Part shown: positions 1 through 64,000 of the stretch, in pieces
Position numbering within the stretch: position 1 is the stretch's first letter
Layout: each line of letters starts with the position of its first letter
Source of the DNA: Rhodospirillales bacterium
GTDB lineage: Bacteria > Pseudomonadota > Alphaproteobacteria > ATCC43930 > CGMCC-115725
DNA: 64,000 nucleotides
Direction: 5' to 3'
Assembly: GCA_947473305.1 (NCBI GenBank)
Contig: CANJCB010000017.1
Location: 1 to 64,000, forward strand
The notes under the pieces: generated by a model
The model's input: the letters and a program-made list of their open reading frames with translations, nothing else
Databases searched by the model: none
Told to the model about the DNA's origin: nothing
Translations under genes and position numbers: made by a program

Positions 1-1
1 A

Positions 2-142
2 ATCGGGGGACCGCCACCACAGCCAAGCATGCCTGCAATCAGGCAAGCCATCCTCGACTTCTTCGCGCGGCCTCCACCAAGACGATGCCCCCACTGTGAG
101 AAACTCCTCGCCAACGCCGCCGAACCTAAACTGCCAAAGTAG
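2..142 (+). CDS. Possible 3' end of an unidentified gene (cut by window edge)
   Basis: The frame beginning at base 2 is open for 46 codons and ends in TAG at 140-142, two bases before the convergent stop of the neighbouring binding-protein gene. The conceptual tail contains a Pro/Arg-rich stretch followed by CPHC and a Lys/Pro-rich end. This could be half of a zinc-binding knuckle. The start lies outside the window and no family is recognised. The tight convergent junction and uninterrupted frame are the only support, so it may not be a gene. Confidence 0.3.
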   Translation: MGGPPPQPSMPAIRQAILDFFARPPPRRCPHCEKLLANAAEPKLPK

Positions 143-144
143 TG

Positions 145-1725
145 CTAGTTGGCGCGCCAGGCATCCCGCCAGGTGCCGAGGAAGATCTCGTCGTCGAGGC
201 CTCTGACCCGCTTGGATGACGCATCGTAGAGAATGCGCTCGTGAACGGTGAGGATGGGCAGATCGCTGGCGAGCGTCCTCTGCACCTCCTGGTAGCGCGC
301 GGTTCGCTCCGCAAGGCTGGCGGTCTTCTCCGCCTGGTCGAGTAGATTGTCGATCGCCGGGTTTGAATAACCCGACCCATTCCCCAGGGGCTTGCCCATG
401 GAGGATGTCAGAACCATCCGCGCCATGCCCAGGGCAGGGTCGCTATAGCCGTTATAGGCAACGATGCCCGCATCGTAGTCGCGTGTCTCGAACATCCGCT
501 TATAGGCGATGGCTCGTTCTCCCGCCTCGATGGTCAGATCCACACCGATGGCGCCCCACATGCTCTTTACTGCCTGGGCCATCAGCGCATAGTCAGACTG
601 ATCGGCGCTATAGACGACATTGGCCTTGAAGCGAATGCCATCGGCGCCTTTCTTGACACCGGCCTCGTCCAGCAAGGCATTCGCCTTGGCAGGATCGAAG
701 GGATACATCTTCCGGTAGTCGATCGAAGGGTCCGCCGCCCAGGGTATGCCCGCGGTGAAAGGCATGGTGCCGACTTCGCCCACGTTGAAGAAGGCGGTGC
801 GCACGAGATAGTCGCGGTCGATGGCGGTCAATAAGGCCTGGCGCACGCGTTTATCGTCAAAGGGCTTCCGGGCGACATTCATCAGAATGACATCGATGCC
901 GGCCGGCGCCTTGGCAGGCGTCAGGCTCAAGGCGGTGTTCGCCCGGACCTGGTCGTAGTTATTGGCGGGCAGATAGAAATACATCAGATGATCGACCTCG
1001 CCCGCCTGGAGCGCCTGCACCCGCGCCGTAGGCTGCGTGATGACCTTGGCGATGAGCTCGTCGAGGTAAGGCTTGCCTGCTTCCCGGTAATTGGGATTGC
1101 GGGGGAGCTTGATGTAGTCGCCGCGTTTCCATTCGGTCATGGAAAAGGGACCGATGCCCACGGGTTTGTCGCCCGAGGCGGGGTTCTGCAGCGGGTTCGT
1201 GCCCTCGAAGATATGGGCCGGCAGGATCGCACCGCCATGGGAACAGGCCTGCGAGATCAGGAACGGCCCATAGGGTTGTTTGAGGTGGATGATCGCCCGA
1301 TCGGGCGACGGTGTTTCAATCGATTCGATACTCCGGCCGGCGCCCGCGAAGACCGCGCTGAATTTGGCATTAACCTCCAGGAGCGAATATTTGACGTCCG
1401 CGGACGTGAAAGGCTTCCCGTCCTGCCACTGCGCCTTTTCGAGTTCGAAGGTATAGGTCTTCCCGTCGCTCGACACGGTCCAGGACTTGGCCAGCATCGG
1501 CTTCACGTCCCAGCTTGGCGTCGTGATGGTCAGGCCCTGGTAGAGGATGCAGCCGATCAGACCTTCGGGAACACCGCTCGACAGCACGGGATTCGTCACC
1601 GTGGGATCGCCGCCCAGGGTGAAAATCACGCTCCCTCCTTTGACGGGTGTTTGAGCGGCGCTCGGCCACGCGGCGTTCAGCGCGCAAACCGCGGCGACCG
1701 CAGTTCCTTGAAGCAGTCTCTTCAT
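145..1725 (-). CDS. ABC transporter substrate-binding protein, oligopeptide/nickel type (SBP_bac_5)
   Basis: This is a periplasmic solute receptor of 526 residues, the usual length for the DppA/OppA family. The chosen start at 1725 gives a clean Sec signal (MKRLLQ, then a hydrophobic Ala-rich core, cleavage near SAA|QTP). Upstream in-frame codons would only add a charged, non-signal extension. Family hallmarks include KGGSVIF near the mature N-terminus, DGKTYTFEL and the QWQDGKPFTSADVKYSL segment. It lies 34 bp after the TauD-type dioxygenase on the same strand and is probably co-transcribed with it. No matching permease or ATPase is in the window. It is closely similar along its whole length to the binding protein at 18924-20516, which also follows a TauD-type gene. 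The ligand is unknown; the family takes peptides, opines, glycosides or metal chelates. Confidence 0.93.
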   Translation of the reverse strand: MKRLLQGTAVAAVCALNAAWPSAAQTPVKGGSVIFTLGGDPTVTNPVLSSGVPEGLIGCILYQGLTITTPSWDVKPMLAKSWTVSSDGKTYTFELEKAQWQDGKPFTSADVKYSLLEVNAKFSAVFAGAGRSIESIETPSPDRAIIHLKQPYGPFLISQACSHGGAILPAHIFEGTNPLQNPASGDKPVGIGPFSMTEWKRGDYIKLPRNPNYREAGKPYLDELIAKVITQPTARVQALQAGEVDHLMYFYLPANNYDQVRANTALSLTPAKAPAGIDVILMNVARKPFDDKRVRQALLTAIDRDYLVRTAFFNVGEVGTMPFTAGIPWAADPSIDYRKMYPFDPAKANALLDEAGVKKGADGIRFKANVVYSADQSDYALMAQAVKSMWGAIGVDLTIEAGERAIAYKRMFETRDYDAGIVAYNGYSDPALGMARMVLTSSMGKPLGNGSGYSNPAIDNLLDQAEKTASLAERTARYQEVQRTLASDLPILTVHERILYDASSKRVRGLDDEIFLGTWRDAWRAN

Positions 1726-1759
1726 TTTTGATGTCACGGTCGATTCCCCCCTACGGCCA

Positions 1760-2875
1760 TCACGGTTCCAGCGACACGTTCTCCACAAGACCCGGCGTAT
1801 AGATGCCGCCCCTGAGACCCGCCCCGTATCTTTCGTAAAACCAATGGGTGAGGGGCCTGCCGTCCGGCGTGATCCACCAGAGGCGCAGCAGGTGGCGGCG
1901 CTTTTCGGGTTCGGGAAAATCGGTGAAGCCGGTCCGCGAATGCAGAACCACGTGGTTATTGAGAAGCTGGATGTCGCCCTTTTCCAGAACCATCTCTAGC
2001 CGGAACTTCGGCGAGTTGGCGAGTTCGTCCATGAGTTCCATGGCCTCGCGCTGCTTCGACGTATGGGGCGGCAACTCGGGATAGATCCCGATGGTCTTCA
2101 TGTGACCGCCGGAATAATAGGTCGTCAGCTTGCCCTGATAATTATGGAATACGGGCATCTGGAAATAGGGCCGGGCGCCCGCCGGGATCTCGCCCTTGCG
2201 ATCCACCCAATAGGGCTCGTAAAGGGTCCGCAAGAGATCGGGCCGCCGCTCCAGGATCGCGTTATGCAGCGCGATGGAGCTGACGATCCGGCTTTCCCCG
2301 CCGGTCATCGAGGGATGCAGGCACAGGAGGCCGATGATGTCCGCCCAATCGGTATGATAGGACAGCCGCTCCGCGCTCATATAGCCGCGCTGCTTGGGGC
2401 TCAGGAAGACGCCATCGGCGTTGATGTTGCTCTTGTCCGCCGCCACATCGGCGGATTTCTCGCCGAGATCGAGCACATGGCCGAGCAGGTGGCCCTTGGC
2501 GTTCTGCGACACCGGATATCCGAGATAGGCGCCCAGCCCCCAATAGATGAGCGCCGCGTCCTCTCGGCTGTAATCGTCGATGGGAACGCCCCGCATCAAG
2601 GTGAAGCCTCGGCCGTTCAGCACCTCTTCCCGGATATCGCCCATCGTGCGAGCGAGGCGCTTCAACGGAAAATCGCGGCGGGTGACCTCGATGATCTGAA
2701 GTCCGTTTGCCCGGACATGCCGCACCGCATCCGCGAGTTCAGCGATGTCGGCGGCGTCGAGGCGATATTGCCAGCTGGTGGAACGCTGGAGGTCTTCGCC
2801 TTTCCAGCAGGCGCGATCGACGACCGCTTCGGTCGGCAGCGTCACCTCATCGGCACTCAGAAAGCCCGTATCCAT
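1760..2875 (-). CDS. TauD/TfdA-family Fe(II)/2-oxoglutarate dioxygenase
   Basis: This 371-residue protein belongs to the TauD/TfdA superfamily, whose members hydroxylate or cleave small acidic substrates with 2-oxoglutarate and O2. The iron triad is visible as H174-x-D176 in YHTDWAD and H312 in VVLHSRTGF. R331 in RRHLLRLWW is the likely 2-oxoglutarate carboxylate ligand. The same H-x-D, LHSRTGF-type and RxLxRLW layout is found in uncharacterised soil-bacterial members. It has no signal peptide, so it is cytoplasmic. It starts at 2875, ten bases after a GGAG ribosome site, with a plausible promoter at 2907-2934. A binding-protein gene follows 34 bp downstream, pairing import with oxidation. 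The substrate is not deducible. It is distantly similar to the protein at 20520-21548. Confidence 0.9.
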   Translation of the reverse strand: MDTGFLSADEVTLPTEAVVDRACWKGEDLQRSTSWQYRLDAADIAELADAVRHVRANGLQIIEVTRRDFPLKRLARTMGDIREEVLNGRGFTLMRGVPIDDYSREDAALIYWGLGAYLGYPVSQNAKGHLLGHVLDLGEKSADVAADKSNINADGVFLSPKQRGYMSAERLSYHTDWADIIGLLCLHPSMTGGESRIVSSIALHNAILERRPDLLRTLYEPYWVDRKGEIPAGARPYFQMPVFHNYQGKLTTYYSGGHMKTIGIYPELPPHTSKQREAMELMDELANSPKFRLEMVLEKGDIQLLNNHVVLHSRTGFTDFPEPEKRRHLLRLWWITPDGRPLTHWFYERYGAGLRGGIYTPGLVENVSLEP

Positions 2876-2906
2876 CGTAAGCGCTCCGTTTTGCCTTCCC
2901 TCGGCA

Positions 2907-2934
2907 AATATATACGGATTCGCTATTTCGTCTA
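2907..2934 (-). promoter_or_regulatory. Candidate sigma70-type promoter for the dioxygenase gene
   Basis: Read on the minus strand, TAGACG (2934-2929) and TATATT (2912-2907) are separated by 16 bp, matching the -35 and -10 consensus at 4/6 and 5/6 positions. The stretch is AT-rich within a GC-rich neighbourhood and sits about 30 bp upstream of the start codon. It would separate this gene from the secretion cassette upstream. This is pattern matching only. Confidence 0.4.
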
Positions 2935-2952
2935 AAATTATTACGGACAGCC

Positions 2953-4356
2953 TTACCGCTCGCGGAGCGTTTCCTGTTTGAAGCGGACAAGCGGGGAGAG
3001 CAGATAGCCGATGATCCGGCGAGTTCCGGTCTTGATCTCGACGGTGACAGCCATTCCGGCGGAGAGATCGACGAGCCTGCCATCCACCTCCATCTGGGTA
3101 CGGTCGAGCGTGACGCGCGCGGCATAGGACGCATCCTCGCCACTGCGCGCGCCGCTCCGACGATTGTCCCCCAATCCGGCCTGCCCCCGGTCCTGGGCGA
3201 CAGAATCGGCGGAAACGGTCTGGACCGACCCTTTCAGAAGCCCGTATTTGGTGAAATTGAAGGTATCGACCTTGATTTCGGCTTCCTGGCCCGGATGGAC
3301 GAAACCGACGTCTCGGTTGGATACCTGGGCCTCGATCTCCAGGCGGTTGTCGCGCGGCACGATCTCCATCAACGCCTGAGCAGGCGTGACGACACCGCCG
3401 ACCGTGTGGACGGCCAGCTGCTGCACCGTACCGTCGACCGGGGCCGTGATGACCTGGAGGCGCGAGCGCTCCTCCGCCTTTATGAGATCCTGTGAAAGCC
3501 CCGCCACTTTTTGTTCGGCCGCGGCAAGTTCGGTGAGCCTTGTCCGGCGGTATTCTGACAGGGTCTGTTCCCGGGTCTGGACGATCGCCCCAGCAGCGGC
3601 GGCGGCTTCCCGCTGGCGGCTTTGCTCGACGCCTAGTTCCTTCTGATGGCCAACGAGATCGGTCATGTTTTCAAGATAGGTGAGCTTGGACCCATATTCC
3701 CGCTCGACCAGGTATTTCCGGATATCGACCTTTTGCTGGAGCAGTGGAATGGTCGCCTCGATCTTTGCGGCGGCGGCCGCATGGGTATCCCGTTCGGCTT
3801 CCTTCTGAAGCTTCTGATGGTCGAGAGCCCCGATCTTGGCCGCATGTTCCGACGCCATATTGGCGAGAAGCCGGCGCTGGGTGGCAACCAACCCGGGATC
3901 CACGTCCGCCGGCGGATCGAAAGCGGCCGCCGGATCCGGCGAAAGCGCCGCCCGGAGCCGAGCCACATCGAGCCTCGCTGCGGAAAGGTCTGTTTTCAGC
4001 CGGTCGCGCTCGGCGTTGCTCACGGTGCTGTCGAGCTCGATCAGCACATCGCCCGCCCTGACCGCCTCGCCGTCCTGTACCCGGATCGCGCGGACGACGC
4101 CGATTTCCAAGGGCTGGACTGTTTTGGTCCGGCCGCTCGGCACGATCCTGCCTTGCGCCGAGGCGACGATATCGACCTCGCCCAGGGAGGCCCAGGTCAG
4201 GGCCGCGGCGAAAGCGGCCATGAGCGTCAGGGAAAGCGCGCGGCCGACGGGAGACGGTGGCGCTTCCACGATCTCCAGGGCTGCCGGGAGAAAGGCGATC
4301 TCGTCGATCCGGCGCAGGCCGCCCGTGAGGGCCATGGGCAGATTAGCCGACTTCAT
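2953..4356 (-). CDS. HlyD-family type I secretion periplasmic adaptor
   Basis: This 467-residue membrane fusion protein would bridge the inner-membrane ABC exporter to an outer-membrane TolC channel. A short cytoplasmic N-terminus is followed by one membrane segment at about residues 38-58. A biotinyl/lipoyl-like half (QGRIVPSGRTKTVQP) comes next, then a long Ala/Glu/Gln-rich coiled-coil region (about 110-300), then the second half-motif APVDGTVQQLAVHTVGG. The C-terminal beta domain ends near residue 460. Length and order match PrsE/LapC-type adaptors. Its start overlaps the end of the exporter gene by 14 bp, indicating translational coupling. No tolC-like gene is present, so the outer-membrane partner must be elsewhere. 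Confidence 0.95.
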   Translation of the reverse strand: MKSANLPMALTGGLRRIDEIAFLPAALEIVEAPPSPVGRALSLTLMAAFAAALTWASLGEVDIVASAQGRIVPSGRTKTVQPLEIGVVRAIRVQDGEAVRAGDVLIELDSTVSNAERDRLKTDLSAARLDVARLRAALSPDPAAAFDPPADVDPGLVATQRRLLANMASEHAAKIGALDHQKLQKEAERDTHAAAAAKIEATIPLLQQKVDIRKYLVEREYGSKLTYLENMTDLVGHQKELGVEQSRQREAAAAAGAIVQTREQTLSEYRRTRLTELAAAEQKVAGLSQDLIKAEERSRLQVITAPVDGTVQQLAVHTVGGVVTPAQALMEIVPRDNRLEIEAQVSNRDVGFVHPGQEAEIKVDTFNFTKYGLLKGSVQTVSADSVAQDRGQAGLGDNRRSGARSGEDASYAARVTLDRTQMEVDGRLVDLSAGMAVTVEIKTGTRRIIGYLLSPLVRFKQETLRER

Positions 4357-6547
4357 GGAGACCTGCTTGGAGACGGTGAAGGGTGGCGTAGCGTCCGCCG
4401 GTGACCAGCAATTCGTCGTGGGTGCCGTCCTCGACCAGACGGCCCCTGTCGATGGTGAGGAGGCGATCCGTATGCCTGACCGTCGAAAGCCGATGGGCGA
4501 TGATGAAGACGGTCCGCCCCTTGGCGATGCGCTTCATATTTTCCTGGATGATGCGCTCGCTTTCATAGTCGAGCGCGCTCGTCGCCTCGTCGAAGATCAG
4601 GATGCGCGGGTCGGTGATGAGCGCCCGGGCGATCGCGATGCGCTGGCGCTGGCCGCCGGAGAGCGTGCTGCCGCGTTCGCCCACGACCGTGTCGTAACCC
4701 TCGGGCAGTTCCAGGATGAACTCATGGGCGCCAGCGAGCTGGGCTGCCGCGATGACCCGCTGAATCGGCATGCCCGGATCGGCGAGCGCGATGTTGTCGC
4801 GGATGGTCCGGTTGAAAAGCACGTTCTCCTGCAGAACCACGCCGACCTGGCGGCGGAGCCAGGTGGTGTCCACCAGCGACAGGTCCACGCCGTCCACAAG
4901 CACCCGCCCGTTTTCCGGGACATAGAGCCGCTGGATGAGCTTGGTCAGCGTGCTCTTGCCGGACCCCGAAGGTCCGACGACCCCGATGACCTGGCCCGCC
5001 GGAACCCGGAAGCTTACATCGTGCAGGATTTCCGGCCCGTCGATCCGGTAGCGGAATCCCACATGCTCGAAAGTGATCTCGCCCCGGATCGGCGGGAGCG
5101 AGGCGCGGGCGGCGCTATAGGTGGGCTCGGCCGGGGTGTTCAGGATATCGCCCAGGCGGGATATAGAGAGACGGGCCTGATGAAAATCCTGCCACATCTG
5201 CGCGAGCCGCAGGACCGGCGAGCTGACCCGCCCGGCCAGGATGTTGAAAGCGACGAGTTCCCCGACGGTCAGGGTCTGGTCGATCACCAATTCCGCCCCG
5301 ATGAAGAGGATCGCGGCGGTGGTGATCTTCGCGATGAGCTGGATCGCCTGATTGGCGGTGTTCCCCAGGGTGAGCACCCGGAAACTCGCCGAGACATAGC
5401 CTGCGAGCTGTTCTTCCCAGCGACGCTGCATCTGCGGCTCGACGGCCATGGATTTGAGGGTCTCCACGCCGGCGACGCTCTCCACCAGGAAAGCCTGGTT
5501 CTCGGCGCCCCGCGCAAATTTCTCCTCCAGGCGGCGGCGGAAGAGAGGCGTCGTTCCGGCCGAAATGGCGATGTAGAAGGGGAAGGCCGCCAGAGCCACG
5601 AAGGTCAGGACGGGGGAATAGACGAACATCACCGCCAGGAAGATACCGGTGAAGAAAAGATCCACCACCAGGGTCAGGGCGGAGCTGGTGAGGAAGGAGC
5701 GGATATTCTCCAACTCCCGCACACGGGCCACGGAATCGCCGGTTCTGCGGGTCTGGAAATAGGCGAGGGGCAACCCTACCAGGTGCCGAAAGAGACGGGC
5801 GCCGAGCTCCACGTCGATGCGATTGGTGGTGTGAGAGAAAAGATAGGTCCTGAGACTGCCGACGATCGCCTCGAAGACCGCGATGGTGACGAGGCCCAGG
5901 GTCAGGACGGTAAGGGTGCTGACACTGCGATGCACCAGGACCTTGTCGATCACTACCTGGAAGAAGAGCGGAGAGACCAGCGCGAAGAGCTGTAGGAAGA
6001 AAGAGCCGACCAGCACCTCGCCCAGGAGCCAGCGGTATTTGTGGATGGCGCCGAGGAACCAGGTCACGTCGAAGCGGCGGCTCAAATCGTTCAGAGCCGC
6101 CCGGCGGGTGGTGAGGATAACGACACCACTCCAGGCGTCTTCGAACTCCGCCTTCATCATTGTGCTGGGCCGGGCGGCGCCCGGCAGCTGGACCATGATC
6201 CGGTCGTCGCCCGCCTTGCCGATGACCAGGAAGCCGCCGTCCTTCAGCGCGGCGATGGCCGGCAGGGGGATGCCCTGGAGCCGTTTCCAACTCGTGGTGA
6301 AGGAACGTGCCTTGACGCCGGCTTCCCTGGCGCAACGCAAGATCTCCGGCACGCCGGCAAGACGTCCGGCGAGCCGATGGCGAAGCTGCGCCACATCCGC
6401 CGCGATCCCCTGGAACCGCAGCAGCATGACAAGGGCGGCAAGCCCGGGATCCTCGATCTCGGGCTTGCGCGGCTGATCCTCTCCCGTCCCTTCGGTGGGG
6501 ACAGGAGAGGCGGCGACCGGTCGAAGGGTCACCCGCAATTGGGACAT
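4343..6547 (-). CDS. Type I secretion ABC exporter with degenerate C39-like domain (HlyB/PrtD class)
   Basis: This 734-residue exporter fuses an N-terminal peptidase-C39-like domain, a six-helix membrane domain (about 170-440) and an ATPase. The ATPase shows Walker [11 protein letters not shown]-loop VVLQENVLF, signature [15 protein letters not shown], Walker [13 protein letters not shown] and switch IAHRLSTV. In the N-terminal domain the expected catalytic Cys before [13 protein letters not shown] is missing, and the usual His is absent from [10 protein letters not shown]. It is therefore a non-cleaving C39-like domain as in HlyB, which binds cargo and does not remove a leader. The gene lies 20 bp downstream of the repeat-protein gene and overlaps the adaptor gene, making a three-gene secretion operon. 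Confidence 0.95.
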
Positions 6548-6567
6548 GGACTATTCCGAACTGCGGA

Positions 6568-8556
6568 TCAGGCCCAACTCTGCGATGAGTAGGGATTGAC
6601 GTATTGCTCCGTGGTCGGGAGCGTATAGGCGATAAGCGTGCCGCCCGCGCCGTCGCTCATGGCCTGGAAGCCCGCGGCCGCGAACTGCCCGGTCAACAGG
6701 AAGGCCGTCGAGATGACGCCATCCGTCACGCTCATCATCCCCGTATCTTCCGCGAAGCTCAACTGAGCGGCGGTCCCGTCGATATCGGTCAGGTCGATGA
6801 CGTCATTCCCGGAGAAATTCTGAAGCGACGCGTTCAGAAGCGCCGCGCCGGTTCCCACCAGATCCGTCGAGCCGTTGAGGATATAGGTATCGCCGCCGCT
6901 GTCCCCGGCGAGCGTATTGCCGGTGGCGAAGACCGTCGTCGTCCCGCTTCCTGTGACCACGACATTATTGCTGCCGTCGCCGCTGAAAATCGTATTCGCT
7001 TCGCCATTGCCCATGATCAGGATGTTGTTGTCGCCATTGGGTCCCAGCAGGGTATCGAACTGGCCGTTCCCCATCAGCATGACGTTGTTGCTGCCGTTAA
7101 AGATGAGGAGCGTGTCGAAATCTCCGTCGCCGCAGGACATCACGTTATTGCTGCCATTCCAGACGATTCCGCTCGCGAAATCGCCATTGCCGAGGGTGAT
7201 GAGGTTGCGGTCGCAGCTTGCCCCGTCGATCGCTCCGACGGTGATCGTCCCATTCTCGCCATTTCCCAGGATCAGGGTGTCGTTATGGGCCGCGCCGCCG
7301 AGCTGTCCGGCCCAGATCGAATCTCCATTACCGTCGCCGGCTTCCAGATAGTTGCAATGCCCGGCTCCGACATAGAGGGAGACATTGTCGCCATCTCCCG
7401 CCTGGAGAAGATTGTAGTTGCCGACCTGATCGGGATTCCAATCCGCCATGGAGAGCGAGGCCCAGTCGCCATCGCCCGCAAAGAGCGAATTATGCTCGCC
7501 CGAGCCGACGAGGATCGTGCCGAAGGCGCCGTCGCCCAGGATAAAGGTATTGCAATTCGCCGTGCCGCTGTTGACGGCGGCGCGGATGGTGTCGCTGTCG
7601 CCGTTCCCGAGTTCGAAGAAATTGCCGTTGCCTGAACCCAGGGTCGCGGCATCGCTATTTCCATTGCCCGCGGAGACGAAGTTATTGTTGCCGGTGCCGA
7701 TCGACAGGATGTCCCCATTGGCGTTGCCGGCCACGAGGGAGTTGTTGTTGCCGGTGCCTATGGAAAGCGTGCTGCCCGCCGCATTGGTCGAAAGATCCGC
7801 CGTGCTGAGGCAATTGTTGTCGCCGCTGCCCACCGAGACGATGTCGGCGCTGCCGCTGCCCGCTTGCAGCGTATTGCAGTTGCCGCGCACCACGGTAAGG
7901 CTGTCGCCCGCCCCGTTGCCCGCCACGAGATAGTTGCCGTTGGAGAGCGTTGTCGCCGTTCCGATGGTCAGGATGGCGCCCGCCCCGCTGCCGACTTGAA
8001 GCAGGTTGGAGCTGCCCGTCGTCACCGAAATCACGTCGTTCGCGCCATTGCCGGCGATCAGCGTGTTGTTGCTGCCCGAGACCACGATCCGGATCGAATC
8101 GCCATTGCCATTGCCGACCACCAGCGTGTCGTAGCTGCCGGTCTGGACACTGATATGGTCGCCGTTGCCGTTGCCGAGCACGGCCGTCGTGTTCCGCGTA
8201 TTGCCCGCCGTATAGCCCGCGTTGTTCGCATTGCTTGAGGCATGAGGGATATAGCGGACGCCGCTACCGATCTGGCTGGTGCCGCAACCGCTCTGATGCG
8301 GGCCGGCATGGGTATTGGGATCGTCCGGGCCATAGCCGCTCCCCGCGCCGGCACAGGCGCCAACCGACGGCAGGCCGCCGCCAGTGCCGCCGCCAGTACC
8401 CCCGCCGGTTCCCCCGCTGCCACAGGCTCCGCCATTCCCGCCGGGATGGTTGTCATGGCCCTGGTGCCAGGTTTGTTGGCAATCCTGGCTCGCGCCATGT
8501 GCTTGATAATTGTGAGACGGAGCCTGATGCGAGTTACCGCCGCAATTGCTGGTCAT
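6568..8556 (-). CDS. Gly/Asn/Asp-rich repeat protein, probable type I secretion cargo
   Basis: This 662-residue protein has no N-terminal signal peptide. Residues 1-115 are low complexity: a His- and Gln-rich start, then Gly/Thr runs, with several Cys. From about residue 119 to 560 there are roughly 20 imperfect repeats of about 20 residues, consensus NNxLxxGNGxxDxIxVGxGS. This suggests a right-handed beta-solenoid. It is related in spirit to RTX nonapeptide rolls, but lacks their GGxGxDxLx unit. The C-terminus (NDVIDLTDIDG ... VTDGV ... LTGQF ... MSDGAGGTLI) resembles the uncleaved secretion-signal region of large alphaproteobacterial extracellular proteins. Its position directly before the exporter and adaptor supports its being their substrate. 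Surface adhesin, matrix or metal-binding roles are possible; none is shown. Confidence 0.85.
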   Translation of the reverse strand: MTSNCGGNSHQAPSHNYQAHGASQDCQQTWHQGHDNHPGGNGGACGSGGTGGGTGGGTGGGLPSVGACAGAGSGYGPDDPNTHAGPHQSGCGTSQIGSGVRYIPHASSNANNAGYTAGNTRNTTAVLGNGNGDHISVQTGSYDTLVVGNGNGDSIRIVVSGSNNTLIAGNGANDVISVTTGSSNLLQVGSGAGAILTIGTATTLSNGNYLVAGNGAGDSLTVVRGNCNTLQAGSGSADIVSVGSGDNNCLSTADLSTNAAGSTLSIGTGNNNSLVAGNANGDILSIGTGNNNFVSAGNGNSDAATLGSGNGNFFELGNGDSDTIRAAVNSGTANCNTFILGDGAFGTILVGSGEHNSLFAGDGDWASLSMADWNPDQVGNYNLLQAGDGDNVSLYVGAGHCNYLEAGDGNGDSIWAGQLGGAAHNDTLILGNGENGTITVGAIDGASCDRNLITLGNGDFASGIVWNGSNNVMSCGDGDFDTLLIFNGSNNVMLMGNGQFDTLLGPNGDNNILIMGNGEANTIFSGDGSNNVVVTGSGTTTVFATGNTLAGDSGGDTYILNGSTDLVGTGAALLNASLQNFSGNDVIDLTDIDGTAAQLSFAEDTGMMSVTDGVISTAFLLTGQFAAAGFQAMSDGAGGTLIAYTLPTTEQYVNPYSSQSWA

Positions 8557-8573
8557 GATCCCCCCAAGGAATA

Positions 8574-8586
8574 CTTCAAATTGAAG
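8574..8586. promoter_or_regulatory. 13-bp perfect palindrome in the leader of the repeat-protein gene
   Basis: CTTCAAATTGAAG has 6-bp arms around a central A. It lies 18-30 bp upstream of the repeat-protein start codon, between the ribosome site (GGGGGG, just before the ATG) and the putative transcription start. This fits an operator or a short mRNA hairpin; no binding protein can be named. Confidence 0.4.
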
Positions 8587-8608
8587 ATGCCCACAGGGTT
8601 ACTCAAGC

Positions 8609-8661
8609 ATTCACTGTGAAACAACAATAATAACCGGTGAATAGAGTTGAACAATATTCAC
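8609..8661. promoter_or_regulatory. Cluster of four GTGAAT/ATTCAC half-sites over a candidate promoter
   Basis: The half-sites are ATTCAC (8609-8614), GTGAA (8616-8620), GTGAAT (8637-8642) and ATTCAC (8656-8661), making two inverted pairs in 53 bp. On the minus strand a candidate -35 TTGTTC (8654-8649) and -10 TATTAT (8632-8627), 16 bp apart, are overlapped and flanked by these half-sites. The region serves the repeat-protein gene leftward and the TadG-like gene rightward. It looks like a dimeric-regulator operator array, regulator unknown. Confidence 0.45.
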
Positions 8662-8788
8662 TTCTGGGGAAAAATTTAGACAATTACAGTTTCCCTCAAT
8701 AATACCCAAATCTCAACCGATAGAATTTGCCGAGATCCGCTTCAGAAAATTAGAGTCGCGCGACTTATGGGCGAGGCGGGACAAAACC

Positions 8789-10087
8789 ATGCGCGAAAAA
8801 AATGCAACGTCGCCATTTATCGCTCTGCATTGGGCAACGCTCCCGGCAAGCCTTCTGCGAGAGACCCGCGGAGCGACAGCGGTCATGACCGCTCTCGCAC
8901 TCTCGAGCCTGGTAGGTTTCGCCGGGCTCGGGACCGAGGTCGGCACCTGGTATGTCGCCAAGCGGAACATGCAGGGCGCCGCGGATTCCGCCGCGATCAG
9001 CGCCGCGAACGCGGTCATGGCCGGCACGGCCCATCTCTCGGAGGCGCGCAGCGTTGCGGCCCGCTACGGGTTGGTGAACGGCACATCCAACGTGACCGTC
9101 ACGGTGAACAAGCCCCCGACCTCCGGCGCCTATACGACGAATGCGAATGCGGTCGAGGTGATCATCTCGCAACCGCAGTCTCTCATTCTCGCGAGCCTCT
9201 TCCTCGCGCACAAACCCAATGTGGGGGCAAGGGCCGTCGCGGTGGGCGGGCAGGGGGGCAACGGCTGCGTGGTGGCATTGGATCGCAGCAATGTCACCGA
9301 CGTGACCGAGACCGGCAATACGGTGGTGAACCTCAACAATTGCAGCATGTACATCAACTCGCCCCGGGCCAGCGCCCTCACGATGACCGGGCTTGCGAAG
9401 ATCAATGCCTGGTCGGCCTATATTTCCGGCAACTACAGTATCGCCGGGCAGGCCAAGCTCTCGACGACTCACGGTACTTTCACCGGCATCGCACCGATCG
9501 ACGATCCTTATTTAAGCGTTCCGCTTCCAAGCTTTTCAGGCTGCAATCAGACCAATTTCTCGCTGACGGCTGGCGCGGTTCGCACGCTCGATCCGGGGGT
9601 CTATTGCAACGGATTTTCCCTGGCGGGCGGCAGCAAGGTCACCCTCAATCCCGGTGTCTATATCATCGACCGGGGAAGCTTCTCTATCACCGGCGGCTCC
9701 ACCCTCACCGGGACAGGAGTGACCTTCGTGATGACCAGCAGCACCGGCAATAATTATGCGACAGCTTCCGTCGCCGGTGGTTCCGTCATCACGCTCAGCG
9801 CACCAACGACGGGAGCAACAGCAGGCCTAGCCTTCTTCCAGGACCGGAATGCGCCGGGCACCGGTGTCGATAGCTTCGCGGGCGGAGCGACCCAGAACAT
9901 CAACGGCGCGATCTACTTTCCAAACCAGAGCGTGACCTATGCCGGTGGCTCGTCTACCGGGGGGGCGAATTGCACCCAGCTCGTGTCGCTGCTTATCACC
10001 TTCAACGGCAATGCCAACTTCAACACGAATTGCACCGCCGCAGGCGTCAAGGCCATCGGCGGCGCCGCCACCGCCTTGGTCGAGTGA
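8789..10087 (+). CDS. TadG-like pilus-assembly (TadE/G-like) protein
   Basis: This 432-residue protein has the N-terminal signature of the putative Flp pilus-assembly TadE/G-like domain. RGATAVMTALALSSLVGF gives a single membrane helix at about residues 30-50, followed by GTEVGTWYVAKRNMQGAADSAA and ISAANAVMAG. The remainder is a Gly/Ser/Thr/Asn-rich predicted beta region with several Cys (GCVVALD, NNCSMYI, PGVYCNG), as in minor surface proteins anchored in the inner membrane and exposed to the periplasm. No tad secretion genes (cpaF, tadB, tadC) are present. It faces away from the repeat-protein gene across a 232-bp AT-rich shared upstream region (8557-8788), which holds the regulatory motifs listed separately. 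It ends six bases before the convergent acyl-CoA synthetase stop. Confidence 0.8.
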   Translation: MREKNATSPFIALHWATLPASLLRETRGATAVMTALALSSLVGFAGLGTEVGTWYVAKRNMQGAADSAAISAANAVMAGTAHLSEARSVAARYGLVNGTSNVTVTVNKPPTSGAYTTNANAVEVIISQPQSLILASLFLAHKPNVGARAVAVGGQGGNGCVVALDRSNVTDVTETGNTVVNLNNCSMYINSPRASALTMTGLAKINAWSAYISGNYSIAGQAKLSTTHGTFTGIAPIDDPYLSVPLPSFSGCNQTNFSLTAGAVRTLDPGVYCNGFSLAGGSKVTLNPGVYIIDRGSFSITGGSTLTGTGVTFVMTSSTGNNYATASVAGGSVITLSAPTTGATAGLAFFQDRNAPGTGVDSFAGGATQNINGAIYFPNQSVTYAGGSSTGGANCTQLVSLLITFNGNANFNTNCTAAGVKAIGGAATALVE

Positions 10088-10093
10088 AGGAAG

Positions 10094-11728
10094 TCACCCG
10101 AGTTTCGCCGCCTGCTCCCGCAGGACGAATTTCTGGATCTTGCCGGTCGATGTCTTGGGCAGAGGGCCGAAGACGATGGTCTTCGGCGCCTTGAAATGAG
10201 CCAGCCTCTCGCGGCAGAAGGCGATGATATCCCCGGGCTCCGCCGCTGCCCCCGGTTTCAAGGTCACGAAGGCGCAGGGCGTCTCCCCCCATTTTTCGTC
10301 CGGACGCGCCACCACGGCGGCCTCCAGTATCGCGGGATGCCGATACAGCACACCTTCGACTTCGATGGTCGAGATATTCTCGCCGCCGGAGATGATGATG
10401 TCCTTCGAGCGGTCCTTGAGATCGATATAGCCGTCGGGATGGGCCACGCCGAGATCCCCGGTATGGAACCAGCCCCCTGCGAAAGCCTCGTCGGTTGCCT
10501 TGGGGTTCTTGAGGTAGCCTTTCATGACGACGTTGCCGCGCATGAAGACCTCCCCCATGGTTTCGCCGTCAAGCGGCACGGGCGCCAGGGTCCGGGGATC
10601 GGCCACCATTAAGCCTTCGAGGACGGGGTAGGGGACGCCCTGGCGGGCCTTCAACGCCGCGCGCTCGACGGAGGGAAGTTCGTCCCATTCCTCGTGCCAG
10701 GCGCAGACGGTCACCGGGCCATAGACCTCGGTGAGGCCATAGACGTGAGTGATCGCGAAACCCATGCCTTCCATGCCTTCGATCACCGCTGACGGTGGGG
10801 CCGCCCCGGCCGTCATCATGGAGATCTGATGGGCCAGAGGGCGGCGCGCCTCCTCGGGCGCGTTGAGCAGCAGATTCATGATGATCGGCGCGCCGCAGAG
10901 ATGGGTGACCTGATGATCGGCCAGGGCCGCGAAAATCGATGCGGCATCGGTCCGGCGCAGGCAGACATGAGTCCCCGCCTGGGCCGTGACCGTCCAGGGG
11001 AAACACCAGCCATTGCAATGGAACATCGGCAAGGTCCAGAGATAGACCGGATGCTGCCCCATGTTCCAGGTCAGCGCATTGCCGAGCGCGTTCAGATAGG
11101 CGCCGCGATGGTGATAGACGACACCCTTGGGATTGCCCGTCGTGCCGGAGGTATAGTTGAGGGCGATCGCATCCCATTCGTCGGGTGGTCCCTCCCAGAT
11201 AAAATCGGGCGAACCTTCGCCGAGGAAGCGCTCGTAATCGCAGCTTCCCAGGAGATCCCCTCCCTGGCCCAGGGCATCGTCGATGTCGATCACCAGAAGC
11301 GGCCGGTCCAGCAAGGTCAGCGCCTTGGCGATGACAGGCGAGAATTCCCGGTCGGTGATCAGGACCTTGGCTTCGCCGTGTTTCAAGATGAACGCGATGG
11401 TTTCCGCGTCGAGCCGGATGTTGAGCGCATTCAGGACCGCACCGATCATCGGCACCCCGAAATGCGCCTCGAAAAGCTCCGGCACATTGGGCGCCATGAC
11501 GGCGACCGTATCGCCTTTGCCGATCCCCCGCGCCTGCAAGGCGCTGGCCAACCTCCGGCAGCGAGCGTAGCTCTCGGACCAGGTATAGCGCCTGGCCCCA
11601 TGGATGACGGAAGTCCGCTGGGGATAGATCGCGGCGGTGCGGGGCAGAAAGCTCAGGGGCGACAAGGGAACGAAATTGGCCGCGTTGCGGTCCAAATGGT
11701 CCTCATAGGGGTTCACATCTCTAGCCAT
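10094..11728 (-). CDS. AMP-binding acyl-CoA synthetase
   Basis: This 544-residue cytoplasmic ligase activates a carboxylic acid to its CoA thioester via an acyl-adenylate. The start at 11728 is preceded by a strong GGGGAGG ribosome site; the open frame extends 84 codons further upstream without family similarity. Motifs in order are the P-loop YTSGTTGNPKG, VYGLTEVYGP, HTGDLG, the hinge ISGGENISTIEVE, and the C-terminal catalytic lysine context KTSTGKIQKF. The sequence resembles medium/long-chain and methylmercaptopropionate-type (DmdB-like) CoA ligases, so substrate length is uncertain. It could feed the enoyl-CoA hydratase and acyl-CoA dehydrogenase encoded nearby, but it is transcribed separately. 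Confidence 0.93.
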   Translation of the reverse strand: MARDVNPYEDHLDRNAANFVPLSPLSFLPRTAAIYPQRTSVIHGARRYTWSESYARCRRLASALQARGIGKGDTVAVMAPNVPELFEAHFGVPMIGAVLNALNIRLDAETIAFILKHGEAKVLITDREFSPVIAKALTLLDRPLLVIDIDDALGQGGDLLGSCDYERFLGEGSPDFIWEGPPDEWDAIALNYTSGTTGNPKGVVYHHRGAYLNALGNALTWNMGQHPVYLWTLPMFHCNGWCFPWTVTAQAGTHVCLRRTDAASIFAALADHQVTHLCGAPIIMNLLLNAPEEARRPLAHQISMMTAGAAPPSAVIEGMEGMGFAITHVYGLTEVYGPVTVCAWHEEWDELPSVERAALKARQGVPYPVLEGLMVADPRTLAPVPLDGETMGEVFMRGNVVMKGYLKNPKATDEAFAGGWFHTGDLGVAHPDGYIDLKDRSKDIIISGGENISTIEVEGVLYRHPAILEAAVVARPDEKWGETPCAFVTLKPGAAAEPGDIIAFCRERLAHFKAPKTIVFGPLPKTSTGKIQKFVLREQAAKLG

Positions 11729-11909
11729 TCCCGCCTCCCCGCGTCTTGATAGGTTACACACGAGCCTAGAGCCTGCCCGGCAGTCCAGCAACGGGCATCC
11801 TCGCCTTGCGATTTCGGTGCAAATCATGCGATTGTCCGCCCGTCGATGCATGCCCGAGCGTGCAGAGTCGTGGCGGGATGACATAGATAAGGCGAACGCA
11901 GGGGGCCAA

Positions 11910-12260
11910 ATGGCGAGCGTTTTGATCGTCGACCACGAGGACGACGCGCGCGGTTGGCTTTCCCGCCTATTCCATGACATGGGCTATGAGATCTTCACCG
12001 CGCGGGACGGCTACGAGGCCCTGCAGATCCTGATTGACAATCCCTCCATCACTTTGCGCTTCGCCGATGTCCAGTTGCCGTTCATGAAAGGAACGGCCTT
12101 GGCGGCAGCGAGCAAGATGCTCTCGCCGAACCTTAAGGTGATCCTCGCGACCGGTTACGATCCGGCCGATATCGAGACCGAAGACATGCCCCTTATCTTG
12201 AAACCCTTCCAACCCGGCAAGCTCGCGGACACCGTTCGGCGGGTCGTCGGAACCACCTGA
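11910..12260 (+). CDS. Single-domain response regulator receiver protein
   Basis: This 116-residue stand-alone receiver domain has no output domain. It shows the acidic pair (VDHEDD), the phospho-acceptor Asp in ADVQLPFMKG, the switch Thr in LATGYDP and the conserved Lys in LILKPF. The start at 11910 gives MASVLIVDHEDD at the expected beta-1 strand; the frame extends upstream but without recognisable sequence. No histidine kinase is adjacent. The gene diverges from the acyl-CoA synthetase across 181 bp (11729-11909), where nothing else was recognised. The stop is two bases from the convergent glutathione transferase stop. CheY- or DivK-like phospho-signal shuttling is plausible, partner unknown. 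Confidence 0.88.
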   Translation: MASVLIVDHEDDARGWLSRLFHDMGYEIFTARDGYEALQILIDNPSITLRFADVQLPFMKGTALAAASKMLSPNLKVILATGYDPADIETEDMPLILKPFQPGKLADTVRRVVGTT

Positions 12261-12262
12261 TT

Positions 12263-12982
12263 TCAAGGGTCCAGTTCCGGGTAATGTCGGAAAATGCCTT
12301 GTTCGTTGAAAGGTATGCGTCGCGTGGAAGCAAGGTAGGCCGCGATCCGCTTGCCTTGAGAGACGCGGGCGTGCAGCGCGCGCACATGAGGATGGTCCAT
12401 CGCCAGGCGCTTCATCGCCTTCGGGAAGGCGTAGTCGAGCCCTGACACCACCTGAAAAAGCGAGAGATCGGCGTAGCTCGTCGCCGAGCCGGCCAGATGC
12501 CCGGGTCCCGCCTTGTTCCGGGCAAGCGCCCGTTCGAAATAGCCCAGGTATTTCGGGAGCCGGTTCTTGACGAAATCAGCCGCGCGGCGTTGCGCTTCCG
12601 GCTTCTGGTCCTCGTAATAGAGCCCGGAAGCTATGGGGTGATGGGTGTCATGGGCTTCCGTCACCAGATCGGCAAGGGTGAGCTGGAGCTGGTGAACCCA
12701 TAGGCGGCCGGCCTCGTCGACGGGCGCCAGCCCGTGGCGGGTCCCCAGATAGAGCAGGATATTCGCGGTCTGCGCGATGGTCAGCCGGTCGGCCCTCAGG
12801 ATCGGCGGCGCGAAGGGGGGATGTTCGAGCGCATCGTCCTTCATGAGATCCACAATTGTCGAAGCGTCCTTGTCCCTTGCGATATCCGCATATTTAAGGC
12901 CCGCGTGCTCCAGGGCGAGGCGCACGAATTCGCCGCGTCCCTGGATACCGGGCCAATAGTAGAGCTCGTAGCGCTGGGTCAT
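12263..12982 (-). CDS. Glutathione S-transferase family protein
   Basis: This 239-residue cytosolic protein has an N-terminal thioredoxin-like domain (YELYYWPGIQGRGEFVRLAL) and an all-helical C-terminal domain (YADLSLFQVVSGLDYAFP). The early Tyr/Trp-Pro-Gly segment fits sigma/alpha-like GSTs, where a Tyr near residue 6-9 activates glutathione. Such proteins conjugate or reduce electrophiles. It stands alone with convergent neighbours, so the context gives no substrate. Confidence 0.88.
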   Translation of the reverse strand: MTQRYELYYWPGIQGRGEFVRLALEHAGLKYADIARDKDASTIVDLMKDDALEHPPFAPPILRADRLTIAQTANILLYLGTRHGLAPVDEAGRLWVHQLQLTLADLVTEAHDTHHPIASGLYYEDQKPEAQRRAADFVKNRLPKYLGYFERALARNKAGPGHLAGSATSYADLSLFQVVSGLDYAFPKAMKRLAMDHPHVRALHARVSQGKRIAAYLASTRRIPFNEQGIFRHYPELDP

Positions 12983-13063
12983 GAAACCTCCTGCCGGTTG
13001 GACGGAACGTTAGAGCCGGGTCGGCGTTGTCTGGGCGTTACCTGTTCCTGGGAGTTCCTTTCC

Positions 13064-13213
13064 ATGTACTTCAACTTTGTGCTGCTTCAACCGCTCATTG
13101 CGCTGATCGCCGGCATTCTGATCCTCATCATGCCGCGGCTTCTCAACTTCATCGTGGCGATCTACCTGATCTTCGTCGGCCTGAGCGGTCTCTTCCCCCA
13201 TTTCATGAGGTAA
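13064..13213 (+). CDS. DUF3096-type small membrane protein
   Basis: This 49-residue protein starts MYFNFVLLQP and consists of two hydrophobic helices (LIALIAGILILIMP and NFIVAIYLIFVGLSGLF) joined by a short RLLN turn. The pattern and size match the DUF3096 family of tiny inner-membrane proteins found beside unrelated genes in proteobacteria. The ATG at 13064 is preceded by GGGAGTT. Function is unknown. Confidence 0.75.
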   Translation: MYFNFVLLQPLIALIAGILILIMPRLLNFIVAIYLIFVGLSGLFPHFMR

Positions 13214-13313
13214 AGCGCTCCTTCCGTTTCGGGGCTTGGCGAGCGGACGATTTCAGGGCGAGAATGTCTCGCCGGAACGATCTTCCGCTTCGGCCAAGCA
13301 GAGAGGAAACGGG

Positions 13314-14213
13314 ATGAGCTACCAGGAGCTGATTTATTCGGTCGAAGACGCGATCTGCACGATAACGCTCAATCGGCCGCAGATGATGAACGCGCTGTCG
13401 AAGACGCTTGTGGCGGAATTGCACGCCGCCTTCGACGAGGCCGACGCCGACCGCGATGTGCGCTGCATCATCCTGACCGGCGCCGGGGCTGCCTTTTGCG
13501 CGGGCTACGATATCGCGGTGGAGAAGGGCAAACCCGCCAGGCTCGACCCCGCAGGCTATGGTTCCATCGCGGAATTCCTGGAATTCTGGCAGCGCGGCGA
13601 CGGCTCGCTCCATCAGAAATGGGAGCATATGTGGCGGCTCGGCAAGCCGATTATCGCCGCGGTCAACGGTTGGGCCATGGGCGGCGGCTTCTGGTATCAG
13701 CTCGCCGCCGATATCACGATCGCCTCCGACAAGGCGGTCTTCTCGCAGCCCGAGGTGCGGCATATCTCCAACACGACCTTCCTCTTCACCGCGCTCTGCG
13801 GCTGGAAGGCGGCCAACCGCTGGTCGCTGACCGGCGATCACTTCGACGCCCAGGAAGCGCTTCGCATCGGTCTCGTGAACGAGGTCGTGCCCCACGCTGA
13901 TCTGATGGAGCATTGCCGGGCGCTGGCCAAGCGCATTGCCCTGGTGCCGGAGCCCTCTGTCCGGCTCAACAAGGCTGTGGCGATGATGGGCATCCAGGCT
14001 TCGGGCGTCCATTCGGGCCTGTTGCTCGAAGGGTTGTTGGGCGCCATGGCCCATTCGTCCTACAACGACCATCGCGCCAAGCTTTTCGCCGCCCAGCAGA
14101 ACGAGGGGCTCAAGGCCTATCTCGACCTGCGCGACGGCCCGTTCCAGCCGGAACCGATGGGTCCGAAATCCGCCAAGGGCATGGCCGAGCGCGCCGCGGC
14201 CAAGAAAGGCTGA
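13314..14213 (+). CDS. Enoyl-CoA hydratase/isomerase family protein
   Basis: This 299-residue crotonase-fold enzyme starts at 13314 after GAGAGGAAAC. Crotonase signatures visible are LNRPQMMNALS, LTGAGAAFCAGYDI (first oxyanion-hole strand) and INGWAMGGGFWYQLAADITIAS (second). The catalytic Glu position expected in bacterial hydratases lies in the FSQPEVRH segment (Glu present). It is longer than minimal hydratases (about 260), with an Ala/Lys-rich tail. It hydrates a 2-enoyl-CoA or performs a related crotonase reaction. Possible functional link to the adjacent CoA ligase and acyl-CoA dehydrogenase genes. Confidence 0.9.
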   Translation: MSYQELIYSVEDAICTITLNRPQMMNALSKTLVAELHAAFDEADADRDVRCIILTGAGAAFCAGYDIAVEKGKPARLDPAGYGSIAEFLEFWQRGDGSLHQKWEHMWRLGKPIIAAVNGWAMGGGFWYQLAADITIASDKAVFSQPEVRHISNTTFLFTALCGWKAANRWSLTGDHFDAQEALRIGLVNEVVPHADLMEHCRALAKRIALVPEPSVRLNKAVAMMGIQASGVHSGLLLEGLLGAMAHSSYNDHRAKLFAAQQNEGLKAYLDLRDGPFQPEPMGPKSAKGMAERAAAKKG

Positions 14214-14230
14214 ATAGCCTACCACTCGTA

Positions 14231-14260
14231 TCCGCCACCCTCCGAAGGGAGGGTGGCGGA
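14231..14260. terminator. 13-bp perfect hairpin between convergent genes
   Basis: TCCGCCACCCTCC is followed by GAAG and its exact complement, making a very stable stem-tetraloop 17 bp after the hydratase stop and 18 bp before the end of the convergent decarboxylase-like gene. No T-run follows on either strand, so it could act as a bidirectional transcript end, perhaps with Rho or as an mRNA 3' stabiliser. Confidence 0.6.
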
Positions 14261-14278
14261 TCTATTCGCCGTCCCGGC

Positions 14279-15001
14279 TCAGGCCGGAAGCTGAAAAAGC
14301 TGCCCGGCATCGGGCACCGGGTCATTTACGCCGACGAGCCTCAGGGCGCCCCAGACGGCGGCCGGGGCGCTCGACACGACAGGCACTCCGAAACCCGCCT
14401 CCATTTCGACCGTCAAATCCCGGGTGCGAAGACCGCCACAGGCGATCACAAGGGCGTCGACCTTGCGGTTCTTCATCGCCTGTTCCGAAAGATCGACGAG
14501 TTGCTGTCGGGTGACGCCGCTCATATCCATCGCGGTGATGCCCATGAATTCCGGGCGTTCCGCCTGAATGTCATGCTCGTCCAGGAACTTACAGAGAAGG
14601 TTCGTAACGTCTTCGGTATAGGCCGTGGCGACAGCGACGCGCTTTGCCTTCAGCACCTTAAGTCCCCGCACCAGCGAATTCGCCATGGTGGTCACCGGCA
14701 GCCCTGTGCGCCCGGTGATCTGGGCGATCAAGCCGTCATCGAATTTGCGGCCGAATGAAAAGGTGAGGGAGGTGCCGTTGATCGCGATGGCCTGGGCGCC
14801 ACTGGCGGCAAGCTTGTCGACAACCGCGGGGATGCGCTCGATGGCGGCTTTGTAATGCGCCATTTCCATCTTTTCGAGCCCGAGCGCCTCAACGGTCAGG
14901 CGGACGCGATTTTCGAATATCTCTCGCGATTCACTTTGGATCGCCCCGTCGACGCGCGGCGCGCAGATCCCGAGCAACGGCAAGTCGCTGTCATTAGGCA
15001 T
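14279..15001 (-). CDS. Arylmalonate decarboxylase-like protein (Asp/Glu racemase superfamily)
   Basis: The protein is 240 residues, exactly the length of known arylmalonate decarboxylase. It keeps that enzyme's diagnostic features. The nucleophile Cys188 sits in VIACGGLRTRD. The first racemase cysteine is replaced by Gly in NGTSLTFSFG (GTS supplies the dioxyanion pocket). A conserved Tyr is in VATAYTEDV. Having a single catalytic Cys argues for decarboxylation over racemisation, and against maleate isomerase, which has two. The family decarboxylates disubstituted malonates without a cofactor; the natural substrate is unknown. It lies 65 bp after an ABC importer operon on the same strand, suggesting that the imported compound or a product is its substrate. 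Confidence 0.8.
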   Translation of the reverse strand: MPNDSDLPLLGICAPRVDGAIQSESREIFENRVRLTVEALGLEKMEMAHYKAAIERIPAVVDKLAASGAQAIAINGTSLTFSFGRKFDDGLIAQITGRTGLPVTTMANSLVRGLKVLKAKRVAVATAYTEDVTNLLCKFLDEHDIQAERPEFMGITAMDMSGVTRQQLVDLSEQAMKNRKVDALVIACGGLRTRDLTVEMEAGFGVPVVSSAPAAVWGALRLVGVNDPVPDAGQLFQLPA

Positions 15002-15066
15002 CGCGGCATCTCCCCTTATCTTTTGTAGGCATCGATCCTATAGGCAGCCAGCCTGACGCGCCATGC

Positions 15067-15855
15067 TCAGCCGCCGCCCGTTCCGTCATGCTGCCGGCGG
15101 GTCGCCCAACCTGTGAAACGACGTTCTATAAGCGCGAAAAGCACATAGGTGGCGATGCCCATGATCGCGATGACGGTGAGGCCCGCGAACATCAGCGGGA
15201 CCCGAAACTGGGACGAGGCCTGCAGCATCAGGTAGCCGATGCCGTCGTTCGAGGCCAAGGTCTCGGAGATGACGGTGCCGACGAAAGCCAAGGTGATTGC
15301 GACTTTCAACGAAGCGAAGAAGTAGGGAAGCGACCGGGGCAATCCCACCTTCCGCAAGATATCGAGCCGCGAGGCGCCAAGCGACCGCAGCACGTCTTCC
15401 AGTTCCGGCTCGACGGTGGCGAGGCCCGTCGCGACATTCACCGCGATCGGGAAAAAACAGAGCAGGAAGGCCGTGGTGATCGCCGGGGGTTGCCCGATCC
15501 CCATCCACAGCACGAGGATGGGAACCACCGCCGCCTTGGGCACCGAATTGACGCCGATCAGAAGGGGATAAAGGCCGCTATAAGCCAACCTCGAAGATCC
15601 GATCACTATCCCCAGAAAGCCCCCGACAACGATGCCGATTCCAAAGCCCAGGACCGTATTGGTGAAGGTGAAAAGCGCATGGGCGATAATCGGATCGCGG
15701 TACTGCAAAAACGCCTCGAAGATGGCGATCGGCGAGGGCAGGATGAAATTCCGGATCTGGAAGATCATGACGACCGCCTGCCACAACAACAGGAGCCCGC
15801 TGAAGACGAGCCAGGGCATGGCCCGTTCAAGCCGGCGCCGTCCCCGGGTTGTCAT
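15067..15855 (-). CDS. ABC transporter permease, SsuC/TauC type
   Basis: This 262-residue inner-membrane permease has about six helices, starting with WLVFSGLLLLWQAVVMIF. The ATPase-contact EAA-type loop is visible as EDVLRSLGASRLDILRKVGLP. Length and pattern match permeases of nitrate/sulfonate/taurine-type importers. Its start overlaps the ATPase stop (ATGA), so the two are translationally coupled. A homodimer would pair with the ATPase and binding protein encoded directly upstream. Confidence 0.94.
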   Translation of the reverse strand: MTTRGRRRLERAMPWLVFSGLLLLWQAVVMIFQIRNFILPSPIAIFEAFLQYRDPIIAHALFTFTNTVLGFGIGIVVGGFLGIVIGSSRLAYSGLYPLLIGVNSVPKAAVVPILVLWMGIGQPPAITTAFLLCFFPIAVNVATGLATVEPELEDVLRSLGASRLDILRKVGLPRSLPYFFASLKVAITLAFVGTVISETLASNDGIGYLMLQASSQFRVPLMFAGLTVIAIMGIATYVLFALIERRFTGWATRRQHDGTGGG

Positions 15856-16646
15856 GCGACGCGAGCCTCGCCGCGCTCGCGGGCGATATCGTCCCGGATC
15901 GCCCTGATGAGATCGACAAAAACGGGCTCGAACGTGTTTTCCAGAGTTCGCGGCCGAGGGATCTCGACCTTATAGGTCGCGATGACGCGGCCGGGGCGGG
16001 CGCTCATCACGAAGATGACATCGGCCAGAAAGGCCGCCTCTCGCAGGTCGTGAGTCACTTGGATGCAGGTGAAGCGGCGGGTGAGCCACAGATCCTGCAG
16101 CACCGCCCAGAGCTCCTCGCGGGTAAAGGCGTCGAGCGCCGCGAAAGGCTCGTCGAGCATCAGGAGCTGCGGATCGTGGATCAGCGCCCGGCACAGGCTC
16201 GCCCGCTGCTGCATGCCGCCGGAAAGCATCCAGGGTTGCTTGTCCTCGAAACCCGCAAGCCCCACCGAGGCCAGGAGCCGCTTCGCGCGATCCACATATT
16301 CGGCCTTGTGCTGCCGGAGCCGCGAGCGATGCGGCTCGACGATCTCCAGCGGCAGAATGGTATTGGAGAGCGTGTCCCGCCAGGGCAGGAGCGTCGGATT
16401 CTGGAAGGCCATCCCCGCGATCTTCAACGGCCCATCCACGGCTTTTCCGGCAACACTCACCACTCCGGCGGTCGCCGGCAAAAGGCCGGTCACGAGTTTC
16501 ATCAGCGAGGACTTTCCGCAACCGGAAGGTCCTACGACCGCAGCAAATTGTCCCTGCTCCACGGAAAGACTGGCGTTCCGAAGCGCAAAAAGCCCCTCAG
16601 GCCCGCCATAGCGCAGGGACACGTCTTCAAGTGAAACAAAGCCCAT
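15852..16646 (-). CDS. ABC transporter ATP-binding protein, SsuB/TauB type
   Basis: This 264-residue ATPase shows Walker A GPSGCGKSS, Q-loop MAFQNPTLLPW, signature LSGGMQQRASLCRAL, Walker B LLMLDEPFAALD and switch VTHDLREAAFL. FQNPTLLPW and FAALD are typical of nitrate/sulfonate/taurine importers. It overlaps the permease gene by 4 bp and starts 13 bp after the binding-protein stop, so the complete importer is encoded by three adjacent genes. Confidence 0.95.
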   Translation of the reverse strand: MGFVSLEDVSLRYGGPEGLFALRNASLSVEQGQFAAVVGPSGCGKSSLMKLVTGLLPATAGVVSVAGKAVDGPLKIAGMAFQNPTLLPWRDTLSNTILPLEIVEPHRSRLRQHKAEYVDRAKRLLASVGLAGFEDKQPWMLSGGMQQRASLCRALIHDPQLLMLDEPFAALDAFTREELWAVLQDLWLTRRFTCIQVTHDLREAAFLADVIFVMSARPGRVIATYKVEIPRPRTLENTFEPVFVDLIRAIRDDIARERGEARVA

Positions 16647-16659
16647 CGGGGCGCGCGGC

Positions 16660-17709
16660 TCAGGCGAACTTGCGATCTGAAAGCGGTGGCAGGAAGCGAT
16701 CGTCGAAAAGTGTCGCCATCGTCGGCGCCGGCGAAAGCTGGAAACCCTGGGCGAGCAGGTTCAAGCCTCGCGACATCCGCTCCGGATCGACATAGCCCAT
16801 CCCGTTCTTCTTCACCGATTCAGTGAGGATCAGACGGTCATAGACCCAATCGAGCCGCTGGCGTTCGGTCTTAGCATCCAACAGCCTGTCGCGTTTCGTC
16901 ACGGCCGCGATGGCCGCGTCACGATCCTTGGCGCCGGCCACCATCGCGCGCGACGAAGCGATCGCGACGCGGCGCACCAGGTCCGGGTTCTTCTGGATGA
17001 TGGATTGGCTGGCGACCAGGGAATTTCCCCAGAAGTCGAAACCGTAATCGGAAAAATAGAAAAGATTGATATCTTCGAGTTTGAGGCCAGCCTCGATGAG
17101 ATTGAAGATCGCCGTGTAGTCGAAAGCGATCACGCCATCGACATCGCCTTTGATCAGCAGGGTGTCGCGCAGTTTCACGTCGACGGTCACCCGGTTGATC
17201 GAGGCTGGATCGAGTTTGTTGAGCGCCATAAGCGCCGGGAAAATCTTGGACCCCGCATCGGAAGTTCCGGTCCCGATCTTCGCACCGACGAGGTCCTGCA
17301 AGCTCTTGATCGGCTTGCGTTTCAAACTGAGGATCACCGCCGGGAAGCGATCGAAGACGGTCATCAGCACTTTGGGAGCCGCGCCGGGATTGCGCGCGCT
17401 GAATTCCGCAACCGTGGCGAGATCCGCATAGCCGAAATCGTGGGTGCCGCTCGCCACTCTCGTGACTGTCTCACCGGATCCCGACGAGCCGTCCAGCGCC
17501 ATCTCCAGGCGTTGATCCCGGAAGATGCCGTTCTCGGCGGCAAGAAACATGGGGGAATTCGCACCATAGATGCGGAACTCCAGGCTGAAACGCACCTGGT
17601 CCGTAGCCTGTGCACGAAGGATGGACGGGGCGGCGGCAATCCCCGCCGCCGCCAGACCAGCGCCCATGACCGCGCGACGAGACGGCTTGCTTCCCAGATT
17701 CCAGCTCAT
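16660..17709 (-). CDS. ABC transporter substrate-binding protein, NMT1/SsuA type
   Basis: This 349-residue periplasmic receptor has a twin-arginine-like signal (PSRRAVMGAGLAAAG, then AAAPSILRAQA), suggesting export by Tat. The mature part has NMT1/SsuA features: VRFSLEFRIYGANSPMFLAAENGIF, GSGETVTRVASGTHDFGYADL and a later FLP/DRFLPPL tail. Relatives bind sulfonates, nitrate, pyrimidine precursors or aromatic acids. It is the first transporter gene of this importer and lies 33 bp after the acyl-CoA dehydrogenase gene. Ligand unknown; the surrounding enzymes suggest a carboxylic acid. Confidence 0.9.
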   Translation of the reverse strand: MSWNLGSKPSRRAVMGAGLAAAGIAAAPSILRAQATDQVRFSLEFRIYGANSPMFLAAENGIFRDQRLEMALDGSSGSGETVTRVASGTHDFGYADLATVAEFSARNPGAAPKVLMTVFDRFPAVILSLKRKPIKSLQDLVGAKIGTGTSDAGSKIFPALMALNKLDPASINRVTVDVKLRDTLLIKGDVDGVIAFDYTAIFNLIEAGLKLEDINLFYFSDYGFDFWGNSLVASQSIIQKNPDLVRRVAIASSRAMVAGAKDRDAAIAAVTKRDRLLDAKTERQRLDWVYDRLILTESVKKNGMGYVDPERMSRGLNLLAQGFQLSPAPTMATLFDDRFLPPLSDRKFA

Positions 17710-17742
17710 TTGAAGTCCTCCCCTCAGGCCAGCAATGCTACG

Positions 17743-18918
17743 TCAGAGACCGAGCACCATCTTGGCCAATATGTTCTTCTGGATTTCGTTAGACCCGCCG
17801 TAGATCGAGAGCTTCCGCCAATTGAAATAGGTCGGAGCGATGACGCCCGCCCATTCCGGATCCAGCGCTTCCTCGTTCGAAAGATGTTCGTCGGGGCCCT
17901 CGCGCCGGGACTGCAGGCCGAAAGGTCCCGCGAGCGACAGATAGAGTTCCGTGATCGATTGCATGATCTCGGTCCCCCGCAGCTTGAGGATCGAAGACCC
18001 CGGCCCCTTGGCGCCTCTCTGCTCGGCAGAGAGGATCCGGAGCGTCGTCATTTCATGGGCCTTGAGTTCGATCTCGACCGCCGCGAGCTTTTGCAGGAAA
18101 CCGGGGTCGGCATCCTCTTCTTCGGCTATCTTCTTGAGATACTTGAGGCGTTCCTTTGAAATACCGATGCGGGCCATGCCGGTCCGCTCGTTGCCGAGCA
18201 GAAATTTGGCGCAATCCCAGCCCCGGTTCTCGGTTCCGATGAGATTCTCCACCGGCACCCGCACGTCGTCGAAAAAGACTTCGTTCACTTCATGGGCGCC
18301 GTCGATCGTGACGATCGACTTCACGGTGATGCCGGGACTTTTCATGTCGATCAGCAGGAAGGAGATGCCTTCCTGCTTCTTGGCTTGAGGGTCGGTTCGC
18401 ACGAGGCAGAAGATCCAATCGGCGTAATGGGCATATGTCGTCCACATCTTCTGCCCATTGACCACATAGTGATTGCCGTCCCGCCGCGCCGCCGTGCGCA
18501 GGCCCGCGAGATCGGACCCCGCACCCGGCTCCGAGAAGCCCTGGCACCACCAATCGTCGATATTGGCGCAGCGCGGCAGAAAGCGTTGCTTCTGCTCCGG
18601 GGTGCCGAAATGCGCGATGACCGGCCCGACCATGTTCACATTGAAGGAGAGAGGCGTCATCGCGGGTGCGGCCTCGATCTCCTCCCGCAGGATATAGCGC
18701 TGGATGGCGGTCCAGCCCGCGCCACCCCATTCCACCGGCCAATGGGGAACCGCCCAGCCCTTGGCGTTGAGGATGCGTTGCCAGGTCACCATGTCCTCTT
18801 TGCTGGTGAACTTGCCGTCCTGCATCTTGGCCCGAATGCTCTCGGGCAGCGATTTCTTGATGAAGTCGCGGACCTCGGTCCGAAACGCCAATTCTTCCTT
18901 GGTGAAACTGAGATCCAT
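17743..18918 (-). CDS. Acyl-CoA dehydrogenase family protein
   Basis: This 391-residue FAD enzyme would introduce an alpha,beta double bond into an acyl-CoA. It has the three-domain ACAD layout: helical N-terminus, the middle beta domain with GFSEPGAGSDLAGLRTAA and VVNGQKMWTTYAHYADW, and a C-terminal helical domain ending YGGSNEIQKNILAK, the conserved FAD-contact region. Length and the FADE-like N-terminus (FTKEELAFRTEVRDFI) fit subfamilies acting on bulky or branched acyl-CoAs. It starts five bases after the preceding binding-protein stop, so it is in the same operon. The electron acceptor (ETF) is not encoded here. Confidence 0.93.
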   Translation of the reverse strand: MDLSFTKEELAFRTEVRDFIKKSLPESIRAKMQDGKFTSKEDMVTWQRILNAKGWAVPHWPVEWGGAGWTAIQRYILREEIEAAPAMTPLSFNVNMVGPVIAHFGTPEQKQRFLPRCANIDDWWCQGFSEPGAGSDLAGLRTAARRDGNHYVVNGQKMWTTYAHYADWIFCLVRTDPQAKKQEGISFLLIDMKSPGITVKSIVTIDGAHEVNEVFFDDVRVPVENLIGTENRGWDCAKFLLGNERTGMARIGISKERLKYLKKIAEEEDADPGFLQKLAAVEIELKAHEMTTLRILSAEQRGAKGPGSSILKLRGTEIMQSITELYLSLAGPFGLQSRREGPDEHLSNEEALDPEWAGVIAPTYFNWRKLSIYGGSNEIQKNILAKMVLGL

Positions 18919-18923
18919 CGGTC

Positions 18924-20516
18924 CTATTTCTCCAGCCAGGCATCGCGCCAGCTCGCCATGGAATGTTCGTCTTCAAGTCCATGGAGGCCTTTGTTCATCG
19001 CGTCGTAAAGCACCCGCTCATGCAGGGTCAGCATAGGCAATTCGGCCGCCAGGATCAGCTGCACCTGCTTGTAATAGATCCCACGATCTTCACGATCTGT
19101 CGCGTGCTCCGCCTTATCGAAAAGCGCGTCGACCTGGGGGTTCGAATAGGACGATCCATTGCCGGTCTGCTTGCCGATAGCGGAAGTCACGAAGGCCCGA
19201 GCCATTCCCAAGGCGGGGTCCCCAAAGCTCTGATAGCCGATCATGCTGGCGTCGCAATCGCAGGTCTTGTCGCCAAACATCCGCTTCGTGGCTGTCGCGC
19301 GCTCATTGCCGTCCACGGTCACATCGACGCCGATCTGACGCCACATGCTCTTGATCGCCGGAATGACGAGCGGCGGCTCCGGGTCGTCGGAAGCGAAGAG
19401 GATATCCATCTTGAAACGGATCCCATCGGCGCCGCGCTTTACGCCGGCTTCGTCGAGCAGCGCATTCGCCCGGGCAGGGTCGTAGGGATACATCCGGCGG
19501 TAATCGATATTGGGATCGGCGGCCCATTTGATCCCATTTGTGAAGGGCATCGTCCCGACGCCTCCCACACCCAGGAAAGCCGTCTTGAAGAGGAGGTCGC
19601 GATCCGTCGCCATCATGAGCGCCTGTCTCACCCGCTTGTCGTCCAAGGGTTTGCGCGTGACGTTCAGGAAAAGGATGTCGATGCCGGGCGGGATATTCGC
19701 AGGGCGAAGCTGGAGCTTGGGATTGGCGCGCACCGCGTCGAAATCGTTGGGCGCGAAGAAATAGCCCATGATGAAATCGATCTCGCCGGTCAGCAGCGCC
19801 TGGGTCCGGGCGGAAGGCTGCGGGATCACCTTGGCGACGATCTCGTCGAGATAGGGTTTGCCGGGCTCCCAATAGTCCGGGTTCTTGACGAGACGGATGT
19901 AATCCCCGCGCTTCCACTCCTTCAGCATAAAGGGACCCTGACCGACCGGCTTCTGGGTGGTCGTCGGGTTCTGGAGCGGGTTCGTGCCCTCATAAAGATG
20001 CTTCGGCAGGATCGCGCCGCCTTGCGGGCAGGCGAGCGAAAGGAGGAGGGGACCGTAGGGTTCCTTGAGCTGGATGACGGCTTTATCAGGCGAGGGGGTC
20101 TCGATGGTGTCGATCACGCGCCCCGCGCCGCTGAAGACCGCGCTGTATTTCGCGCTCACTTCCAGCAACGTGTATTTGACGTCTTCCGAGGTGAAGGGCT
20201 TCCCGTCCTGCCAATTCGCTTTCTGAAGCTGGAACGTATAGGTCTTGCCGTCGGGGGAGATGGTCCAGGACCGGGCCAGCATGGGCTTGACATCGCCGGC
20301 GCCATTGATGCGGGTCAACCCTTCATAGATCGCGCAGGAAACGAGACCGTCCGCGTTGTTGCTGGATACGTTCCGGTTGAGGGTCACAGGATCGCCACCC
20401 ATGGCGAAAACGACGGTGCCGCCCTTTTTCGGCGTCTGCGCTTCGGCAAAGCCGCAGCCGAGCGTCAACAGACCAGCGAGCCCGGCGGCGAGCGCCGCCT
20501 GTTTCTTCCCCTCCAT
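18924..20516 (-). CDS. ABC transporter substrate-binding protein, oligopeptide/nickel type (SBP_bac_5)
   Basis: This 530-residue periplasmic receptor begins with a Sec signal (Lys-rich start, Ala/Leu core, cleavage near FAEA|QTP). Mature hallmarks are KKGGTVVFAMGGDP, DGKTYTFQLQ and WQDGKPFTSEDVKYTL. It is a clear paralogue of the protein at 145-1725, sharing long identical blocks such as AGAGR, TPSPD and NPLQNP over the full length. Like that one, it directly follows a TauD-type gene (3-bp gap). No dedicated Dpp-type permease is present. It may use a permease encoded elsewhere. Ligand unknown. Confidence 0.93.
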   Translation of the reverse strand: MEGKKQAALAAGLAGLLTLGCGFAEAQTPKKGGTVVFAMGGDPVTLNRNVSSNNADGLVSCAIYEGLTRINGAGDVKPMLARSWTISPDGKTYTFQLQKANWQDGKPFTSEDVKYTLLEVSAKYSAVFSGAGRVIDTIETPSPDKAVIQLKEPYGPLLLSLACPQGGAILPKHLYEGTNPLQNPTTTQKPVGQGPFMLKEWKRGDYIRLVKNPDYWEPGKPYLDEIVAKVIPQPSARTQALLTGEIDFIMGYFFAPNDFDAVRANPKLQLRPANIPPGIDILFLNVTRKPLDDKRVRQALMMATDRDLLFKTAFLGVGGVGTMPFTNGIKWAADPNIDYRRMYPYDPARANALLDEAGVKRGADGIRFKMDILFASDDPEPPLVIPAIKSMWRQIGVDVTVDGNERATATKRMFGDKTCDCDASMIGYQSFGDPALGMARAFVTSAIGKQTGNGSSYSNPQVDALFDKAEHATDREDRGIYYKQVQLILAAELPMLTLHERVLYDAMNKGLHGLEDEHSMASWRDAWLEK

Positions 20517-20519
20517 CGC

Positions 20520-21548
20520 TCAGGCGCCCGCGACCACCGCGTCGGCACGGGCATCCTTACCGGGGAAGAGGCCCGCATAATATTTCGCCTTGGCCTTATA
20601 GGCCTCGCAAACCGGCCGGCCCTGCGGCACGTCCAGCCACATGCGGAGCAGGGATCGCTTCTGCGTCGGGGAATCCTTGAACTCGGTGCGGGCATGCATG
20701 GTGATGAAGTTGTTCACCACCATCATCTCGCCGGGCTCGATCATGAAGTTGACGTGGATGTCTTCGCGAGCCGCCACCTCATTCAGGTATTTCATCGCCT
20801 CGTCGAGGTCGGCGGGAAACGCCTCGCCCATTTTTTCGGCCGCCTTGCGGATCTGGCTGTCCACATAAAGCATGCTGACCTTGCCCTCGACGCAGGAAAA
20901 GACCGGGATCTTGTAGGGGGTCACCGGCTTCGACGAGAGCGAGGCCTCGTTGATCGCGTATTCATGACCGCGATAAAGCGCCGGCAGCAGGTCGGGCCGG
21001 GTCTTCAGGATCTCGTTATGGACGGCCAGAACGCTCGCAAGCTGGCTGTAACCGCCTTCCGCCGCCTGCTCTTCGCACATCAGGCCGACGATCTCGTTGG
21101 TGTCGGTATGAAGGGTCAGCTCCTGGTTGCCGCGATAGGCGCGGTTGGTGGGGTTGCCGGGACCGACCGGGGTGAAAGTCACCCGGCCGAGCTTGTCGCC
21201 CAAGGCGCTCTGGGTGACGCCGATCCCCCAATGGGTCCCGAAGCCCCAATAGATCCGCTCGAAATCCTCTCGGGCGAAACGCTCCTTGGTGATCCCCTGG
21301 ATCACGACCGCGCCGCGGCCATTGAGCAGGATATTAAAGATATCGGCCAACATCGGGTTCAGGACCGGATGATCGAAATCCTGCCGCGTGACTTCCTGGG
21401 CGGCGAGAGGACGGGTGCGTTCCAGCAGCTCCTCAATCGCCTTCAGGTGCTTTTCTTCCATCTTATAGGCGAGGCCGGCCTTGCCGCCGATCGAGCGATT
21501 GGTCCAGGCCCCCGGATGATCGATGATCTGGCGATAGATTTCCGTCAT
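20520..21548 (-). CDS. TauD/TfdA-family Fe(II)/2-oxoglutarate dioxygenase
   Basis: This 342-residue cytoplasmic oxygenase starts at 21548 after GAGGAGCGG; an in-frame upstream extension to 21632 lacks similarity. The iron triad is H147-x-D149 in LTLHTDTNEIVG and H285 in FITMHARTEF. R302 in RSLLRMWLD is the probable 2-oxoglutarate anchor. It shares the LHNEIL/VHNEIL, RPDLL and C-terminal RMW layout with the paralogue at 1760-2875, but overall identity is clearly lower. It is the first gene of the leftward operon, followed at 3 bp by its binding protein. Hydroxylation of an imported acid is a reasonable inference; the substrate is unknown. Confidence 0.9.
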   Translation of the reverse strand: MTEIYRQIIDHPGAWTNRSIGGKAGLAYKMEEKHLKAIEELLERTRPLAAQEVTRQDFDHPVLNPMLADIFNILLNGRGAVVIQGITKERFAREDFERIYWGFGTHWGIGVTQSALGDKLGRVTFTPVGPGNPTNRAYRGNQELTLHTDTNEIVGLMCEEQAAEGGYSQLASVLAVHNEILKTRPDLLPALYRGHEYAINEASLSSKPVTPYKIPVFSCVEGKVSMLYVDSQIRKAAEKMGEAFPADLDEAMKYLNEVAAREDIHVNFMIEPGEMMVVNNFITMHARTEFKDSPTQKRSLLRMWLDVPQGRPVCEAYKAKAKYYAGLFPGKDARADAVVAGA

Positions 21549-21700
21549 GGCCCGCTCCTCGCAAAAATCGCCGCGCGACGATACGCGGCTTTCGAACGCC
21601 GTAGTTTCCTTGGGGGCGCGATAGCCTGTCAATCGCTATTGGCCGCGAGCGGAAAGTGCGGCTAGGATCGCCCCGAACCAAGGGCGAGGACGTGCTGATC
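21549..21700. promoter_or_regulatory. Divergent promoter region of the catabolic locus
   Basis: These 152 bp separate two opposed gene sets and must contain both promoters. The only internal symmetry noticed is a weak one: ATAGC and GCTAT arms nine bases apart (about 21624-21642). No convincing -35/-10 pair was found. No regulator gene lies next to it, which is unusual for a catabolic locus. Confidence 0.4.
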
Positions 21701-22693
21701 ATGGCGAAATTGAAATTGAGTGTTGCCGTCTGCGATTACGACCGGACGATGGCGGTTCTCGACGGGCGGGCGGCCATCGACGGCTGCGACGTCGTGGCGA
21801 CGGCGCTTGAACCGGAAGAGGCCTTCCACCGCGCCTTCAAGTTCCAGGAATTCGATGTCACCGAGATTTCGCTGAGCTCGACCATCCTGTCGACGGTGCG
21901 CGGCGACTGCCCCTATATCGGCGTCCCGGCCTTCGTATCCCGGGTGTTCAGGCATTCCGGCATCTACATCCGCACCGACCGGGGCATCAAGACGCCCATG
22001 GATCTCAAGGGCAAGAAGATCGGTCTGCCCGAATACCAGATCACCGCCAATGTCTGGATCCGGGGCATCCTCCAGGACGAATACGGATTGAAGCCCTCAG
22101 ACGTCTTGTGGCGGCGCGGCGGCATCGAGGAAGCGGGCCGGGGCGAGCGCTCGCCAATCAAGCTGCCGGCTGACGTCGACCTCCAGCAGATCCCCGACGA
22201 CAAGACCCTGTCGGAGATGCTCAGCACCGGCGAACTCGACGGCATGATCAGCGCCCGGGCGCCGAGTTGCTATAATCGTGGCGATGCGAATGTCGGCCGG
22301 CTCTTCCCCGACTTCCGCAAGGCCGAGCAGGACTATTACCGCAAGACCGGGATCTTCCCTCCGATGCATATGATCGGCATCCGCAAGACCCTGGTCGAGC
22401 AGCATCCCTGGCTTCCGGTCAATGTCTACAAGGCCTTCCTGAAGGCGAAGGAAGTGGCGATGTACCAGGTCGCCTCGATCGGCCATCTCTATGCGACGCT
22501 GCCCTGGTCGATCGCCGACTACGAAGAGACGGTGAAGCTCATGGGGCCGGACTATTGGAGCTATGGGCTTGAGAAGAACCACAAGGATATCGACACCCTG
22601 ATGCGCTATTCCTTCGAGCAGGGCCTGTCGAGCCGCAAGCTGAACCCGGAGGACATCTTCCATCCCGCGGCCCTGGAACTCTCGAAGATCTGA
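21701..22693 (+). CDS. 4,5-dihydroxyphthalate decarboxylase-like protein (binding-protein fold)
   Basis: This 330-residue protein starts at 21701 (MAKLKLSVAVCDYDRT) with GGGCGAGGA upstream. It lacks any signal peptide, so despite a periplasmic-binding-protein fold it should be cytoplasmic. Features typical of Pht5-like decarboxylases and their many unassigned relatives are CDYDRTMAVLDGR, HRAFKFQEFDVTEISLSS, FRHSGIYIRTDRGI and KGKKIGLPEYQITANVWIRG. The family includes decarboxylases of hydroxylated phthalates and other aromatic acids, but most members are uncharacterised. It is the first gene of the rightward operon, two bases before the CoxL-like gene. Confidence 0.8.
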   Translation: MAKLKLSVAVCDYDRTMAVLDGRAAIDGCDVVATALEPEEAFHRAFKFQEFDVTEISLSSTILSTVRGDCPYIGVPAFVSRVFRHSGIYIRTDRGIKTPMDLKGKKIGLPEYQITANVWIRGILQDEYGLKPSDVLWRRGGIEEAGRGERSPIKLPADVDLQQIPDDKTLSEMLSTGELDGMISARAPSCYNRGDANVGRLFPDFRKAEQDYYRKTGIFPPMHMIGIRKTLVEQHPWLPVNVYKAFLKAKEVAMYQVASIGHLYATLPWSIADYEETVKLMGPDYWSYGLEKNHKDIDTLMRYSFEQGLSSRKLNPEDIFHPAALELSKI

Positions 22694-22695
22694 GC

Positions 22696-25044
22696 ATGAT
22701 GGAGGGTCCGCGCCGGGTTGTCGGCACAGGAGCGCGGCGGATCGAGGATCCGCTGCTCCTGAAGGGGCAGGCGCGCTTCCTCGACGATCTCGACATGCCG
22801 GGCATGCTGCATGTGGCCTTCGTGCGGAGCCCTCATGCCCACGCCAGGGTTCTGGGCTTCGACGGAACGGCGGCACGCGCGATGCCCGGTGTCGAGGCGG
22901 TACTGGGCCTCGACGACCTGATGCCGGTGCTGACCCGACCCCGCATGCCCTTGGGCTTCCCCACCAATACGCTGCCCAAGGACATCACGCCCTTCGTGCT
23001 TTCCAGCAAGGAAGTCTCCTTCGTCGGAGACCCGGTCGCCCTGGTGCTGGCGACCTCGCGTTACATCGCCGAAGACGCGGCCTCCCTTGTCGAGGTCGAC
23101 TATGAGCCTTTGCCGGTCGTCACCAATATCCTGGCCGCCATCGAACCCAACTCGCCCAGGGTCCGGACCGAGTTTCCCGGCAATATCCTGACCCAATTCA
23201 AGGCGGCCTATGGCGATGTGGAGGGCGCTTTCGCCAAGGCTCCCCACGTCTTTCGCGAGCAGATCTGGCAGCATCGTGGCGCCGCCCACCCCTTGGAAGG
23301 GCGGGGAATCATCGCGCGCTACGATGAGATGACGCGGGCGCTGACACTCTGGGGCTCCACCCAGATGCCGCACGATCTCGCCTTCACCGCAGCCGACATG
23401 CTGGGCGTCGAGGAAAATCGTATCCGGGTGATTTCACCGGAAATCGGCGGCGGGTTCGGCGCGAAGTTCGTGATCTATCCGGAGGAGATCGCCGTCGCGG
23501 CCGCCGGCATGCTCACCAAGCGGCCGGTCAAATGGATCGAGGACCGGCGCGAGCATTTCACCAGCGCCATCCAAAACCGCGATCAATTCTGGGATATCGA
23601 AATCGCCCTCGATGCGGGCGGCATCATAGCGGGCGTGCGCGGGCGGATGGTCCATGACCAGGGCGCCTATACGCCCCAAGGGATCAACCTGCCTTTCAAT
23701 GCGGCAACCTCCGTGACCGGACCCTATATCGTACCCGCCTATCATCTCGATGTGACGGTTGCGCAGACCAACAAGCCGGCGGTGATCCCCGTGCGCGGCG
23801 CCGGCTATCCCGAGGCCTGCTTTGCCATGGAACGGCTGATGGACCGCGCGGCGGATGAGTTGGCGATCGACCGGACGGAGCTTCGACGGCGCAATTTCGT
23901 CCCGGCCTCGAAGATGCCCTATGAGAAACCGCTTAAGAACCGCGCGGGGGCGGGCATCGTGCTCGACAGCGGCGATTACGAAAAGGGCCAGGACACCGCC
24001 CTGGAAGCGGCAGGGTACAAGGACTTTCGCGCGCGCCAAGCCGCGGCGCTCAAGGAAGGCCGCTATATCGGCATGGGCGTGTCCCATGGGGTCAAGGGCA
24101 CGGGGCGCGGTCCTTTCGAATCCGCGACCGTCCGCATCGCAACCTCCGGCCATGTCACCGTCTATACCGGCGCGGTCGCCATGGGGCAGGGGATCAAGAC
24201 GATCCTTGCTCAGGTCTGTGCCGATCAGCTGGGTGTCGCCATCGAAGACATCGAGGTCGTCAATGGCGATACAGGTTTCATTTCCCTGGGCCTTGGAGGA
24301 TTTGCAAGCCGCCAGACCGTGACAGCGGGCTCGTCCGTCCATCTCGCCTCCCTGGGCGTTCGGGAGAAGGCGATCAAGGTCGCCGCGGGCCGGCTCGAGG
24401 TCGCCGAGGAGGATCTCGTTCTCGCGAACGGCAAGGTCCATGTGGCCGGCGTGCCCGAAATGTCGATCACTCTCGCCGAGGTGGCGCGGCTTCTGCGGGG
24501 GGTGCCGGGCTATGCGCTTCCTCCGGGAGTCAACGCCGGCCTCGAAGCGAGCCATCATTTCCGCGCCGAGCATTTGGCCTATGCCCATTCCTGCCACGTC
24601 TGCGAGGTCGAGGTCGATATCGAGACCGGCGGCGTCACGCTCCGGCGCTTCATCGCGCTTCAGGACAGCGGAACGCAGATCAACCCCATGCTGGTGGCCG
24701 GCCAGGTCCATGGCGGCGTCGTTCATGGGATCGGCAATTCACTCTTCGAATGGATGGGCTATGACAGCGAGGGCCAGCCGTTGACCACGACTTTCGCGGA
24801 CTACCTGATGGCGACAGCGCCGGAAATCCCGAATATCGAGGTTCTCAAAATCGAAACGCCGTCACCTCTCAATCCGCTTGGCGTAAAAGGCGTGGGGGAG
24901 GGTGGGACGGTGCCCGTCGCGGCCGCCGTCATTTCCGCGATCGAGGATGCCTTAAGGCCCTTCGCCGTCCATATCGCCCAGGCGCCGGTCTCGCCGATGC
25001 GCCTTCTCGAATTGATCGATGAAGCTCGGACAAGGGCAGCCTGA
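22696..25044 (+). CDS. Xanthine dehydrogenase/CoxL-family molybdopterin-binding large subunit
   Basis: This 782-residue catalytic subunit belongs to the molybdenum hydroxylase family. The N-terminal a/b-hammerhead domain (VGTGARRIEDPLLLKGQARF) is followed by the molybdenum-cofactor domain with GGGFGAKF, PVRGAGYPEACFAMER, GAVAMGQGIKTILAQV and the catalytic-glutamate motif GVGEGGTVP near the C-terminus. The active-site loop is VRGAGYPEA. CO-oxidising form I has a Cys-containing AYxCSFR loop, so this is not a true CO dehydrogenase and belongs with form II-like hydroxylases of unknown substrate. The usual [2Fe-2S] and FAD subunit genes are missing from the locus. Molybdenum cofactor genes moaC and moeA lie 10 kb away. 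Confidence 0.9.
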   Translation: MMEGPRRVVGTGARRIEDPLLLKGQARFLDDLDMPGMLHVAFVRSPHAHARVLGFDGTAARAMPGVEAVLGLDDLMPVLTRPRMPLGFPTNTLPKDITPFVLSSKEVSFVGDPVALVLATSRYIAEDAASLVEVDYEPLPVVTNILAAIEPNSPRVRTEFPGNILTQFKAAYGDVEGAFAKAPHVFREQIWQHRGAAHPLEGRGIIARYDEMTRALTLWGSTQMPHDLAFTAADMLGVEENRIRVISPEIGGGFGAKFVIYPEEIAVAAAGMLTKRPVKWIEDRREHFTSAIQNRDQFWDIEIALDAGGIIAGVRGRMVHDQGAYTPQGINLPFNAATSVTGPYIVPAYHLDVTVAQTNKPAVIPVRGAGYPEACFAMERLMDRAADELAIDRTELRRRNFVPASKMPYEKPLKNRAGAGIVLDSGDYEKGQDTALEAAGYKDFRARQAAALKEGRYIGMGVSHGVKGTGRGPFESATVRIATSGHVTVYTGAVAMGQGIKTILAQVCADQLGVAIEDIEVVNGDTGFISLGLGGFASRQTVTAGSSVHLASLGVREKAIKVAAGRLEVAEEDLVLANGKVHVAGVPEMSITLAEVARLLRGVPGYALPPGVNAGLEASHHFRAEHLAYAHSCHVCEVEVDIETGGVTLRRFIALQDSGTQINPMLVAGQVHGGVVHGIGNSLFEWMGYDSEGQPLTTTFADYLMATAPEIPNIEVLKIETPSPLNPLGVKGVGEGGTVPVAAAVISAIEDALRPFAVHIAQAPVSPMRLLELIDEARTRAA

Positions 25045-25048
25045 AGCG

Positions 25049-25831
25049 ATGCCGAAATTCGCCGCCAACCTTTCGTTTCTCTTCGCCGAACTCCCGTTTC
25101 TCGATCGTTTCGCCGCCGCGGCAAGCCTGGGCTTCAAGGCGGTGGAATTCATTTCACCCTACGATTACCCGCCCGAAGAGATCGCGACGCATCTCCAGCG
25201 CCACAGCCTGGAACTGGCGCTCTTCAATGCGCCTTACAGCAAATCCCCGGGCGGCGAACGAGGCATGGCGGCGCTGCCGGACCGACGCGACGAGTTTGTT
25301 TTTACCTTCGACCGTGCCCTCCTTTATGCGGAAGTTACAGGCTGCCAACGCATTCACGTCCTTTCCGGGGTCTGGCCGGAGGGGCGGGATCGGCGCGAGG
25401 GTGAGGCTTGTTATATCGACAATCTGAGGTGGTGTTCCGACAAGGCGGCCAGGCTGGGCGTCACTCTGCAAGTCGAGCCCCTGAATGGCCGCGACGCCCC
25501 TGGCTATTTCATCGGGACCACAGAACAGGGAATGGATATCGTTCGACGCGTCGGTCGCGAAAACGTCCGACTCCAATTGGACCTCTACCACCGGCAAATG
25601 ACCGAGGGCGACCTTTCCGAAGCGGTCACGAGCCTCGTTGGCTGGTATAGCCATATCCAGATCGCCAATGTTCCGGGCCGGCATGAGCCCGACGATGGGG
25701 AGGTGAATTACAGCCATCTCTTCCAGCTGATTGATGAGGTTGGCTATCAAGGTTGGATTGGCTGCGAGTATCGCCCCCGAACCACTGTAATCGCCGGAAT
25801 CGGATGGGCGAAACCTTGGGGCATCGGCTAG
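25049..25831 (+). CDS. Hydroxypyruvate isomerase-like TIM-barrel protein
   Basis: This 260-residue protein starts at 25049, four bases after the CoxL-like stop. The N-terminus (MPKFAANLSFLF, FLDRFAAAASLGFKAVEF) and the metal-binding glutamate contexts LQVEPLNGRD and GCEYRPR are those of the Hyi family of AP-endonuclease-2-like sugar isomerases. Characterised members interconvert hydroxypyruvate and tartronate semialdehyde, or act on threonate/otherwise oxidised sugar acids. In this locus it may process a two- or three-carbon fragment. The next gene follows after 117 bp, including a hairpin. Confidence 0.87.
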   Translation: MPKFAANLSFLFAELPFLDRFAAAASLGFKAVEFISPYDYPPEEIATHLQRHSLELALFNAPYSKSPGGERGMAALPDRRDEFVFTFDRALLYAEVTGCQRIHVLSGVWPEGRDRREGEACYIDNLRWCSDKAARLGVTLQVEPLNGRDAPGYFIGTTEQGMDIVRRVGRENVRLQLDLYHRQMTEGDLSEAVTSLVGWYSHIQIANVPGRHEPDDGEVNYSHLFQLIDEVGYQGWIGCEYRPRTTVIAGIGWAKPWGIG

Positions 25832-25903
25832 GCGCGCTCCATAGCGCATGACAAGCCGCTATCCCCTCCATAATAATGGAAAGCACTTTAAAGGCGCAAA
25901 AGA

Positions 25904-25928
25904 GCCCGCCCTTTTCAATCAGGCGGGC
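25904..25928. terminator. Hairpin between the isomerase-like and GMC oxidoreductase genes
   Basis: GCCCGCC and GGCGGGC are exact complements around an 11-base loop, 73 bp after the isomerase-like stop and just upstream of the GGGGGAG ribosome site of the next gene. There is no T-run. It could limit read-through or occlude the ribosome site. A smaller symmetric motif (TCCAT-AATA-ATGGA, 25867-25880) lies before it. Confidence 0.4.
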
Positions 25929-25948
25929 CTATTGGGGGAGATTGGCTG

Positions 25949-27619
25949 ATGCCTGCCGAAAATACCTACGACTACATCGTCATCGGCGCGGGCTCCGCCG
26001 GCTGCATATTAGCCTATCGCCTGGCTTCAGAAGATGGAGCCTCCGTGCTTCTGCTAGAAGCGGGTCCTTCAGACGAAAGCTGGAAGGTAAGGATGCCCCG
26101 GGCCGTGCGCGAGGCCTATAAGCAAGGCAGCCCTCACGCCACCTGGTATCAGAGCGAACCCCAGGAACATCTCGACGGACGTGTCGTGCCCCATCCACGC
26201 GGGACCGGCATGGGCGGTTCCGCGTCGGTCAACGGCATGATCTTCCTGCGCGGCCATGCGCTCGACTACGAAACCTGGGCCCAGGAAGGCTGCCGGGGCT
26301 GGTCCTATGCCGACGTGCTGCCCTATTACAAGCGGCTCGAAAGCTTCGACGGAGGCGACGCCACCTATCGCGGGCGTAGTGGCGCGGTTCGGGTTTCGCT
26401 GCAAGACGAACTCAGCGAATTGGATGCCGCTTTTCTCCTGGCCGGCAAGCAGGCAGGATTTCCCGAGACAGCGGATGTGAACGGCCGGCAGCAGGAAGGT
26501 TTCTGCCACTTTCCTCTCAACATCGACGATGGGGTCCGGGCAAGCTCCTCCTATGCCTATCTCGTGAAACGGCAGAGACCGCCGAGCCTCAGCATCGCCA
26601 CCGGGGCCAAGGCCTGCCGTCTCCTGTTCGAAGGCAAGCGCGCGGTGGGTTTGGAATATCTCCAGAACGGCGCGCCACGGACGGTCCGGGCAGCGCGGGA
26701 AATTATCCTTTCCGGCGGCGCCTTCGGTTCGCCTCATCTGCTGATGCTGTCGGGCGTGGGACCGGCCGACGAGTTATCGGCCCTCGGCATCAAGCCGGTG
26801 GTGAACCTCCCGGGCGTGGGCCGCAACCTTCAGGATCACACCCATGTCCACGTGCAGTTCGAGTGTCTGAAACCCGTTTCGCTCAACGGACATCTCGTTC
26901 CACATCGGAAGGCGATGATCGGCCTCAACTGGCTGTTGTTCAGGAAAGGCATGGGCAGGGGCGCCAATGGAGTGGTGGGCGCTTTTCTTTGCAGCCCCAC
27001 GGAAACGCTGCATCCCAATATTGAAATCCACTATTACCCGATCCTGGTGACTCCCGAAGGAAAGCTGCCGCCGGGCAGGCATGGCTTCCGGCTTCTTGCC
27101 GGATCGATGCGCCCGGAGAGCCGCGGTTTCGTGAAGCTTCGCTCCGCCGATCCCTCCGTTCATCCCATCATCGATCCCTGTTATCTTTCTACCGAGAGGG
27201 ATCGGATTGAACATCGCGAAGCCTACGAGATCCTGCGGGAAGTCGCGCGCCAACCCGCCTACGATCCCTATCGCGGCAGAATGATCGAGCCCGAGACGGA
27301 ACCCCGCACAAAGGCGGAGATCGACGCCTACGTACGTCAGGCGCTGCTCACGACCTATCACCCCAGCGGGAGTTGCAAGATGGGCATCAGCGAGGATGCG
27401 GTCGTCGATCCGGAACTGAAGGTCCGGGGCGTCGAGGGCCTGCGTGTGGTGGATGCTTCCGTCATGCCACGGGTGGTCAGCAGTAACACCAACGGGCCGA
27501 CCATGATGATCGCCGAAAAGGCGTCGGACATGATCCTGGGCAAAACTGCCCTGCCACCGGAAGTCGCAGCCTATGCGACGATGCTGCCCCGTAAACCGCC
27601 CGTGGGCGCTCTCGCCTGA
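25949..27619 (+). CDS. GMC-family FAD-dependent oxidoreductase
   Basis: This 556-residue flavoprotein of the glucose-methanol-choline family oxidises an alcohol to an aldehyde. The dinucleotide-binding start is YDYIVIGAGSAGCILAYRLA, followed by LLLEAGP. GMC signature 1 appears around GTGMGGSASVNGMIFLRG and signature 2 as GAFGSPHLLMLSGVGP. The catalytic His lies in TYHPSGSCKMG, followed by VVDASVMP and NTNGPTMMIAEKASD. Length matches choline/alcohol dehydrogenases. Start at 25949 follows GGGGGAG. It is probably part of the rightward catabolic operon or transcribed separately after the hairpin. Confidence 0.94.
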   Translation: MPAENTYDYIVIGAGSAGCILAYRLASEDGASVLLLEAGPSDESWKVRMPRAVREAYKQGSPHATWYQSEPQEHLDGRVVPHPRGTGMGGSASVNGMIFLRGHALDYETWAQEGCRGWSYADVLPYYKRLESFDGGDATYRGRSGAVRVSLQDELSELDAAFLLAGKQAGFPETADVNGRQQEGFCHFPLNIDDGVRASSSYAYLVKRQRPPSLSIATGAKACRLLFEGKRAVGLEYLQNGAPRTVRAAREIILSGGAFGSPHLLMLSGVGPADELSALGIKPVVNLPGVGRNLQDHTHVHVQFECLKPVSLNGHLVPHRKAMIGLNWLLFRKGMGRGANGVVGAFLCSPTETLHPNIEIHYYPILVTPEGKLPPGRHGFRLLAGSMRPESRGFVKLRSADPSVHPIIDPCYLSTERDRIEHREAYEILREVARQPAYDPYRGRMIEPETEPRTKAEIDAYVRQALLTTYHPSGSCKMGISEDAVVDPELKVRGVEGLRVVDASVMPRVVSSNTNGPTMMIAEKASDMILGKTALPPEVAAYATMLPRKPPVGALA

Positions 27620-27656
27620 GAACGTCAGCCTGAGAACGTCAGCCTGAGAACGTCAG
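27615..27656. repeat. Three perfect tandem copies of a 14-bp unit over the GMC stop codon
   Basis: The unit CCTGAGAACGTCAG occurs at 27615-27628, 27629-27642 and 27643-27656 without mismatch. The first copy supplies the TGA stop of the oxidoreductase gene and the later copies extend into the 3' flank. It is a simple tandem duplication, probably from replication slippage. Confidence 0.9.
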
Positions 27657-27748
27657 CCCGAGATCATCACCCAGCCGGCGACGCCCAGCAGAAGAAGCGT
27701 AAAGCTCAGGGCCAAGCCGATCCTCAGGAGAAGGCGAGGGGCCGGCAT
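27653..27748 (-). CDS. Possible 31-residue single-helix membrane protein
   Basis: The frame MPAPRLLLRI, then a Leu/Val-rich segment ending GWVMISG, encodes a positively charged start followed by one hydrophobic helix. There is no clear ribosome site and the gene ends inside the 14-bp tandem repeats. It could be the tail of a slightly longer protein or chance. Function unknown. Confidence 0.25.
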   Translation of the reverse strand: MPAPRLLLRIGLALSFTLLLLGVAGWVMISG

Positions 27749-27812
27749 GTGGTTGTCGTTGACGCCTACGGGCCGTTTCTCGACGGAAACGACCTTGCAT
27801 GCACCGTAGGCT

Positions 27813-27836
27813 GGCGGCTCCGTGGAAGGAGCCGCC
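27813..27836 (-). terminator. Hairpin downstream of citrate synthase
   Basis: GGCGGCTCC and GGAGCCGCC pair perfectly around a six-base loop, starting 12 bp after the gltA stop on the minus strand. There is no T-run. It is most likely the gltA transcript end or a stabilising 3' structure. Confidence 0.55.
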
Positions 27837-27848
27837 GACCTGTTGGGA

Positions 27849-29162
27849 TTACGCACGGTCTTTGAGCAGAACGTAAGGACGACGGGCCTTGCCGATATAG
27901 AGCTGACGCGGACGGCCGATCTTGCCCTCCGGATCCTCGACCATCTCGTTCCACTGGGCGACCCAGCCGACGGTGCGGGCAATCGCGAAGAGTACCGTGA
28001 ACATGGAGGTCGGGAAGCCCATGGCCTTCAGGATGATGCCCGAATAGAAGTCGACGTTCGGGTAGAGCTTGCGCTGGACGAAATAGTCGTCCTCGAGCGC
28101 GATCTTCTCGAGCGCCATGGCGAGTTCGAGCTGCGGATCGTCCTTGATGCCGAGTTCCGCCAAGACGTCGTGGCAGGTCTGGCGCATGACGGCGGCACGC
28201 GGATCGTAATTCTTGTAGACCCGGTGACCGAAGCCATAGAGGACGAAATTGTCCTCCTTGCTTTTGGCGCGCTTGACGAACTCGCCGATATTATCCTTGT
28301 GACCGATCTCGCCGAGCATCTTCAGGACCGCCTCGTTGGCCCCGCCATGGGCAGGTCCCCAGAGCGACGCGATGCCGGCAGCGATACAGGCGAAAGGATT
28401 GGCGCCGCTGGAGCCCGCCATGCGGACGGTCGAGGTGGACGCATTCTGCTCGTGATCCTGATGGAGCACGAAAATCCGGTCCATCGCCTTCGAAAGGATC
28501 GGACTGACCTTATATTCCTCGCAGGGGACCGAGAAGGTCATATGGAGGAAATTCTCCGCATAGGAGAGGTCGTTGCGCGGATAGACGAAGGGCTGGCCGA
28601 GCGAATACTTATAGGCCATAGCCGCGATCGTCGGCATCTTGGCGATCAGCCGATAGGAGGCGATCACGCGCTGACGCGGGTCGTTGATATCGAGGCTGTC
28701 GTGATAGAAGGCCGAGAGCGCTCCCACCACGCCGCAAAGCACCGCCATGGGATGCGCGTCGCGCCGGAATCCGCGGAAGAACATCGAGAGCTGTTCATGC
28801 ACCATCGTATGGAGCGTGATGTCCCGGACGAACTTTTCCTTCTGCGGCTTGGTCGGCAGCTCGCCGTTCAGCAGGAGATAGGCCGACTCCATTGAGTCGC
28901 TGTGCTTGGCCAGCTCGTCGATCGAATAGCCGCGGTAGAGCAGCTCGCCGACATCGCCATCGATATAGGTGATCGCGGACTTGCAGCTTCCCGTGGCCGT
29001 ATATCCCGGGTCGTAGGTGAAGTGACCGGTGCCGCCATAGAGCTTTCGGATGTCGATGACCTTGGGTCCGACCGTTCCGGAGAGGACCGGCATATCGATC
29101 GACTTGCCGGTCGAATTGTCCTTGAGAGTAACGGTTTCGGCTTTTTGGTCTTTCGCGTCCAT
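27849..29162 (-). CDS. gltA: Citrate synthase (type II)
   Basis: This 437-residue enzyme condenses oxaloacetate with acetyl-CoA to citrate, the first TCA-cycle step. Length and an N-terminal beta domain ([20 protein letters not shown]) are those of hexameric, NADH-sensitive bacterial citrate synthases. Active-site contexts are visible: the His-containing HDQEQ-like loop as [12 protein letters not shown], the [12 protein letters not shown] motif, [13 protein letters not shown] and the catalytic Asp region NVDFYSG. It is followed by a hairpin. A possible promoter lies at 29230-29258. It stands downstream of gltX in the same orientation with a 104-bp gap, a common alphaproteobacterial arrangement. 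Confidence 0.98.
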
Positions 29163-29229
29163 CGATCTAGTTCCTCTATCGACCCGTGGATAACTGGCGC
29201 TCTTGTGCGGCGCAAAATCGTATACTCAA

Positions 29230-29258
29230 GATATAGGCCGTTGTCGGCCCGCAAGCAA
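29230..29258 (-). promoter_or_regulatory. Candidate gltA promoter
   Basis: On the minus strand TTGCTT (29258-29253) and TATATC (29235-29230) are 17 bp apart, 67 bp upstream of the gltA start. The matches to consensus are 3/6 and 4/6. The segment is AT-rich between two GC-rich genes. Confidence 0.3.
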
Positions 29259-29266
29259 AGCCAATC

Positions 29267-30679
29267 CTAATGGTGCGGTGCAGTTCCAGCGGCATCGCCG
29301 ATGCGTCCGAGGGTCTCCTCACGACCGAGCGCGATCATCACCTCGAATATTCCCGGGGAGGCCGTGGAGCCTGAAAGCGCGGCCCGCAACGGCTGCGCCA
29401 TGACACCCAGTTTCACGCCCTCCGCCTCGACGAAAACCCGCAAAGCGGTCTCCAGAGGCTCGACCGCCCAATCGGTTCCGGCGATTTCCCGGGCGAAACG
29501 TCCCAGTCTTTCCCGCGCTTCGGGCGTCAGAAGATCCTGGGCCTTGGGCTCCATCGGAATAGGCCTGCTCTCGGCAAGAAACCGGGCGCGGGCGGCGAGT
29601 TCAGGGATCGTTTTCGCCCGTGGCTTCAAAATCGGCATCGCGGTTTCAATCCGGGCAGCCACCTCTCGCGTCACCGCCCGTCCCAGCAATTTTTCAAGTT
29701 CCGGCAGGGCGAGGGCCAGGAGCCGCTCGTCGCCGGTCTCGCGGATATAGTGCCCGTTCAGGTTTTCGAGCTTCGCGAAATCGAAGCGTGCCGGGGCACG
29801 GCCAACCGCATCCAGATCGAACCATTGGATCGCCTGCTCGGTGCCGATGATCTCGTCGTCGCCGTGCCCCCAGCCGAGGCGGAGGAGGTAATTGCGCAGG
29901 GCCTCGGGCAGATAGCCCATGTCCCGATAAGCCTCGACCCCGAGCGCGCCATGGCGCTTCGAGAGTTTCGCCCCATCCGGCCCATGAATCAGCGGGATAT
30001 GGGCGAAATTTGGCGGCTCCCAGCCCATCCCGCGATAGATTTGCGTCTGGCGGAAGGCGTTCGTCAAATGGTCGTCGCCGCGGATCACATGGGTGATCGC
30101 CATGTCGTGGTCGTCGACCACCACCGAAAGATTATAGGTGGGCGTGCCGTCGGCTCGCAGGATGATGAGATCGTCCATTTGTGAATTGGCGACCGTCACC
30201 TTGCCCTGAACCTGGTCCTCGATCACCGTCTCGCCTTCGCGCTCGGCTTTCAGGCGAATGACAGGCGGTACGTTGAGCCGCGCTTCGGAAGGGTCCCGGT
30301 CACGCCACGCGCCGTCGTAAAGGATCGAGCGGCCTTCGGCTCGGGCCTTCTCACGCATGGCCGTCAGTTCCTCGGGCGTCGCATAGCAGTAATAGGCCCG
30401 GCCTCGCGCCAATAGATCCCGAGCGACTTCCGCATGCCGCTCGGCGCGCTCCGACTGCATGACCACATCGCCGTCCCAGGGCAGTCCCAGCCAGGACAAT
30501 CCCTCGAGAATAGCGGCGATGGCCTCCTTGGTGGAACGGGCACGATCCGTATCTTCGATGCGCAGCTTGAACGTCCCGCCATGGTGGCGCGCGAAAAGCC
30601 AGTTGAAGAGGGCGGTGCGAGCGCCTCCGATATGGAGGAAGCCCGTCGGCGAAGGAGCGAAGCGGACGATGGGAGCCAT
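29267..30679 (-). CDS. gltX: Glutamyl-tRNA synthetase
   Basis: This 470-residue class I aminoacyl-tRNA synthetase charges tRNA-Glu. The HIGH-type motif is [19 protein letters not shown] near the N-terminus, and the KMSKS motif appears as [10 protein letters not shown] at about residue 242. The [12 protein letters not shown] segment binds glutamate. The C-terminal anticodon-binding part is present and the length is normal for one-domain bacterial GltX. Alphaproteobacteria often have two GltX copies; only one is in this window. It diverges from comEC across 46 bp. Confidence 0.98.
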
Positions 30680-30725
30680 AAGCGGGGTCTTAGCACCGGG
30701 CGCGGTTCAGCGCTAGAGTGCCGCC

Positions 30726-32840
30726 ATGTCCGTCGAAGCCGCACATCCAGGCGTCTTGGAACCCACTTCGCGCGGGATCGGCGCCTGGCTCGTCGAGAGT
30801 TTCATCGAGGAACGGGGCCGCTGGATCCTCTGGCTGCCGGTGCTGCTCGGCACGGGGATCGGCGTCTATTTTTCCATGACGGTTGAACCGCCACGCTGGA
30901 TCGGCGGCCTGGCTCTTGTGCTGGCGACGGGGGGATTGGCCCTGACATGGCGATCCGCGACCGCCTTGCCCGCCATGGTGGGAATTTTCACGGTATCCCT
31001 GGGATTCTTCGCCGCTCAACTCCAGGCTTGGACGGCCGCCGCGCCGGTCCTGGAGAGACGCCTCGGTCCGGTCGCCATCGAGGGCCGGCTTGCGGAAATC
31101 GATCCGCTGCCAAGCGGTCGCCGCGTCATCATAGAGCCCTCGTCGATCCAAAGGCTCGCCGCCGACAAGATGCCGGCCCGGATCCGCATTCGCGCGGACA
31201 AGGGATCCGAAAATCTGCTCCCCGGCGACCGCATCAAGGTCCGGGCAACCCTGCTGCCACCGCCCTCGCCCGCCCTGCCGGGCGCCTATGATTTCCAGCG
31301 CCGCGCCTATTTCGACCGTCTGGGAGCGGTGGGATATGCCGTCTCGCCTCTGGAGCGCATTCCCGGTGGAGGGGCAGCCTCGTGGCGGATCGCCGTCGAA
31401 GCCGTGCGGACGACGATCACCGATCATATCCGCGCGGCTTTGCCGGGACCGACGGGGGCCATCGCCGCGGCACTCATCACCGGCCAGACCCACGCGATCC
31501 CGCCGGAGGATGCGGAAGCCTTCCGAAACGCCGGCCTCGCCCATATCCTGGTGATCGCCGGCCTGCATATGGGGATGATCGCCGGGCTGGCTTTCTTCGC
31601 GCTTCGGGCCTTCTTTGCCCTGATCCCGGCGCTGGCGCTGCGCTACCCGACCAAGAAATGGGCGGCCTTGGGCACGCTTTGCGTCACCTTCGGCTATATG
31701 CTGCTGTCGGGGGCCACGGTCTCCTCGCGGCGCTCCTTCCTCATGACCGGGCTGATGCTGCTGGCGGTGCTGGCCGACCGGCTCAACATCTCGGCCAGGG
31801 CTATCGCCTTTGCCGCGATTGCCATCCTCCTTTACGAGCCTGTCGCCGCGGCGGGTCCGAGTTTTCAGATGTCTTTCGCGGCGGTGGGAGGCCTCATCGC
31901 CTTCTACGAGACCTTCCGAAAGCGCTTCGGCGCCTGGCATTCGCGAAGCGGCGCCCTGGGCCGGACGGGGCTTTATCTCTTCGGGATTTGCTGCACCACC
32001 ATGGTCAGCACCGTCGCGACCATGCCCTTCACCATTTTCCACTTCAACCGCTTCCCGCTTTACTCGGTCGCCGCCAATATCGTCGCGGTCCCGATCACCG
32101 GCTTCTGGGTCATGCCCTGGGCGCTGGCGAGTTGCTTCCTGATGCCCCTGGGGCTCGAAAACCTGGCGCTTCAGCCGATGGGATGGGGATTGGATGTCAT
32201 CGCGGCAATCGCGCATCAGGTCACGTCATGGCCGGGATCGGTGCTTTCTGTGCCCACCATGCCGGGATGGGGATTGGGCTTGGTCTCCATCGGCGGCGCC
32301 TGGCTCTGTATCTGGCTTGGCAACTGGCGGCTTTTGGGATTGGCGCCCATAGCCACGGGATTTCTCTCGATCCTCTGGCTCACCCCACCCGATGTCATCG
32401 TCGCCAGCGAAAGCAATCTCTTCGCGGTGCGCGCGACCGATGGAAATTATCTCCTGTCGAGCAGTCACCGCAGCCAATTCAGCGAGGATGCCTGGGTCCG
32501 TCAGGCCGCCGCCGAAGCCGGCCCGACCTGGCCTGTCTTCGGAACCAGCGTGGATGGATCGATTTCCTGCGACGCCGCCGGATGCCTCTATCGCGCGAAG
32601 GAGCGCGCCGTCGCCTTTATCCGCGATGGAACGGCGTTAGAGGAAGATTGCAAAAAGGCCGATCTTGTGATCGCGCCCTTTGGCATCGACCGAAGATGCC
32701 GGCGCAATACGGTCGTGATCGACCGGCTCGATACCTGGCGGAACGGCAGCTATTCGGTCTGGCTGACCTTGGAAGGGATCAGGCTGGAAAGCGTCGCCGA
32801 TTGGCGCGGTGACCGTCCCTGGTCACGACGCCCTCAGTAG
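30726..32840 (+). CDS. comEC: ComEC/Rec2-family DNA uptake channel protein
   Basis: This 704-residue polytopic membrane protein would carry single-stranded DNA across the inner membrane during natural transformation. The N-terminal part has two or more helices and a DUF4131-like OB-fold segment (about 100-210). It is followed by the ComEC core with [38 protein letters not shown] and [17 protein letters not shown]. The C-terminal soluble region lacks a metallo-beta-lactamase HxHxDH motif, as in other alphaproteobacteria. The gene is head-to-head with gltX and its stop overlaps the end of lexA by 7 bp. No other competence gene is nearby. Confidence 0.93.
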
Positions 32841-33538
32841 CGGCGCATCAAGCCGACCAGTTTGCCTTGGACCTTCACCCGGTCAGGGCCGAAGATGCGG
32901 GTCTCATAGGTCTTGTTGGCCGGCTCCAGGGCGATCGAATCGCCGCGCCGGCGCAGGCGCTTCAAGGTCACTTCGTTGCTGTCGACGAGCGCGACCACGA
33001 TGGCCCCGTTCTCGGCCGTCTCGCAACGCTGGATCAGCACGGTGTCGCCGTCGAGGATGCCCGCATCGATCATGCTGTCGCCCGCCACTTCGAGCGCATA
33101 ATGCTCGCCCCGGCCCAGCAGACTGGCGGGAACGCCGATGAGATTGGACTGGTCCCGCAAAGCCTCGATCGGCGTACCGGCGGCGATCCGGCCATAGAGC
33201 GGCAGCTGCACGGGGTCGTTCGAACCGTTCGATAAGGCGCCCGGCAATGCCGCCTTGAAATCCCCCTTTATGACAGTCGGGGCGAAACGGTTGCGTTCCG
33301 CTCCGCGTCCATTGGTCGAGGTCTCCTCGGGAAGACGAATGACTTCCAGGGCGCGCGCCCTATGGGGCAAGCGGCGAATGAAGCCGCGCTCCTCCAACCC
33401 GCTGATCAGCCGATGAATGCCCGATTTCGACTTCAGTCCCAGCGCCTCCTTCATCTCTTCGAAAGAAGGGGAAATGCCGCTGTCGGAAAGCCGGCGATTG
33501 ATGAAGATCAGAAGCTCGAACTGCTTTTTGGTCAGCAT
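32834..33538 (-). CDS. lexA: LexA repressor
   Basis: This 234-residue SOS repressor has a winged-helix DNA-binding domain ([33 protein letters not shown]), a linker and an S24-type self-cleavage domain. The scissile Ala-Gly is in GRIAAGTP (A120-G121), with catalytic Ser155 in VAGDSMID and Lys193 in EVTLKRLRR. The total length, with a longer linker than the 202-residue E. coli form, fits alphaproteobacterial LexA. The ribosome site GGAGGA precedes the ATG. A GTTC-N7-GTTC box about 70-83 bp upstream indicates autoregulation. The 3' end overlaps comEC convergently. Confidence 0.98.
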
Positions 33539-33606
33539 CCGCCATCCTCCGGAGGACCGCCCGGCTCGCCCGGGCAGAACTGGAACAAAACAAAAACTCT
33601 GGCGAT

Positions 33607-33621
33607 GTTCTAGTTTAGTTC
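33607..33621. promoter_or_regulatory. SOS box (LexA operator) upstream of lexA
   Basis: GTTCTAGTTTAGTTC is an exact GTTC-N7-GTTC direct repeat, the operator form known for LexA in Rhodobacter, Sinorhizobium and other alphaproteobacteria. It lies between moeA and lexA, 69 bp upstream of the lexA start, where autorepression is expected. Confidence 0.85.
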
Positions 33622-33651
33622 CCCATAGGCGTCAATCGGAAAACTGAAGCC

Positions 33652-34866
33652 TCAGAAAAGGCCCGGCGCCGACGCGAGATCGACGATTTCGACCATTTCG
33701 CCCGCGGCGATGGCAGGCGCGTGGGGCTTCCGGATCACCAGGCAATCGGCCCGCGCGAGCAGCGACAGCATGGAACTGTCCTGCTTTTTGAAGGGGGTGA
33801 CTTCCATCGTTCCGTCGCGCGCGCGGGACAGCGTCGCCCGAAGATAATCCTGCCGCCGGTCATTGGCTCCGAGCGGCACGGCGAGACGCGCCTGCACAGT
33901 CGCGGCGCCGGTGGCGTCGAGCCCCAGCAGCCGCTCCAGCGCCGGCTTGGCGAAGAGCACCGCGCAGACCAGGGAGGATACCGGGTTCCCCGGCAGTCCG
34001 ATCATCGTGGTCTCGTGAAAGCGGCCGACCATCAAGGGTTTTCCCGGCCGCATGGCGATCTGCCAGAAATCGAGCGCCAGCCCCGCGTCGCCCAAAGCGC
34101 CGCGGACAAGATCGTGTTCACCGACCGACGCGCCACCCGTGGTCAAAAGCAGATCGGCACCGCGCGCGCCTTCGGCAAGACGCTGGAGCGAGCCCGCATC
34201 GTCGGCGGCGATGCCGAGCTGGATCGGTATGCCGCCAGCCGCCAGGACGAAAGCGCCCAGCGCCAGCCCATTGGAGCTCACGATCTGGTTCGCCCCCACG
34301 GGATCGCCGGGCATGACCACCTCGTCGCCGGTGGGAAGGATGGCGACACGGGGACGGCGGCGGACCATGACCCAGGGCCGGTTCATGGCCGCGATGAGCC
34401 CGATGTCCCGCACCGTGATCCGCCGGCCGGCGCGCAGTCCCACGTCGCCCGTCGCGAAATCGAGGCCGGCAGGCCGAACATAGGTGCCCTTGGCCGCACC
34501 TTCCTTGACCGTGACCCAATCGCCGTCGCGATCGGTGTCTTCCTGAATGACGATCGTATCGCTTCCCCGGGCAAGCGGCGCGCCCGTGAAGATCCGAACC
34601 GCCTCGCCGGGACCGACGGTCCCCTCGAAACCACTCCCAGCGGGAACCGCGCCGATCACCTTGAGCTTCGCCGGGACCGAAGCGACGTCCGCCGCGCGGA
34701 CCGCATAGCCATCCATGGCCGACACATCCCAGGGCGGCTGCGTCCGGCGTGAGACGATGTCCTCGGCGAGCACCCGGCCGAAGGCCTCGGACACGGGGAT
34801 CTGCTCCGCACCCAGGGGTTTCAAAGGCGCGAGCAGTCTTGAAAGGGCTTCCTCGACCGAAATCAT
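33652..34866 (-). CDS. moeA: Molybdopterin molybdenumtransferase MoeA
   Basis: This 404-residue enzyme inserts molybdate into adenylylated molybdopterin, the last step of basic molybdenum cofactor synthesis. The start at 34866 overlaps the moaC stop (ATGA). Family motifs are [25 protein letters not shown] in pieces ([15 protein letters not shown]), [36 protein letters not shown] and [13 protein letters not shown]. Length matches E. coli MoeA (411). The cofactor would be used by molybdoenzymes such as the CoxL-like protein in this window. Confidence 0.97.
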
Positions 34867-35336
34867 CGCTCGTAGGTCCCGGATTTGCCGCCCGATTTCT
34901 TGAGAAGCCGGAGATCGGTGATGGTCATGCCGCGATCCACCGCCTTGCACATGTCATAGACCGTGAGCGCCGCGACCGAGGCGGCGGTCAAGGCTTCCAT
35001 CTCCACGCCGGTGCGGCCCGTCACCTTGCAGGTGGCGGTGATATCGACCGCGTTCCGCGAGGGATCGCAGGCAAGATCCACCGTCACCGAATTGAGCGCC
35101 AGCGGATGGCAGAGGGGGATCAGGTCCGCTGTTCGTTTGGCCCCCATGATCCCGGCGAGCCGCGCGACCGACAGCACGTCGCCCTTCTTGACCCCGCCCG
35201 CCATGATGAGGTCGAGGGTCGCCTTTTCCATGAGCACGCTCGCTCCGGCGACAGCGATACGCTCGGTCTCCGGCTTTGCCGAGACATCCACCATGACGGC
35301 AGCGCCGCTTTCGTCGAAATGGGTGAGCTTCCCCAT
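34863..35336 (-). CDS. moaC: Cyclic pyranopterin monophosphate synthase MoaC
   Basis: This 157-residue enzyme converts the MoaA product to cyclic pyranopterin monophosphate. The start at 35336 gives [19 protein letters not shown], the family N-terminus. Active-site segments are [33 protein letters not shown] and the Lys/Asp pair in KAVDRGM. It starts four bases after trpC and overlaps moeA, so cofactor synthesis is co-transcribed with tryptophan genes, as in many alphaproteobacteria. Confidence 0.97.
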
Positions 35337-35340
35337 CGGC

Positions 35341-36135
35341 TCAACCCGTCCCGAGCAAGGCTCGGGTCGCCGCCTCGACATCCTGCTGCTTCATCAGGGA
35401 TTCGCCCACCAGGAAACAGCTTGCGCCGACATGGGCGAGCCTCTCCAGGTCGGCGGTCTTATAGATGCCGCTCTCGCTGACCAGCATCCGCCCCTTGGGC
35501 AGGTTCGCGGCCAGTTCCTCCGTGGTCGCAAGATCCACCGTCAAAGTCTTGAGATTGCGGTTGTTGATGCCGAGAAGGGGACTTTCGAGCCGCAAGGCCC
35601 GGTCGAGTTCCTCCCGGTTATGGACCTCGACGAGCACATCCATGCCGAGGCCGAAGGCCGCCGCTTCGAGTTCCGCGGCCTGATTGTCCGCCAAGGCCGC
35701 CATGATCAGCAGGATGCAATCGGCGCCCAGGGCACGGGCTTCGACGACCTGATAGGGATCGAGCATGAAGTCCTTGCGGATCACCGGCAGGGCGCAGGCG
35801 GCGCGGGCGGCGACGAGATGGCTGGCGGCGCCCTGGAAATAGGGCTCGTCGGTCAGGACGGAAAGGCAGGTCGCCCCGCCTCTGGCATAGGCCGCCGCAA
35901 GCGAGGGCGGATCGAAATCAGGCCGGATGAGACCCTTGCTGGGAGAGGCTTTCTTGATTTCCGCGATGAGGCCATAGCCGCCTTTCGCCACGGTCGCTTT
36001 CAAGGCGGCGGCGAAACCGCGAGGGGCAGAGGCTTTACCCAACTCTTTTTCCAATTCGCCGAGCGGTTTCTTCTTCTTGCTCTCGGCGACGGCGACCAGC
36101 TTGTCGTCGCAGATGCGCGTCAGCACGTCGCTCAT
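35341..36135 (-). CDS. trpC: Indole-3-glycerol phosphate synthase
   Basis: This 264-residue TIM-barrel enzyme closes the indole ring of tryptophan (CdRP to indole-3-glycerol phosphate). Visible motifs are [18 protein letters not shown] (catalytic Lys), [36 protein letters not shown] and SESGI. It is monofunctional, without a fused TrpF. Its start overlaps the trpD stop (ATGA). Confidence 0.98.
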
Positions 36136-37166
36136 TTGGAAATCTTCTCATGGGTGATGGCGACGAGCTTGCCCAGGACTTCCGTGGCGCTGCGATCGTC
36201 GATGGCCTGGGCGGCACGGGCCACACCGTCCTTCAGGTTGCCGACCTTGCCCGCCACGATAAGCGCTGCCGCCGCATTGAGCAGCACGATGTCCCGGATC
36301 GGTCCTTTTTCTCCCGACAGCAAAGCCCTGAGCTTCGTCGCATTGGCCTGCGGCTCGCCGCCCTTGAGATCCTCGAGCTTGGCGCGCGGGAGCCCGGCAT
36401 CCTCGGGCGTCACCTCGAAGGTCGTGACCCGCCCATCCTTCAGTTCCGCCACCTTGGAGGTTCCGGTGGTGGTGAGTTCGTCGAGGCCCTCGCCATGGAC
36501 GACCCAGGCATGTTCGCTGCCGAGGATGCCCAGCACCTCGGCCATCGGCTTGATCCAATCCGGCGAGAAGACGCCGATGACTTGGCGCTTGACACCGGCC
36601 GGGTTGGAAAGCGGTCCCAGCAGGTTGAAAAGCGTGCGGGTGCCAAGCTCGACCCGGGTCGGCGCCACATGGCGGGTGGCGCTGTGGTGGCGGGGCGCCA
36701 TGAGGAAGCCGATCCCGGCCTCCCAGATCGCCTTTTTCACCAGGGACATATCCGCGTCGATATTCACGCCAAGCGCGCTCAGGATGTCCGCCGAACCCGA
36801 TTTCGACGAGAGGTTGCGGTTGCCGTGCTTGGCCACCGGCACGCCGCAGGCCGCAACCACGATGGCCACCGCCGTAGAGACGTTGAAGGTCCCCGAGCCG
36901 TCGCCCCCGGTGCCGCAGGTGTCGATCGCATTGGGCGGCGCCTCGATGGCGAGCGCCTTTGCGCGCATGGTGCGGACGGCGCCGGTCATTTCCTCGACCG
37001 TTTCGCCACGCACGCGCAGGGCCATCAGGAAGCCTCCGACCTGGGAAGGCGTGGCATTGCCCGACATCATGATGTCGAAGGCCAGCGCCGCTTCGGTTTC
37101 CGTGAGGGTCGCGCCGGTCGCGACCTTGGCGATCAGCGCTTTCAAATCGGCCGCATCGCCACTCAT
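36132..37166 (-). CDS. trpD: Anthranilate phosphoribosyltransferase
   Basis: This 344-residue enzyme transfers phosphoribose to anthranilate in tryptophan synthesis. The PRPP-binding loop [16 protein letters not shown] is intact, followed by [21 protein letters not shown] and the GPLSNPAGV motif. Length is standard. It overlaps both trpG and trpC by 4 bp, indicating a tightly coupled operon. Confidence 0.98.
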
Positions 37167-37747
37167 GCGGCGACCCGTTCCGTGCGGGCAAGATCGAGGA
37201 AATTCTGCAGCAGCGCGTGCCCATGTTCCGAGGCAATGCTTTCCGGATGGAACTGCACGCCATGGATCGGCCGTTCCCGATGCTCCAGGCCCATGATCAG
37301 CCCGTCCTCGGTCTCCGCGGTGACACGCAGGGAAGCGGGCAGGGAGGATCGCTCGACGATCAGGGAATGATAGCGGGTCGCCTGGAACGGGCTCGGCAGG
37401 CCACGGAACACGCCGGATCCGTCATGCTTCATACCGCTCATCTTGCCATGCATCGGCACGGGGGCCCGGACCACCTTGCCGCCGAAGACCTGGCCGATGG
37501 TCTGGTGGCCAAGGCAGACGCCCAGCAGCGGGATCCGGCCGGCGCGGCGCGTGAGGTCCAGGCAGATGCCGGCGCGGTCGGGATCGCTCGGTCCCGGCGA
37601 CAGGACGATGGCCTCGGGCTTCAGCGCCAGCGCCTCGTCCACGCTCAGCGCATCGTTCCGCTTCACCACGACCTCGGCGCCCAATTCGCCCAGGTAGTGC
37701 CAGAGGTTGTAGGTGAAGCTGTCGTAGTTATCGATCAGGAGCAGCAT
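37163..37747 (-). CDS. trpG: Anthranilate synthase glutamine amidotransferase subunit
   Basis: This 194-residue class I amidotransferase supplies ammonia to TrpE. It has the nucleophile Cys78 in GVCLGHQ, the oxyanion/[10 protein letters not shown] region and the His-Glu dyad in [11 protein letters not shown]. Subunits of this kind often also serve PabB in folate synthesis. It is the first gene of the trpGDC-moaC-moeA operon. trpE, normally adjacent, lies 4.2 kb upstream beyond an opposite-strand copper module. On the minus strand, TATAAG (37785-37780) and an adjacent 13-bp palindrome GGTCGGATCGACC (37789-37801) may form a regulated promoter. Confidence 0.97.
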
Positions 37748-37788
37748 CGCGGGACAGGTCCGAAAACACGGGAAAAGGCCTTATATCA

Positions 37789-37801
37789 GGTCGGATCGAC
37801 C
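37789..37801. promoter_or_regulatory. 13-bp palindrome beside a -10-like TATAAG upstream of trpG
   Basis: GGTCG-GAT-CGACC has perfect 5-bp arms. It lies just upstream of a minus-strand TATAAG, where an operator between -10 and -35 would sit. No good -35 was found. Low certainty. Confidence 0.3.
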
Positions 37802-37830
37802 GGGGGGAAGGTTCCTGCCGGGAAGATGGC

Positions 37831-37861
37831 TTGACATTCCCCTTGGTGGAAGCCCCATCTC
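37831..37861 (+). promoter_or_regulatory. CueR-type copper-responsive promoter of copA
   Basis: TTGACA (37831-37836) is followed by a 19-bp spacer containing TTCCCCTTGGTGGAAG, a dyad almost identical to the CueR box of E. coli copA. The long 19-bp spacer is the hallmark of MerR-family activated promoters. The -10 (CATCTC) is weak. A second dyad, CTTCCA (37861-37866) with TGGAAG (37881-37886), lies immediately downstream, its right half doubling as the copA ribosome site. Confidence 0.75.
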
Positions 37862-37894
37862 TTCCAACATGACAGTGAGCTGGAAGGTTTAGTC

Positions 37895-40063
37895 GTGAGC
37901 GATCTTGCGCTTCGTATCGGGGGAATGACCTGCGCCGCTTGCGTCTCGCGGGTGGAGAAGGCGCTTGCCCGCGTGCCCGGCGTTTCCGAAGTATCGGTCA
38001 ATCTGGCCACCGAAGAGGCCTATCTGAAGGGGCCAAGCCTCGATCCGGCCGCTCTTGTCGAAGCGGTGGAAGCGTCCGGTTATGAAGCCAGGCCGAAAGA
38101 GGCCACGCCAGATCTCGACGCGGAGGATCTGGCCACGGCGGCGCGCTACAGGCGGGAATTGATCTTCCTGGCAGTCGGAGTTGCGCTCACCCTGCCACTC
38201 GTCGCCCCCATGCTGCTGGCACCTTTCGGGCTCGATGCGACCCTCCCCGGGCTGTGGCAGGCGGCGCTCGCGACGCCCGTGCAGTTTGTCGTGGGGGCAC
38301 GCTTCTACAAATACGGCTGGAAGGCGCTCCGGGCGGGAAGCGGGAACATGGATCTGCTGGTCGCGATGGGCACGAGCGCCGCTTATGGTCTCAGCCTGTG
38401 GCAGGCCTTCGGCCATGGGCACGGTCATCTTTATTTCGAATCGTCGGCGGTCGTGATCACGCTCGTCCTGCTGGGCCGTCATCTGGAAAGCAAGGCCAAA
38501 CGCAGCACGACCAAGGCCCTGAGGTCTCTTCTCGCATTGAGACCGGAAACCGCGACCCTCGAACAAGACGGCGTCGAGCGGAGGGTGCCCGTTGCGGAAG
38601 TCCGCCTCGGGGATCTCGTCATCCTTCGTCCCGGCGAGCGCATCGCGGTCGACGGGGAGATTGTCGAGGGGGAAAGCGAGGTCGATGAGGCCTTGATCAC
38701 CGGAGAAAGCCTGCCGGTGCCGAAACGGATGGGCGACAAGGTCATCGCCGGAGCGATCAACGGGTCGGGACGGCTGAAAATCCGGGCAACCGCGATCGGA
38801 CAGGACGCCACGCTTATGCGGATCGTTGCCCTGGTCGCTGCGGCCCAGGGCTCGAAGGCTCCCTTCCAGCGGATGGTGGATCGGTTCAGCGCGATCTTCG
38901 TGCCGGTGGTGCTCGGTATCGCCGCGGTGACGCTCGCGGGCTGGCTGCTTATGGGACAGCCTTGGGAACCGGCCGTCGTTGCGGCGGTCTCAGTGCTGGT
39001 CATCGCCTGTCCCTGCGCGCTGGGCCTTGCCACACCTACGGCGATTATGGTGGCCACGGGAACCGCCGCCCGATCCGGCATCCTGATCCGCAATGCGGAA
39101 GCGCTGGAGCGCGCTCCGGGCATCAGGGCCGTGGCTTTCGACAAGACGGGGACGCTGACGCGGGGCAGGCTCTCGATAAAGACGATCTGGTCGGCGGCCG
39201 GGGACAAGCCCGAGCTTCTCCGTCTCGCCGCTTCGGCACAGCAGGGCAGCGAACATCCGCTGGGACGCGCCATCGTCGCGGAAGCTCGGGCGCAAAATAT
39301 CGTCCCCGGTCCCTTGGCGGAGTTCCGAGCCATCGCGGGAAAGGGTATCGAAGCGCTGGTCGAAAGCCGGCGAATGCTGGTCGGCAACGAGAGTTTCCTG
39401 CGCGAACGCCTTATACCGCTGGAGGGCCTGGCCGAGTTCCGGATGCCTTCCGGACAAGACGGAGCGGGCGTGATCCTGGTCGCAGAGCAGGACCCGAGGC
39501 GACTTCTAGGGGCCTTCCTCGTCGCAGACGAAATTCGGGACGGCGCGCGGGAGGCGGTCGCGCGGCTCCTTGCCCTCGGCATCGTTCCGGTCATGCTGAC
39601 GGGCGATGCGGAGGGGCCGGCACGCAGAGTGGCCGATGCGCTCGGCATCTCGGAGATCCGGGCGCATATCCTGCCAGAGCGGAAAGTATCGGAAATCAGG
39701 GCGCTCCAGGCGAGCCACGGTGCTGTCGCCATGGTCGGCGACGGCATCAACGACGCGCCCGCCCTGGCGGCCGCGGATCTCGGGATCGCCATGGGCGAGG
39801 GGACCGATGTCGCGATGGCGGCCGCGGGGATCACCCTGATGCGGTCCGACCCTCGTCTGGTCGCGGATGCCATCGCGCTCTCACGCGCCACCGTCGCCAA
39901 GATCCGGCAGAATCTCTTCTGGGCCTTCGCCTACAACCTGATCGGCATCCCTCTGGCCGCCTTCGGCGTGTTGAGCCCGATGATCGCCGGAGGCGCCATG
40001 GCTTTTTCGAGCGTCAGCGTGGTCCTCAATTCGCTCACCCTGAAGCGGAAGATCGTCCCATGA
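37895..40063 (+). CDS. copA: Copper(I)-exporting P1B-type ATPase
   Basis: This 722-residue inner-membrane pump expels Cu(I) from the cytoplasm. It has one N-terminal metal-binding domain ([12 protein letters not shown], Cys13 and Cys16), eight predicted helices and the copper-specific CPC motif in [14 protein letters not shown] (about residue 371). Catalytic sites are the phosphorylated Asp in DKTGTLT (about 415), GESLPVPK in the actuator domain and [10 protein letters not shown] (about 614). The start is GTG at 37895, eight bases after GGAAGG. A CueR-type promoter lies upstream, and the regulator gene overlaps its stop. Single-HMA CopA with a CueR gene in the same operon is common in alphaproteobacteria. 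Confidence 0.97.
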
Positions 40064-40458
40064 ATATCGGCGAGATCGCGGAACGGATCGGGCTGCCGGC
40101 CAAGACCATCCGTTATTACGAGGGAATGGGGCTGATCGACCCGCCCCGCCGGTCGGGCGGCAACTATCGGGTTTATGGGGAAAGGGATCTGGAAACCCTG
40201 CGTTTCATCCAGCAGGCGCGCCAATTGGGCTTTCCGATCAAGGAGGTAGCGGGCCTACTCCAACTCTGGCGCGATCACGGCCGGTCGAGCGCCGATGTCC
40301 ATCGGCTGGCGGTGGAGCGCATGCGGCAGATCGACCTCAAGATCGCGGAATTGCAGCGGATGCGGCGCACGCTCGAAACCCTGGTCGAACGCTGCCACGG
40401 GGACGAACGGCCCGATTGCCCCATTCTTGATGAGTTGGCCGGCGGAAATATCGGTTAG
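40060..40458 (+). CDS. cueR: Cu(I)-responsive MerR-family regulator (CueR/HmrR)
   Basis: This 132-residue activator has a MerR helix-turn-helix ([20 protein letters not shown], then YEGMGLI and [16 protein letters not shown]). A long dimerisation helix follows, ending in the metal loop CHGDERPDC. The ligands fall at Cys112 and Cys120, the same numbers as in E. coli CueR, with eight positions between them. This predicts Cu(I)/Ag(I)/Au(I) specificity. Its ATG overlaps the copA TGA (ATGA), so it is made with the pump it controls. Confidence 0.95.
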
Positions 40459-40469
40459 ACTTCAGAACG

Positions 40470-41699
40470 ATGGACGACAAGCTCATCAAGCTGGTAGCGG
40501 ATTTCAAACGGCCCTCGCCGAGGCCCTACCGCGCGCCTCCACCACCGCCCAAGCCCCCCAAACGACGCGCGGGAGGGGGAGTAGGCCGGGTCGTTTTGGG
40601 AGTTTGCGTATTAATCCTGGGAGTTGGAGCGCTCGGTTGGGATCTCCTGACGCCCGAGCCCGAGGAAACGCCGTTTCCCATCGCGACGGACCTGCCTCCC
40701 GCCCAAGTGCCGGAAGAGCCGAAGGTCGCCGAAGCACCCGCGCCCGAGAAATCCGACCCGCCACCGCCGTCACCTTCGCTCGATGTCGAGCAAAAACCGG
40801 CACCAAGCGAAGCAGCCCCCGCGCCCAAAGTCGTGGCGGAACCGAAGGAACCACCTCCCGCAGTCGAGCCGGAACCGCCGAAAGCCCAGCCGGAGCCGGC
40901 CCCGGTCGCGCCGAAGCCGGTGCCGAAACCGGTGATCGCCACCGGCAAGGATGCCCCCGTCTGGCTCAGAAACGCCGCGGCGATGCCGACCGGATCGGAC
41001 GGGCCGATGATCGCGATCGTCATCGACGATCTGGGCGTGGACAAGAAACGCACCGAGCGGGTGATCGCCCTGAAGCAGCCGTTGACGCTTTCGTTCCTGC
41101 CCTATGCGACCGAACTGCCGCGTCAGACGGAAGCCGCCCGCAAGGCAGGGCATGAATTGATGGTGCATGTTCCGATGGAGCCCCTGGGCGCCAAGAACGA
41201 TCCGGGGCCGGGCGGCCTGAAGGCATCGGGCGGCGCCCAGGCCACCTTGAAGCAGTTGCGGTGGGACCTTTCCCGCTTCGACGCCTACGTGGGCATCAAC
41301 AATCACATGGGCAGTAAATTCACCGCGGATAAAACCGCCATGACGCCGGTGATCGAAGAACTGAAGGCAAGAGGCCTGCTGTTTCTCGATTCCAGGACCA
41401 TCGGGGATACCACCGGGGCCAGCCTGGCCCAGGCGCTTGGCGTGCCCAATGCCTCCCGGGATGTGTTCCTCGACAACGAACCCAATTCGGCGGCGATCGG
41501 CGCCCGCCTCGGGGACCTGGAAGCGGTGGCCCGGCGGACCGGCATGGCCATCGCGATCGGGCACCCCCATGATGCGACGATCGACGCGCTGACCATCTGG
41601 CTCCAGACCTTGCCGGCCAAGGGCCTGGTCCAGGTGCCGCTTACCGCCATCGTGAAGCACCGACTTGAACAGGGCGAGACCCCGCCCAACGGAGGATGA
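40470..41699 (+). CDS. Divergent polysaccharide deacetylase family protein (YibQ-like)
   Basis: This 409-residue protein has a short basic cytoplasmic N-terminus and one membrane helix (about residues 40-60, RVVLGVCVLILGVGALGW). A long Pro/Glu/Ala-rich linker (about 62-155) leads to a divergent polysaccharide deacetylase barrel. Catalytic-site segments are MIAIVIDDLGVDKKRT, LSFLPYAT, HELMVHVPMEP, NNHMGSKFTADKTAM and IAIGHPHDATI. Such proteins are thought to act on cell-wall or envelope glycans in the periplasm; no exact substrate is known. It starts 11 bp after cueR and ends one base before copZ, so it is embedded in the copper operon. That location is unusual: it normally lies near ctpA and envC. 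Confidence 0.9.
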   Translation: MDDKLIKLVADFKRPSPRPYRAPPPPPKPPKRRAGGGVGRVVLGVCVLILGVGALGWDLLTPEPEETPFPIATDLPPAQVPEEPKVAEAPAPEKSDPPPPSPSLDVEQKPAPSEAAPAPKVVAEPKEPPPAVEPEPPKAQPEPAPVAPKPVPKPVIATGKDAPVWLRNAAAMPTGSDGPMIAIVIDDLGVDKKRTERVIALKQPLTLSFLPYATELPRQTEAARKAGHELMVHVPMEPLGAKNDPGPGGLKASGGAQATLKQLRWDLSRFDAYVGINNHMGSKFTADKTAMTPVIEELKARGLLFLDSRTIGDTTGASLAQALGVPNASRDVFLDNEPNSAAIGARLGDLEAVARRTGMAIAIGHPHDATIDALTIWLQTLPAKGLVQVPLTAIVKHRLEQGETPPNGG

Positions 41700-41700
41700 C

Positions 41701-41904
41701 ATGAGCGAAACCTATCGCATCGAAGGAATGACCTGCGGCGGTTGCGCCAATGCCGTGACCAAGGCGATCCAGCGGCTGGAGCCCGGCGCAAAGGTCTCCG
41801 TGGACCTCGATTCAGGCTTGGTGACGGTCCAGGACGGCCCCAGGCACGAGATGATCGCCAAAGCCGCGGAGGGTGCGGGCTTCACCTATCGCGGTCCCGC
41901 CTGA
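41701..41904 (+). CDS. copZ: Copper chaperone, heavy-metal-associated domain protein
   Basis: This 67-residue single HMA domain has the metal-binding motif GMTCGGCANAV (Cys12, Cys15). It delivers Cu(I) to the CopA N-terminal domain. The chosen ATG at 41701 follows GGAGGATG-type ribosome sequence at the end of the preceding gene. It is the last gene of the copA-cueR-deacetylase-copZ set and ends seven bases before the convergent trpE stop. Confidence 0.92.
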   Translation: MSETYRIEGMTCGGCANAVTKAIQRLEPGAKVSVDLDSGLVTVQDGPRHEMIAKAAEGAGFTYRGPA

Positions 41905-41911
41905 CGCCAGC

Positions 41912-43417
41912 CTAGCGCTGAGCGGCGAACCTGACGGCTTCCTCGGCGGCCCGGACGAGGGCGCGGCACTTGTCGACGATTTCCTGATATTCGCTGGCGG
42001 GATTGCTGTCGGCGACGACGCCGCAGCCCGCCTGGATGATCATCCTGCCGTCCTTGACCACGGAGGTGCGCAGCACGATGCAGGTATCCATGCTGCCGTC
42101 CCCGGCGAAATAGCCGATCGCCCCGCCGTAGAGGTTGCGGCGCTCGATTTCCAGCTCGTCGATGATTTCCATGGCGCGGACCTTCGGGGCGCCCGAGAGC
42201 GTCCCCGCCGGGAAGCCCGCGATCAGCGAATCCATCGCGTCATACTTGGGATCGATCTCGCCCTCGACGTTGGAGGAGATATGCATGACGTGGCTGTAGC
42301 GCTCGATCATCATCTTCTCGGTCACCTTGACGGTGCCGATCTTGGCGACCCGACCCACGTCGTTGCGGGCGAGATCCAGCAGCATCAGATGCTCGGCGAT
42401 CTCCTTGGGATCGGCCAGAAGCTCCTCGGCCAGCGCGCGATCCTCCTCCGGCGTGGCGCCCCGGCGTCGGGTGCCGGCGAGCGGACGGATCGTCACCTTG
42501 CCGTCGCGCATGCGAACCAGGACCTCGGGGCTCGATCCCACGACGGTGAAACTGCCGTAATCCAGGAAGAAGAGGAAAGGCGAGGGATTCATGCGCCGCA
42601 AGGCCCGGTAAAGCGCCAGGGGCGGCAACTTGAAGGGGATCGAGAACCGCATGGAGGGCACGACCTGGAAGATCTCGCCGGCGCGGATGTATTCCTTCGC
42701 CGCCTCGACCATGGCCATGCATTCTTCGCGGGTCATGTTGGGCTGAGGCGTCGGCGCCTCGGAGACGATGCCCGTGGCTTCCCGGCGATGGGGCAGATTG
42801 CGCTCGAAGTCGGTCAGCACATCGGCCAGGCGTTCCTTGGCGAGTTGGTAAGCCACCTCGGCCGGAACCCTCGCCTTGGGCCAGGCGGGCGTGACAACGG
42901 TCATCCGGTCTTCGATCCCGTCGAAGATGCAGACGACGGTCGGGCGCAGGAACAGTCCATCCGGGATGCCGAGCTTGTCGGGATTGTTGTCCGGCAGCCG
43001 CTCCATGAGGGCGACCATATTGTAGCCCACATAGCCGAAAAGCCCGGCCGCCATGGGGGGAAGCGGGGCAGGGGTCTCGACCCGGCATTCGGCGATCAGC
43101 GCGCGCAGCGAGGCGATGGCGCCGCCCTCCAGGGGCTCGAAGGCCTCGTTGTCGGTCCTGGCCTGGCGGTTAATCTCGGCCTTGTCGCCATGACAGCGCC
43201 AGATCAGGTCGGGCTTGAGGCCGATGAAGGAATAACGCCCTCGCGCGGCCCCTCCCTCGACGGATTCGAAGAGAAAGCTGTTGGGCCTCCCGTCCGCCAG
43301 CTTGAGCATGGCGGAAACCGGCGTTTCCAGATCCGCTACGAGCGATGTCCAGACCAGAACCGGCTTGCCGGCGTCATAGGCCTGCTGGAAAGCCGCGAAA
43401 TCGGGTGAGACCTGCAT
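41912..43417 (-). CDS. trpE: Anthranilate synthase component I
   Basis: This 501-residue chorismate-utilising enzyme makes anthranilate with ammonia from TrpG. Typical segments are SFLFESVEGG at the N-terminal tryptophan-feedback site, FQVVPSMRFS, NPSPFLFFLDYGSF, IRPLAGTRRRG, DLARNDVGRVAKIGTVKV, HVMHISSNVEGE, FPAGTLSGAPKVRAMEII and GSMDTCIVLRT. It is unfused, unlike the TrpEG fusions of rhizobia. It starts four bases after the ppiD stop, so the two are co-transcribed. The trpGDC genes follow on the same strand only after the copper module. Confidence 0.98.
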   Translation of the reverse strand: MQVSPDFAAFQQAYDAGKPVLVWTSLVADLETPVSAMLKLADGRPNSFLFESVEGGAARGRYSFIGLKPDLIWRCHGDKAEINRQARTDNEAFEPLEGGAIASLRALIAECRVETPAPLPPMAAGLFGYVGYNMVALMERLPDNNPDKLGIPDGLFLRPTVVCIFDGIEDRMTVVTPAWPKARVPAEVAYQLAKERLADVLTDFERNLPHRREATGIVSEAPTPQPNMTREECMAMVEAAKEYIRAGEIFQVVPSMRFSIPFKLPPLALYRALRRMNPSPFLFFLDYGSFTVVGSSPEVLVRMRDGKVTIRPLAGTRRRGATPEEDRALAEELLADPKEIAEHLMLLDLARNDVGRVAKIGTVKVTEKMMIERYSHVMHISSNVEGEIDPKYDAMDSLIAGFPAGTLSGAPKVRAMEIIDELEIERRNLYGGAIGYFAGDGSMDTCIVLRTSVVKDGRMIIQAGCGVVADSNPASEYQEIVDKCRALVRAAEEAVRFAAQR

Positions 43418-43421
43418 CGCG

Positions 43422-45299
43422 CTACTGGAATTGGCGATCGACGGCGACCCGGTCGATCGAGACGGAATAGCGCTGGCGCAGCGCCTGGCCGAATTGCGTC
43501 ATCAGATCCGCCTGGACCGAACCGTCGAGCTGCTTGGCCAGCGTCTCCACCGCGGCCGGATCGGCGGTCGGATCGGCAGGCTTGGCGTCGATCACCTGGG
43601 CCACGTAATAGCCGTCGCTAGCCGGCGCCGTCACCACCGCACCGGGCTTGGCCTCGAAAAGCCGCGCGATGACCGTGGCGGGGAGCGCGTCGCTGCCGGT
43701 TCGGCCGAAAGGCGGGGTCGTGCCCAGCGTGAGGTTTTTCGCGGCCGCCACGTCTTTCAGGGTCTTGCCGTCGGTCGCAGCCGCGGCCAGTTCCTTGGCC
43801 TGCTTGGACAGCAATTCGTCCCGCCGTTCCCGCTGCCAGCCTGCCAGGACCTGCGGCTTGACGGTTTCCAAAGGCTTGATGGCGGCGGGGGTCACCTTTT
43901 CCACCCGGACGAGATAGTAGCTGCCGTCCTGGCTCTCGGTGAACTGGCTCATCTGTCCTTGGTCGGTGATGAAGGCCGTCTTCAGGATCTCCTTGCCGGG
44001 CGGCGGAACCTGAACGATGGCGCCTTTCTCGTCCCGGCCCTCGGTCGTCACGCCGGTCAGGGTCGTCTTCTTGAACTTGAATTTCTCGGCGATGTCGTCG
44101 AAGGACGTGCCGCCGGCCAGGGCGTCGTCCACGGAATTGGCGGTCCTGGCGATATCGTCGATCGCCTCGTCGCGGGCGATATCGGCAGTAAGCTGGGCCT
44201 TGACCTCGTCGAGCGACTTCGTCGCGGCGGCCTCGATGGCGGTAACCTTCAGGATGTGCCAGCCGAGAGGCGACTGCACCGGCTGGCTGACTTCGTTCTC
44301 CTTCAGGGAGAAGACCGCTTCGGCGATCTGTTCCGGCATATCCTCGTGCTGAACCCAACCGAGATCCACCGCATCGGCACTCTGGTTGGCGACCGCCTTG
44401 GCGACATCGAGGAAATCCTTGCCCTGCGCCAATTGCGCCTCGATCTCCTTGGTCTTGGCTTCGTCGCTCACCAGGATCTGCTGGAGCTTGCGGCGCTCCG
44501 GCGTCTCATATTGCGAGAGCCGGGCCTGGTATTCGGCCTTCAGCTTCTGCTCCGGGACCGTGACACCGGCGGAAAGATCGTCGGGATGGAGCACCCCTAC
44601 CGTAAAGGTCCGGTATTCCGGCGCGCGGAAGTCATCGGAATGCTGGTCATGATATTCCTTCAGGTCCTCGTCCGTCGGCGTCCCGATGTCGCCCGCCGAG
44701 GCGGCCGGGAGGAAGACAGTTTCCGCCACCCGCTTCTCGTTGCGGGAACGGTAAAGGGCCTGGGCGAGTTCGCGGGGAGCGCTTCCCCCCTCCATCACGG
44801 CCTGGGCGAGATGACCCCGGTCGATGTCGAGCCGGAGCATCGCCTCATATTGCGTATCGGTCAGACGGTTGGCGGCCAGCACCTGGCCATAAGTCGCGCG
44901 GCTGAAGTTGCCGGCGCTGTCGCGGAAGGCGGGTTCCGTCAAAATCACGTTTCGCACGGTATCGCGGCCCACGGCCAAACCGAGCCTCTGAACTTCCAGG
45001 TCCACGAGCTTGCGGTCGATCAGGTCGTTGAGGGCGCTGTCGATGATGCCGAGCTGGCGCGCCTGCTCCATATCGATGCTGCCGCCGAAAAGACCGCGCA
45101 TCTTGTTCATCTGCGTCTGGACGGCAAGATTGAGGTCGGCAGCTTCGATCTTGGCGGTGCCGACGCGAGCGACCGCGGTCTCCTGGTCTTTTCCACGGAA
45201 GATGTCTCCGATCCCCCAAACCCCGAAACTCAGGATCAAGAGAGCGAAAAGGATCTTAACGACAAGGGACGCGGCCCTGGAGCGGATGGCTTGGAGCAT
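43422..45299 (-). CDS. ppiD: SurA-N/parvulin-type peptidyl-prolyl isomerase (PpiD-like)
   Basis: This 625-residue periplasmic folding factor is anchored by one N-terminal helix (VVKILFALLILSFGVWGIGDI). A SurA-like N-terminal chaperone domain (about 35-170) precedes a parvulin domain at about 245-370 (KLQQILVSDEAKTKEI, DLGWVQHEDMPEQI, VQSPLGWHILKV). The C-terminal part holds a second, degenerate isomerase-like region. It assists outer-membrane protein folding at the translocon exit. Head-to-head with tpiA across 110 bp, and upstream of trpE in an operon, as seen in many alphaproteobacteria. Confidence 0.92.
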   Translation of the reverse strand: MLQAIRSRAASLVVKILFALLILSFGVWGIGDIFRGKDQETAVARVGTAKIEAADLNLAVQTQMNKMRGLFGGSIDMEQARQLGIIDSALNDLIDRKLVDLEVQRLGLAVGRDTVRNVILTEPAFRDSAGNFSRATYGQVLAANRLTDTQYEAMLRLDIDRGHLAQAVMEGGSAPRELAQALYRSRNEKRVAETVFLPAASAGDIGTPTDEDLKEYHDQHSDDFRAPEYRTFTVGVLHPDDLSAGVTVPEQKLKAEYQARLSQYETPERRKLQQILVSDEAKTKEIEAQLAQGKDFLDVAKAVANQSADAVDLGWVQHEDMPEQIAEAVFSLKENEVSQPVQSPLGWHILKVTAIEAAATKSLDEVKAQLTADIARDEAIDDIARTANSVDDALAGGTSFDDIAEKFKFKKTTLTGVTTEGRDEKGAIVQVPPPGKEILKTAFITDQGQMSQFTESQDGSYYLVRVEKVTPAAIKPLETVKPQVLAGWQRERRDELLSKQAKELAAAATDGKTLKDVAAAKNLTLGTTPPFGRTGSDALPATVIARLFEAKPGAVVTAPASDGYYVAQVIDAKPADPTADPAAVETLAKQLDGSVQADLMTQFGQALRQRYSVSIDRVAVDRQFQ

Positions 45300-45409
45300 G
45301 GCGCCGGGATATTAGTGACGGCTCACCCCCCCCGCAACCGCCAAAAGGGCAAGTGGCAGGGAGAGGGGCTCCGTGGTAGAGCGAGAAGCGGCGAAGGACG
45401 AGGGCGGCG

Positions 45410-46177
45410 ATGCGGAAACTGGTGGCAGGCAATTGGAAGATGAACGGGCTGCGGGCCGACGGATTGGCCTTGGCCCGGGAGGTGGCGCATCGCACCCTGG
45501 CGGCGCGCCGGGCCGGCGCGGTAGAACCGCTTCCATGCGATATCCTCATCTGTCCGCCCGCCACTCTCCTGCCGCTGATGGCCGAAGAGATCGACGGCAG
45601 CGGCGTGCTGCTGGGCGGCCAGGACTGCCATTACAAGGCATCGGGCGCCCATACCGGGGACATCTGCGCATCGATGCTCAAGGACGCGGGCTGCAGTCAC
45701 GTGATCCTGGGACATTCGGAGCGCCGCACCGATCATAAGGAAGCGAATGAGCTTATCCGCCAAAAGACGGCCGCCGCGCGCGAAACGGGCCTGATTTCGG
45801 TCGTCTGCATCGGCGAGACCGCCGCGGAGCGCGACGCCGGGCAGACGATTGCCGTCGTCGAAGGACAGCTCGCCGGCTCGCTGCCGGAGGGTATCGCGGC
45901 TTCGGAGCTGATCGTCGCCTATGAACCCGTCTGGGCGATCGGCACCGGGCGCACCCCGACCGTCCAGGAAGTGGAGACCGTCCATGGTCGCATCCGCGCG
46001 GCGCTTAAGGAGCGGATCAAGGGCGGCGAGGAAATCCGCCTGCTCTACGGCGGTTCCGTCAAGCCCTCCAACGCCCGGGAACTGATGCAGGCGGCGGACG
46101 TCGACGGCGCCCTGGTCGGCGGGGCGAGCCTCGTCGCAAGCGACTTCTGGGAGATCGTTCGCGCCTGCCGGAGCTAA
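45410..46177 (+). CDS. tpiA: Triosephosphate isomerase
   Basis: This 255-residue glycolytic TIM-barrel enzyme interconverts dihydroxyacetone phosphate and glyceraldehyde 3-phosphate. Catalytic residues are visible as Lys10 in GNWKMNG, His in ILGHSERR, and Glu in AYEPVWAIGTG. The phosphate loop appears as YGGSVKPSNA and DGALVGGASL. The 45300-45409 region between it and ppiD holds both promoters; no clear boxes were recognised there. Confidence 0.98.
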   Translation: MRKLVAGNWKMNGLRADGLALAREVAHRTLAARRAGAVEPLPCDILICPPATLLPLMAEEIDGSGVLLGGQDCHYKASGAHTGDICASMLKDAGCSHVILGHSERRTDHKEANELIRQKTAAARETGLISVVCIGETAAERDAGQTIAVVEGQLAGSLPEGIAASELIVAYEPVWAIGTGRTPTVQEVETVHGRIRAALKERIKGGEEIRLLYGGSVKPSNARELMQAADVDGALVGGASLVASDFWEIVRACRS

Positions 46178-46242
46178 AGACTGGCAATCCTGGCGCGAAG
46201 TCGTTAAAAAGCCGCCTCCCGTTCCGATCGGCCTTAAGCCCC

Positions 46243-46581
46243 ATGTTGATCACCATCATCCTCATCATCCACCTCATGATTGCAATCGCGCTCGTGGGCG
46301 TCATCCTCATACAGAAGAGCGAAGGCGGCGGGCTCGGCATGGGCGGGGGCGGCATGTCCGGCTTCATGACCGGACGGTCGACGGCTAATCTCCTGACCCG
46401 GACGACGGCGATCCTGGCGACGGCCTTCATCGTGACCAGCCTCGGGCTCGCCTGGCTCGCCAGTGGCGATCACCGGCCGCGCTCGATCATCGACGACGCG
46501 CCGATCCAAACCCCTGCAAAAGCACCCGAGTCGCAGGTTCCGGCAGTTCCGGCGGCCCCTTCGGTCCCTCTCGCGAAGTAA
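46243..46581 (+). CDS. secG: Preprotein translocase subunit SecG
   Basis: This 112-residue protein has two membrane helices (about 3-23 and 50-70). The conserved cytoplasmic loop lies between them: VILIQKSEGGGLGMGGGG and GFMTGRSTANLLTRTTA. The Pro/Ala-rich tail is typical of proteobacterial SecG. It supports SecYEG-dependent export. tpiA-secG-pyrG is a conserved proteobacterial order. Confidence 0.95.
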   Translation: MLITIILIIHLMIAIALVGVILIQKSEGGGLGMGGGGMSGFMTGRSTANLLTRTTAILATAFIVTSLGLAWLASGDHRPRSIIDDAPIQTPAKAPESQVPAVPAAPSVPLAK

Positions 46582-46598
46582 CCCTTCGGTAGCATTTC

Positions 46599-46627
46599 CC
46601 CCGGTTTTCGGGGCTCTGCGCTTTTTT
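46599..46627 (+). terminator. Possible intrinsic terminator after secG
   Basis: CCCCG and CGGGG pair around GTTTT (46599-46613), and a TTTTTT run follows at 46622-46627 after an eight-base gap. The stem is short and the gap atypical, so termination may be partial before pyrG. Confidence 0.35.
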
Positions 46628-46689
46628 CAACCCTGGGGTCCCTCGCTTTAGGTTGTGTGGAGGGAGGACCTTCCATAAACTGGAAGTCC

Positions 46690-48315
46690 ATGACGCGGTT
46701 TATCTTCATCACCGGCGGCGTGGTCTCCTCACTCGGCAAGGGGCTTTCGGCAGCAGCGCTCGGCGCGTTGCTTCAGGCACGAGGCTTTCGCGTGCGTTTG
46801 CGCAAGCTCGACCCCTATCTTAATGTCGATCCGGGGACCATGAGCCCCTATCAGCACGGCGAAGTCTTCGTCACCGACGACGGCGCCGAGACCGACCTCG
46901 ACCTCGGCCACTACGAGCGCTACACCGGCGTCTCCGCACGCAAGAGCGACAGCGTCACCACCGGCCGCATCTATTCCACCGTGATCGGACGGGAGCGGCG
47001 CGGGGAATACCTCGGCGCCACGGTGCAGGTCATTCCCCATGTGACCGACGCCATCAAGGAATTTATCCAGGCCGATATCACCGACGAGGATTTCGTCCTC
47101 TGCGAGATCGGCGGCACGGTGGGCGACATCGAGAGCCTGCCTTTCCTGGAAGCCATCCGGCAGCTCGGGAACGAATTGGGCCGCGAACGCACCCTTTTCG
47201 TTCACCTAACGCTGGTGCCCTATATTCCGTCGGCGGGCGAGTTGAAGACAAAACCCACCCAGCATTCGGTCAAGGAGCTGCTCGGCCTCGGAATCCAGCC
47301 AGACATCCTGCTCTGCCGCTGCGATCGGGAGATCGGGGCGGGCGAGCGGCGGAAGATCGCGCTTTTCTGCAATCTGAAGGAAAGCCGTGTCATCCCGGCC
47401 CTCGACGTGGACACGATCTACAAGGTGCCGATCGCCTATCACGAGGAAGGCTTCGACCGGGAAGTCTGCAATCATTTCGGGATCAAGCCGCCCGAGCCCA
47501 AGCTCAAGCGCTGGACCGAGATCGTCCGTTCAATCAGCAAGCCGGAGGGCGAGGTCAATATCGCGGTGGTGGGAAAATACACCCACCTCCTGGACAGCTA
47601 TAAGTCGCTGGCCGAGGCGCTGACCCATGGCGGGATCGCCAACAACGTGGGCGTGAAGCTGGCCTGGCTCGACAGCGAGATTTTCGAGACCGAGGACACG
47701 GTCCATTATCTCGAAGGCGTTCACGGCATCCTGGTGCCCGGCGGCTTCGGGGAACGGGGCGCCGAGGGCAAGATCCAGGCGGCCCGTTTCGCACGGGAAC
47801 GGCAGGTGCCCTATTTCGGTATCTGCTTCGGCATGCAGATGGCGGTGATCGAAGCGGCCAGAAACCTCGCCGGGCTCAAAGGCGCAAATTCCACGGAGTT
47901 CGGTCCCTGCCAGGACCCGGTGATCGGCCTGATGACCGAATGGATGAAGGGCAACGACATCGAGCGGCGCAACTCCAATGGCGACCTCGGCGGCACGATG
48001 CGTCTCGGCGCCTATGAGGCGAGACTCGCCCCCGGCAGCAAGGTGGCGGAGATCTATGGCGCGACCACGATCCATGAGCGGCACCGCCATCGCTATGAGG
48101 TGAACGTCAACTACCGTCAGCTTCTGGAGGAAGCGGGGCTGCGCTTCTCCGGCATGTCGCCGGACGGGGAACTGCCCGAGATCGTCGAATTGCCGGACCA
48201 CAAATGGTTCCTTGGCGTGCAGTATCATCCCGAGCTTAAATCCAAGCCCTTCGAGCCGCATCCGCTCTTCACCTCCTTCATCCGCGCGGCGATCGACCAG
48301 TCCCGGCTGGTATAA
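46690..48315 (+). CDS. pyrG: CTP synthase
   Basis: This 541-residue enzyme aminates UTP to CTP. The synthetase half starts [17 protein letters not shown] (P-loop) with the conserved [18 protein letters not shown] in parts ([15 protein letters not shown]). The C-terminal glutaminase has its nucleophile Cys at about residue 379 in [12 protein letters not shown] and the His-Glu pair in [10 protein letters not shown]. The start at 46690 matches the family N-terminus; an in-frame ATG 33 bases earlier adds unrelated residues. Confidence 0.98.
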
Positions 48316-48345
48316 GCCGCTGTTCTCCTCGAAAGGAGTTGCCCC

Positions 48346-49188
48346 ATGGCGGCAGCCCGTCACGTTCCTATCGGCGGTCTCACGCTCGGTAACGACCTGC
48401 CTTTCGTTCTCATCGCCGGACCCTGCCAGCTCGAAAGCCGCCAGCATGCCCTGGAGATAAGCCAGGCCCTGGTCGAGATCACCGGACGGCTCGGCATCGG
48501 CCTCATCTACAAGACATCCTTCGACAAGGCCAATCGGACCTCCAATGCCACCCCGCGTGGGCTTGGGATCGAAGCGAGCCTGCCGATCATGGCCGAAATC
48601 CGCGAAACCCGCGGCTGCCCCGTCTTGACCGATGTCCATGCGCCGGAACAATGCGCGTTTGTGGCGGAAGCCGTGGACGTGCTCCAGATCCCGGCCTTCC
48701 TCTCGCGCCAGACGGATCTACTCGTGGCTGCAGCCAGGACCGGCCGCGCGATCAACGTGAAGAAGGGGCAGTTCCTCGCCCCCTGGGACATGGCGAATGT
48801 CGCCCGCAAGCTGTCCGATGCCGGGAACGAGAACATCCTGCTCTGCGAGCGCGGGGTGAGCTTTGGCTACAACACGCTCGTCACCGATATGCGCGCCTTG
48901 CCGATCATGGCGAAGACCGGCTACCCCGTGGTCTTCGACGCGACCCACTCCGTCCAGCAGCCGGGCGGGCAGGGGACGACCAGCGGCGGCCAGCGGGAGT
49001 TCGCTCCCGTGCTGGCCCGCGCGGCGATCGCCATCGGCGTGGCCGCTGTCTTCATGGAAACCCATGAGGATCCCGACAAGGCGCCCTCGGACGGTCCCAA
49101 TATGATCAAACTGAAAGAATTGCCTGCGATCCTGGAAACCCTGGTCGAACTCGACCGGATCGCCAAGCGGAACCTCATCGTCATTTGA
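48346..49188 (+). CDS. kdsA: 3-deoxy-8-phosphooctulonate (KDO-8-P) synthase
   Basis: This 280-residue enzyme condenses phosphoenolpyruvate with arabinose 5-phosphate for the KDO of lipopolysaccharide. Family segments are [67 protein letters not shown] and [18 protein letters not shown]. The presence of Asn after [10 protein letters not shown]-Ala rather than Cys at the metal site was not resolved, so metal dependence is left open. The start at 48346 follows GAAAGGAG. Confidence 0.97.
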
Positions 49189-50490
<1,302 letters not shown>

Positions 50491-50569
50491 TCGTGTTTTC
50501 AGACTAAATATTGATTTTCGGGCACATCAAGTATTGACGCTGCGAATCGCTCGTGATTCTCTATGACCC

Positions 50570-50893
50570 ATGCGGGTTGTCGATGAAATACGGCGGCGTT
50601 CCAAGCTGATTATCGGTCCCATCTTTGGGATCAGCCTGGTCTGCTACTTTACCTATCACCTGATTCAAGGTGATCGGGGGCTCATGGCCTATATGAATCT
50701 GACCCGGCAGATCAGCGATGCCAAAGCGACGCTCGAACAGGTGGACCGTCAACGGCTCACCCTCGATCGTCGCGTGGCCTTGCTCCGTCCGGAGCATATC
50801 GATCCCGATATGCTCGACGAGCGGGCCCGATCGACGCTCAACCTGATCGGCCCTAATGAAGTCGTGATCTTCCCACGCACTCAGGCGCGCTAA
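50570..50893 (+). CDS. ftsB: Septum formation initiator FtsB/DivIC-family protein
   Basis: This 107-residue bitopic division protein has a short basic N-terminus and one membrane helix (about residues 15-35, IIGPIFGISLVCYFTYHLI). A periplasmic coiled coil (about 45-80) follows, then a conserved DERARSTLNLIGPNEVVIF end. FtsB links FtsL and FtsQ in the divisome. A TTGACG (50534-50539) precedes the gene, but no convincing -10 was found. Confidence 0.9.
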   Translation: MRVVDEIRRRSKLIIGPIFGISLVCYFTYHLIQGDRGLMAYMNLTRQISDAKATLEQVDRQRLTLDRRVALLRPEHIDPDMLDERARSTLNLIGPNEVVIFPRTQAR

Positions 50894-50940
50894 CCGCTCC
50901 CCCGGTAAGTCGAAGACACAGGAATCGGCCGATTTTTGCC

Positions 50941-50978
50941 ATGCGTTCGACGCATGATCGCAAGCGATATCGCATTGC
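50941..50978. promoter_or_regulatory. Two adjacent inverted repeats upstream of pdhA
   Basis: ATGCGT-TCG-ACGCAT (50941-50955) is followed by GCAA-GCGATATCGC-ATTGC (50960-50978), which has a perfect 10-bp palindromic core and nearly complementary flanks. They lie in the 268-bp stretch (50894-51161) between ftsB and pdhA. The rest of that stretch is AT-rich and presumably holds the pdh promoter. They may be operators for control of pyruvate dehydrogenase. Confidence 0.4.
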
Positions 50979-51161
50979 CATATAGGCATCCTCTATGCGT
51001 TATCAGCGCCCTTAACTAATATTCAGTTCATTGTAATTTTGCTTTGCAGAACAACAATTTGCGCCGAATCAGGTTGTATCCTTCCGATGATCGCGCCATG
51101 TTATGCCCAATTCAGCTGGGGACCCGGCGGGAAAGCCGGACGAATGCCGTCAGGGGGAAGC

Positions 51162-52175
51162 ATGGCCGTAGCAAAGCGCAAGCCCAGGATCGTCAAGCAG
51201 GAAGAGCCTGCGGTTTCGACTGCGGAACTCATGAAATACTATCGGGACATGCTCCTGATCCGCCGTTTCGAGGAGAAGGCGGGGCAGATGTACGGCATGG
51301 GCCTGATCGGCGGCTTCTGCCACCTCTATATCGGTGAAGAGGCCGTGGTCGTCGGCATGATGGCCGCGGCGGTGGAGGGCGACAGCGTCATCACCTCCTA
51401 TCGCGATCATGGCCATATGCTGGCCTGCGGCATGGATCCCAAGGGCGTCATGGCCGAATTGACCGGCCGGCGCGGGGGCTATTCCAAGGGCAAGGGCGGC
51501 TCGATGCATATGTTCAGCCGCGAGAAGAACTTCTATGGCGGCCACGGCATCGTCGGCGCCCAGGTGCCCCTCGGCACCGGCCTCGCCTTCGCGCATCGCT
51601 ATCGCAACGATGGGCATGTGAGCCTCACCTTCCTGGGCGACGGAGCGATTAACCAGGGGCAGGTCTACGAAAGCTTCAACATGGCGGAGCTCTGGAAGCT
51701 CCCCGTGGTCTATGTGATCGAGAACAACCGCTACGGCATGGGAACGTCCGTCGCGCGCAGTTCCGCTTCGGCCGAGCTTTTCACCCGGGCTTCGCCCTTT
51801 GGCTTGCCGGGCCGACAGGTCGACGGAATGAACGTGCTTGCGGTGAAGGCCGCCGCCGAGGAGGCCGTGGCCCATGCCCGTTCCGGCAAGGGTCCCTATA
51901 TCCTCGAGATGCTGACCTATCGCTATCGCGGCCACTCCATGTCCGATCCTGCCAAGTATCGGACCAAGGACGAGGTGACGCGCATGCGGGCAGAGCACGA
52001 TCCGATCGACCAGGTGATGAAGCGCCTGATCGACGGCGGCATGTCCGACGAGGCGAAGCTCAAGCAGATCGACCGCGAGATCAAGGACATCGTCACCGGC
52101 GCGGCCGAATTCGCCCAGGACAGTCCCGAGCCCGATCCGGCGGAGCTCTGGACCGACGTTTTCGCCGAGGCCTAA
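51162..52175 (+). CDS. pdhA: Pyruvate dehydrogenase E1 component, alpha subunit
   Basis: This 337-residue subunit decarboxylates pyruvate with thiamine diphosphate. The start at 51162 after AGGGGGA is preferred over a longer in-frame start, which adds unrelated residues. Motifs are RRFEEKAGQMYGMGLIGGF, CHLYIGEEAV, YRDHGHMLACG and KGGSMHMFS. The thiamine diphosphate site runs from GDGAINQGQVYESFNMAEL to NN in VIENNRYGMGTS. The phosphorylation-loop-like segment YRYRGHSMSDP is also present. It forms an alpha2beta2 E1 with the next gene product. Confidence 0.98.
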   Translation: MAVAKRKPRIVKQEEPAVSTAELMKYYRDMLLIRRFEEKAGQMYGMGLIGGFCHLYIGEEAVVVGMMAAAVEGDSVITSYRDHGHMLACGMDPKGVMAELTGRRGGYSKGKGGSMHMFSREKNFYGGHGIVGAQVPLGTGLAFAHRYRNDGHVSLTFLGDGAINQGQVYESFNMAELWKLPVVYVIENNRYGMGTSVARSSASAELFTRASPFGLPGRQVDGMNVLAVKAAAEEAVAHARSGKGPYILEMLTYRYRGHSMSDPAKYRTKDEVTRMRAEHDPIDQVMKRLIDGGMSDEAKLKQIDREIKDIVTGAAEFAQDSPEPDPAELWTDVFAEA

Positions 52176-52186
52176 GCCGTAAAGGA

Positions 52187-52205
52187 CCGGCGTTTCAAAC
52201 GCCGG
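52187..52205. promoter_or_regulatory. Perfect 19-bp palindrome between pdhA and pdhB
   Basis: CCGGCGTTTCAAACGCCGG has 9-bp arms around a central C. It lies 12 bp after the pdhA stop and 26 bp before pdhB. As RNA it would form a stem with a short loop, which could balance pdhA and pdhB expression or protect an mRNA 3' end. Confidence 0.5.
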
Positions 52206-52230
52206 CCGATGAAATTCCTGGGGGAATCCC

Positions 52231-53607
52231 ATGCCGATCGAAGTTTTGATGCCCGCGCTCTCGCCGACCATGACGGAAGGCAAGATATCCAAGTGGCATA
52301 AGAAGGTAGGCGACAAGGTCAAGTCCGGCGACGTGCTCGCCGAGATCGAAACCGACAAGGCCACCATGGAAGTGGAGGCCGTCGACGAGGGCACGCTCGC
52401 CCAGATCGTCGTGCCGGAAGGCACCGAGAACGTGGCCGTGAACCAGCCGATCGCAATCCTCGCCGGCGAGGATGAAAGCGTCGAAGACGCGGTAAGCGCC
52501 GGGAAAGCCGGGGGCAAGGCGAAACCGGCTCCGGTCGAGGCAAAGGCTCCCGAACAGGCTCCTGCCGAAAAAGCGCCGGCGCAAGCCAAAGCCGCAGCCC
52601 CGGCCGAACAGGAATGGAGCGGCCCGACCACGAATATGACCGTCCGCGAAGCGCTCCGCGACGCCATGGCCGAGGAAATGCGGCGTGACGAAGCCGTCTT
52701 CCTGATGGGCGAGGAAGTCGCGGAATACCAGGGCGCCTATAAGGTGAGCCAGGGACTGCTGGAAGAATTCGGTGGCCGGCGCGTCATTGATACCCCGATT
52801 TCCGAGCATGGCTTTGCCGGCCTCGGCGTCGGCGCCGCCTTTGCAGGCCTGAAGCCCATCGTCGAATTCATGACCTTCAATTTCGCCATGCAGGCGATGG
52901 ACCAGCTCATCAATTCCGCCGCCAAGACCCGCTACATGTCGGGCGGGCAGATGGGCAGCTCGATCGTTTTCCGCGGCCCCAATGGGATCGCGTCCCGCGT
53001 CGGCGCCCAGCATTCCCAATGCTATGCGAGCTGGTACGCCCATTGCCCGGGCCTGAAGGTCGTTGCCCCCTATACGGCGGCGGATGCCAAGGGCCTCCTG
53101 AAATCGGCGATCCGCGACCCGAACCCGGTCATCTTCCTGGAACATGAGCTGGTCTATGGCCAGAGCTTCCCGGTGCCTTCGGAAGGCGATCATATCGTCC
53201 CCATCGGCAAGGCCCGGATCGCTCGCAAGGGCGATCACGTGACCCTGGTCGCCTTCTCCCGCGCGGTGCAACTCGCCTTGGAAGCGGCCGAAGCTTTGGC
53301 GGAAGAGGGGATTTCGGCGGAGGTGATCGACCTGCGAACGATCCGCCCGCTGGACCTCGACACCATCGTGACATCGATCAAAAAGACCAACCGCCTGGTC
53401 TGTGTCGAGGAAGGCTGGGCCTTCGCCGGCATCGGGGCCGAAGTTTCGACCCTCGTTATGGAAAATGCCTTCGACTGGCTGGACGCGCCGCCTGCCCGTG
53501 TCGCCGGCAAGGACGTGCCCTTGCCCTATGCCGCCAATCTCGAACGCCTGGCCTTGCCGCAAGTCTCGGAAGTGGTCGAGGCGGCGAAAGCCGTCACCTA
53601 CCGCTAA
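52231..53607 (+). CDS. pdhB: Pyruvate dehydrogenase E1 component, beta subunit with N-terminal lipoyl domain
   Basis: This 458-residue protein carries an N-terminal lipoyl domain (residues 1-80; lipoyl Lys43 in [13 protein letters not shown]). An Ala/Pro/Lys linker (about 85-130) joins it to the transketolase-like beta subunit ([53 protein letters not shown] and the C-terminal VCVEEGW region). The lipoylated E1beta is characteristic of alphaproteobacterial PDH complexes. The lipoyl domain is nearly identical in layout to that of the following E2. Confidence 0.97.
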
Positions 53608-53636
53608 GCCCGCGCGCGCCTGAGGGGAAGAAACCG

Positions 53637-55043
53637 ATGCCGATTCAGATCCTGATGCCCGCGCTGTCGCCCACCATGACCGAGGGCAACCTCGCGAAAT
53701 GGCACAAAAAGGCGGGCGACAAGGTGAAGTCCGGCGACGTCCTCGCCGAGATCGAAACCGACAAGGCCACCATGGAGGTGGAGGCCATCGACGAGGGTAC
53801 GATGGGGCAGATCGTCGTCCCCGAAGGCACCGAGGGCGTCAAGGTCAACGAGGTGATCGCCCTGCTGCTGGAAGACGGAGAGGACGCTTCGGCGCTCGGC
53901 AAGGCTGGGACAGCCGCGCCGAAACTCGCACCCGCTCCCGAAACCCCAAAGACCGAAGCGCCGGCCACGCCCGCCGCAACCGGCGACGCTCATGACGAGC
54001 GCGTCCTGGCTTCCCCGCTCGCCAAGCGCATGGCCGCCCAGGCAGGTATCGATCTTTCCCAGGTTACCGGATCGGGGCCGCACGGCAAGATCATGAAAGC
54101 CGACATCGCCAATGGCGGAGAGCGCAGCGAGCGCGTTTTCGCCTCCCCGCTGGCGAAGAGCATGGCCGCCAAGGCCGGAATCGATCTCTCGGGGGTCTCG
54201 GGTTCCGGACCGCAGGGCAGGATCGTCAAGTCGGACATCGAAGCAGCACTCGCCAAACCCACGCAGGCCAAACCCGCAACACGCCCGGTCACGGCCGCCT
54301 CCGCATCTCCCGCGGCAGGCCATGCCCCGAGCAAGGACCAGATCATCGCGCTCGCCGGCAACCCGCCTTACACGGAAGTGCCCAATACGCCGATGCGCAA
54401 GGTGATCGCGCGCCGCATGACGGAATCGAAGCAGACCGTTCCGCATTACTATGTGACCGTCGACTGCGAGATCGATCAGCTTCTGAAGCTGCGCGAAGAC
54501 CTCAACAAGACCAACGACCTCAAGCTCTCGGTCAACGACTTCGTCATCAAGGCCTCGGCGCTGGCGCTCAAGAAAGTGCCGGAAGCCAATGCCTCCTGGA
54601 GCGAAGAAGCGACGCTCCTGTGGAATTCGGTCGATATCTCGGTCGCCGTGGCGATCGAAGGGGGTCTTATCACCCCGATCATCAAGCAGGCCGAGCAGAA
54701 GGGCCTTGCCGTCATTTCCACGGAGATGCGCGATCTCGCAGCCCGCGCCAAGGAAGGCAAGCTGAAGCTGGAGGAATTCCAGGGCGGCACCTTCTCGATC
54801 TCGAACCTCGGGATGTTCGGCGTGAAGCATTTCGAGGCCGTGATCAACCCGCCCCAAGGCGCGATCCTGGCGGTCGGGGCCGGGGAGCAACGCCCCGTGG
54901 TCAAGAACGGCGCCTTGGCGATTGCGACGGTGATGAGCCTGACGCTCGCGGTCGATCACCGGGTGATCGACGGAGCCGGCGGCGCGAAACTCATCAGCGC
55001 CATCAAGAAGCTGATCGAAAACCCGATCTCGATGCTGCTGTAA
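53637..55043 (+). CDS. pdhC: Dihydrolipoamide acetyltransferase (PDH E2) with tandem subunit-binding domains
   Basis: This 468-residue core enzyme transfers acetyl from lipoamide to CoA. It has one lipoyl domain (1-80, Lys43), a linker, and two consecutive peripheral subunit-binding domains. These lie at about 121-157 (VLASPLAKRMAAQAGIDLS, GSGPHGKIMKADI) and 165-202 (VFASPLAKSMAAKAGIDLS, GSGPQGRIVKSDI). A linker then leads to the catalytic domain (NTPMRKVIARRMTESKQTV, FSISNLGMFGVKHFEAVINP), with the active-site VDHRVIDGAGG. One subunit-binding domain is the norm, so this is a duplication. The gene is 29 bp after pdhB. Confidence 0.97.
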   Translation: MPIQILMPALSPTMTEGNLAKWHKKAGDKVKSGDVLAEIETDKATMEVEAIDEGTMGQIVVPEGTEGVKVNEVIALLLEDGEDASALGKAGTAAPKLAPAPETPKTEAPATPAATGDAHDERVLASPLAKRMAAQAGIDLSQVTGSGPHGKIMKADIANGGERSERVFASPLAKSMAAKAGIDLSGVSGSGPQGRIVKSDIEAALAKPTQAKPATRPVTAASASPAAGHAPSKDQIIALAGNPPYTEVPNTPMRKVIARRMTESKQTVPHYYVTVDCEIDQLLKLREDLNKTNDLKLSVNDFVIKASALALKKVPEANASWSEEATLLWNSVDISVAVAIEGGLITPIIKQAEQKGLAVISTEMRDLAARAKEGKLKLEEFQGGTFSISNLGMFGVKHFEAVINPPQGAILAVGAGEQRPVVKNGALAIATVMSLTLAVDHRVIDGAGGAKLISAIKKLIENPISMLL

Positions 55044-55081
55044 CTGAGGCCTCTTCATGATCCACCGCGCAACCTCCTTCT

Positions 55082-55213
55082 CCCTCTCCGCCCTTCAGGG
55101 GGGAGAGGGCCGGGATGAGGTGGGTGGTGGTGAGCTTCGGGCGACACCCACTTCACCCTCCCATCGCTTGAGCGATGGGTCCCCTCCCTCTCCCCCCTGA
55201 AGGGCGGAGAGGG
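55082..55213. repeat. 132-bp palindromic element with 28-bp perfect inverted ends
   Basis: The 28-bp arm at 55082-55109 (beginning CCCTCTCCGCCC) is the exact reverse complement of 55186-55213. Inside, GAGGTGGGTG and CACCCACTTC form an imperfect second pairing, and CCCATCGC-TTGA-GCGATGGG (55160-55179) is a separate 8-bp hairpin. It fills most of the gap between pdhC and lpd. It looks like a repetitive extragenic palindrome or a small non-autonomous mobile element. No second copy was noticed in this window. Confidence 0.85.
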
Positions 55214-55238
55214 TTTACGAATTTTCACGAGGCCATAG

Positions 55239-56639
55239 ATGACTGATACTTCCTTCGACGTCATCGTGATCGGCGGCGGTCCGGGTGGCTATGTCGCGGC
55301 GATCCGCGCCGCCCAGCTGGGGCTCAAGGCCGCGGTGGTGGAACGCGAGCATCTCGGCGGCATCTGCCTCAACTGGGGTTGCATCCCGACCAAGGCGCTG
55401 CTCCGCACATCCGAGATCAATCATCTCCTGCAACATCTTGGAGATTATGGGTTTTCCGCCTCGGACATAAAGTTCGACCTGAAGAAGATCGTCGAGCGGT
55501 CCCGCAAGGTTGCGAAGCAGCTTTCCAACGGCGTCGCCTTCCTGCTGAAGAAGAACAAGGTGCCCGTGTTCGACGGCGAGGCGAAGCTCGCTGGCAAGGG
55601 CAAGGTCAGCGTGACCAAGGACGGCAAGCCCGTCGCCGACCTCACCGGCAAGCATATTATCCTCGCCACGGGTGCCCGGGCGCGGGCATTGCCGGGACTT
55701 GAGCCCGATGGAAAGCTCGTCTGGACCTATAAGGAAGCGATGGTGCCGGACGCCATGCCGAAGTCGGTCCTCGTGATCGGGTCGGGCGCTATCGGTATAG
55801 AGTTCGCAAGCTTTTACAGGAACTTGGGCGCCGAAGTTACGGTGGTGGAAGTGCTCGACCGGGTGCTGCCGGTGGAGGATGAGGAAATTTCCGCCTTCGC
55901 CCGCAAGGCATTCGAAAAGCAAGGCATGAAGATCCATACGGGCACCACCGTTAAGGCCTTGAAAAAGGGCGCCAATTCCGTGGAAGCGACGCTGGTTGCC
56001 GGCGACAAGACGACGACCGTCACCGCCGAGCGCGCGATCCTGGCGGTCGGCATCGTCGGCAATGTCGAAAACCTGGGCCTCGAAAACACCAAGGTGAAGG
56101 TCGAGAAGACCCATGTGGTGGTCGACCAATGGCTCCAAACCGGGGAGCCTGGCGTCTATGCCATCGGCGATCTGGTCGGCCCGCCTTGGCTTGCCCATAA
56201 AGCGAGCCATGAGGGCGTGATCTGCGTCGAGCGCATCGCCGGGATCAAGACCGCCCATCCGCTCGATACCTCCAACGTGCCGGGCTGCACCTATTGCATG
56301 CCGCAGGTCGCGAGCATCGGCCTCACCGAGAAAAAGGCCAAGGAAGCGGGTCATGAGGTTAAGGTCGGCCGCTTCCCCTATATCGGCAACGGCAAGGCCA
56401 TCGCACTCGGCGAGCCCGAGGGTTTCGTCAAGACCGTCTTCGATGCCAAAACGGGTGAATTGCTGGGCGCCCATATGATCGGGGCGGAAGTGACGGAACT
56501 TATTCAAGGCTATGCCATCGCGCGGACCTTGGAGACGACCGAGCAGGAACTGATCGAAACGATCTTCCCGCATCCCACCCTTTCCGAAATGATGCATGAG
56601 GCGGTGCTTGACGCCTATGGCAAGGTCATCCACTTCTAG
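55239..56639 (+). CDS. lpd: Dihydrolipoamide dehydrogenase (E3)
   Basis: This 466-residue flavoenzyme reoxidises dihydrolipoamide and passes electrons to NAD+. The FAD site is DVIVIGGGPGGYVAAIRAAQ, and the redox-active disulfide is in GGICLNWGCIPTKALL. The NAD-binding segment is VLVIGSGAIGIEFASFY, a second FAD site is GVYAIGDLVG, and the catalytic His-Glu dyad is in FPHPTLSEMMHEAVLDAYG. It is the E3 of the pdh cluster and may be shared with 2-oxoglutarate dehydrogenase. Confidence 0.98.
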   Translation: MTDTSFDVIVIGGGPGGYVAAIRAAQLGLKAAVVEREHLGGICLNWGCIPTKALLRTSEINHLLQHLGDYGFSASDIKFDLKKIVERSRKVAKQLSNGVAFLLKKNKVPVFDGEAKLAGKGKVSVTKDGKPVADLTGKHIILATGARARALPGLEPDGKLVWTYKEAMVPDAMPKSVLVIGSGAIGIEFASFYRNLGAEVTVVEVLDRVLPVEDEEISAFARKAFEKQGMKIHTGTTVKALKKGANSVEATLVAGDKTTTVTAERAILAVGIVGNVENLGLENTKVKVEKTHVVVDQWLQTGEPGVYAIGDLVGPPWLAHKASHEGVICVERIAGIKTAHPLDTSNVPGCTYCMPQVASIGLTEKKAKEAGHEVKVGRFPYIGNGKAIALGEPEGFVKTVFDAKTGELLGAHMIGAEVTELIQGYAIARTLETTEQELIETIFPHPTLSEMMHEAVLDAYGKVIHF

Positions 56640-56660
56640 GGTTCCCAGAAGGACCCAGTC

Positions 56661-57605
56661 ATGACAACCGCGCCCCTGGTCCGCCATCCGGAAAAGGCCA
56701 ACCGCCCCGACAATCCGATCCTGCGTAAGCCGGACTGGATCCGGGTGAAGGCGCCTGTCTCCAAGGAATACAACGAGACCCGCCGGCTGATGCGGGATCT
56801 CAATCTCACCACGGTCTGCGAGGAAGCGGCCTGCCCCAACATCGGCGAGTGCTGGAAGCAGAAGCACGCCACCATGATGATCCTGGGCAGCGTCTGCACC
56901 CGGGCTTGCGCCTTCTGCAACGTGGCGACCGGCCGCCCCGATCTCCTGGACCCTCACGAGCCTGAACGGGTGGGCGAGGCGGTGGCAAAGCTCGGGCTCG
57001 AGCATATCGTCGTGACCTCGGTAGACCGCGACGATCTCGACGACGGCGGGGCAGGGCAGTTCGTCCGCACCATCCATGCGATCCGAGCTGCGGCGCCCCA
57101 GACGACCATCGAGGTCCTGACCCCCGACTTCCTGCGCAAGGAAGGCGCCATCGAGGCGGTGGTCGAGGCGCGGCCGGACGTCTACAACCACAACCTCGAA
57201 ACCGTGCCGCGGCTCTACCAGGAAGTGCGGCCCGGCGCGCGCTACTTCCATTCCCTGAAGCTTCTGGACCGGGTGAAAACCCTCGATCCCCGGATGTTCA
57301 CCAAGTCGGGGATCATGGTCGGCCTGGGCGAAGACAAGACCGAGGTGCTGCAGGTCATGGACGACCTGCGCGCGGCGGATGTCGATTTCCTCACCATCGG
57401 CCAATATCTCCAGCCGACGCCGAAGCATCATGCGGTGGACCGCTTCGTCACGCCCGACGAATTCGAGACCTATAAGAAGATGGCCTTCGGCAAGGGCTTC
57501 CTGATGGTGTCGTCCTCGCCCCTGACCCGATCCTCCTATTTCGCGGGCGACGATTTCGCGCAGCTCCGGTTGGCGCGGCAGGCGAAGCTGGCGGCAGCCC
57601 TCTAA
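56661..57605 (+). CDS. lipA: Lipoyl synthase
   Basis: This 314-residue radical-SAM enzyme inserts two sulfurs into protein-bound octanoyl chains to make lipoyl groups. Both iron-sulfur motifs are present: the auxiliary cluster in [12 protein letters not shown] and the SAM cluster in [10 protein letters not shown]. The C-terminal RSSY motif, whose Ser ligates the auxiliary cluster, is visible as [10 protein letters not shown]. It follows lpd by 21 bp, placing cofactor synthesis with the lipoylated E1beta and E2. lipB is not in the window. Confidence 0.98.
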
Positions 57606-57607
57606 CC

Positions 57608-58072
57608 ATGCCGACCCATGCGGAGCGGCGGCTCCTGCCTTACACGCAGGCGCAACTTTTCGATCTCGTGGCGGATGTGGAACGCTATCCGGAGTTCCTG
57701 CCCTGGTGCCTCGCCGCTCGTATCCGCGAGCGAAAAGAGGACCTTATCGTCGCGGACCTGCTGATCGGCTTCAAGATGGTGCGGGAACGCTTCACCTCCC
57801 GGGTGACGCTCTCGCCGCCGCATCGGATCGACGTCGCCTATACCGAGGGGCCGTTCCGCTACCTCAATAACCACTGGATCTTCGAGCCGCAGCCCGAAGG
57901 CGGCTGCGTCATCGACTTCTTCGTCGATTTTGAATTCCGTTCCCGGATGCTTCAAAAGATCATCGAGATGCTCTTCAACGAGGCGGTGAAGCGGATGGTC
58001 GGCGCTTTCGAGATCCGCGCGAAGCAGCTTTACGGCGGGCTTACGGAGGATGAGGCGGCAAGGCCGGTTTAA
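57608..58072 (+). CDS. Coq10/RatA-family (START-like) ubiquinone-binding protein
   Basis: This 154-residue protein of the polyketide-cyclase/START fold starts two bases after lipA. It shows the family N-terminus (HAERRLLPYTQAQLFDLVADVERYPEFLPWC) and the C-terminal FNEAVKRMVGAFEIRAKQLYG helix. Relatives are yeast Coq10, which binds coenzyme Q and helps respiration, and E. coli RatA, described as a ribosome-association factor. The lipA-adjacent alphaproteobacterial form is usually annotated as Coq10-like; the exact role is unsettled. Confidence 0.88.
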   Translation: MPTHAERRLLPYTQAQLFDLVADVERYPEFLPWCLAARIRERKEDLIVADLLIGFKMVRERFTSRVTLSPPHRIDVAYTEGPFRYLNNHWIFEPQPEGGCVIDFFVDFEFRSRMLQKIIEMLFNEAVKRMVGAFEIRAKQLYGGLTEDEAARPV

Positions 58073-58082
58073 GTTCTCGCGC

Positions 58083-58565
58083 CTATATCTTCGTTTGCGC
58101 CGCGGCAGCCAGCAGCGCCAGCGCGTGATGCGTCGCCGCCCTTCGGATTGCAGAACGGTCGCCCGCGAAGATCTGCTTCTCGGTTGTAGCGGTTGCCCCC
58201 CTGCGCGCGACGCCGAACCAAACGAGCCCGACCGGCTTTTCGAGCGAGCCGCCGCCGGGACCAGCGACTCCGGTGATCGCGACCGTAAGTCCAACCGGGG
58301 CTCGAGCAAGCGCCCCCTCTGCCATTGCCTGGGCAACTTCCTGGCTGACAGCGCCTTTGGCCATGATCAACTCGGCTGGAACACCCAACAACTCGGTCTT
58401 GGCCTCATTAGCATAGGTGACGAAGCCTCGCTCGACCACGTCGGAGGAGCCCGCGATATCCGTGAGCGCCGCGGCGACCATTCCACCGGTGCAGGATTCC
58501 GCCGTCGCAACCTTCAACCCGGCTGACCGGCAGAGGTCCAGCACCCGCCGCGCCAGGTCATCCAT
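58083..58565 (-). CDS. pncC: CinA C-terminal-domain protein, nicotinamide-nucleotide amidase (PncC)
   Basis: This 160-residue enzyme corresponds to the stand-alone C-terminal domain of CinA, which deamidates nicotinamide mononucleotide in the pyridine-nucleotide salvage cycle. Typical segments are KVATAESCTGGMVAAALTDI, SSDVVERGFVTYANEAKTEL, AITGVAGPGGGSLEKPVGLVW in parts (TGVAGPGGG) and VWFGVA. Its start overlaps the pgpA stop by 8 bp. It is convergent with the Coq10-like gene, 10 bp apart. Confidence 0.93.
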   Translation of the reverse strand: MDDLARRVLDLCRSAGLKVATAESCTGGMVAAALTDIAGSSDVVERGFVTYANEAKTELLGVPAELIMAKGAVSQEVAQAMAEGALARAPVGLTVAITGVAGPGGGSLEKPVGLVWFGVARRGATATTEKQIFAGDRSAIRRAATHHALALLAAAAQTKI

Positions 58566-59043
58566 CGATCACCCCCCAATAGCGAAGCGCCAGGAGCGCG
58601 GCCCCGGAATAGAGCGCCGCCAGAAGATCGTCGAGCATGACGCCGAGCCCCCCGGGAACGGAACGATCCGCCCAGCTCGCCGGCCAAGGCTTGGCGATAT
58701 CGGCGGCGCGGAACAGCAGAAATCCCAGTCCCCAGGCGACAAGGCCGGGCGGTGCGGCGGCCAGCGTCAGCCATTGCCCCGCCACCTCGTCGATGACGAT
58801 AAGGCCCGGGTCCTTGATCCCGCTCGCCTGTGACACACGGTCGGAAGCCCACCAGCCGACCAGGAAAATCCCCAAAGCGGCGGGAACGAGCGCGACGGAT
58901 CCGAAAAGATGGGCGATCACCCAGGCGAAAGGGATGGCGGCGAGCGAGCCCCAGGTCCCCGGCGCCTTGGGCAGGAGACCGCTGCCGAACCAGGTCGCCA
59001 GCAGCATCGCCGGGTGACGCAGGGGCAGGGCGGTCGCCGCCAT
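58558..59043 (-). CDS. pgpA: Phosphatidylglycerophosphatase A
   Basis: This 161-residue inner-membrane enzyme dephosphorylates phosphatidylglycerol phosphate to phosphatidylglycerol. Family features are LATWFGSGLLPKAPGTWGSLAAIPFAW, in which GTWGS is conserved, and DPGLIVIDEVAGQWL with the metal-binding DE pair. FLLFRAADIAKPWPASWAD and GGLGVMLDDLLAALYS complete the active site. It lies three bases after ispDF. Confidence 0.96.
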   Translation of the reverse strand: MAATALPLRHPAMLLATWFGSGLLPKAPGTWGSLAAIPFAWVIAHLFGSVALVPAALGIFLVGWWASDRVSQASGIKDPGLIVIDEVAGQWLTLAAAPPGLVAWGLGFLLFRAADIAKPWPASWADRSVPGGLGVMLDDLLAALYSGAALLALRYWGVIDG

Positions 59044-59046
59044 GAT

Positions 59047-60201
59047 CTAGAGAGGCAGACGGACGGTTGCCACAGCCTGGGCGGCGAGCCCCTCGCTGCG
59101 GCCGGTGAAACCGAGCTTTTCCGTGGTGGTGGCCTTGACGCTCACCCGCCCCGGTGAAATGGCCAGGATCTCGGCGATCCGCGCCACCATCGCGTCGCGG
59201 TGGGGACCGATTTTCGGCCGCTCGCAGATAAGCGTTACATCCGCATGGGCGATCATGCCGCCTGCCTTGGCGACGAGATCGGCCGCATGGCGCAGGAACT
59301 TCCAGGACGGAGCACCGCGCCACTGGGGATCGCTCGGTGGGAAATGCGCGCCGATATCCCCCGCGCTGATGGCGCCCAATACCGCATCGGTCAAGGCGTG
59401 CAGGCCGGCATCGGCGTCGGAATGTCCGACCAGCCCATGGCTATGCGGCACCAGGACACCGCAAAGCCAGACATGCTCGCCCGGCCCGAATTCGTGAACG
59501 TCGAAGCCCTGGCCGGTGCGGATGTCGCCCAAGGCCTGCGCCAGGACACGCTCGGCCCTGAGGAGGTCGTCGCCGGTGGTCACCTTGAAATTCTCCTCGC
59601 TGCCCTCGACCAGCCGGACGGGAAGCCCGGCGCGCTCGGCCACCGCCGCATCGTCCGTGAGATCGCTGCCCTTCGCCGCCCGATGGGCTTGCAGGATCTC
59701 ACCATAGCGAAAGCCTTGCGGCGTCTGCGCACGCCACAGGGAGGCACGGTCTAGGGTATCGACACTGACGCCCTCCTGGGCGCGCTTCACGGTATCGCGG
59801 ATCGGCAGCGCCGCAATCGCGGCCGGCCCCTCGTCGAGGGCGGCCAATATCCGATCGATAACCTCATGGGAGAGGAAAGGCCGGGCCCCGTCGTGGATCA
59901 GGATCCGATCTGGCGCATCCTTCTCGAAGCTCTCGATCCCGTTGCGCACGGAATCCTGCCGCGCCGCGCCGCCCGCGACCGGGGGCAGGAGATCGAGCCC
60001 CTGCGCCGCTTCGTCATAGAGCGCGCGGTCGTCGGGATGGATCACCACGCCGACCCGCGAGATGCCGGGATGGGAGGCCAGCACCTTCAGCGTATGGCGC
60101 AGAAGCGGCACGCCCCCCAAAGGCAGATATTGCTTAGGCAAGGGTCCGCCGAGACGCGTCCCCCGCCCGGCCGCCACCACCAATGCGAAACAGGATGTCA
60201 T
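59047..60201 (-). CDS. ispDF: Bifunctional IspD/IspF enzyme of the MEP isoprenoid pathway
   Basis: This 384-residue fusion joins two non-consecutive steps. IspD (about 1-225; [30 protein letters not shown]) is the MEP cytidylyltransferase. IspF (about 226-384; [60 protein letters not shown]-like as [13 protein letters not shown]) is the MECDP synthase. Zinc ligands in DVH and the GHSDAD motif are present. IspDF fusions are typical of alpha- and epsilonproteobacteria. It heads the ispDF-pgpA-pncC operon. Confidence 0.98.
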
Positions 60202-60418
60202 GGCGCGAAGCTACGCGATCGGGCAGGGGTTGTGAAGGCGGAGGACCTGCAAAAATATGATCAAAAGTTCTTATTGTGTTCTTTTTTGATGCAGTGGCCT
60301 TCGTTTCGCGTTAGACTCTCTTTTGCGAGACCGAAAAGTAACTAAATTCAATATTATTCTAATAGACGGAAATTTTTTCTTTAGCCATTCTCATTAGAAA
60401 GAAAAATGGAGAAGAGCA
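60202..60418. other. AT-rich upstream region of the small-membrane-protein genes
   Basis: These 217 bp between divergent genes become strongly AT-rich from about 60250, with T-runs and A-runs unlike the GC-rich flanks. ATCAAAAG (60254-60261) and CTTTTTTGAT (about 60282-60291) are near-complementary arms. A GGAGAAG ribosome site lies just before the next start. Promoters for ispDF and the rightward genes must be here. No RNA gene was recognised. Confidence 0.5.
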
Positions 60419-60733
60419 ATGAAGCTCTCCATCATTATCGGCATCGTTCTGCTTTCAATTGCGATCGTCATCTACACGCAAATCACGATTTTCCTGATTC
60501 AACCGATCGGAGCCATACCGGACGGCAGGACGCTCGTCCTGAACCGGGGCGGCAACCTTAATTTCATCGATAGTGCGGACGCTCTTTGCTTGCGCGCTCA
60601 AGGCAAAGTCAACCTGCTCTGTCGAGCCGCGACGATCGCCCAGGTCAGCCGGGAATTCACGATCTACGCCCGGCTTCCCTATAGCGAAACTCTTTATCTG
60701 ATCTCGACCGACGGCGCTCATTACGACAGGTGA
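60419..60733 (+). CDS. Small single-helix membrane-anchored protein of unknown function
   Basis: This 104-residue protein begins with a long hydrophobic helix (about residues 4-32, IIIGIVLLSIAIVIY). The polar domain that follows contains PDGRTLVLNRGG, DSADALCLRAQG and a Tyr-rich end. Two Cys (about 59 and 70) might pair if the domain is periplasmic. No family is recognised. GGAGAAG precedes the ATG, and the next gene starts four bases after the stop. It may act with the zinc-ribbon membrane protein encoded next. Confidence 0.7.
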   Translation: MKLSIIIGIVLLSIAIVIYTQITIFLIQPIGAIPDGRTLVLNRGGNLNFIDSADALCLRAQGKVNLLCRAATIAQVSREFTIYARLPYSETLYLISTDGAHYDR

Positions 60734-60737
60734 GAAA

Positions 60738-61016
60738 ATGGAAATTCTCTTTCTGGGCATTTTGGTGGGGCTCATCCCCGCGGCCATCGCTTCCTCGAAA
60801 GGCCGAAATTTTTTCCTATGGTGGTTTTACGGAGCGATGGTTTTCATCGTCGCGCTCCCCCATGCGCTGATCATGAAATCCGACCGCGCGGCGCTGGATC
60901 AACGCAGCCTCGATACCGGCGACACGAAGAAGTGCCCTCATTGCGCCGAACTCATTCGCGCGGAAGCGAAAGTGTGCCGCCATTGCCAGCGCGACCTGGC
61001 TGAGGCTACGGCCTGA
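60738..61016 (+). CDS. Small membrane protein with C-terminal zinc ribbon
   Basis: This 92-residue protein has two hydrophobic segments (about 3-19 and 25-46, joined by SSKGRNFF). A cytoplasmic zinc ribbon, CPHCAELIRAEAKVCRHC, follows with Cys at 66, 69, 80 and 83. This fusion type (two helices plus a double CxxC) is widespread but functionally unknown. Its stop overlaps an alternative ATG of the next gene (TGATG), and it starts four bases after the preceding gene, so the three are likely one operon. Confidence 0.8.
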   Translation: MEILFLGILVGLIPAAIASSKGRNFFLWWFYGAMVFIVALPHALIMKSDRAALDQRSLDTGDTKKCPHCAELIRAEAKVCRHCQRDLAEATA

Positions 61017-61054
61017 TGCTCTTCGAGGCCGCTTGCCGAGCGAATTTCGGCAGG

Positions 61055-63103
61055 ATGGTGAAGGCGAAGCCTCCGGCCATCGTGATCTCGGCATTGATGC
61101 TGGCCGGATGCGCGGCGGCCTATGCCCCGCCACAAGGCTCGGATGTCACGGCCTCCACCGCGATCCCGAAATCGAAATCCGAGATCCTGGCCGTGGCCCG
61201 TCAGGTGGTCGTCGCCCAGGGCTATCAGATCACGGCCTTCGACGACCGGGCTGGGATTGTGTCGACGGCTCCCCGCAATCTCAAAATCGGCGCCGAGGAG
61301 GCGGATTGCGGTTCGACCATGGGGATCAATTATCTCTGGGACAACCGCACGACGACACGGGTGGGCTTCGGCGTGATTGCCGAAGACGGCAAATTGCAGG
61401 TCCGCGCGAATATCGAGGGCGAATACAGACCTGGATCAACAGTTCAGGATCTCACCCTTTCCTGCAGGTCGAAGGGCGTGCTGGATCGCGACATGCTTCA
61501 ACGCATCCAGCTGGCTCTCGGGGCATCCGGCGCGACCGTCGCACTTACGGACCAGGCGCCAGTTGCAACGCCGGCCAGCGTCATTGGCGTGCCGGCGCCT
61601 GTCCCAGCCTCCTATCCCGCAGGTCCGGTCTATAGCACCGAGCGGATCGACCAGCTCGTGGCGGCCATCGCGCTTTACCCCGATGACCTTCTCGCCCTGA
61701 TCCTGACAGCTTCGACCTATCCGGAAGAATGGAGCGAAGCCGCCCGATGGATCGAGACTCCCGACTATATGTTGATCCGCTCGGACCGCGACCGGCTTCG
61801 CCAGCGCCTTGCGGAAAAAGACTGGGATCCCAGCGTCAGATCGCTGGTCTTTTTCCCCATGCTGCTGGCGATGATGGACTCCGATCGCGACTGGAGCGAC
61901 GCGCTGGGCGACGCCGTCCTCGCCCAATTGCCCGATGTGATGAACGAGGTGCAACGACTGAGGGAACTCGCGTGGAACGCAGGATGGATGAAGGCGACCG
62001 AGTTCCAGAGATTCGAGAAGCAAGAGTCGCGCATCGTCATCCTGCCGTCGACGGCGGGAATTATCTTCATCCCTTACTACGACCCCAGGATCAGCTTCGG
62101 TCGCTGGCTTTATCCGGGCTCGCCGCCCGTCGTCCTCGTTACGCGAGGCCGACCGCCCGGGGGCGAGCGCAACTATGTCGCTCTCGACGTCACACCGGTG
62201 ACGTCGATCGTGAGCTTGGCCGAACTCGATTGGCCGAGCCAGGGGATTGCCGTCGATACCCATTGGTATGACGATACCGACGACTACACTCCGACACGCG
62301 CGCGGCGCAACGGCTACGTCTGGTTTCACGATTCCACCCATCGCCGCACCGCCGCCTATCGCGTTGCACCCGCTCGCGACAGGGTGCTGCCGGTTTCAAC
62401 CGCCGGAAATAACAGAAGCCGGGAGGCATCACGCCCCCAAGCGGCGCAAGTGGCCGCGCCCGCCGCGACGGCCGGCCGACCCAATCCCTCCCTTCCGCAA
62501 CCGGCTGCCGCGCGGACCGAAAGTCCCGCAACGGAGGCAAGGGAAAGGTTCACCCGAGAGCGCGAGCGGACACAACCTGTGCCTGTTCCGGGCGCCGCGT
62601 CCTCGGAACCGCAACGGGGAAGACCGTCCCAGGCGACGGAGCAGGGACGGGGAGCGGGACCCCGGCCGGGATTAGGGCAAGGTGAAAGCTCATTTTCCCG
62701 CCGCCCCGAAAGGTCCGTGCAGGAAAACGCGAGCGGTACGGCTATCCCCGATCCTAATCCCCTGGAAAGGCGTCAGCGATCGGAACGCGAGGGTGAACGT
62801 GGGCCCACGCCCCGCCCGACTTCCCCGGCAACTTCCCAGGCGACCTCCCCGACGACGCCGACGCTTTCCCAGCCATCCACGGTCCAACCCGCCTCAGCCG
62901 GCTTGGAGAGGAGGGAAACCGACCAGAGGGAACCCTCGCGGGGTTCCGACCCTCGGCCTTCTTCGCCAGCCCCGGCCGCAGCTCCCCATCCCGAAGCCGC
63001 AAAGGCAGCTGCGCCCCCGCCAGCCAAAGCGGGCAGCCCGCCTGCGCCGAGCACCACCCCGGCAGACAAGAAAAAGAAGGACCCCAACGACAAGTCGAGC
63101 TGA
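61055..63103 (+). CDS. DUF3300 lipoprotein with extra N-terminal domain and long Pro/Arg-rich tail
   Basis: The chosen start at 61055 gives 682 residues beginning MVKAKPPAIVISALMLAGC, a lipoprotein signal with Cys as the modified residue. An ATG at 61016 would add 13 residues. Residues about 30-160 form a separate domain (SEILAVARQVVVAQGYQITAFDD in parts, LQVRANIEGEYRPG) of the kind seen in small outer-membrane lipoproteins. DUF3300 begins near 194 (ERIDQLVAAIALYPDDLLA, ASTYPEEWSEAARWIE) and continues to about 430. The last 240 residues are low complexity, rich in Pro, Arg, Ser and Ala. DUF3300 has no known function. The domain combination is uncommon in my experience. Confidence 0.83.
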   Translation: MVKAKPPAIVISALMLAGCAAAYAPPQGSDVTASTAIPKSKSEILAVARQVVVAQGYQITAFDDRAGIVSTAPRNLKIGAEEADCGSTMGINYLWDNRTTTRVGFGVIAEDGKLQVRANIEGEYRPGSTVQDLTLSCRSKGVLDRDMLQRIQLALGASGATVALTDQAPVATPASVIGVPAPVPASYPAGPVYSTERIDQLVAAIALYPDDLLALILTASTYPEEWSEAARWIETPDYMLIRSDRDRLRQRLAEKDWDPSVRSLVFFPMLLAMMDSDRDWSDALGDAVLAQLPDVMNEVQRLRELAWNAGWMKATEFQRFEKQESRIVILPSTAGIIFIPYYDPRISFGRWLYPGSPPVVLVTRGRPPGGERNYVALDVTPVTSIVSLAELDWPSQGIAVDTHWYDDTDDYTPTRARRNGYVWFHDSTHRRTAAYRVAPARDRVLPVSTAGNNRSREASRPQAAQVAAPAATAGRPNPSLPQPAAARTESPATEARERFTRERERTQPVPVPGAASSEPQRGRPSQATEQGRGAGPRPGLGQGESSFSRRPERSVQENASGTAIPDPNPLERRQRSEREGERGPTPRPTSPATSQATSPTTPTLSQPSTVQPASAGLERRETDQREPSRGSDPRPSSPAPAAAPHPEAAKAAAPPPAKAGSPPAPSTTPADKKKKDPNDKSS

Positions 63104-63214
63104 CCGAGCCCTGACCCGTGCCGCAGATTCCAGGCAGACCCCGGGCCGGTCAGGCAAGAGAGCTTTCCTCGCAACGTGATGCGTGCGGCTCGCCGTTGGG
63201 CTATAGTGCTCGCC

Positions 63215-64000
63215 ATGTTGAACAGCCTCACTTTCGGGCTCGGCGCGCTTGCCACCCTCGTCCCCGCTGCGGCGATCCGCTTCCGGCCGGACGACCGCAG
63301 GGATGTCGTCTTCTGGGCGATGCTCGCCGTGGGCGTCATCGGACCCGCCGGATGGGCGGCGGCGCAGCTCAATGGCGTGTGGCGGACGGGTTTCGCCATG
63401 TCGCTCTGGGTCACCATCGCCGGGACCATGGCGCTTTTCTTCCTGCTCTCGGTGACGATGCGGCAGCTTTGGCGGCTGACGCCGATTCTTGTGCCCTACC
63501 TCCTGGTCTTAGGCGCGGCTGCCATCGTCTGGCAGCATGCGCCGGAACGGCCGATCGACGACGCGAGCATCCCCGCCGGCTGGATGCAGGCCCATATTCT
63601 CCTGGCGGTGGCGACCTACAGCCTTTCGACCCTCGCAGCGGTGGCCGGCTTTGCGGTCGTGCTCCAGGAAAGGGCTTTGAAGCGCAAACGGCCGACGGCG
63701 CTTACCCGTCTCCTCCCGGCAATTGCCGAAAGCGAGAATATCCAAGTCGGGCTTCTGATGGCCTCCGCACTGGTTCTGGCTCTCGGCCTGCTCTCGGGCA
63801 TGGCGGCGGAATGGTATTTGAGAGGGCGGTTTCTCACCCTCGATCACAAGACGATCTTCTCTCTCGCGGCCTTCGCCGTGATCGCCCTGCTTCTGGTCGC
63901 CCATTCGGTGACGGGGGTCAGGGGCAGGCGCGCCGCGCGCTATGTGCTGGTCGCCTATCTCCTGCTGACCTTGGCCTTTCCCGGGGTCAAGTTCGTGACG
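63215..64000 (+). CDS. CcsA/YpjD-type cytochrome c assembly membrane protein (3' truncated by window)
   Basis: An open frame from ATG 63215 runs 262 codons to the window edge without a stop. It encodes a polytopic protein with about eight hydrophobic segments. The cytochrome c assembly (CcsA/HemX/YpjD) pattern is clear: MQAHILLAVATYSLSTLAA, VVLQERALKRKRP, LGLLSGMAAEW, LDHKTIFSLAAFAVIALLL and GVRGRRAARYVLVAYLLLTLAFPGVKFV. Conserved His residues in MQAHI and LDHKT are candidate haem ligands. YpjD-like members near ffh are of uncertain role, so haem handling is inferred. TATAGT (63202-63207) is close upstream. Confidence 0.88.
   Translation, partial: MLNSLTFGLGALATLVPAAAIRFRPDDRRDVVFWAMLAVGVIGPAGWAAAQLNGVWRTGFAMSLWVTIAGTMALFFLLSVTMRQLWRLTPILVPYLLVLGAAAIVWQHAPERPIDDASIPAGWMQAHILLAVATYSLSTLAAVAGFAVVLQERALKRKRPTALTRLLPAIAESENIQVGLLMASALVLALGLLSGMAAEWYLRGRFLTLDHKTIFSLAAFAVIALLLVAHSVTGVRGRRAARYVLVAYLLLTLAFPGVKFVT

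Follow-up and report, generated by a model that had tools for sequence, protein, structure and literature searches.

The eleven genes that flank one short intergenic gap in the window (the whole stretch of 64,000 nucleotides that was analysed) are perhaps best read as a mosaic made up of three modules and not as one conserved pathway, a reading that we place a little short of an even chance. The sequence-only reading had proposed a carboxylic-acid degradation locus encoding an undescribed pathway. The carboxylate-catabolic character of this proposal is plausible, because an importer is encoded together with two enzymes of decarboxylase type, with hydroxylating enzymes and with an acyl-CoA dehydrogenase, but a single conserved pathway is unsupported, since the neighbours of the Pht5-like gene vary between genomes. 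The recurring sub-modules are Pht5-like/CoxL and SBP5 receptor/TauD, the latter being a motif of the window's own genome. At this locus we infer that the modules act, through reaction steps that are all predicted, on one carboxylate, probably aromatic or heteroaromatic. More tentatively, some 77 ABC receptors of the genome may compete for one Dpp channel that is itself split, part of them being passed on as a unit with an oxygenase of their own, be it Fe/2OG, an orphan CoxL or another, and recognition and first oxidation would in this way be gained together; the window locus would then be such a cassette extended by decarboxylases.

Gene content and organisation of the locus

The gap at 21549-21700 is flanked by seven genes on the minus strand and four on the plus strand, where ten genes had been counted before. 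Every protein family that had been named was found in its place, and the features are as follows.

14279-15001, minus strand: AMDase-like decarboxylase (Pfam Amdase, 195 bits; NCBIfam arylmal_decarb, 207 bits, below the curated arylmalonate decarboxylase cutoff of 225)
15067-15855, minus strand: ABC permease, SsuC/TauC-like (Pfam BPD_transp_1; NCBIfam relatives below cutoff)
15852-16646, minus strand: ABC ATPase, TauB/SsuB-like (Pfam ABC_tran; NCBIfam relatives shown below cutoff)
16660-17709, minus strand: NMT1/SsuA-type receptor with a twin-arginine-like N-terminus, judged by eye (Pfam NMT1, 103 bits)
17743-18918, minus strand: acyl-CoA dehydrogenase, PimC-like (NCBIfam pimC_large, 559 bits, below the cutoff of 624)
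18924-20516, minus strand: orphan SBP_bac_5 receptor (Pfam SBP_bac_5, 278 bits)
20520-21548, minus strand: TauD-family Fe/2OG oxygenase (Pfam TauD, 106 bits; start taken as ATG 21548)
21549-21700, no strand: intergenic gap between the divergent gene sets
21701-22693, plus strand: Pht5-like protein (match to PDB 9jp7, E 6.5e-102; weak Pfam NMT1, 21.3 bits; start taken as ATG 21701)
22696-25044, plus strand: CoxL-type molybdenum hydroxylase large subunit (Pfam MoCoBD_1/2 and Ald_Xan_dh_C)
25049-25831, plus strand: 2-oxo-tetronate isomerase (OtnI)-like TIM barrel (NCBIfam OxoTetrIsom, 343.7 bits, above the cutoff of 325)
25949-27619, plus strand: GMC-family FAD oxidoreductase (Pfam GMC N and C; NCBIfam PRK02106, 650 bits, above the cutoff of 605)

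The limits of the gap follow from the likely starts of the TauD and Pht5-like genes. Spacing on the minus strand is operon-like, ranging in the ORF table from a short overlap to 65 bp between neighbours. The divergent gene sets are present as described earlier, but a scan for sigma-70-type sites gave nothing promoter-like in the gap (over 13000-29300 it returned one site against 3.4 expected by chance), so that the one divergent promoter is presumed. The earlier statement that there is no local regulator agrees with our scan, in which no regulator family was matched by the proteins examined in the 8.8-32 kb interval, a set that left out, among others, the ORF at 11850-12257. The minus-strand ORF at 13203-14225 was rejected as a gene; it is a shadow frame with no family match, and the opposite ORF at 13236-14213 is an enoyl-CoA hydratase. 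The plus-strand ORF at 18963-21665 likewise had no family match. Outside the eleven-gene set, an acyl-CoA synthetase lies nearby at 10094-11980.

Proposed Pht5-like and AMDase-like modules

On the plus strand, the putative module consists of a Pht5-like decarboxylase and a CoxL-type molybdenum hydroxylase, with OtnI-like and GMC enzymes encoded after them. Residues 16-342 of the Pht5-like protein align to the solved 4,5-dihydroxyphthalate decarboxylase 9jp7, and no export signal was seen by eye. Many members of the Pht5 family are annotated as substrate-binding proteins or have other neighbours, and because of these annotations decarboxylase activity of the window's protein is not assured. The phthalate 4,5-dihydroxylation pathway contains Pht5, and the resemblance of the window to it is limited to this one family: a CoxL takes the place of the Rieske oxygenase and the Gfo/Idh/MocA dehydrogenase, neither of which was matched by the proteins scanned here, and the reading of the eleven genes as a phthalate pathway was rejected on this ground. 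Two plasmid relatives have both of these enzymes. The OtnI-like match begins at residue 11, the start having been taken as the second methionine.

The window's CoxL contains the motif GVGEGG. A Cys-containing active-site loop, C-S-F-R, defines the CoxL of form I aerobic CO dehydrogenase; the window's protein has VRGAGYPE in place of this Cys-Ser-Phe-Arg loop and is thereby ruled out as a CO dehydrogenase. Neither CoxM nor CoxS was matched among the proteins scanned around it, and it presumably relies on FAD and Fe-S subunits whose genes lie at other places in the genome.

On the minus strand, a further module would comprise the NMT1-type importer, the AMDase-like decarboxylase and the acyl-CoA dehydrogenase. 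In an alignment with 3dtv the AMDase-like protein is identical at G74, T75, S76, Y126, C188 and G189 (catalytic G-T-S, Y and C-G), the residues listed for arylmalonate decarboxylase (PMC4996985). When the pocket positions P14, P15, L40, V43, Y48, V156 and M159 were compared by eye in the same alignment, P14, L40, Y48 and M159 were kept, P15 was replaced by Arg, and V43 and V156 by Met. Arylmalonate decarboxylase loci have been described in which MR/MLE genes occur with TTT, TRAP or peptide/nickel ABC transporters (PMC4996985). The window is similar in that an AMDase-type gene adjoins an importer, and differs in that this importer is an NMT1-type ABC system, that an acyl-CoA dehydrogenase is present and that P15 is Arg.

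The sequence-only reading had suggested a neighbourhood search for AMDase-like, Pht5-like and CoxL-like genes. Such a comparison was made on 37 Pht5-like loci, which had been obtained by scanning 84,980 species genomes and of which 29 had full flanks, and the neighbours were found to vary among relatives. What is kept is the pairing of Pht5-like and CoxL genes, which lie within 5 kb of each other in 19 of the 29 full-flank loci (with a close CoxL in 11) and which occur as a second pair on contig C69 of the same genome; this pair recurs in proteobacteria. These data bear directly on the alternative that the eleven genes encode one undescribed carboxylic acid pathway, in which the two receptors would import, TauD and CoxL would hydroxylate, the Pht5-like and AMDase-like proteins would decarboxylate, and the acyl-CoA dehydrogenase, OtnI and GMC enzymes would finish the products. 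The compact divergent arrangement with its operon-like spacing, the catalytic residues kept in the AMDase-like, TauD and CoxL proteins, the recurrence of the Pht5-CoxL pair and the nearby acyl-CoA synthetase are in keeping with such a pathway. It is nevertheless unlikely, as AMDase, SBP5, the NMT1 receptor and OtnI are each found in 0/37 Pht5-like loci, and TauD in two (at 30-32% identity). At E<=1e-30 AMDase was present in one of 43 genomes of the order, namely the window's own, and it was present in 2/385 genomes of the class, the second adjoining genes that resemble MR/MLE and TctABC.

The SBP_bac_5 receptor family and its oxygenase neighbours

The remaining module would be a cassette in which the gene of the Fe/2OG oxygenase immediately precedes that of the orphan SBP5 receptor. 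At 42% identity or more, 77 paralogues of this receptor, the window's own included, are present in the 4.7-Mb genome. There were 96 matches in all, of which 78 rows reached at least 42% before identity dropped to 33% and lower, and two pieces on contig C36 were counted as one gene. The closest outside relative found, at 43%, came from one of 384 other genomes of the class at E<=1e-120 (genome G240), in a search that scored the three best candidates per genome and in which 3 of the 38 other family genomes were seen (G010, G011 and G035). Among 72,556 plasmids the best match was 36.8%. In a tree of 93 rows (75 receptors, 15 ordinary SBP5 proteins of the same genome, the G240 receptor and two from other family genomes) 74 receptors formed one clade with support 0.957, while the receptor at C10:64597 paired with that of G240 with support 1.0. 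Against these class genomes (with the same 3 of 38 from the family), the plasmids and the tree rows, the paralogues are mutually closer than to outside homologues, and the family may be an expansion, within one genome, of receptors that belong to the peptide/nickel class of ABC systems. Most of its members are orphans: of the 62 receptors for which both flanks extend to 3 kb, 53 lack a permease over that distance, and permeases lie near receptors at chance frequency (12/95 against 11.2 expected).

An HxD...H facial triad with a distal Arg defines the TauD/TfdA Fe/2OG oxygenases. The window's TauD has H175-x-D177, H313 and R330 (P0005 numbering, assigned by pattern), and its PDB relatives are 7n7v and FrbJ, 5eqn. 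When regions that had been fetched around TauD were left aside, TauD made up 10 of the 101 immediate neighbours of receptors against 1 of 441 other genes (Fisher 3e-7), and 9/100 when the window's own pair was left out (1.6e-6). An earlier Pfam control (TauD 7/118 against 16/119 among immediate neighbours) was discarded as biased, many of its control loci having been fetched around TauD. Genome-wide, 7 of 15 TauD genes have a receptor at a distance of 3 kb or less, where 1.9 were expected (p 0.0011), or 6 of 14 without the window's TauD (p 0.004). Only 14 of the 77 receptors have a TauD directly adjoining on the same strand (15 including one on the opposite strand), and the receptor-TauD cassette is therefore one arrangement among many.

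Two receptor-TauD pairs, at C1:122221 and C93:306, are 84% and 83% identical and go back to a block duplication. Over 13 pairs, receptor and TauD distances correlate with r 0.50 (p 0.0006), and r falls to 0.20 (p 0.09) without C1:122221 and to 0.24 (p 0.06) without C93:306. Co-divergence as general evidence is weakened accordingly, since it depends on this one recent duplication.

A weaker association is seen with CoxL. The genome has 32 CoxL against 14 CoxM genes, and 19 of the 32 have no CoxM within 3 kb. Among these 19, seven have a receptor within 3 kb where 2.7 were expected (p 0.011), the p value being 0.12 for a distance of 1.5 kb and 0.048 for 5 kb, and among the CoxM-linked genes it is 1 of 13; for all CoxL together the count within 3 kb is 8/32 against 4.5 expected (p 0.07). 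Where paired with a receptor, the oxygenase would attack the imported molecule, and if so the genomic pairing would help to trace what the uncharacterised paralogues of TauD and CoxL act on.

An alternative that we also regard as improbable is that the family reflects the ordinary dipeptide/nickel-type SBP diversity of a scavenger, common to its relatives, with oxygenases nearby in a genome crowded with catabolic genes. Several family genomes do hold at least 30 SBP5 genes, the first-look candidates numbering as many as 47 within the family and 51 being counted in one genome of the order; TauD and CoxL are numerous in the window genome, and receptor-TauD co-divergence is weak beyond the one block duplication. 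Against this, TauD is enriched beside receptors relative to other genes of the same sampled regions and permeases are not, and the 74 receptors form a clade of their own with respect to the outside rows of the tree.

A candidate shared Dpp channel

In genome G240 the related receptor lies with MmgE-like and DppBCDF genes. A comparison covering 72 of 95 permeases, the 50 strongest among them, found in the window genome one DppB that is 73% identical to that of G240 (next 43%) and one DppC-D-F block that is 63-65% identical (next 44, 46 and 51%). The orthologous channel is split over two contigs, with dppB at C48:15025-16005 and dppC at C21:63080-63898, the contig that also encodes DppD and DppF; a candidate DppC at C59:9315 was ruled out, as it matches the window's SsuC-type permease. 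Most receptors may deliver their ligands to this one Dpp-type ABC channel, a sharing suggested by these orthologous genes. The separation of DppB from DppCDF and the presence of other Dpp-type systems in the genome argue against it, and the receptors could use another such system or serve in sensing. If the channel is shared, deletion of one gene, dppB, would probe the uptake role of dozens of receptors together.

That the orphan receptors are sensors, signalling ligand to a membrane sensor that switches on neighbouring oxygenase genes, is the least probable of the alternatives: permeases are absent beside most receptors and a sensing role has been discussed for orphan TTT receptors (PMC5994714), but no sensor kinase or regulator family was found among the proteins scanned at the window locus or among the 25 listed of 135 families for the 119 immediate neighbours of receptors, and the nearest outside relative lies in the apparent full importer operon of G240.

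Comparison with known expansions

Searches of the open-licence literature listed, by title or abstract, no comparable expansion of SBP_bac_5 receptors. Expansions of TTT (Bug/TctC) solute receptors have been described in Bordetella and in Rhodoplanes sp. Z2-YC6860 (PMC5994714). The two cases share one receptor family present at dozens or hundreds per genome, mostly as orphans with few membrane components. They differ in that the window's receptor is an SBP_bac_5 protein, from the peptide/nickel class of ABC systems, and that one orthologous Dpp channel is present, and in that Fe/2OG oxygenases occur beside its receptors above chance. If our reading is correct, receptor expansion as known for tripartite tricarboxylate transporters would extend to ABC peptide-type systems and be tied to oxidative enzymes.

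Catabolic paralogue expansions in SAR202 Chloroflexota have been read as a widened substrate range, with dipeptide-transport COGs among the linked families (PMC6946804). Many oxidative-enzyme paralogues in one genome are common to both cases; SAR202 belongs to another phylum, and the families concerned in the window's genome are TauD, CoxL and SBP5, some receptors being physically paired with an oxygenase. A receptor-oxygenase expansion, if real, would suit life on chemically diverse dissolved organic matter. On a much smaller scale, Borrelia burgdorferi is reported to have five OppA peptide-class receptors that use one Opp transporter, the three that were modelled having different binding pockets (PMC7822543); the window genome differs in having 77 receptors rather than five and, on our reading, catabolic substrates rather than peptides.

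Gene content and conservation of the locus

Eleven genes lie within positions 14279-27619 of the window, which is on contig C17 of a genome (G000) of 4,695,435 bases in 105 contigs. They flank a gap at 21549-21700 and are listed here by strand, the minus-strand genes from the gap outwards.

20520-21548, minus strand: TauD-family Fe/2OG oxygenase (TauD)
18924-20516, minus strand: SBP_bac_5 receptor
minus strand: acyl-CoA dehydrogenase, closest to PimC
minus strand: NMT1-type receptor
minus strand: ABC ATPase
minus strand: ABC permease
14279-15001, minus strand: AMDase-like protein
21701-22693, plus strand: Pht5-like protein
22696-25044, plus strand: CoxL-type large subunit
plus strand: OtnI-like isomerase
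plus strand: GMC oxidoreductase

The left flank carries an enoyl-CoA hydratase, a glutathione transferase and an acyl-CoA synthetase, and the right flank a citrate synthase. The sequence-only reading named the gene families correctly and its observation stands with corrections: it had counted ten genes rather than eleven, and a promoter scan of 21549-21700, where it had placed a single divergent promoter, revealed no promoter-like site. Close to the window's left edge (148-2875, minus strand) there is a second receptor-TauD cassette, in which an SBP5 receptor with approximately 60% identity to that at 18924-20516 is preceded upstream by a TauD-family gene (30% identity).

When 84,980 species genomes were queried with the Pht5-like protein in a single pattern scan, a method that detects close relatives only, 37 loci were obtained. 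The AMDase, SBP5, NMT1 receptor and OtnI genes were found near the Pht5-like gene in none of these 37, and TauD (2 loci, 30-32% identity), acyl-CoA dehydrogenase (3 loci, 22-29%), GMC (4 loci, 37-40%), the ABC permease (1 locus) and the ABC ATPase (2 loci) were found in few. Relatives of the AMDase-like protein are themselves scarce, with none at E<=1e-30 in 42 other genomes of the order and one (36%) at E<=1e-35 among 384 other genomes of the class, the neighbours of which resemble MR/MLE and TctABC. The eleven genes are therefore not a conserved unit and, with neighbours that are not conserved across the Pht5 loci, the proposal that they form a single degradation pathway is weak. Pht5 and CoxL are a recurrent pair: CoxL lies within 5 kb of Pht5 in 21/37 loci (19/29 of the loci flanked by 5 kb or more in each direction), and a close CoxL (at least 45% identity) in 13/37 (11/29). 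Judged from length and sequence start, putative CoxM and CoxS accompany CoxL in many of the Pht5-CoxL loci, and Bug-type receptors are common there.

The arrangement closest to that of the window was seen in two Pht5 loci (L064 and L067), in which Pht5 and CoxL are adjacent with no CoxM/CoxS-type genes alongside, a TauD relative lies a few genes away on the opposite strand, and neighbours resemble a luciferase-type monooxygenase, a DsbA-like isomerase and an amidohydrolase. G000 itself holds a second Pht5-CoxL pair (C69, 2982-6280; L088/L122) with a CoxL 57% identical to that of the window. Another genome of the family (G013, 4.8 Mb) has 20 Pht5-like matches at E<=1e-40, a separate paralogue expansion.

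Expansion of the receptor family

The main interest of the locus lies in its membership of a proposed genome-wide receptor-oxygenase system. Among the paralogue families considered here the receptor is the strongest case, ahead of CoxL and TauD. It has 96 matches in G000, of which 78 rows show at least 42% identity and the remainder at most 33%; two pieces on C36 were taken as one gene, giving 77 receptor genes. Scored SBP_bac_5 counts in the family were capped at 37 per genome. First-look candidates number 98 in G000, whereas no other family genome exceeds 47 and one order genome reaches 51. Among the 384 other class genomes (best three candidates per genome scored) a relative at E<=1e-120 was found only in G240, at 43%, in a sample that contained few family genomes, such that close relatives may exist elsewhere in the family. 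The best relative among 72,556 plasmids reached 36.8%.

A tree was built from 93 rows, comprising 75 receptors, 15 ordinary SBP5 proteins of G000, the G240 receptor and one protein each from G013 and G016 (also of the family); of the two receptors outside it, one is incomplete at a sequence-block edge and the other is the two-piece gene. A single clade of 74 receptors was recovered (support 0.957), and C10:64597 groups with the G240 receptor (support 1.0). Over 74 receptors the median pairwise identity is 51%, and it is 43% to the G240 receptor. By a simple ad hoc rule, 74/75 receptors have a hydrophobic N-terminal segment.

The source on orphan TTT receptor expansions reports 434 in Rhodoplanes and 79-181 in Bordetella, the latter with at most 4 sets of membrane components (PMC5994714), and paralogue expansions of oxidative enzymes are described for SAR202 (PMC6946804). 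Compared with these accounts, the expanded receptor of G000 is of the ABC rather than the TTT class, and some receptors are physically tied to oxygenases. Literature searches covering listings of open-licence papers yielded no description of an ABC-class receptor expansion with such ties.

Neighbours of the receptors

No permease lies within 3 kb of 67/77 receptors (53/62 of those with full 3-kb flanks), and the 12/95 permeases that do lie within this distance of a receptor are at chance level (11.2 expected). TauD genes were enriched, with 7/15 within 3 kb versus 1.9 expected (p 0.0011; p 0.0009 at 1.5 kb and 0.0015 at 5 kb), and 6/14 when the window's own pair was removed (p 0.004). TauD accounts for 14/119 genes directly adjoining receptors; a same-strand TauD adjoins 14 receptors, one TauD being common to two. 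Outside TauD-centred regions it makes up 10/101 receptor-adjoining genes versus 1/441 others (Fisher 3e-7), or 9/100 minus the window's pair (1.6e-6). A Pfam tally gave TauD for 16/119 receptor neighbours versus 7/118 control genes, a control biased by TauD-centred regions.

Receptor and TauD distances over 13 pairs were correlated (r 0.50, p 0.0006). This depends on C1:122221 and C93:306, omission of either reducing r to 0.20 (p 0.09) or 0.24 (p 0.06), whereas r stays at or above 0.50 when any of the other eleven is omitted. The receptors of these two pairs are 84% identical and their TauD proteins 83%, which marks a recent duplication of one receptor-TauD pair as a block. As the correlation rests on the two duplicated pairs, general co-divergence is not shown.

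G000 holds 15 relatives of the window's TauD and 32 CoxL matches (both at E<=1e-50), the latter being the highest count among 39 family genomes, many of them incomplete (next 23), together with 14 CoxM matches; 19/32 CoxL genes lack CoxM within 3 kb. Of these 19, 7 lie within 3 kb of receptors versus 2.7 expected (p 0.011), with poorer values at 1.5 kb (p 0.12) and 5 kb (p 0.048). CoxM-linked CoxL is not above chance (1/13), and all CoxL together gave 8/32 versus 4.5 expected (p 0.07). At L274 (C88, 4518-7339) a CoxL with no CoxM match on the contig has a CoxS-like gene directly upstream, and so CoxM-less genes are not always fully orphan.

A candidate common channel

The G240 receptor lies in an apparent operon whose other members were assigned by eye as MmgE-like, DppB, DppC, DppD and DppF. 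In G000 a DppB at C48:15025-16005, adjoined by two receptors, is 73% identical to its G240 counterpart (next best 43%), and a DppC-DppD-DppF block at C21:63080-65821 is 63-65% identical (next best 44%, 46% and 51%, respectively), within compared stretches covering 72/95 permeases, including the 50 strongest. The simplest reading of this orthology is that one Dpp channel, now split between C48 and C21, may serve the large receptor family. Near receptor C22:40006, the gene C22:42460 (L186) is related at 53% to the MmgE-like gene of the G240 operon, as if a G240-type operon had been dispersed across the genome.

Enzymes of the locus

Aligned with its Bordetella counterpart, the AMDase-like protein retains G74, T75, S76, Y126, C188 and G189 (residues as listed in PMC4996985), while in the pocket P15 is replaced by Arg and V43 and V156 by Met. 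Together with a score below the curated NCBIfam cutoff, this speaks for a putative decarboxylase with a different pocket. The match of the Pht5-like protein among solved structures is 9jp7, a 4,5-dihydroxyphthalate decarboxylase, and no export signal was seen in the window's protein by eye. Because of the Pht5-CoxL pairing, an aromatic or heteroaromatic carboxylate might be guessed as the substrate of the locus. CoxL has the GVGEGG motif and lacks the CODH Cys loop. TauD has the HxD, distal H and R residues, and the HxD...H pattern is matched by 26/26 TauD-type proteins of the sampled regions.
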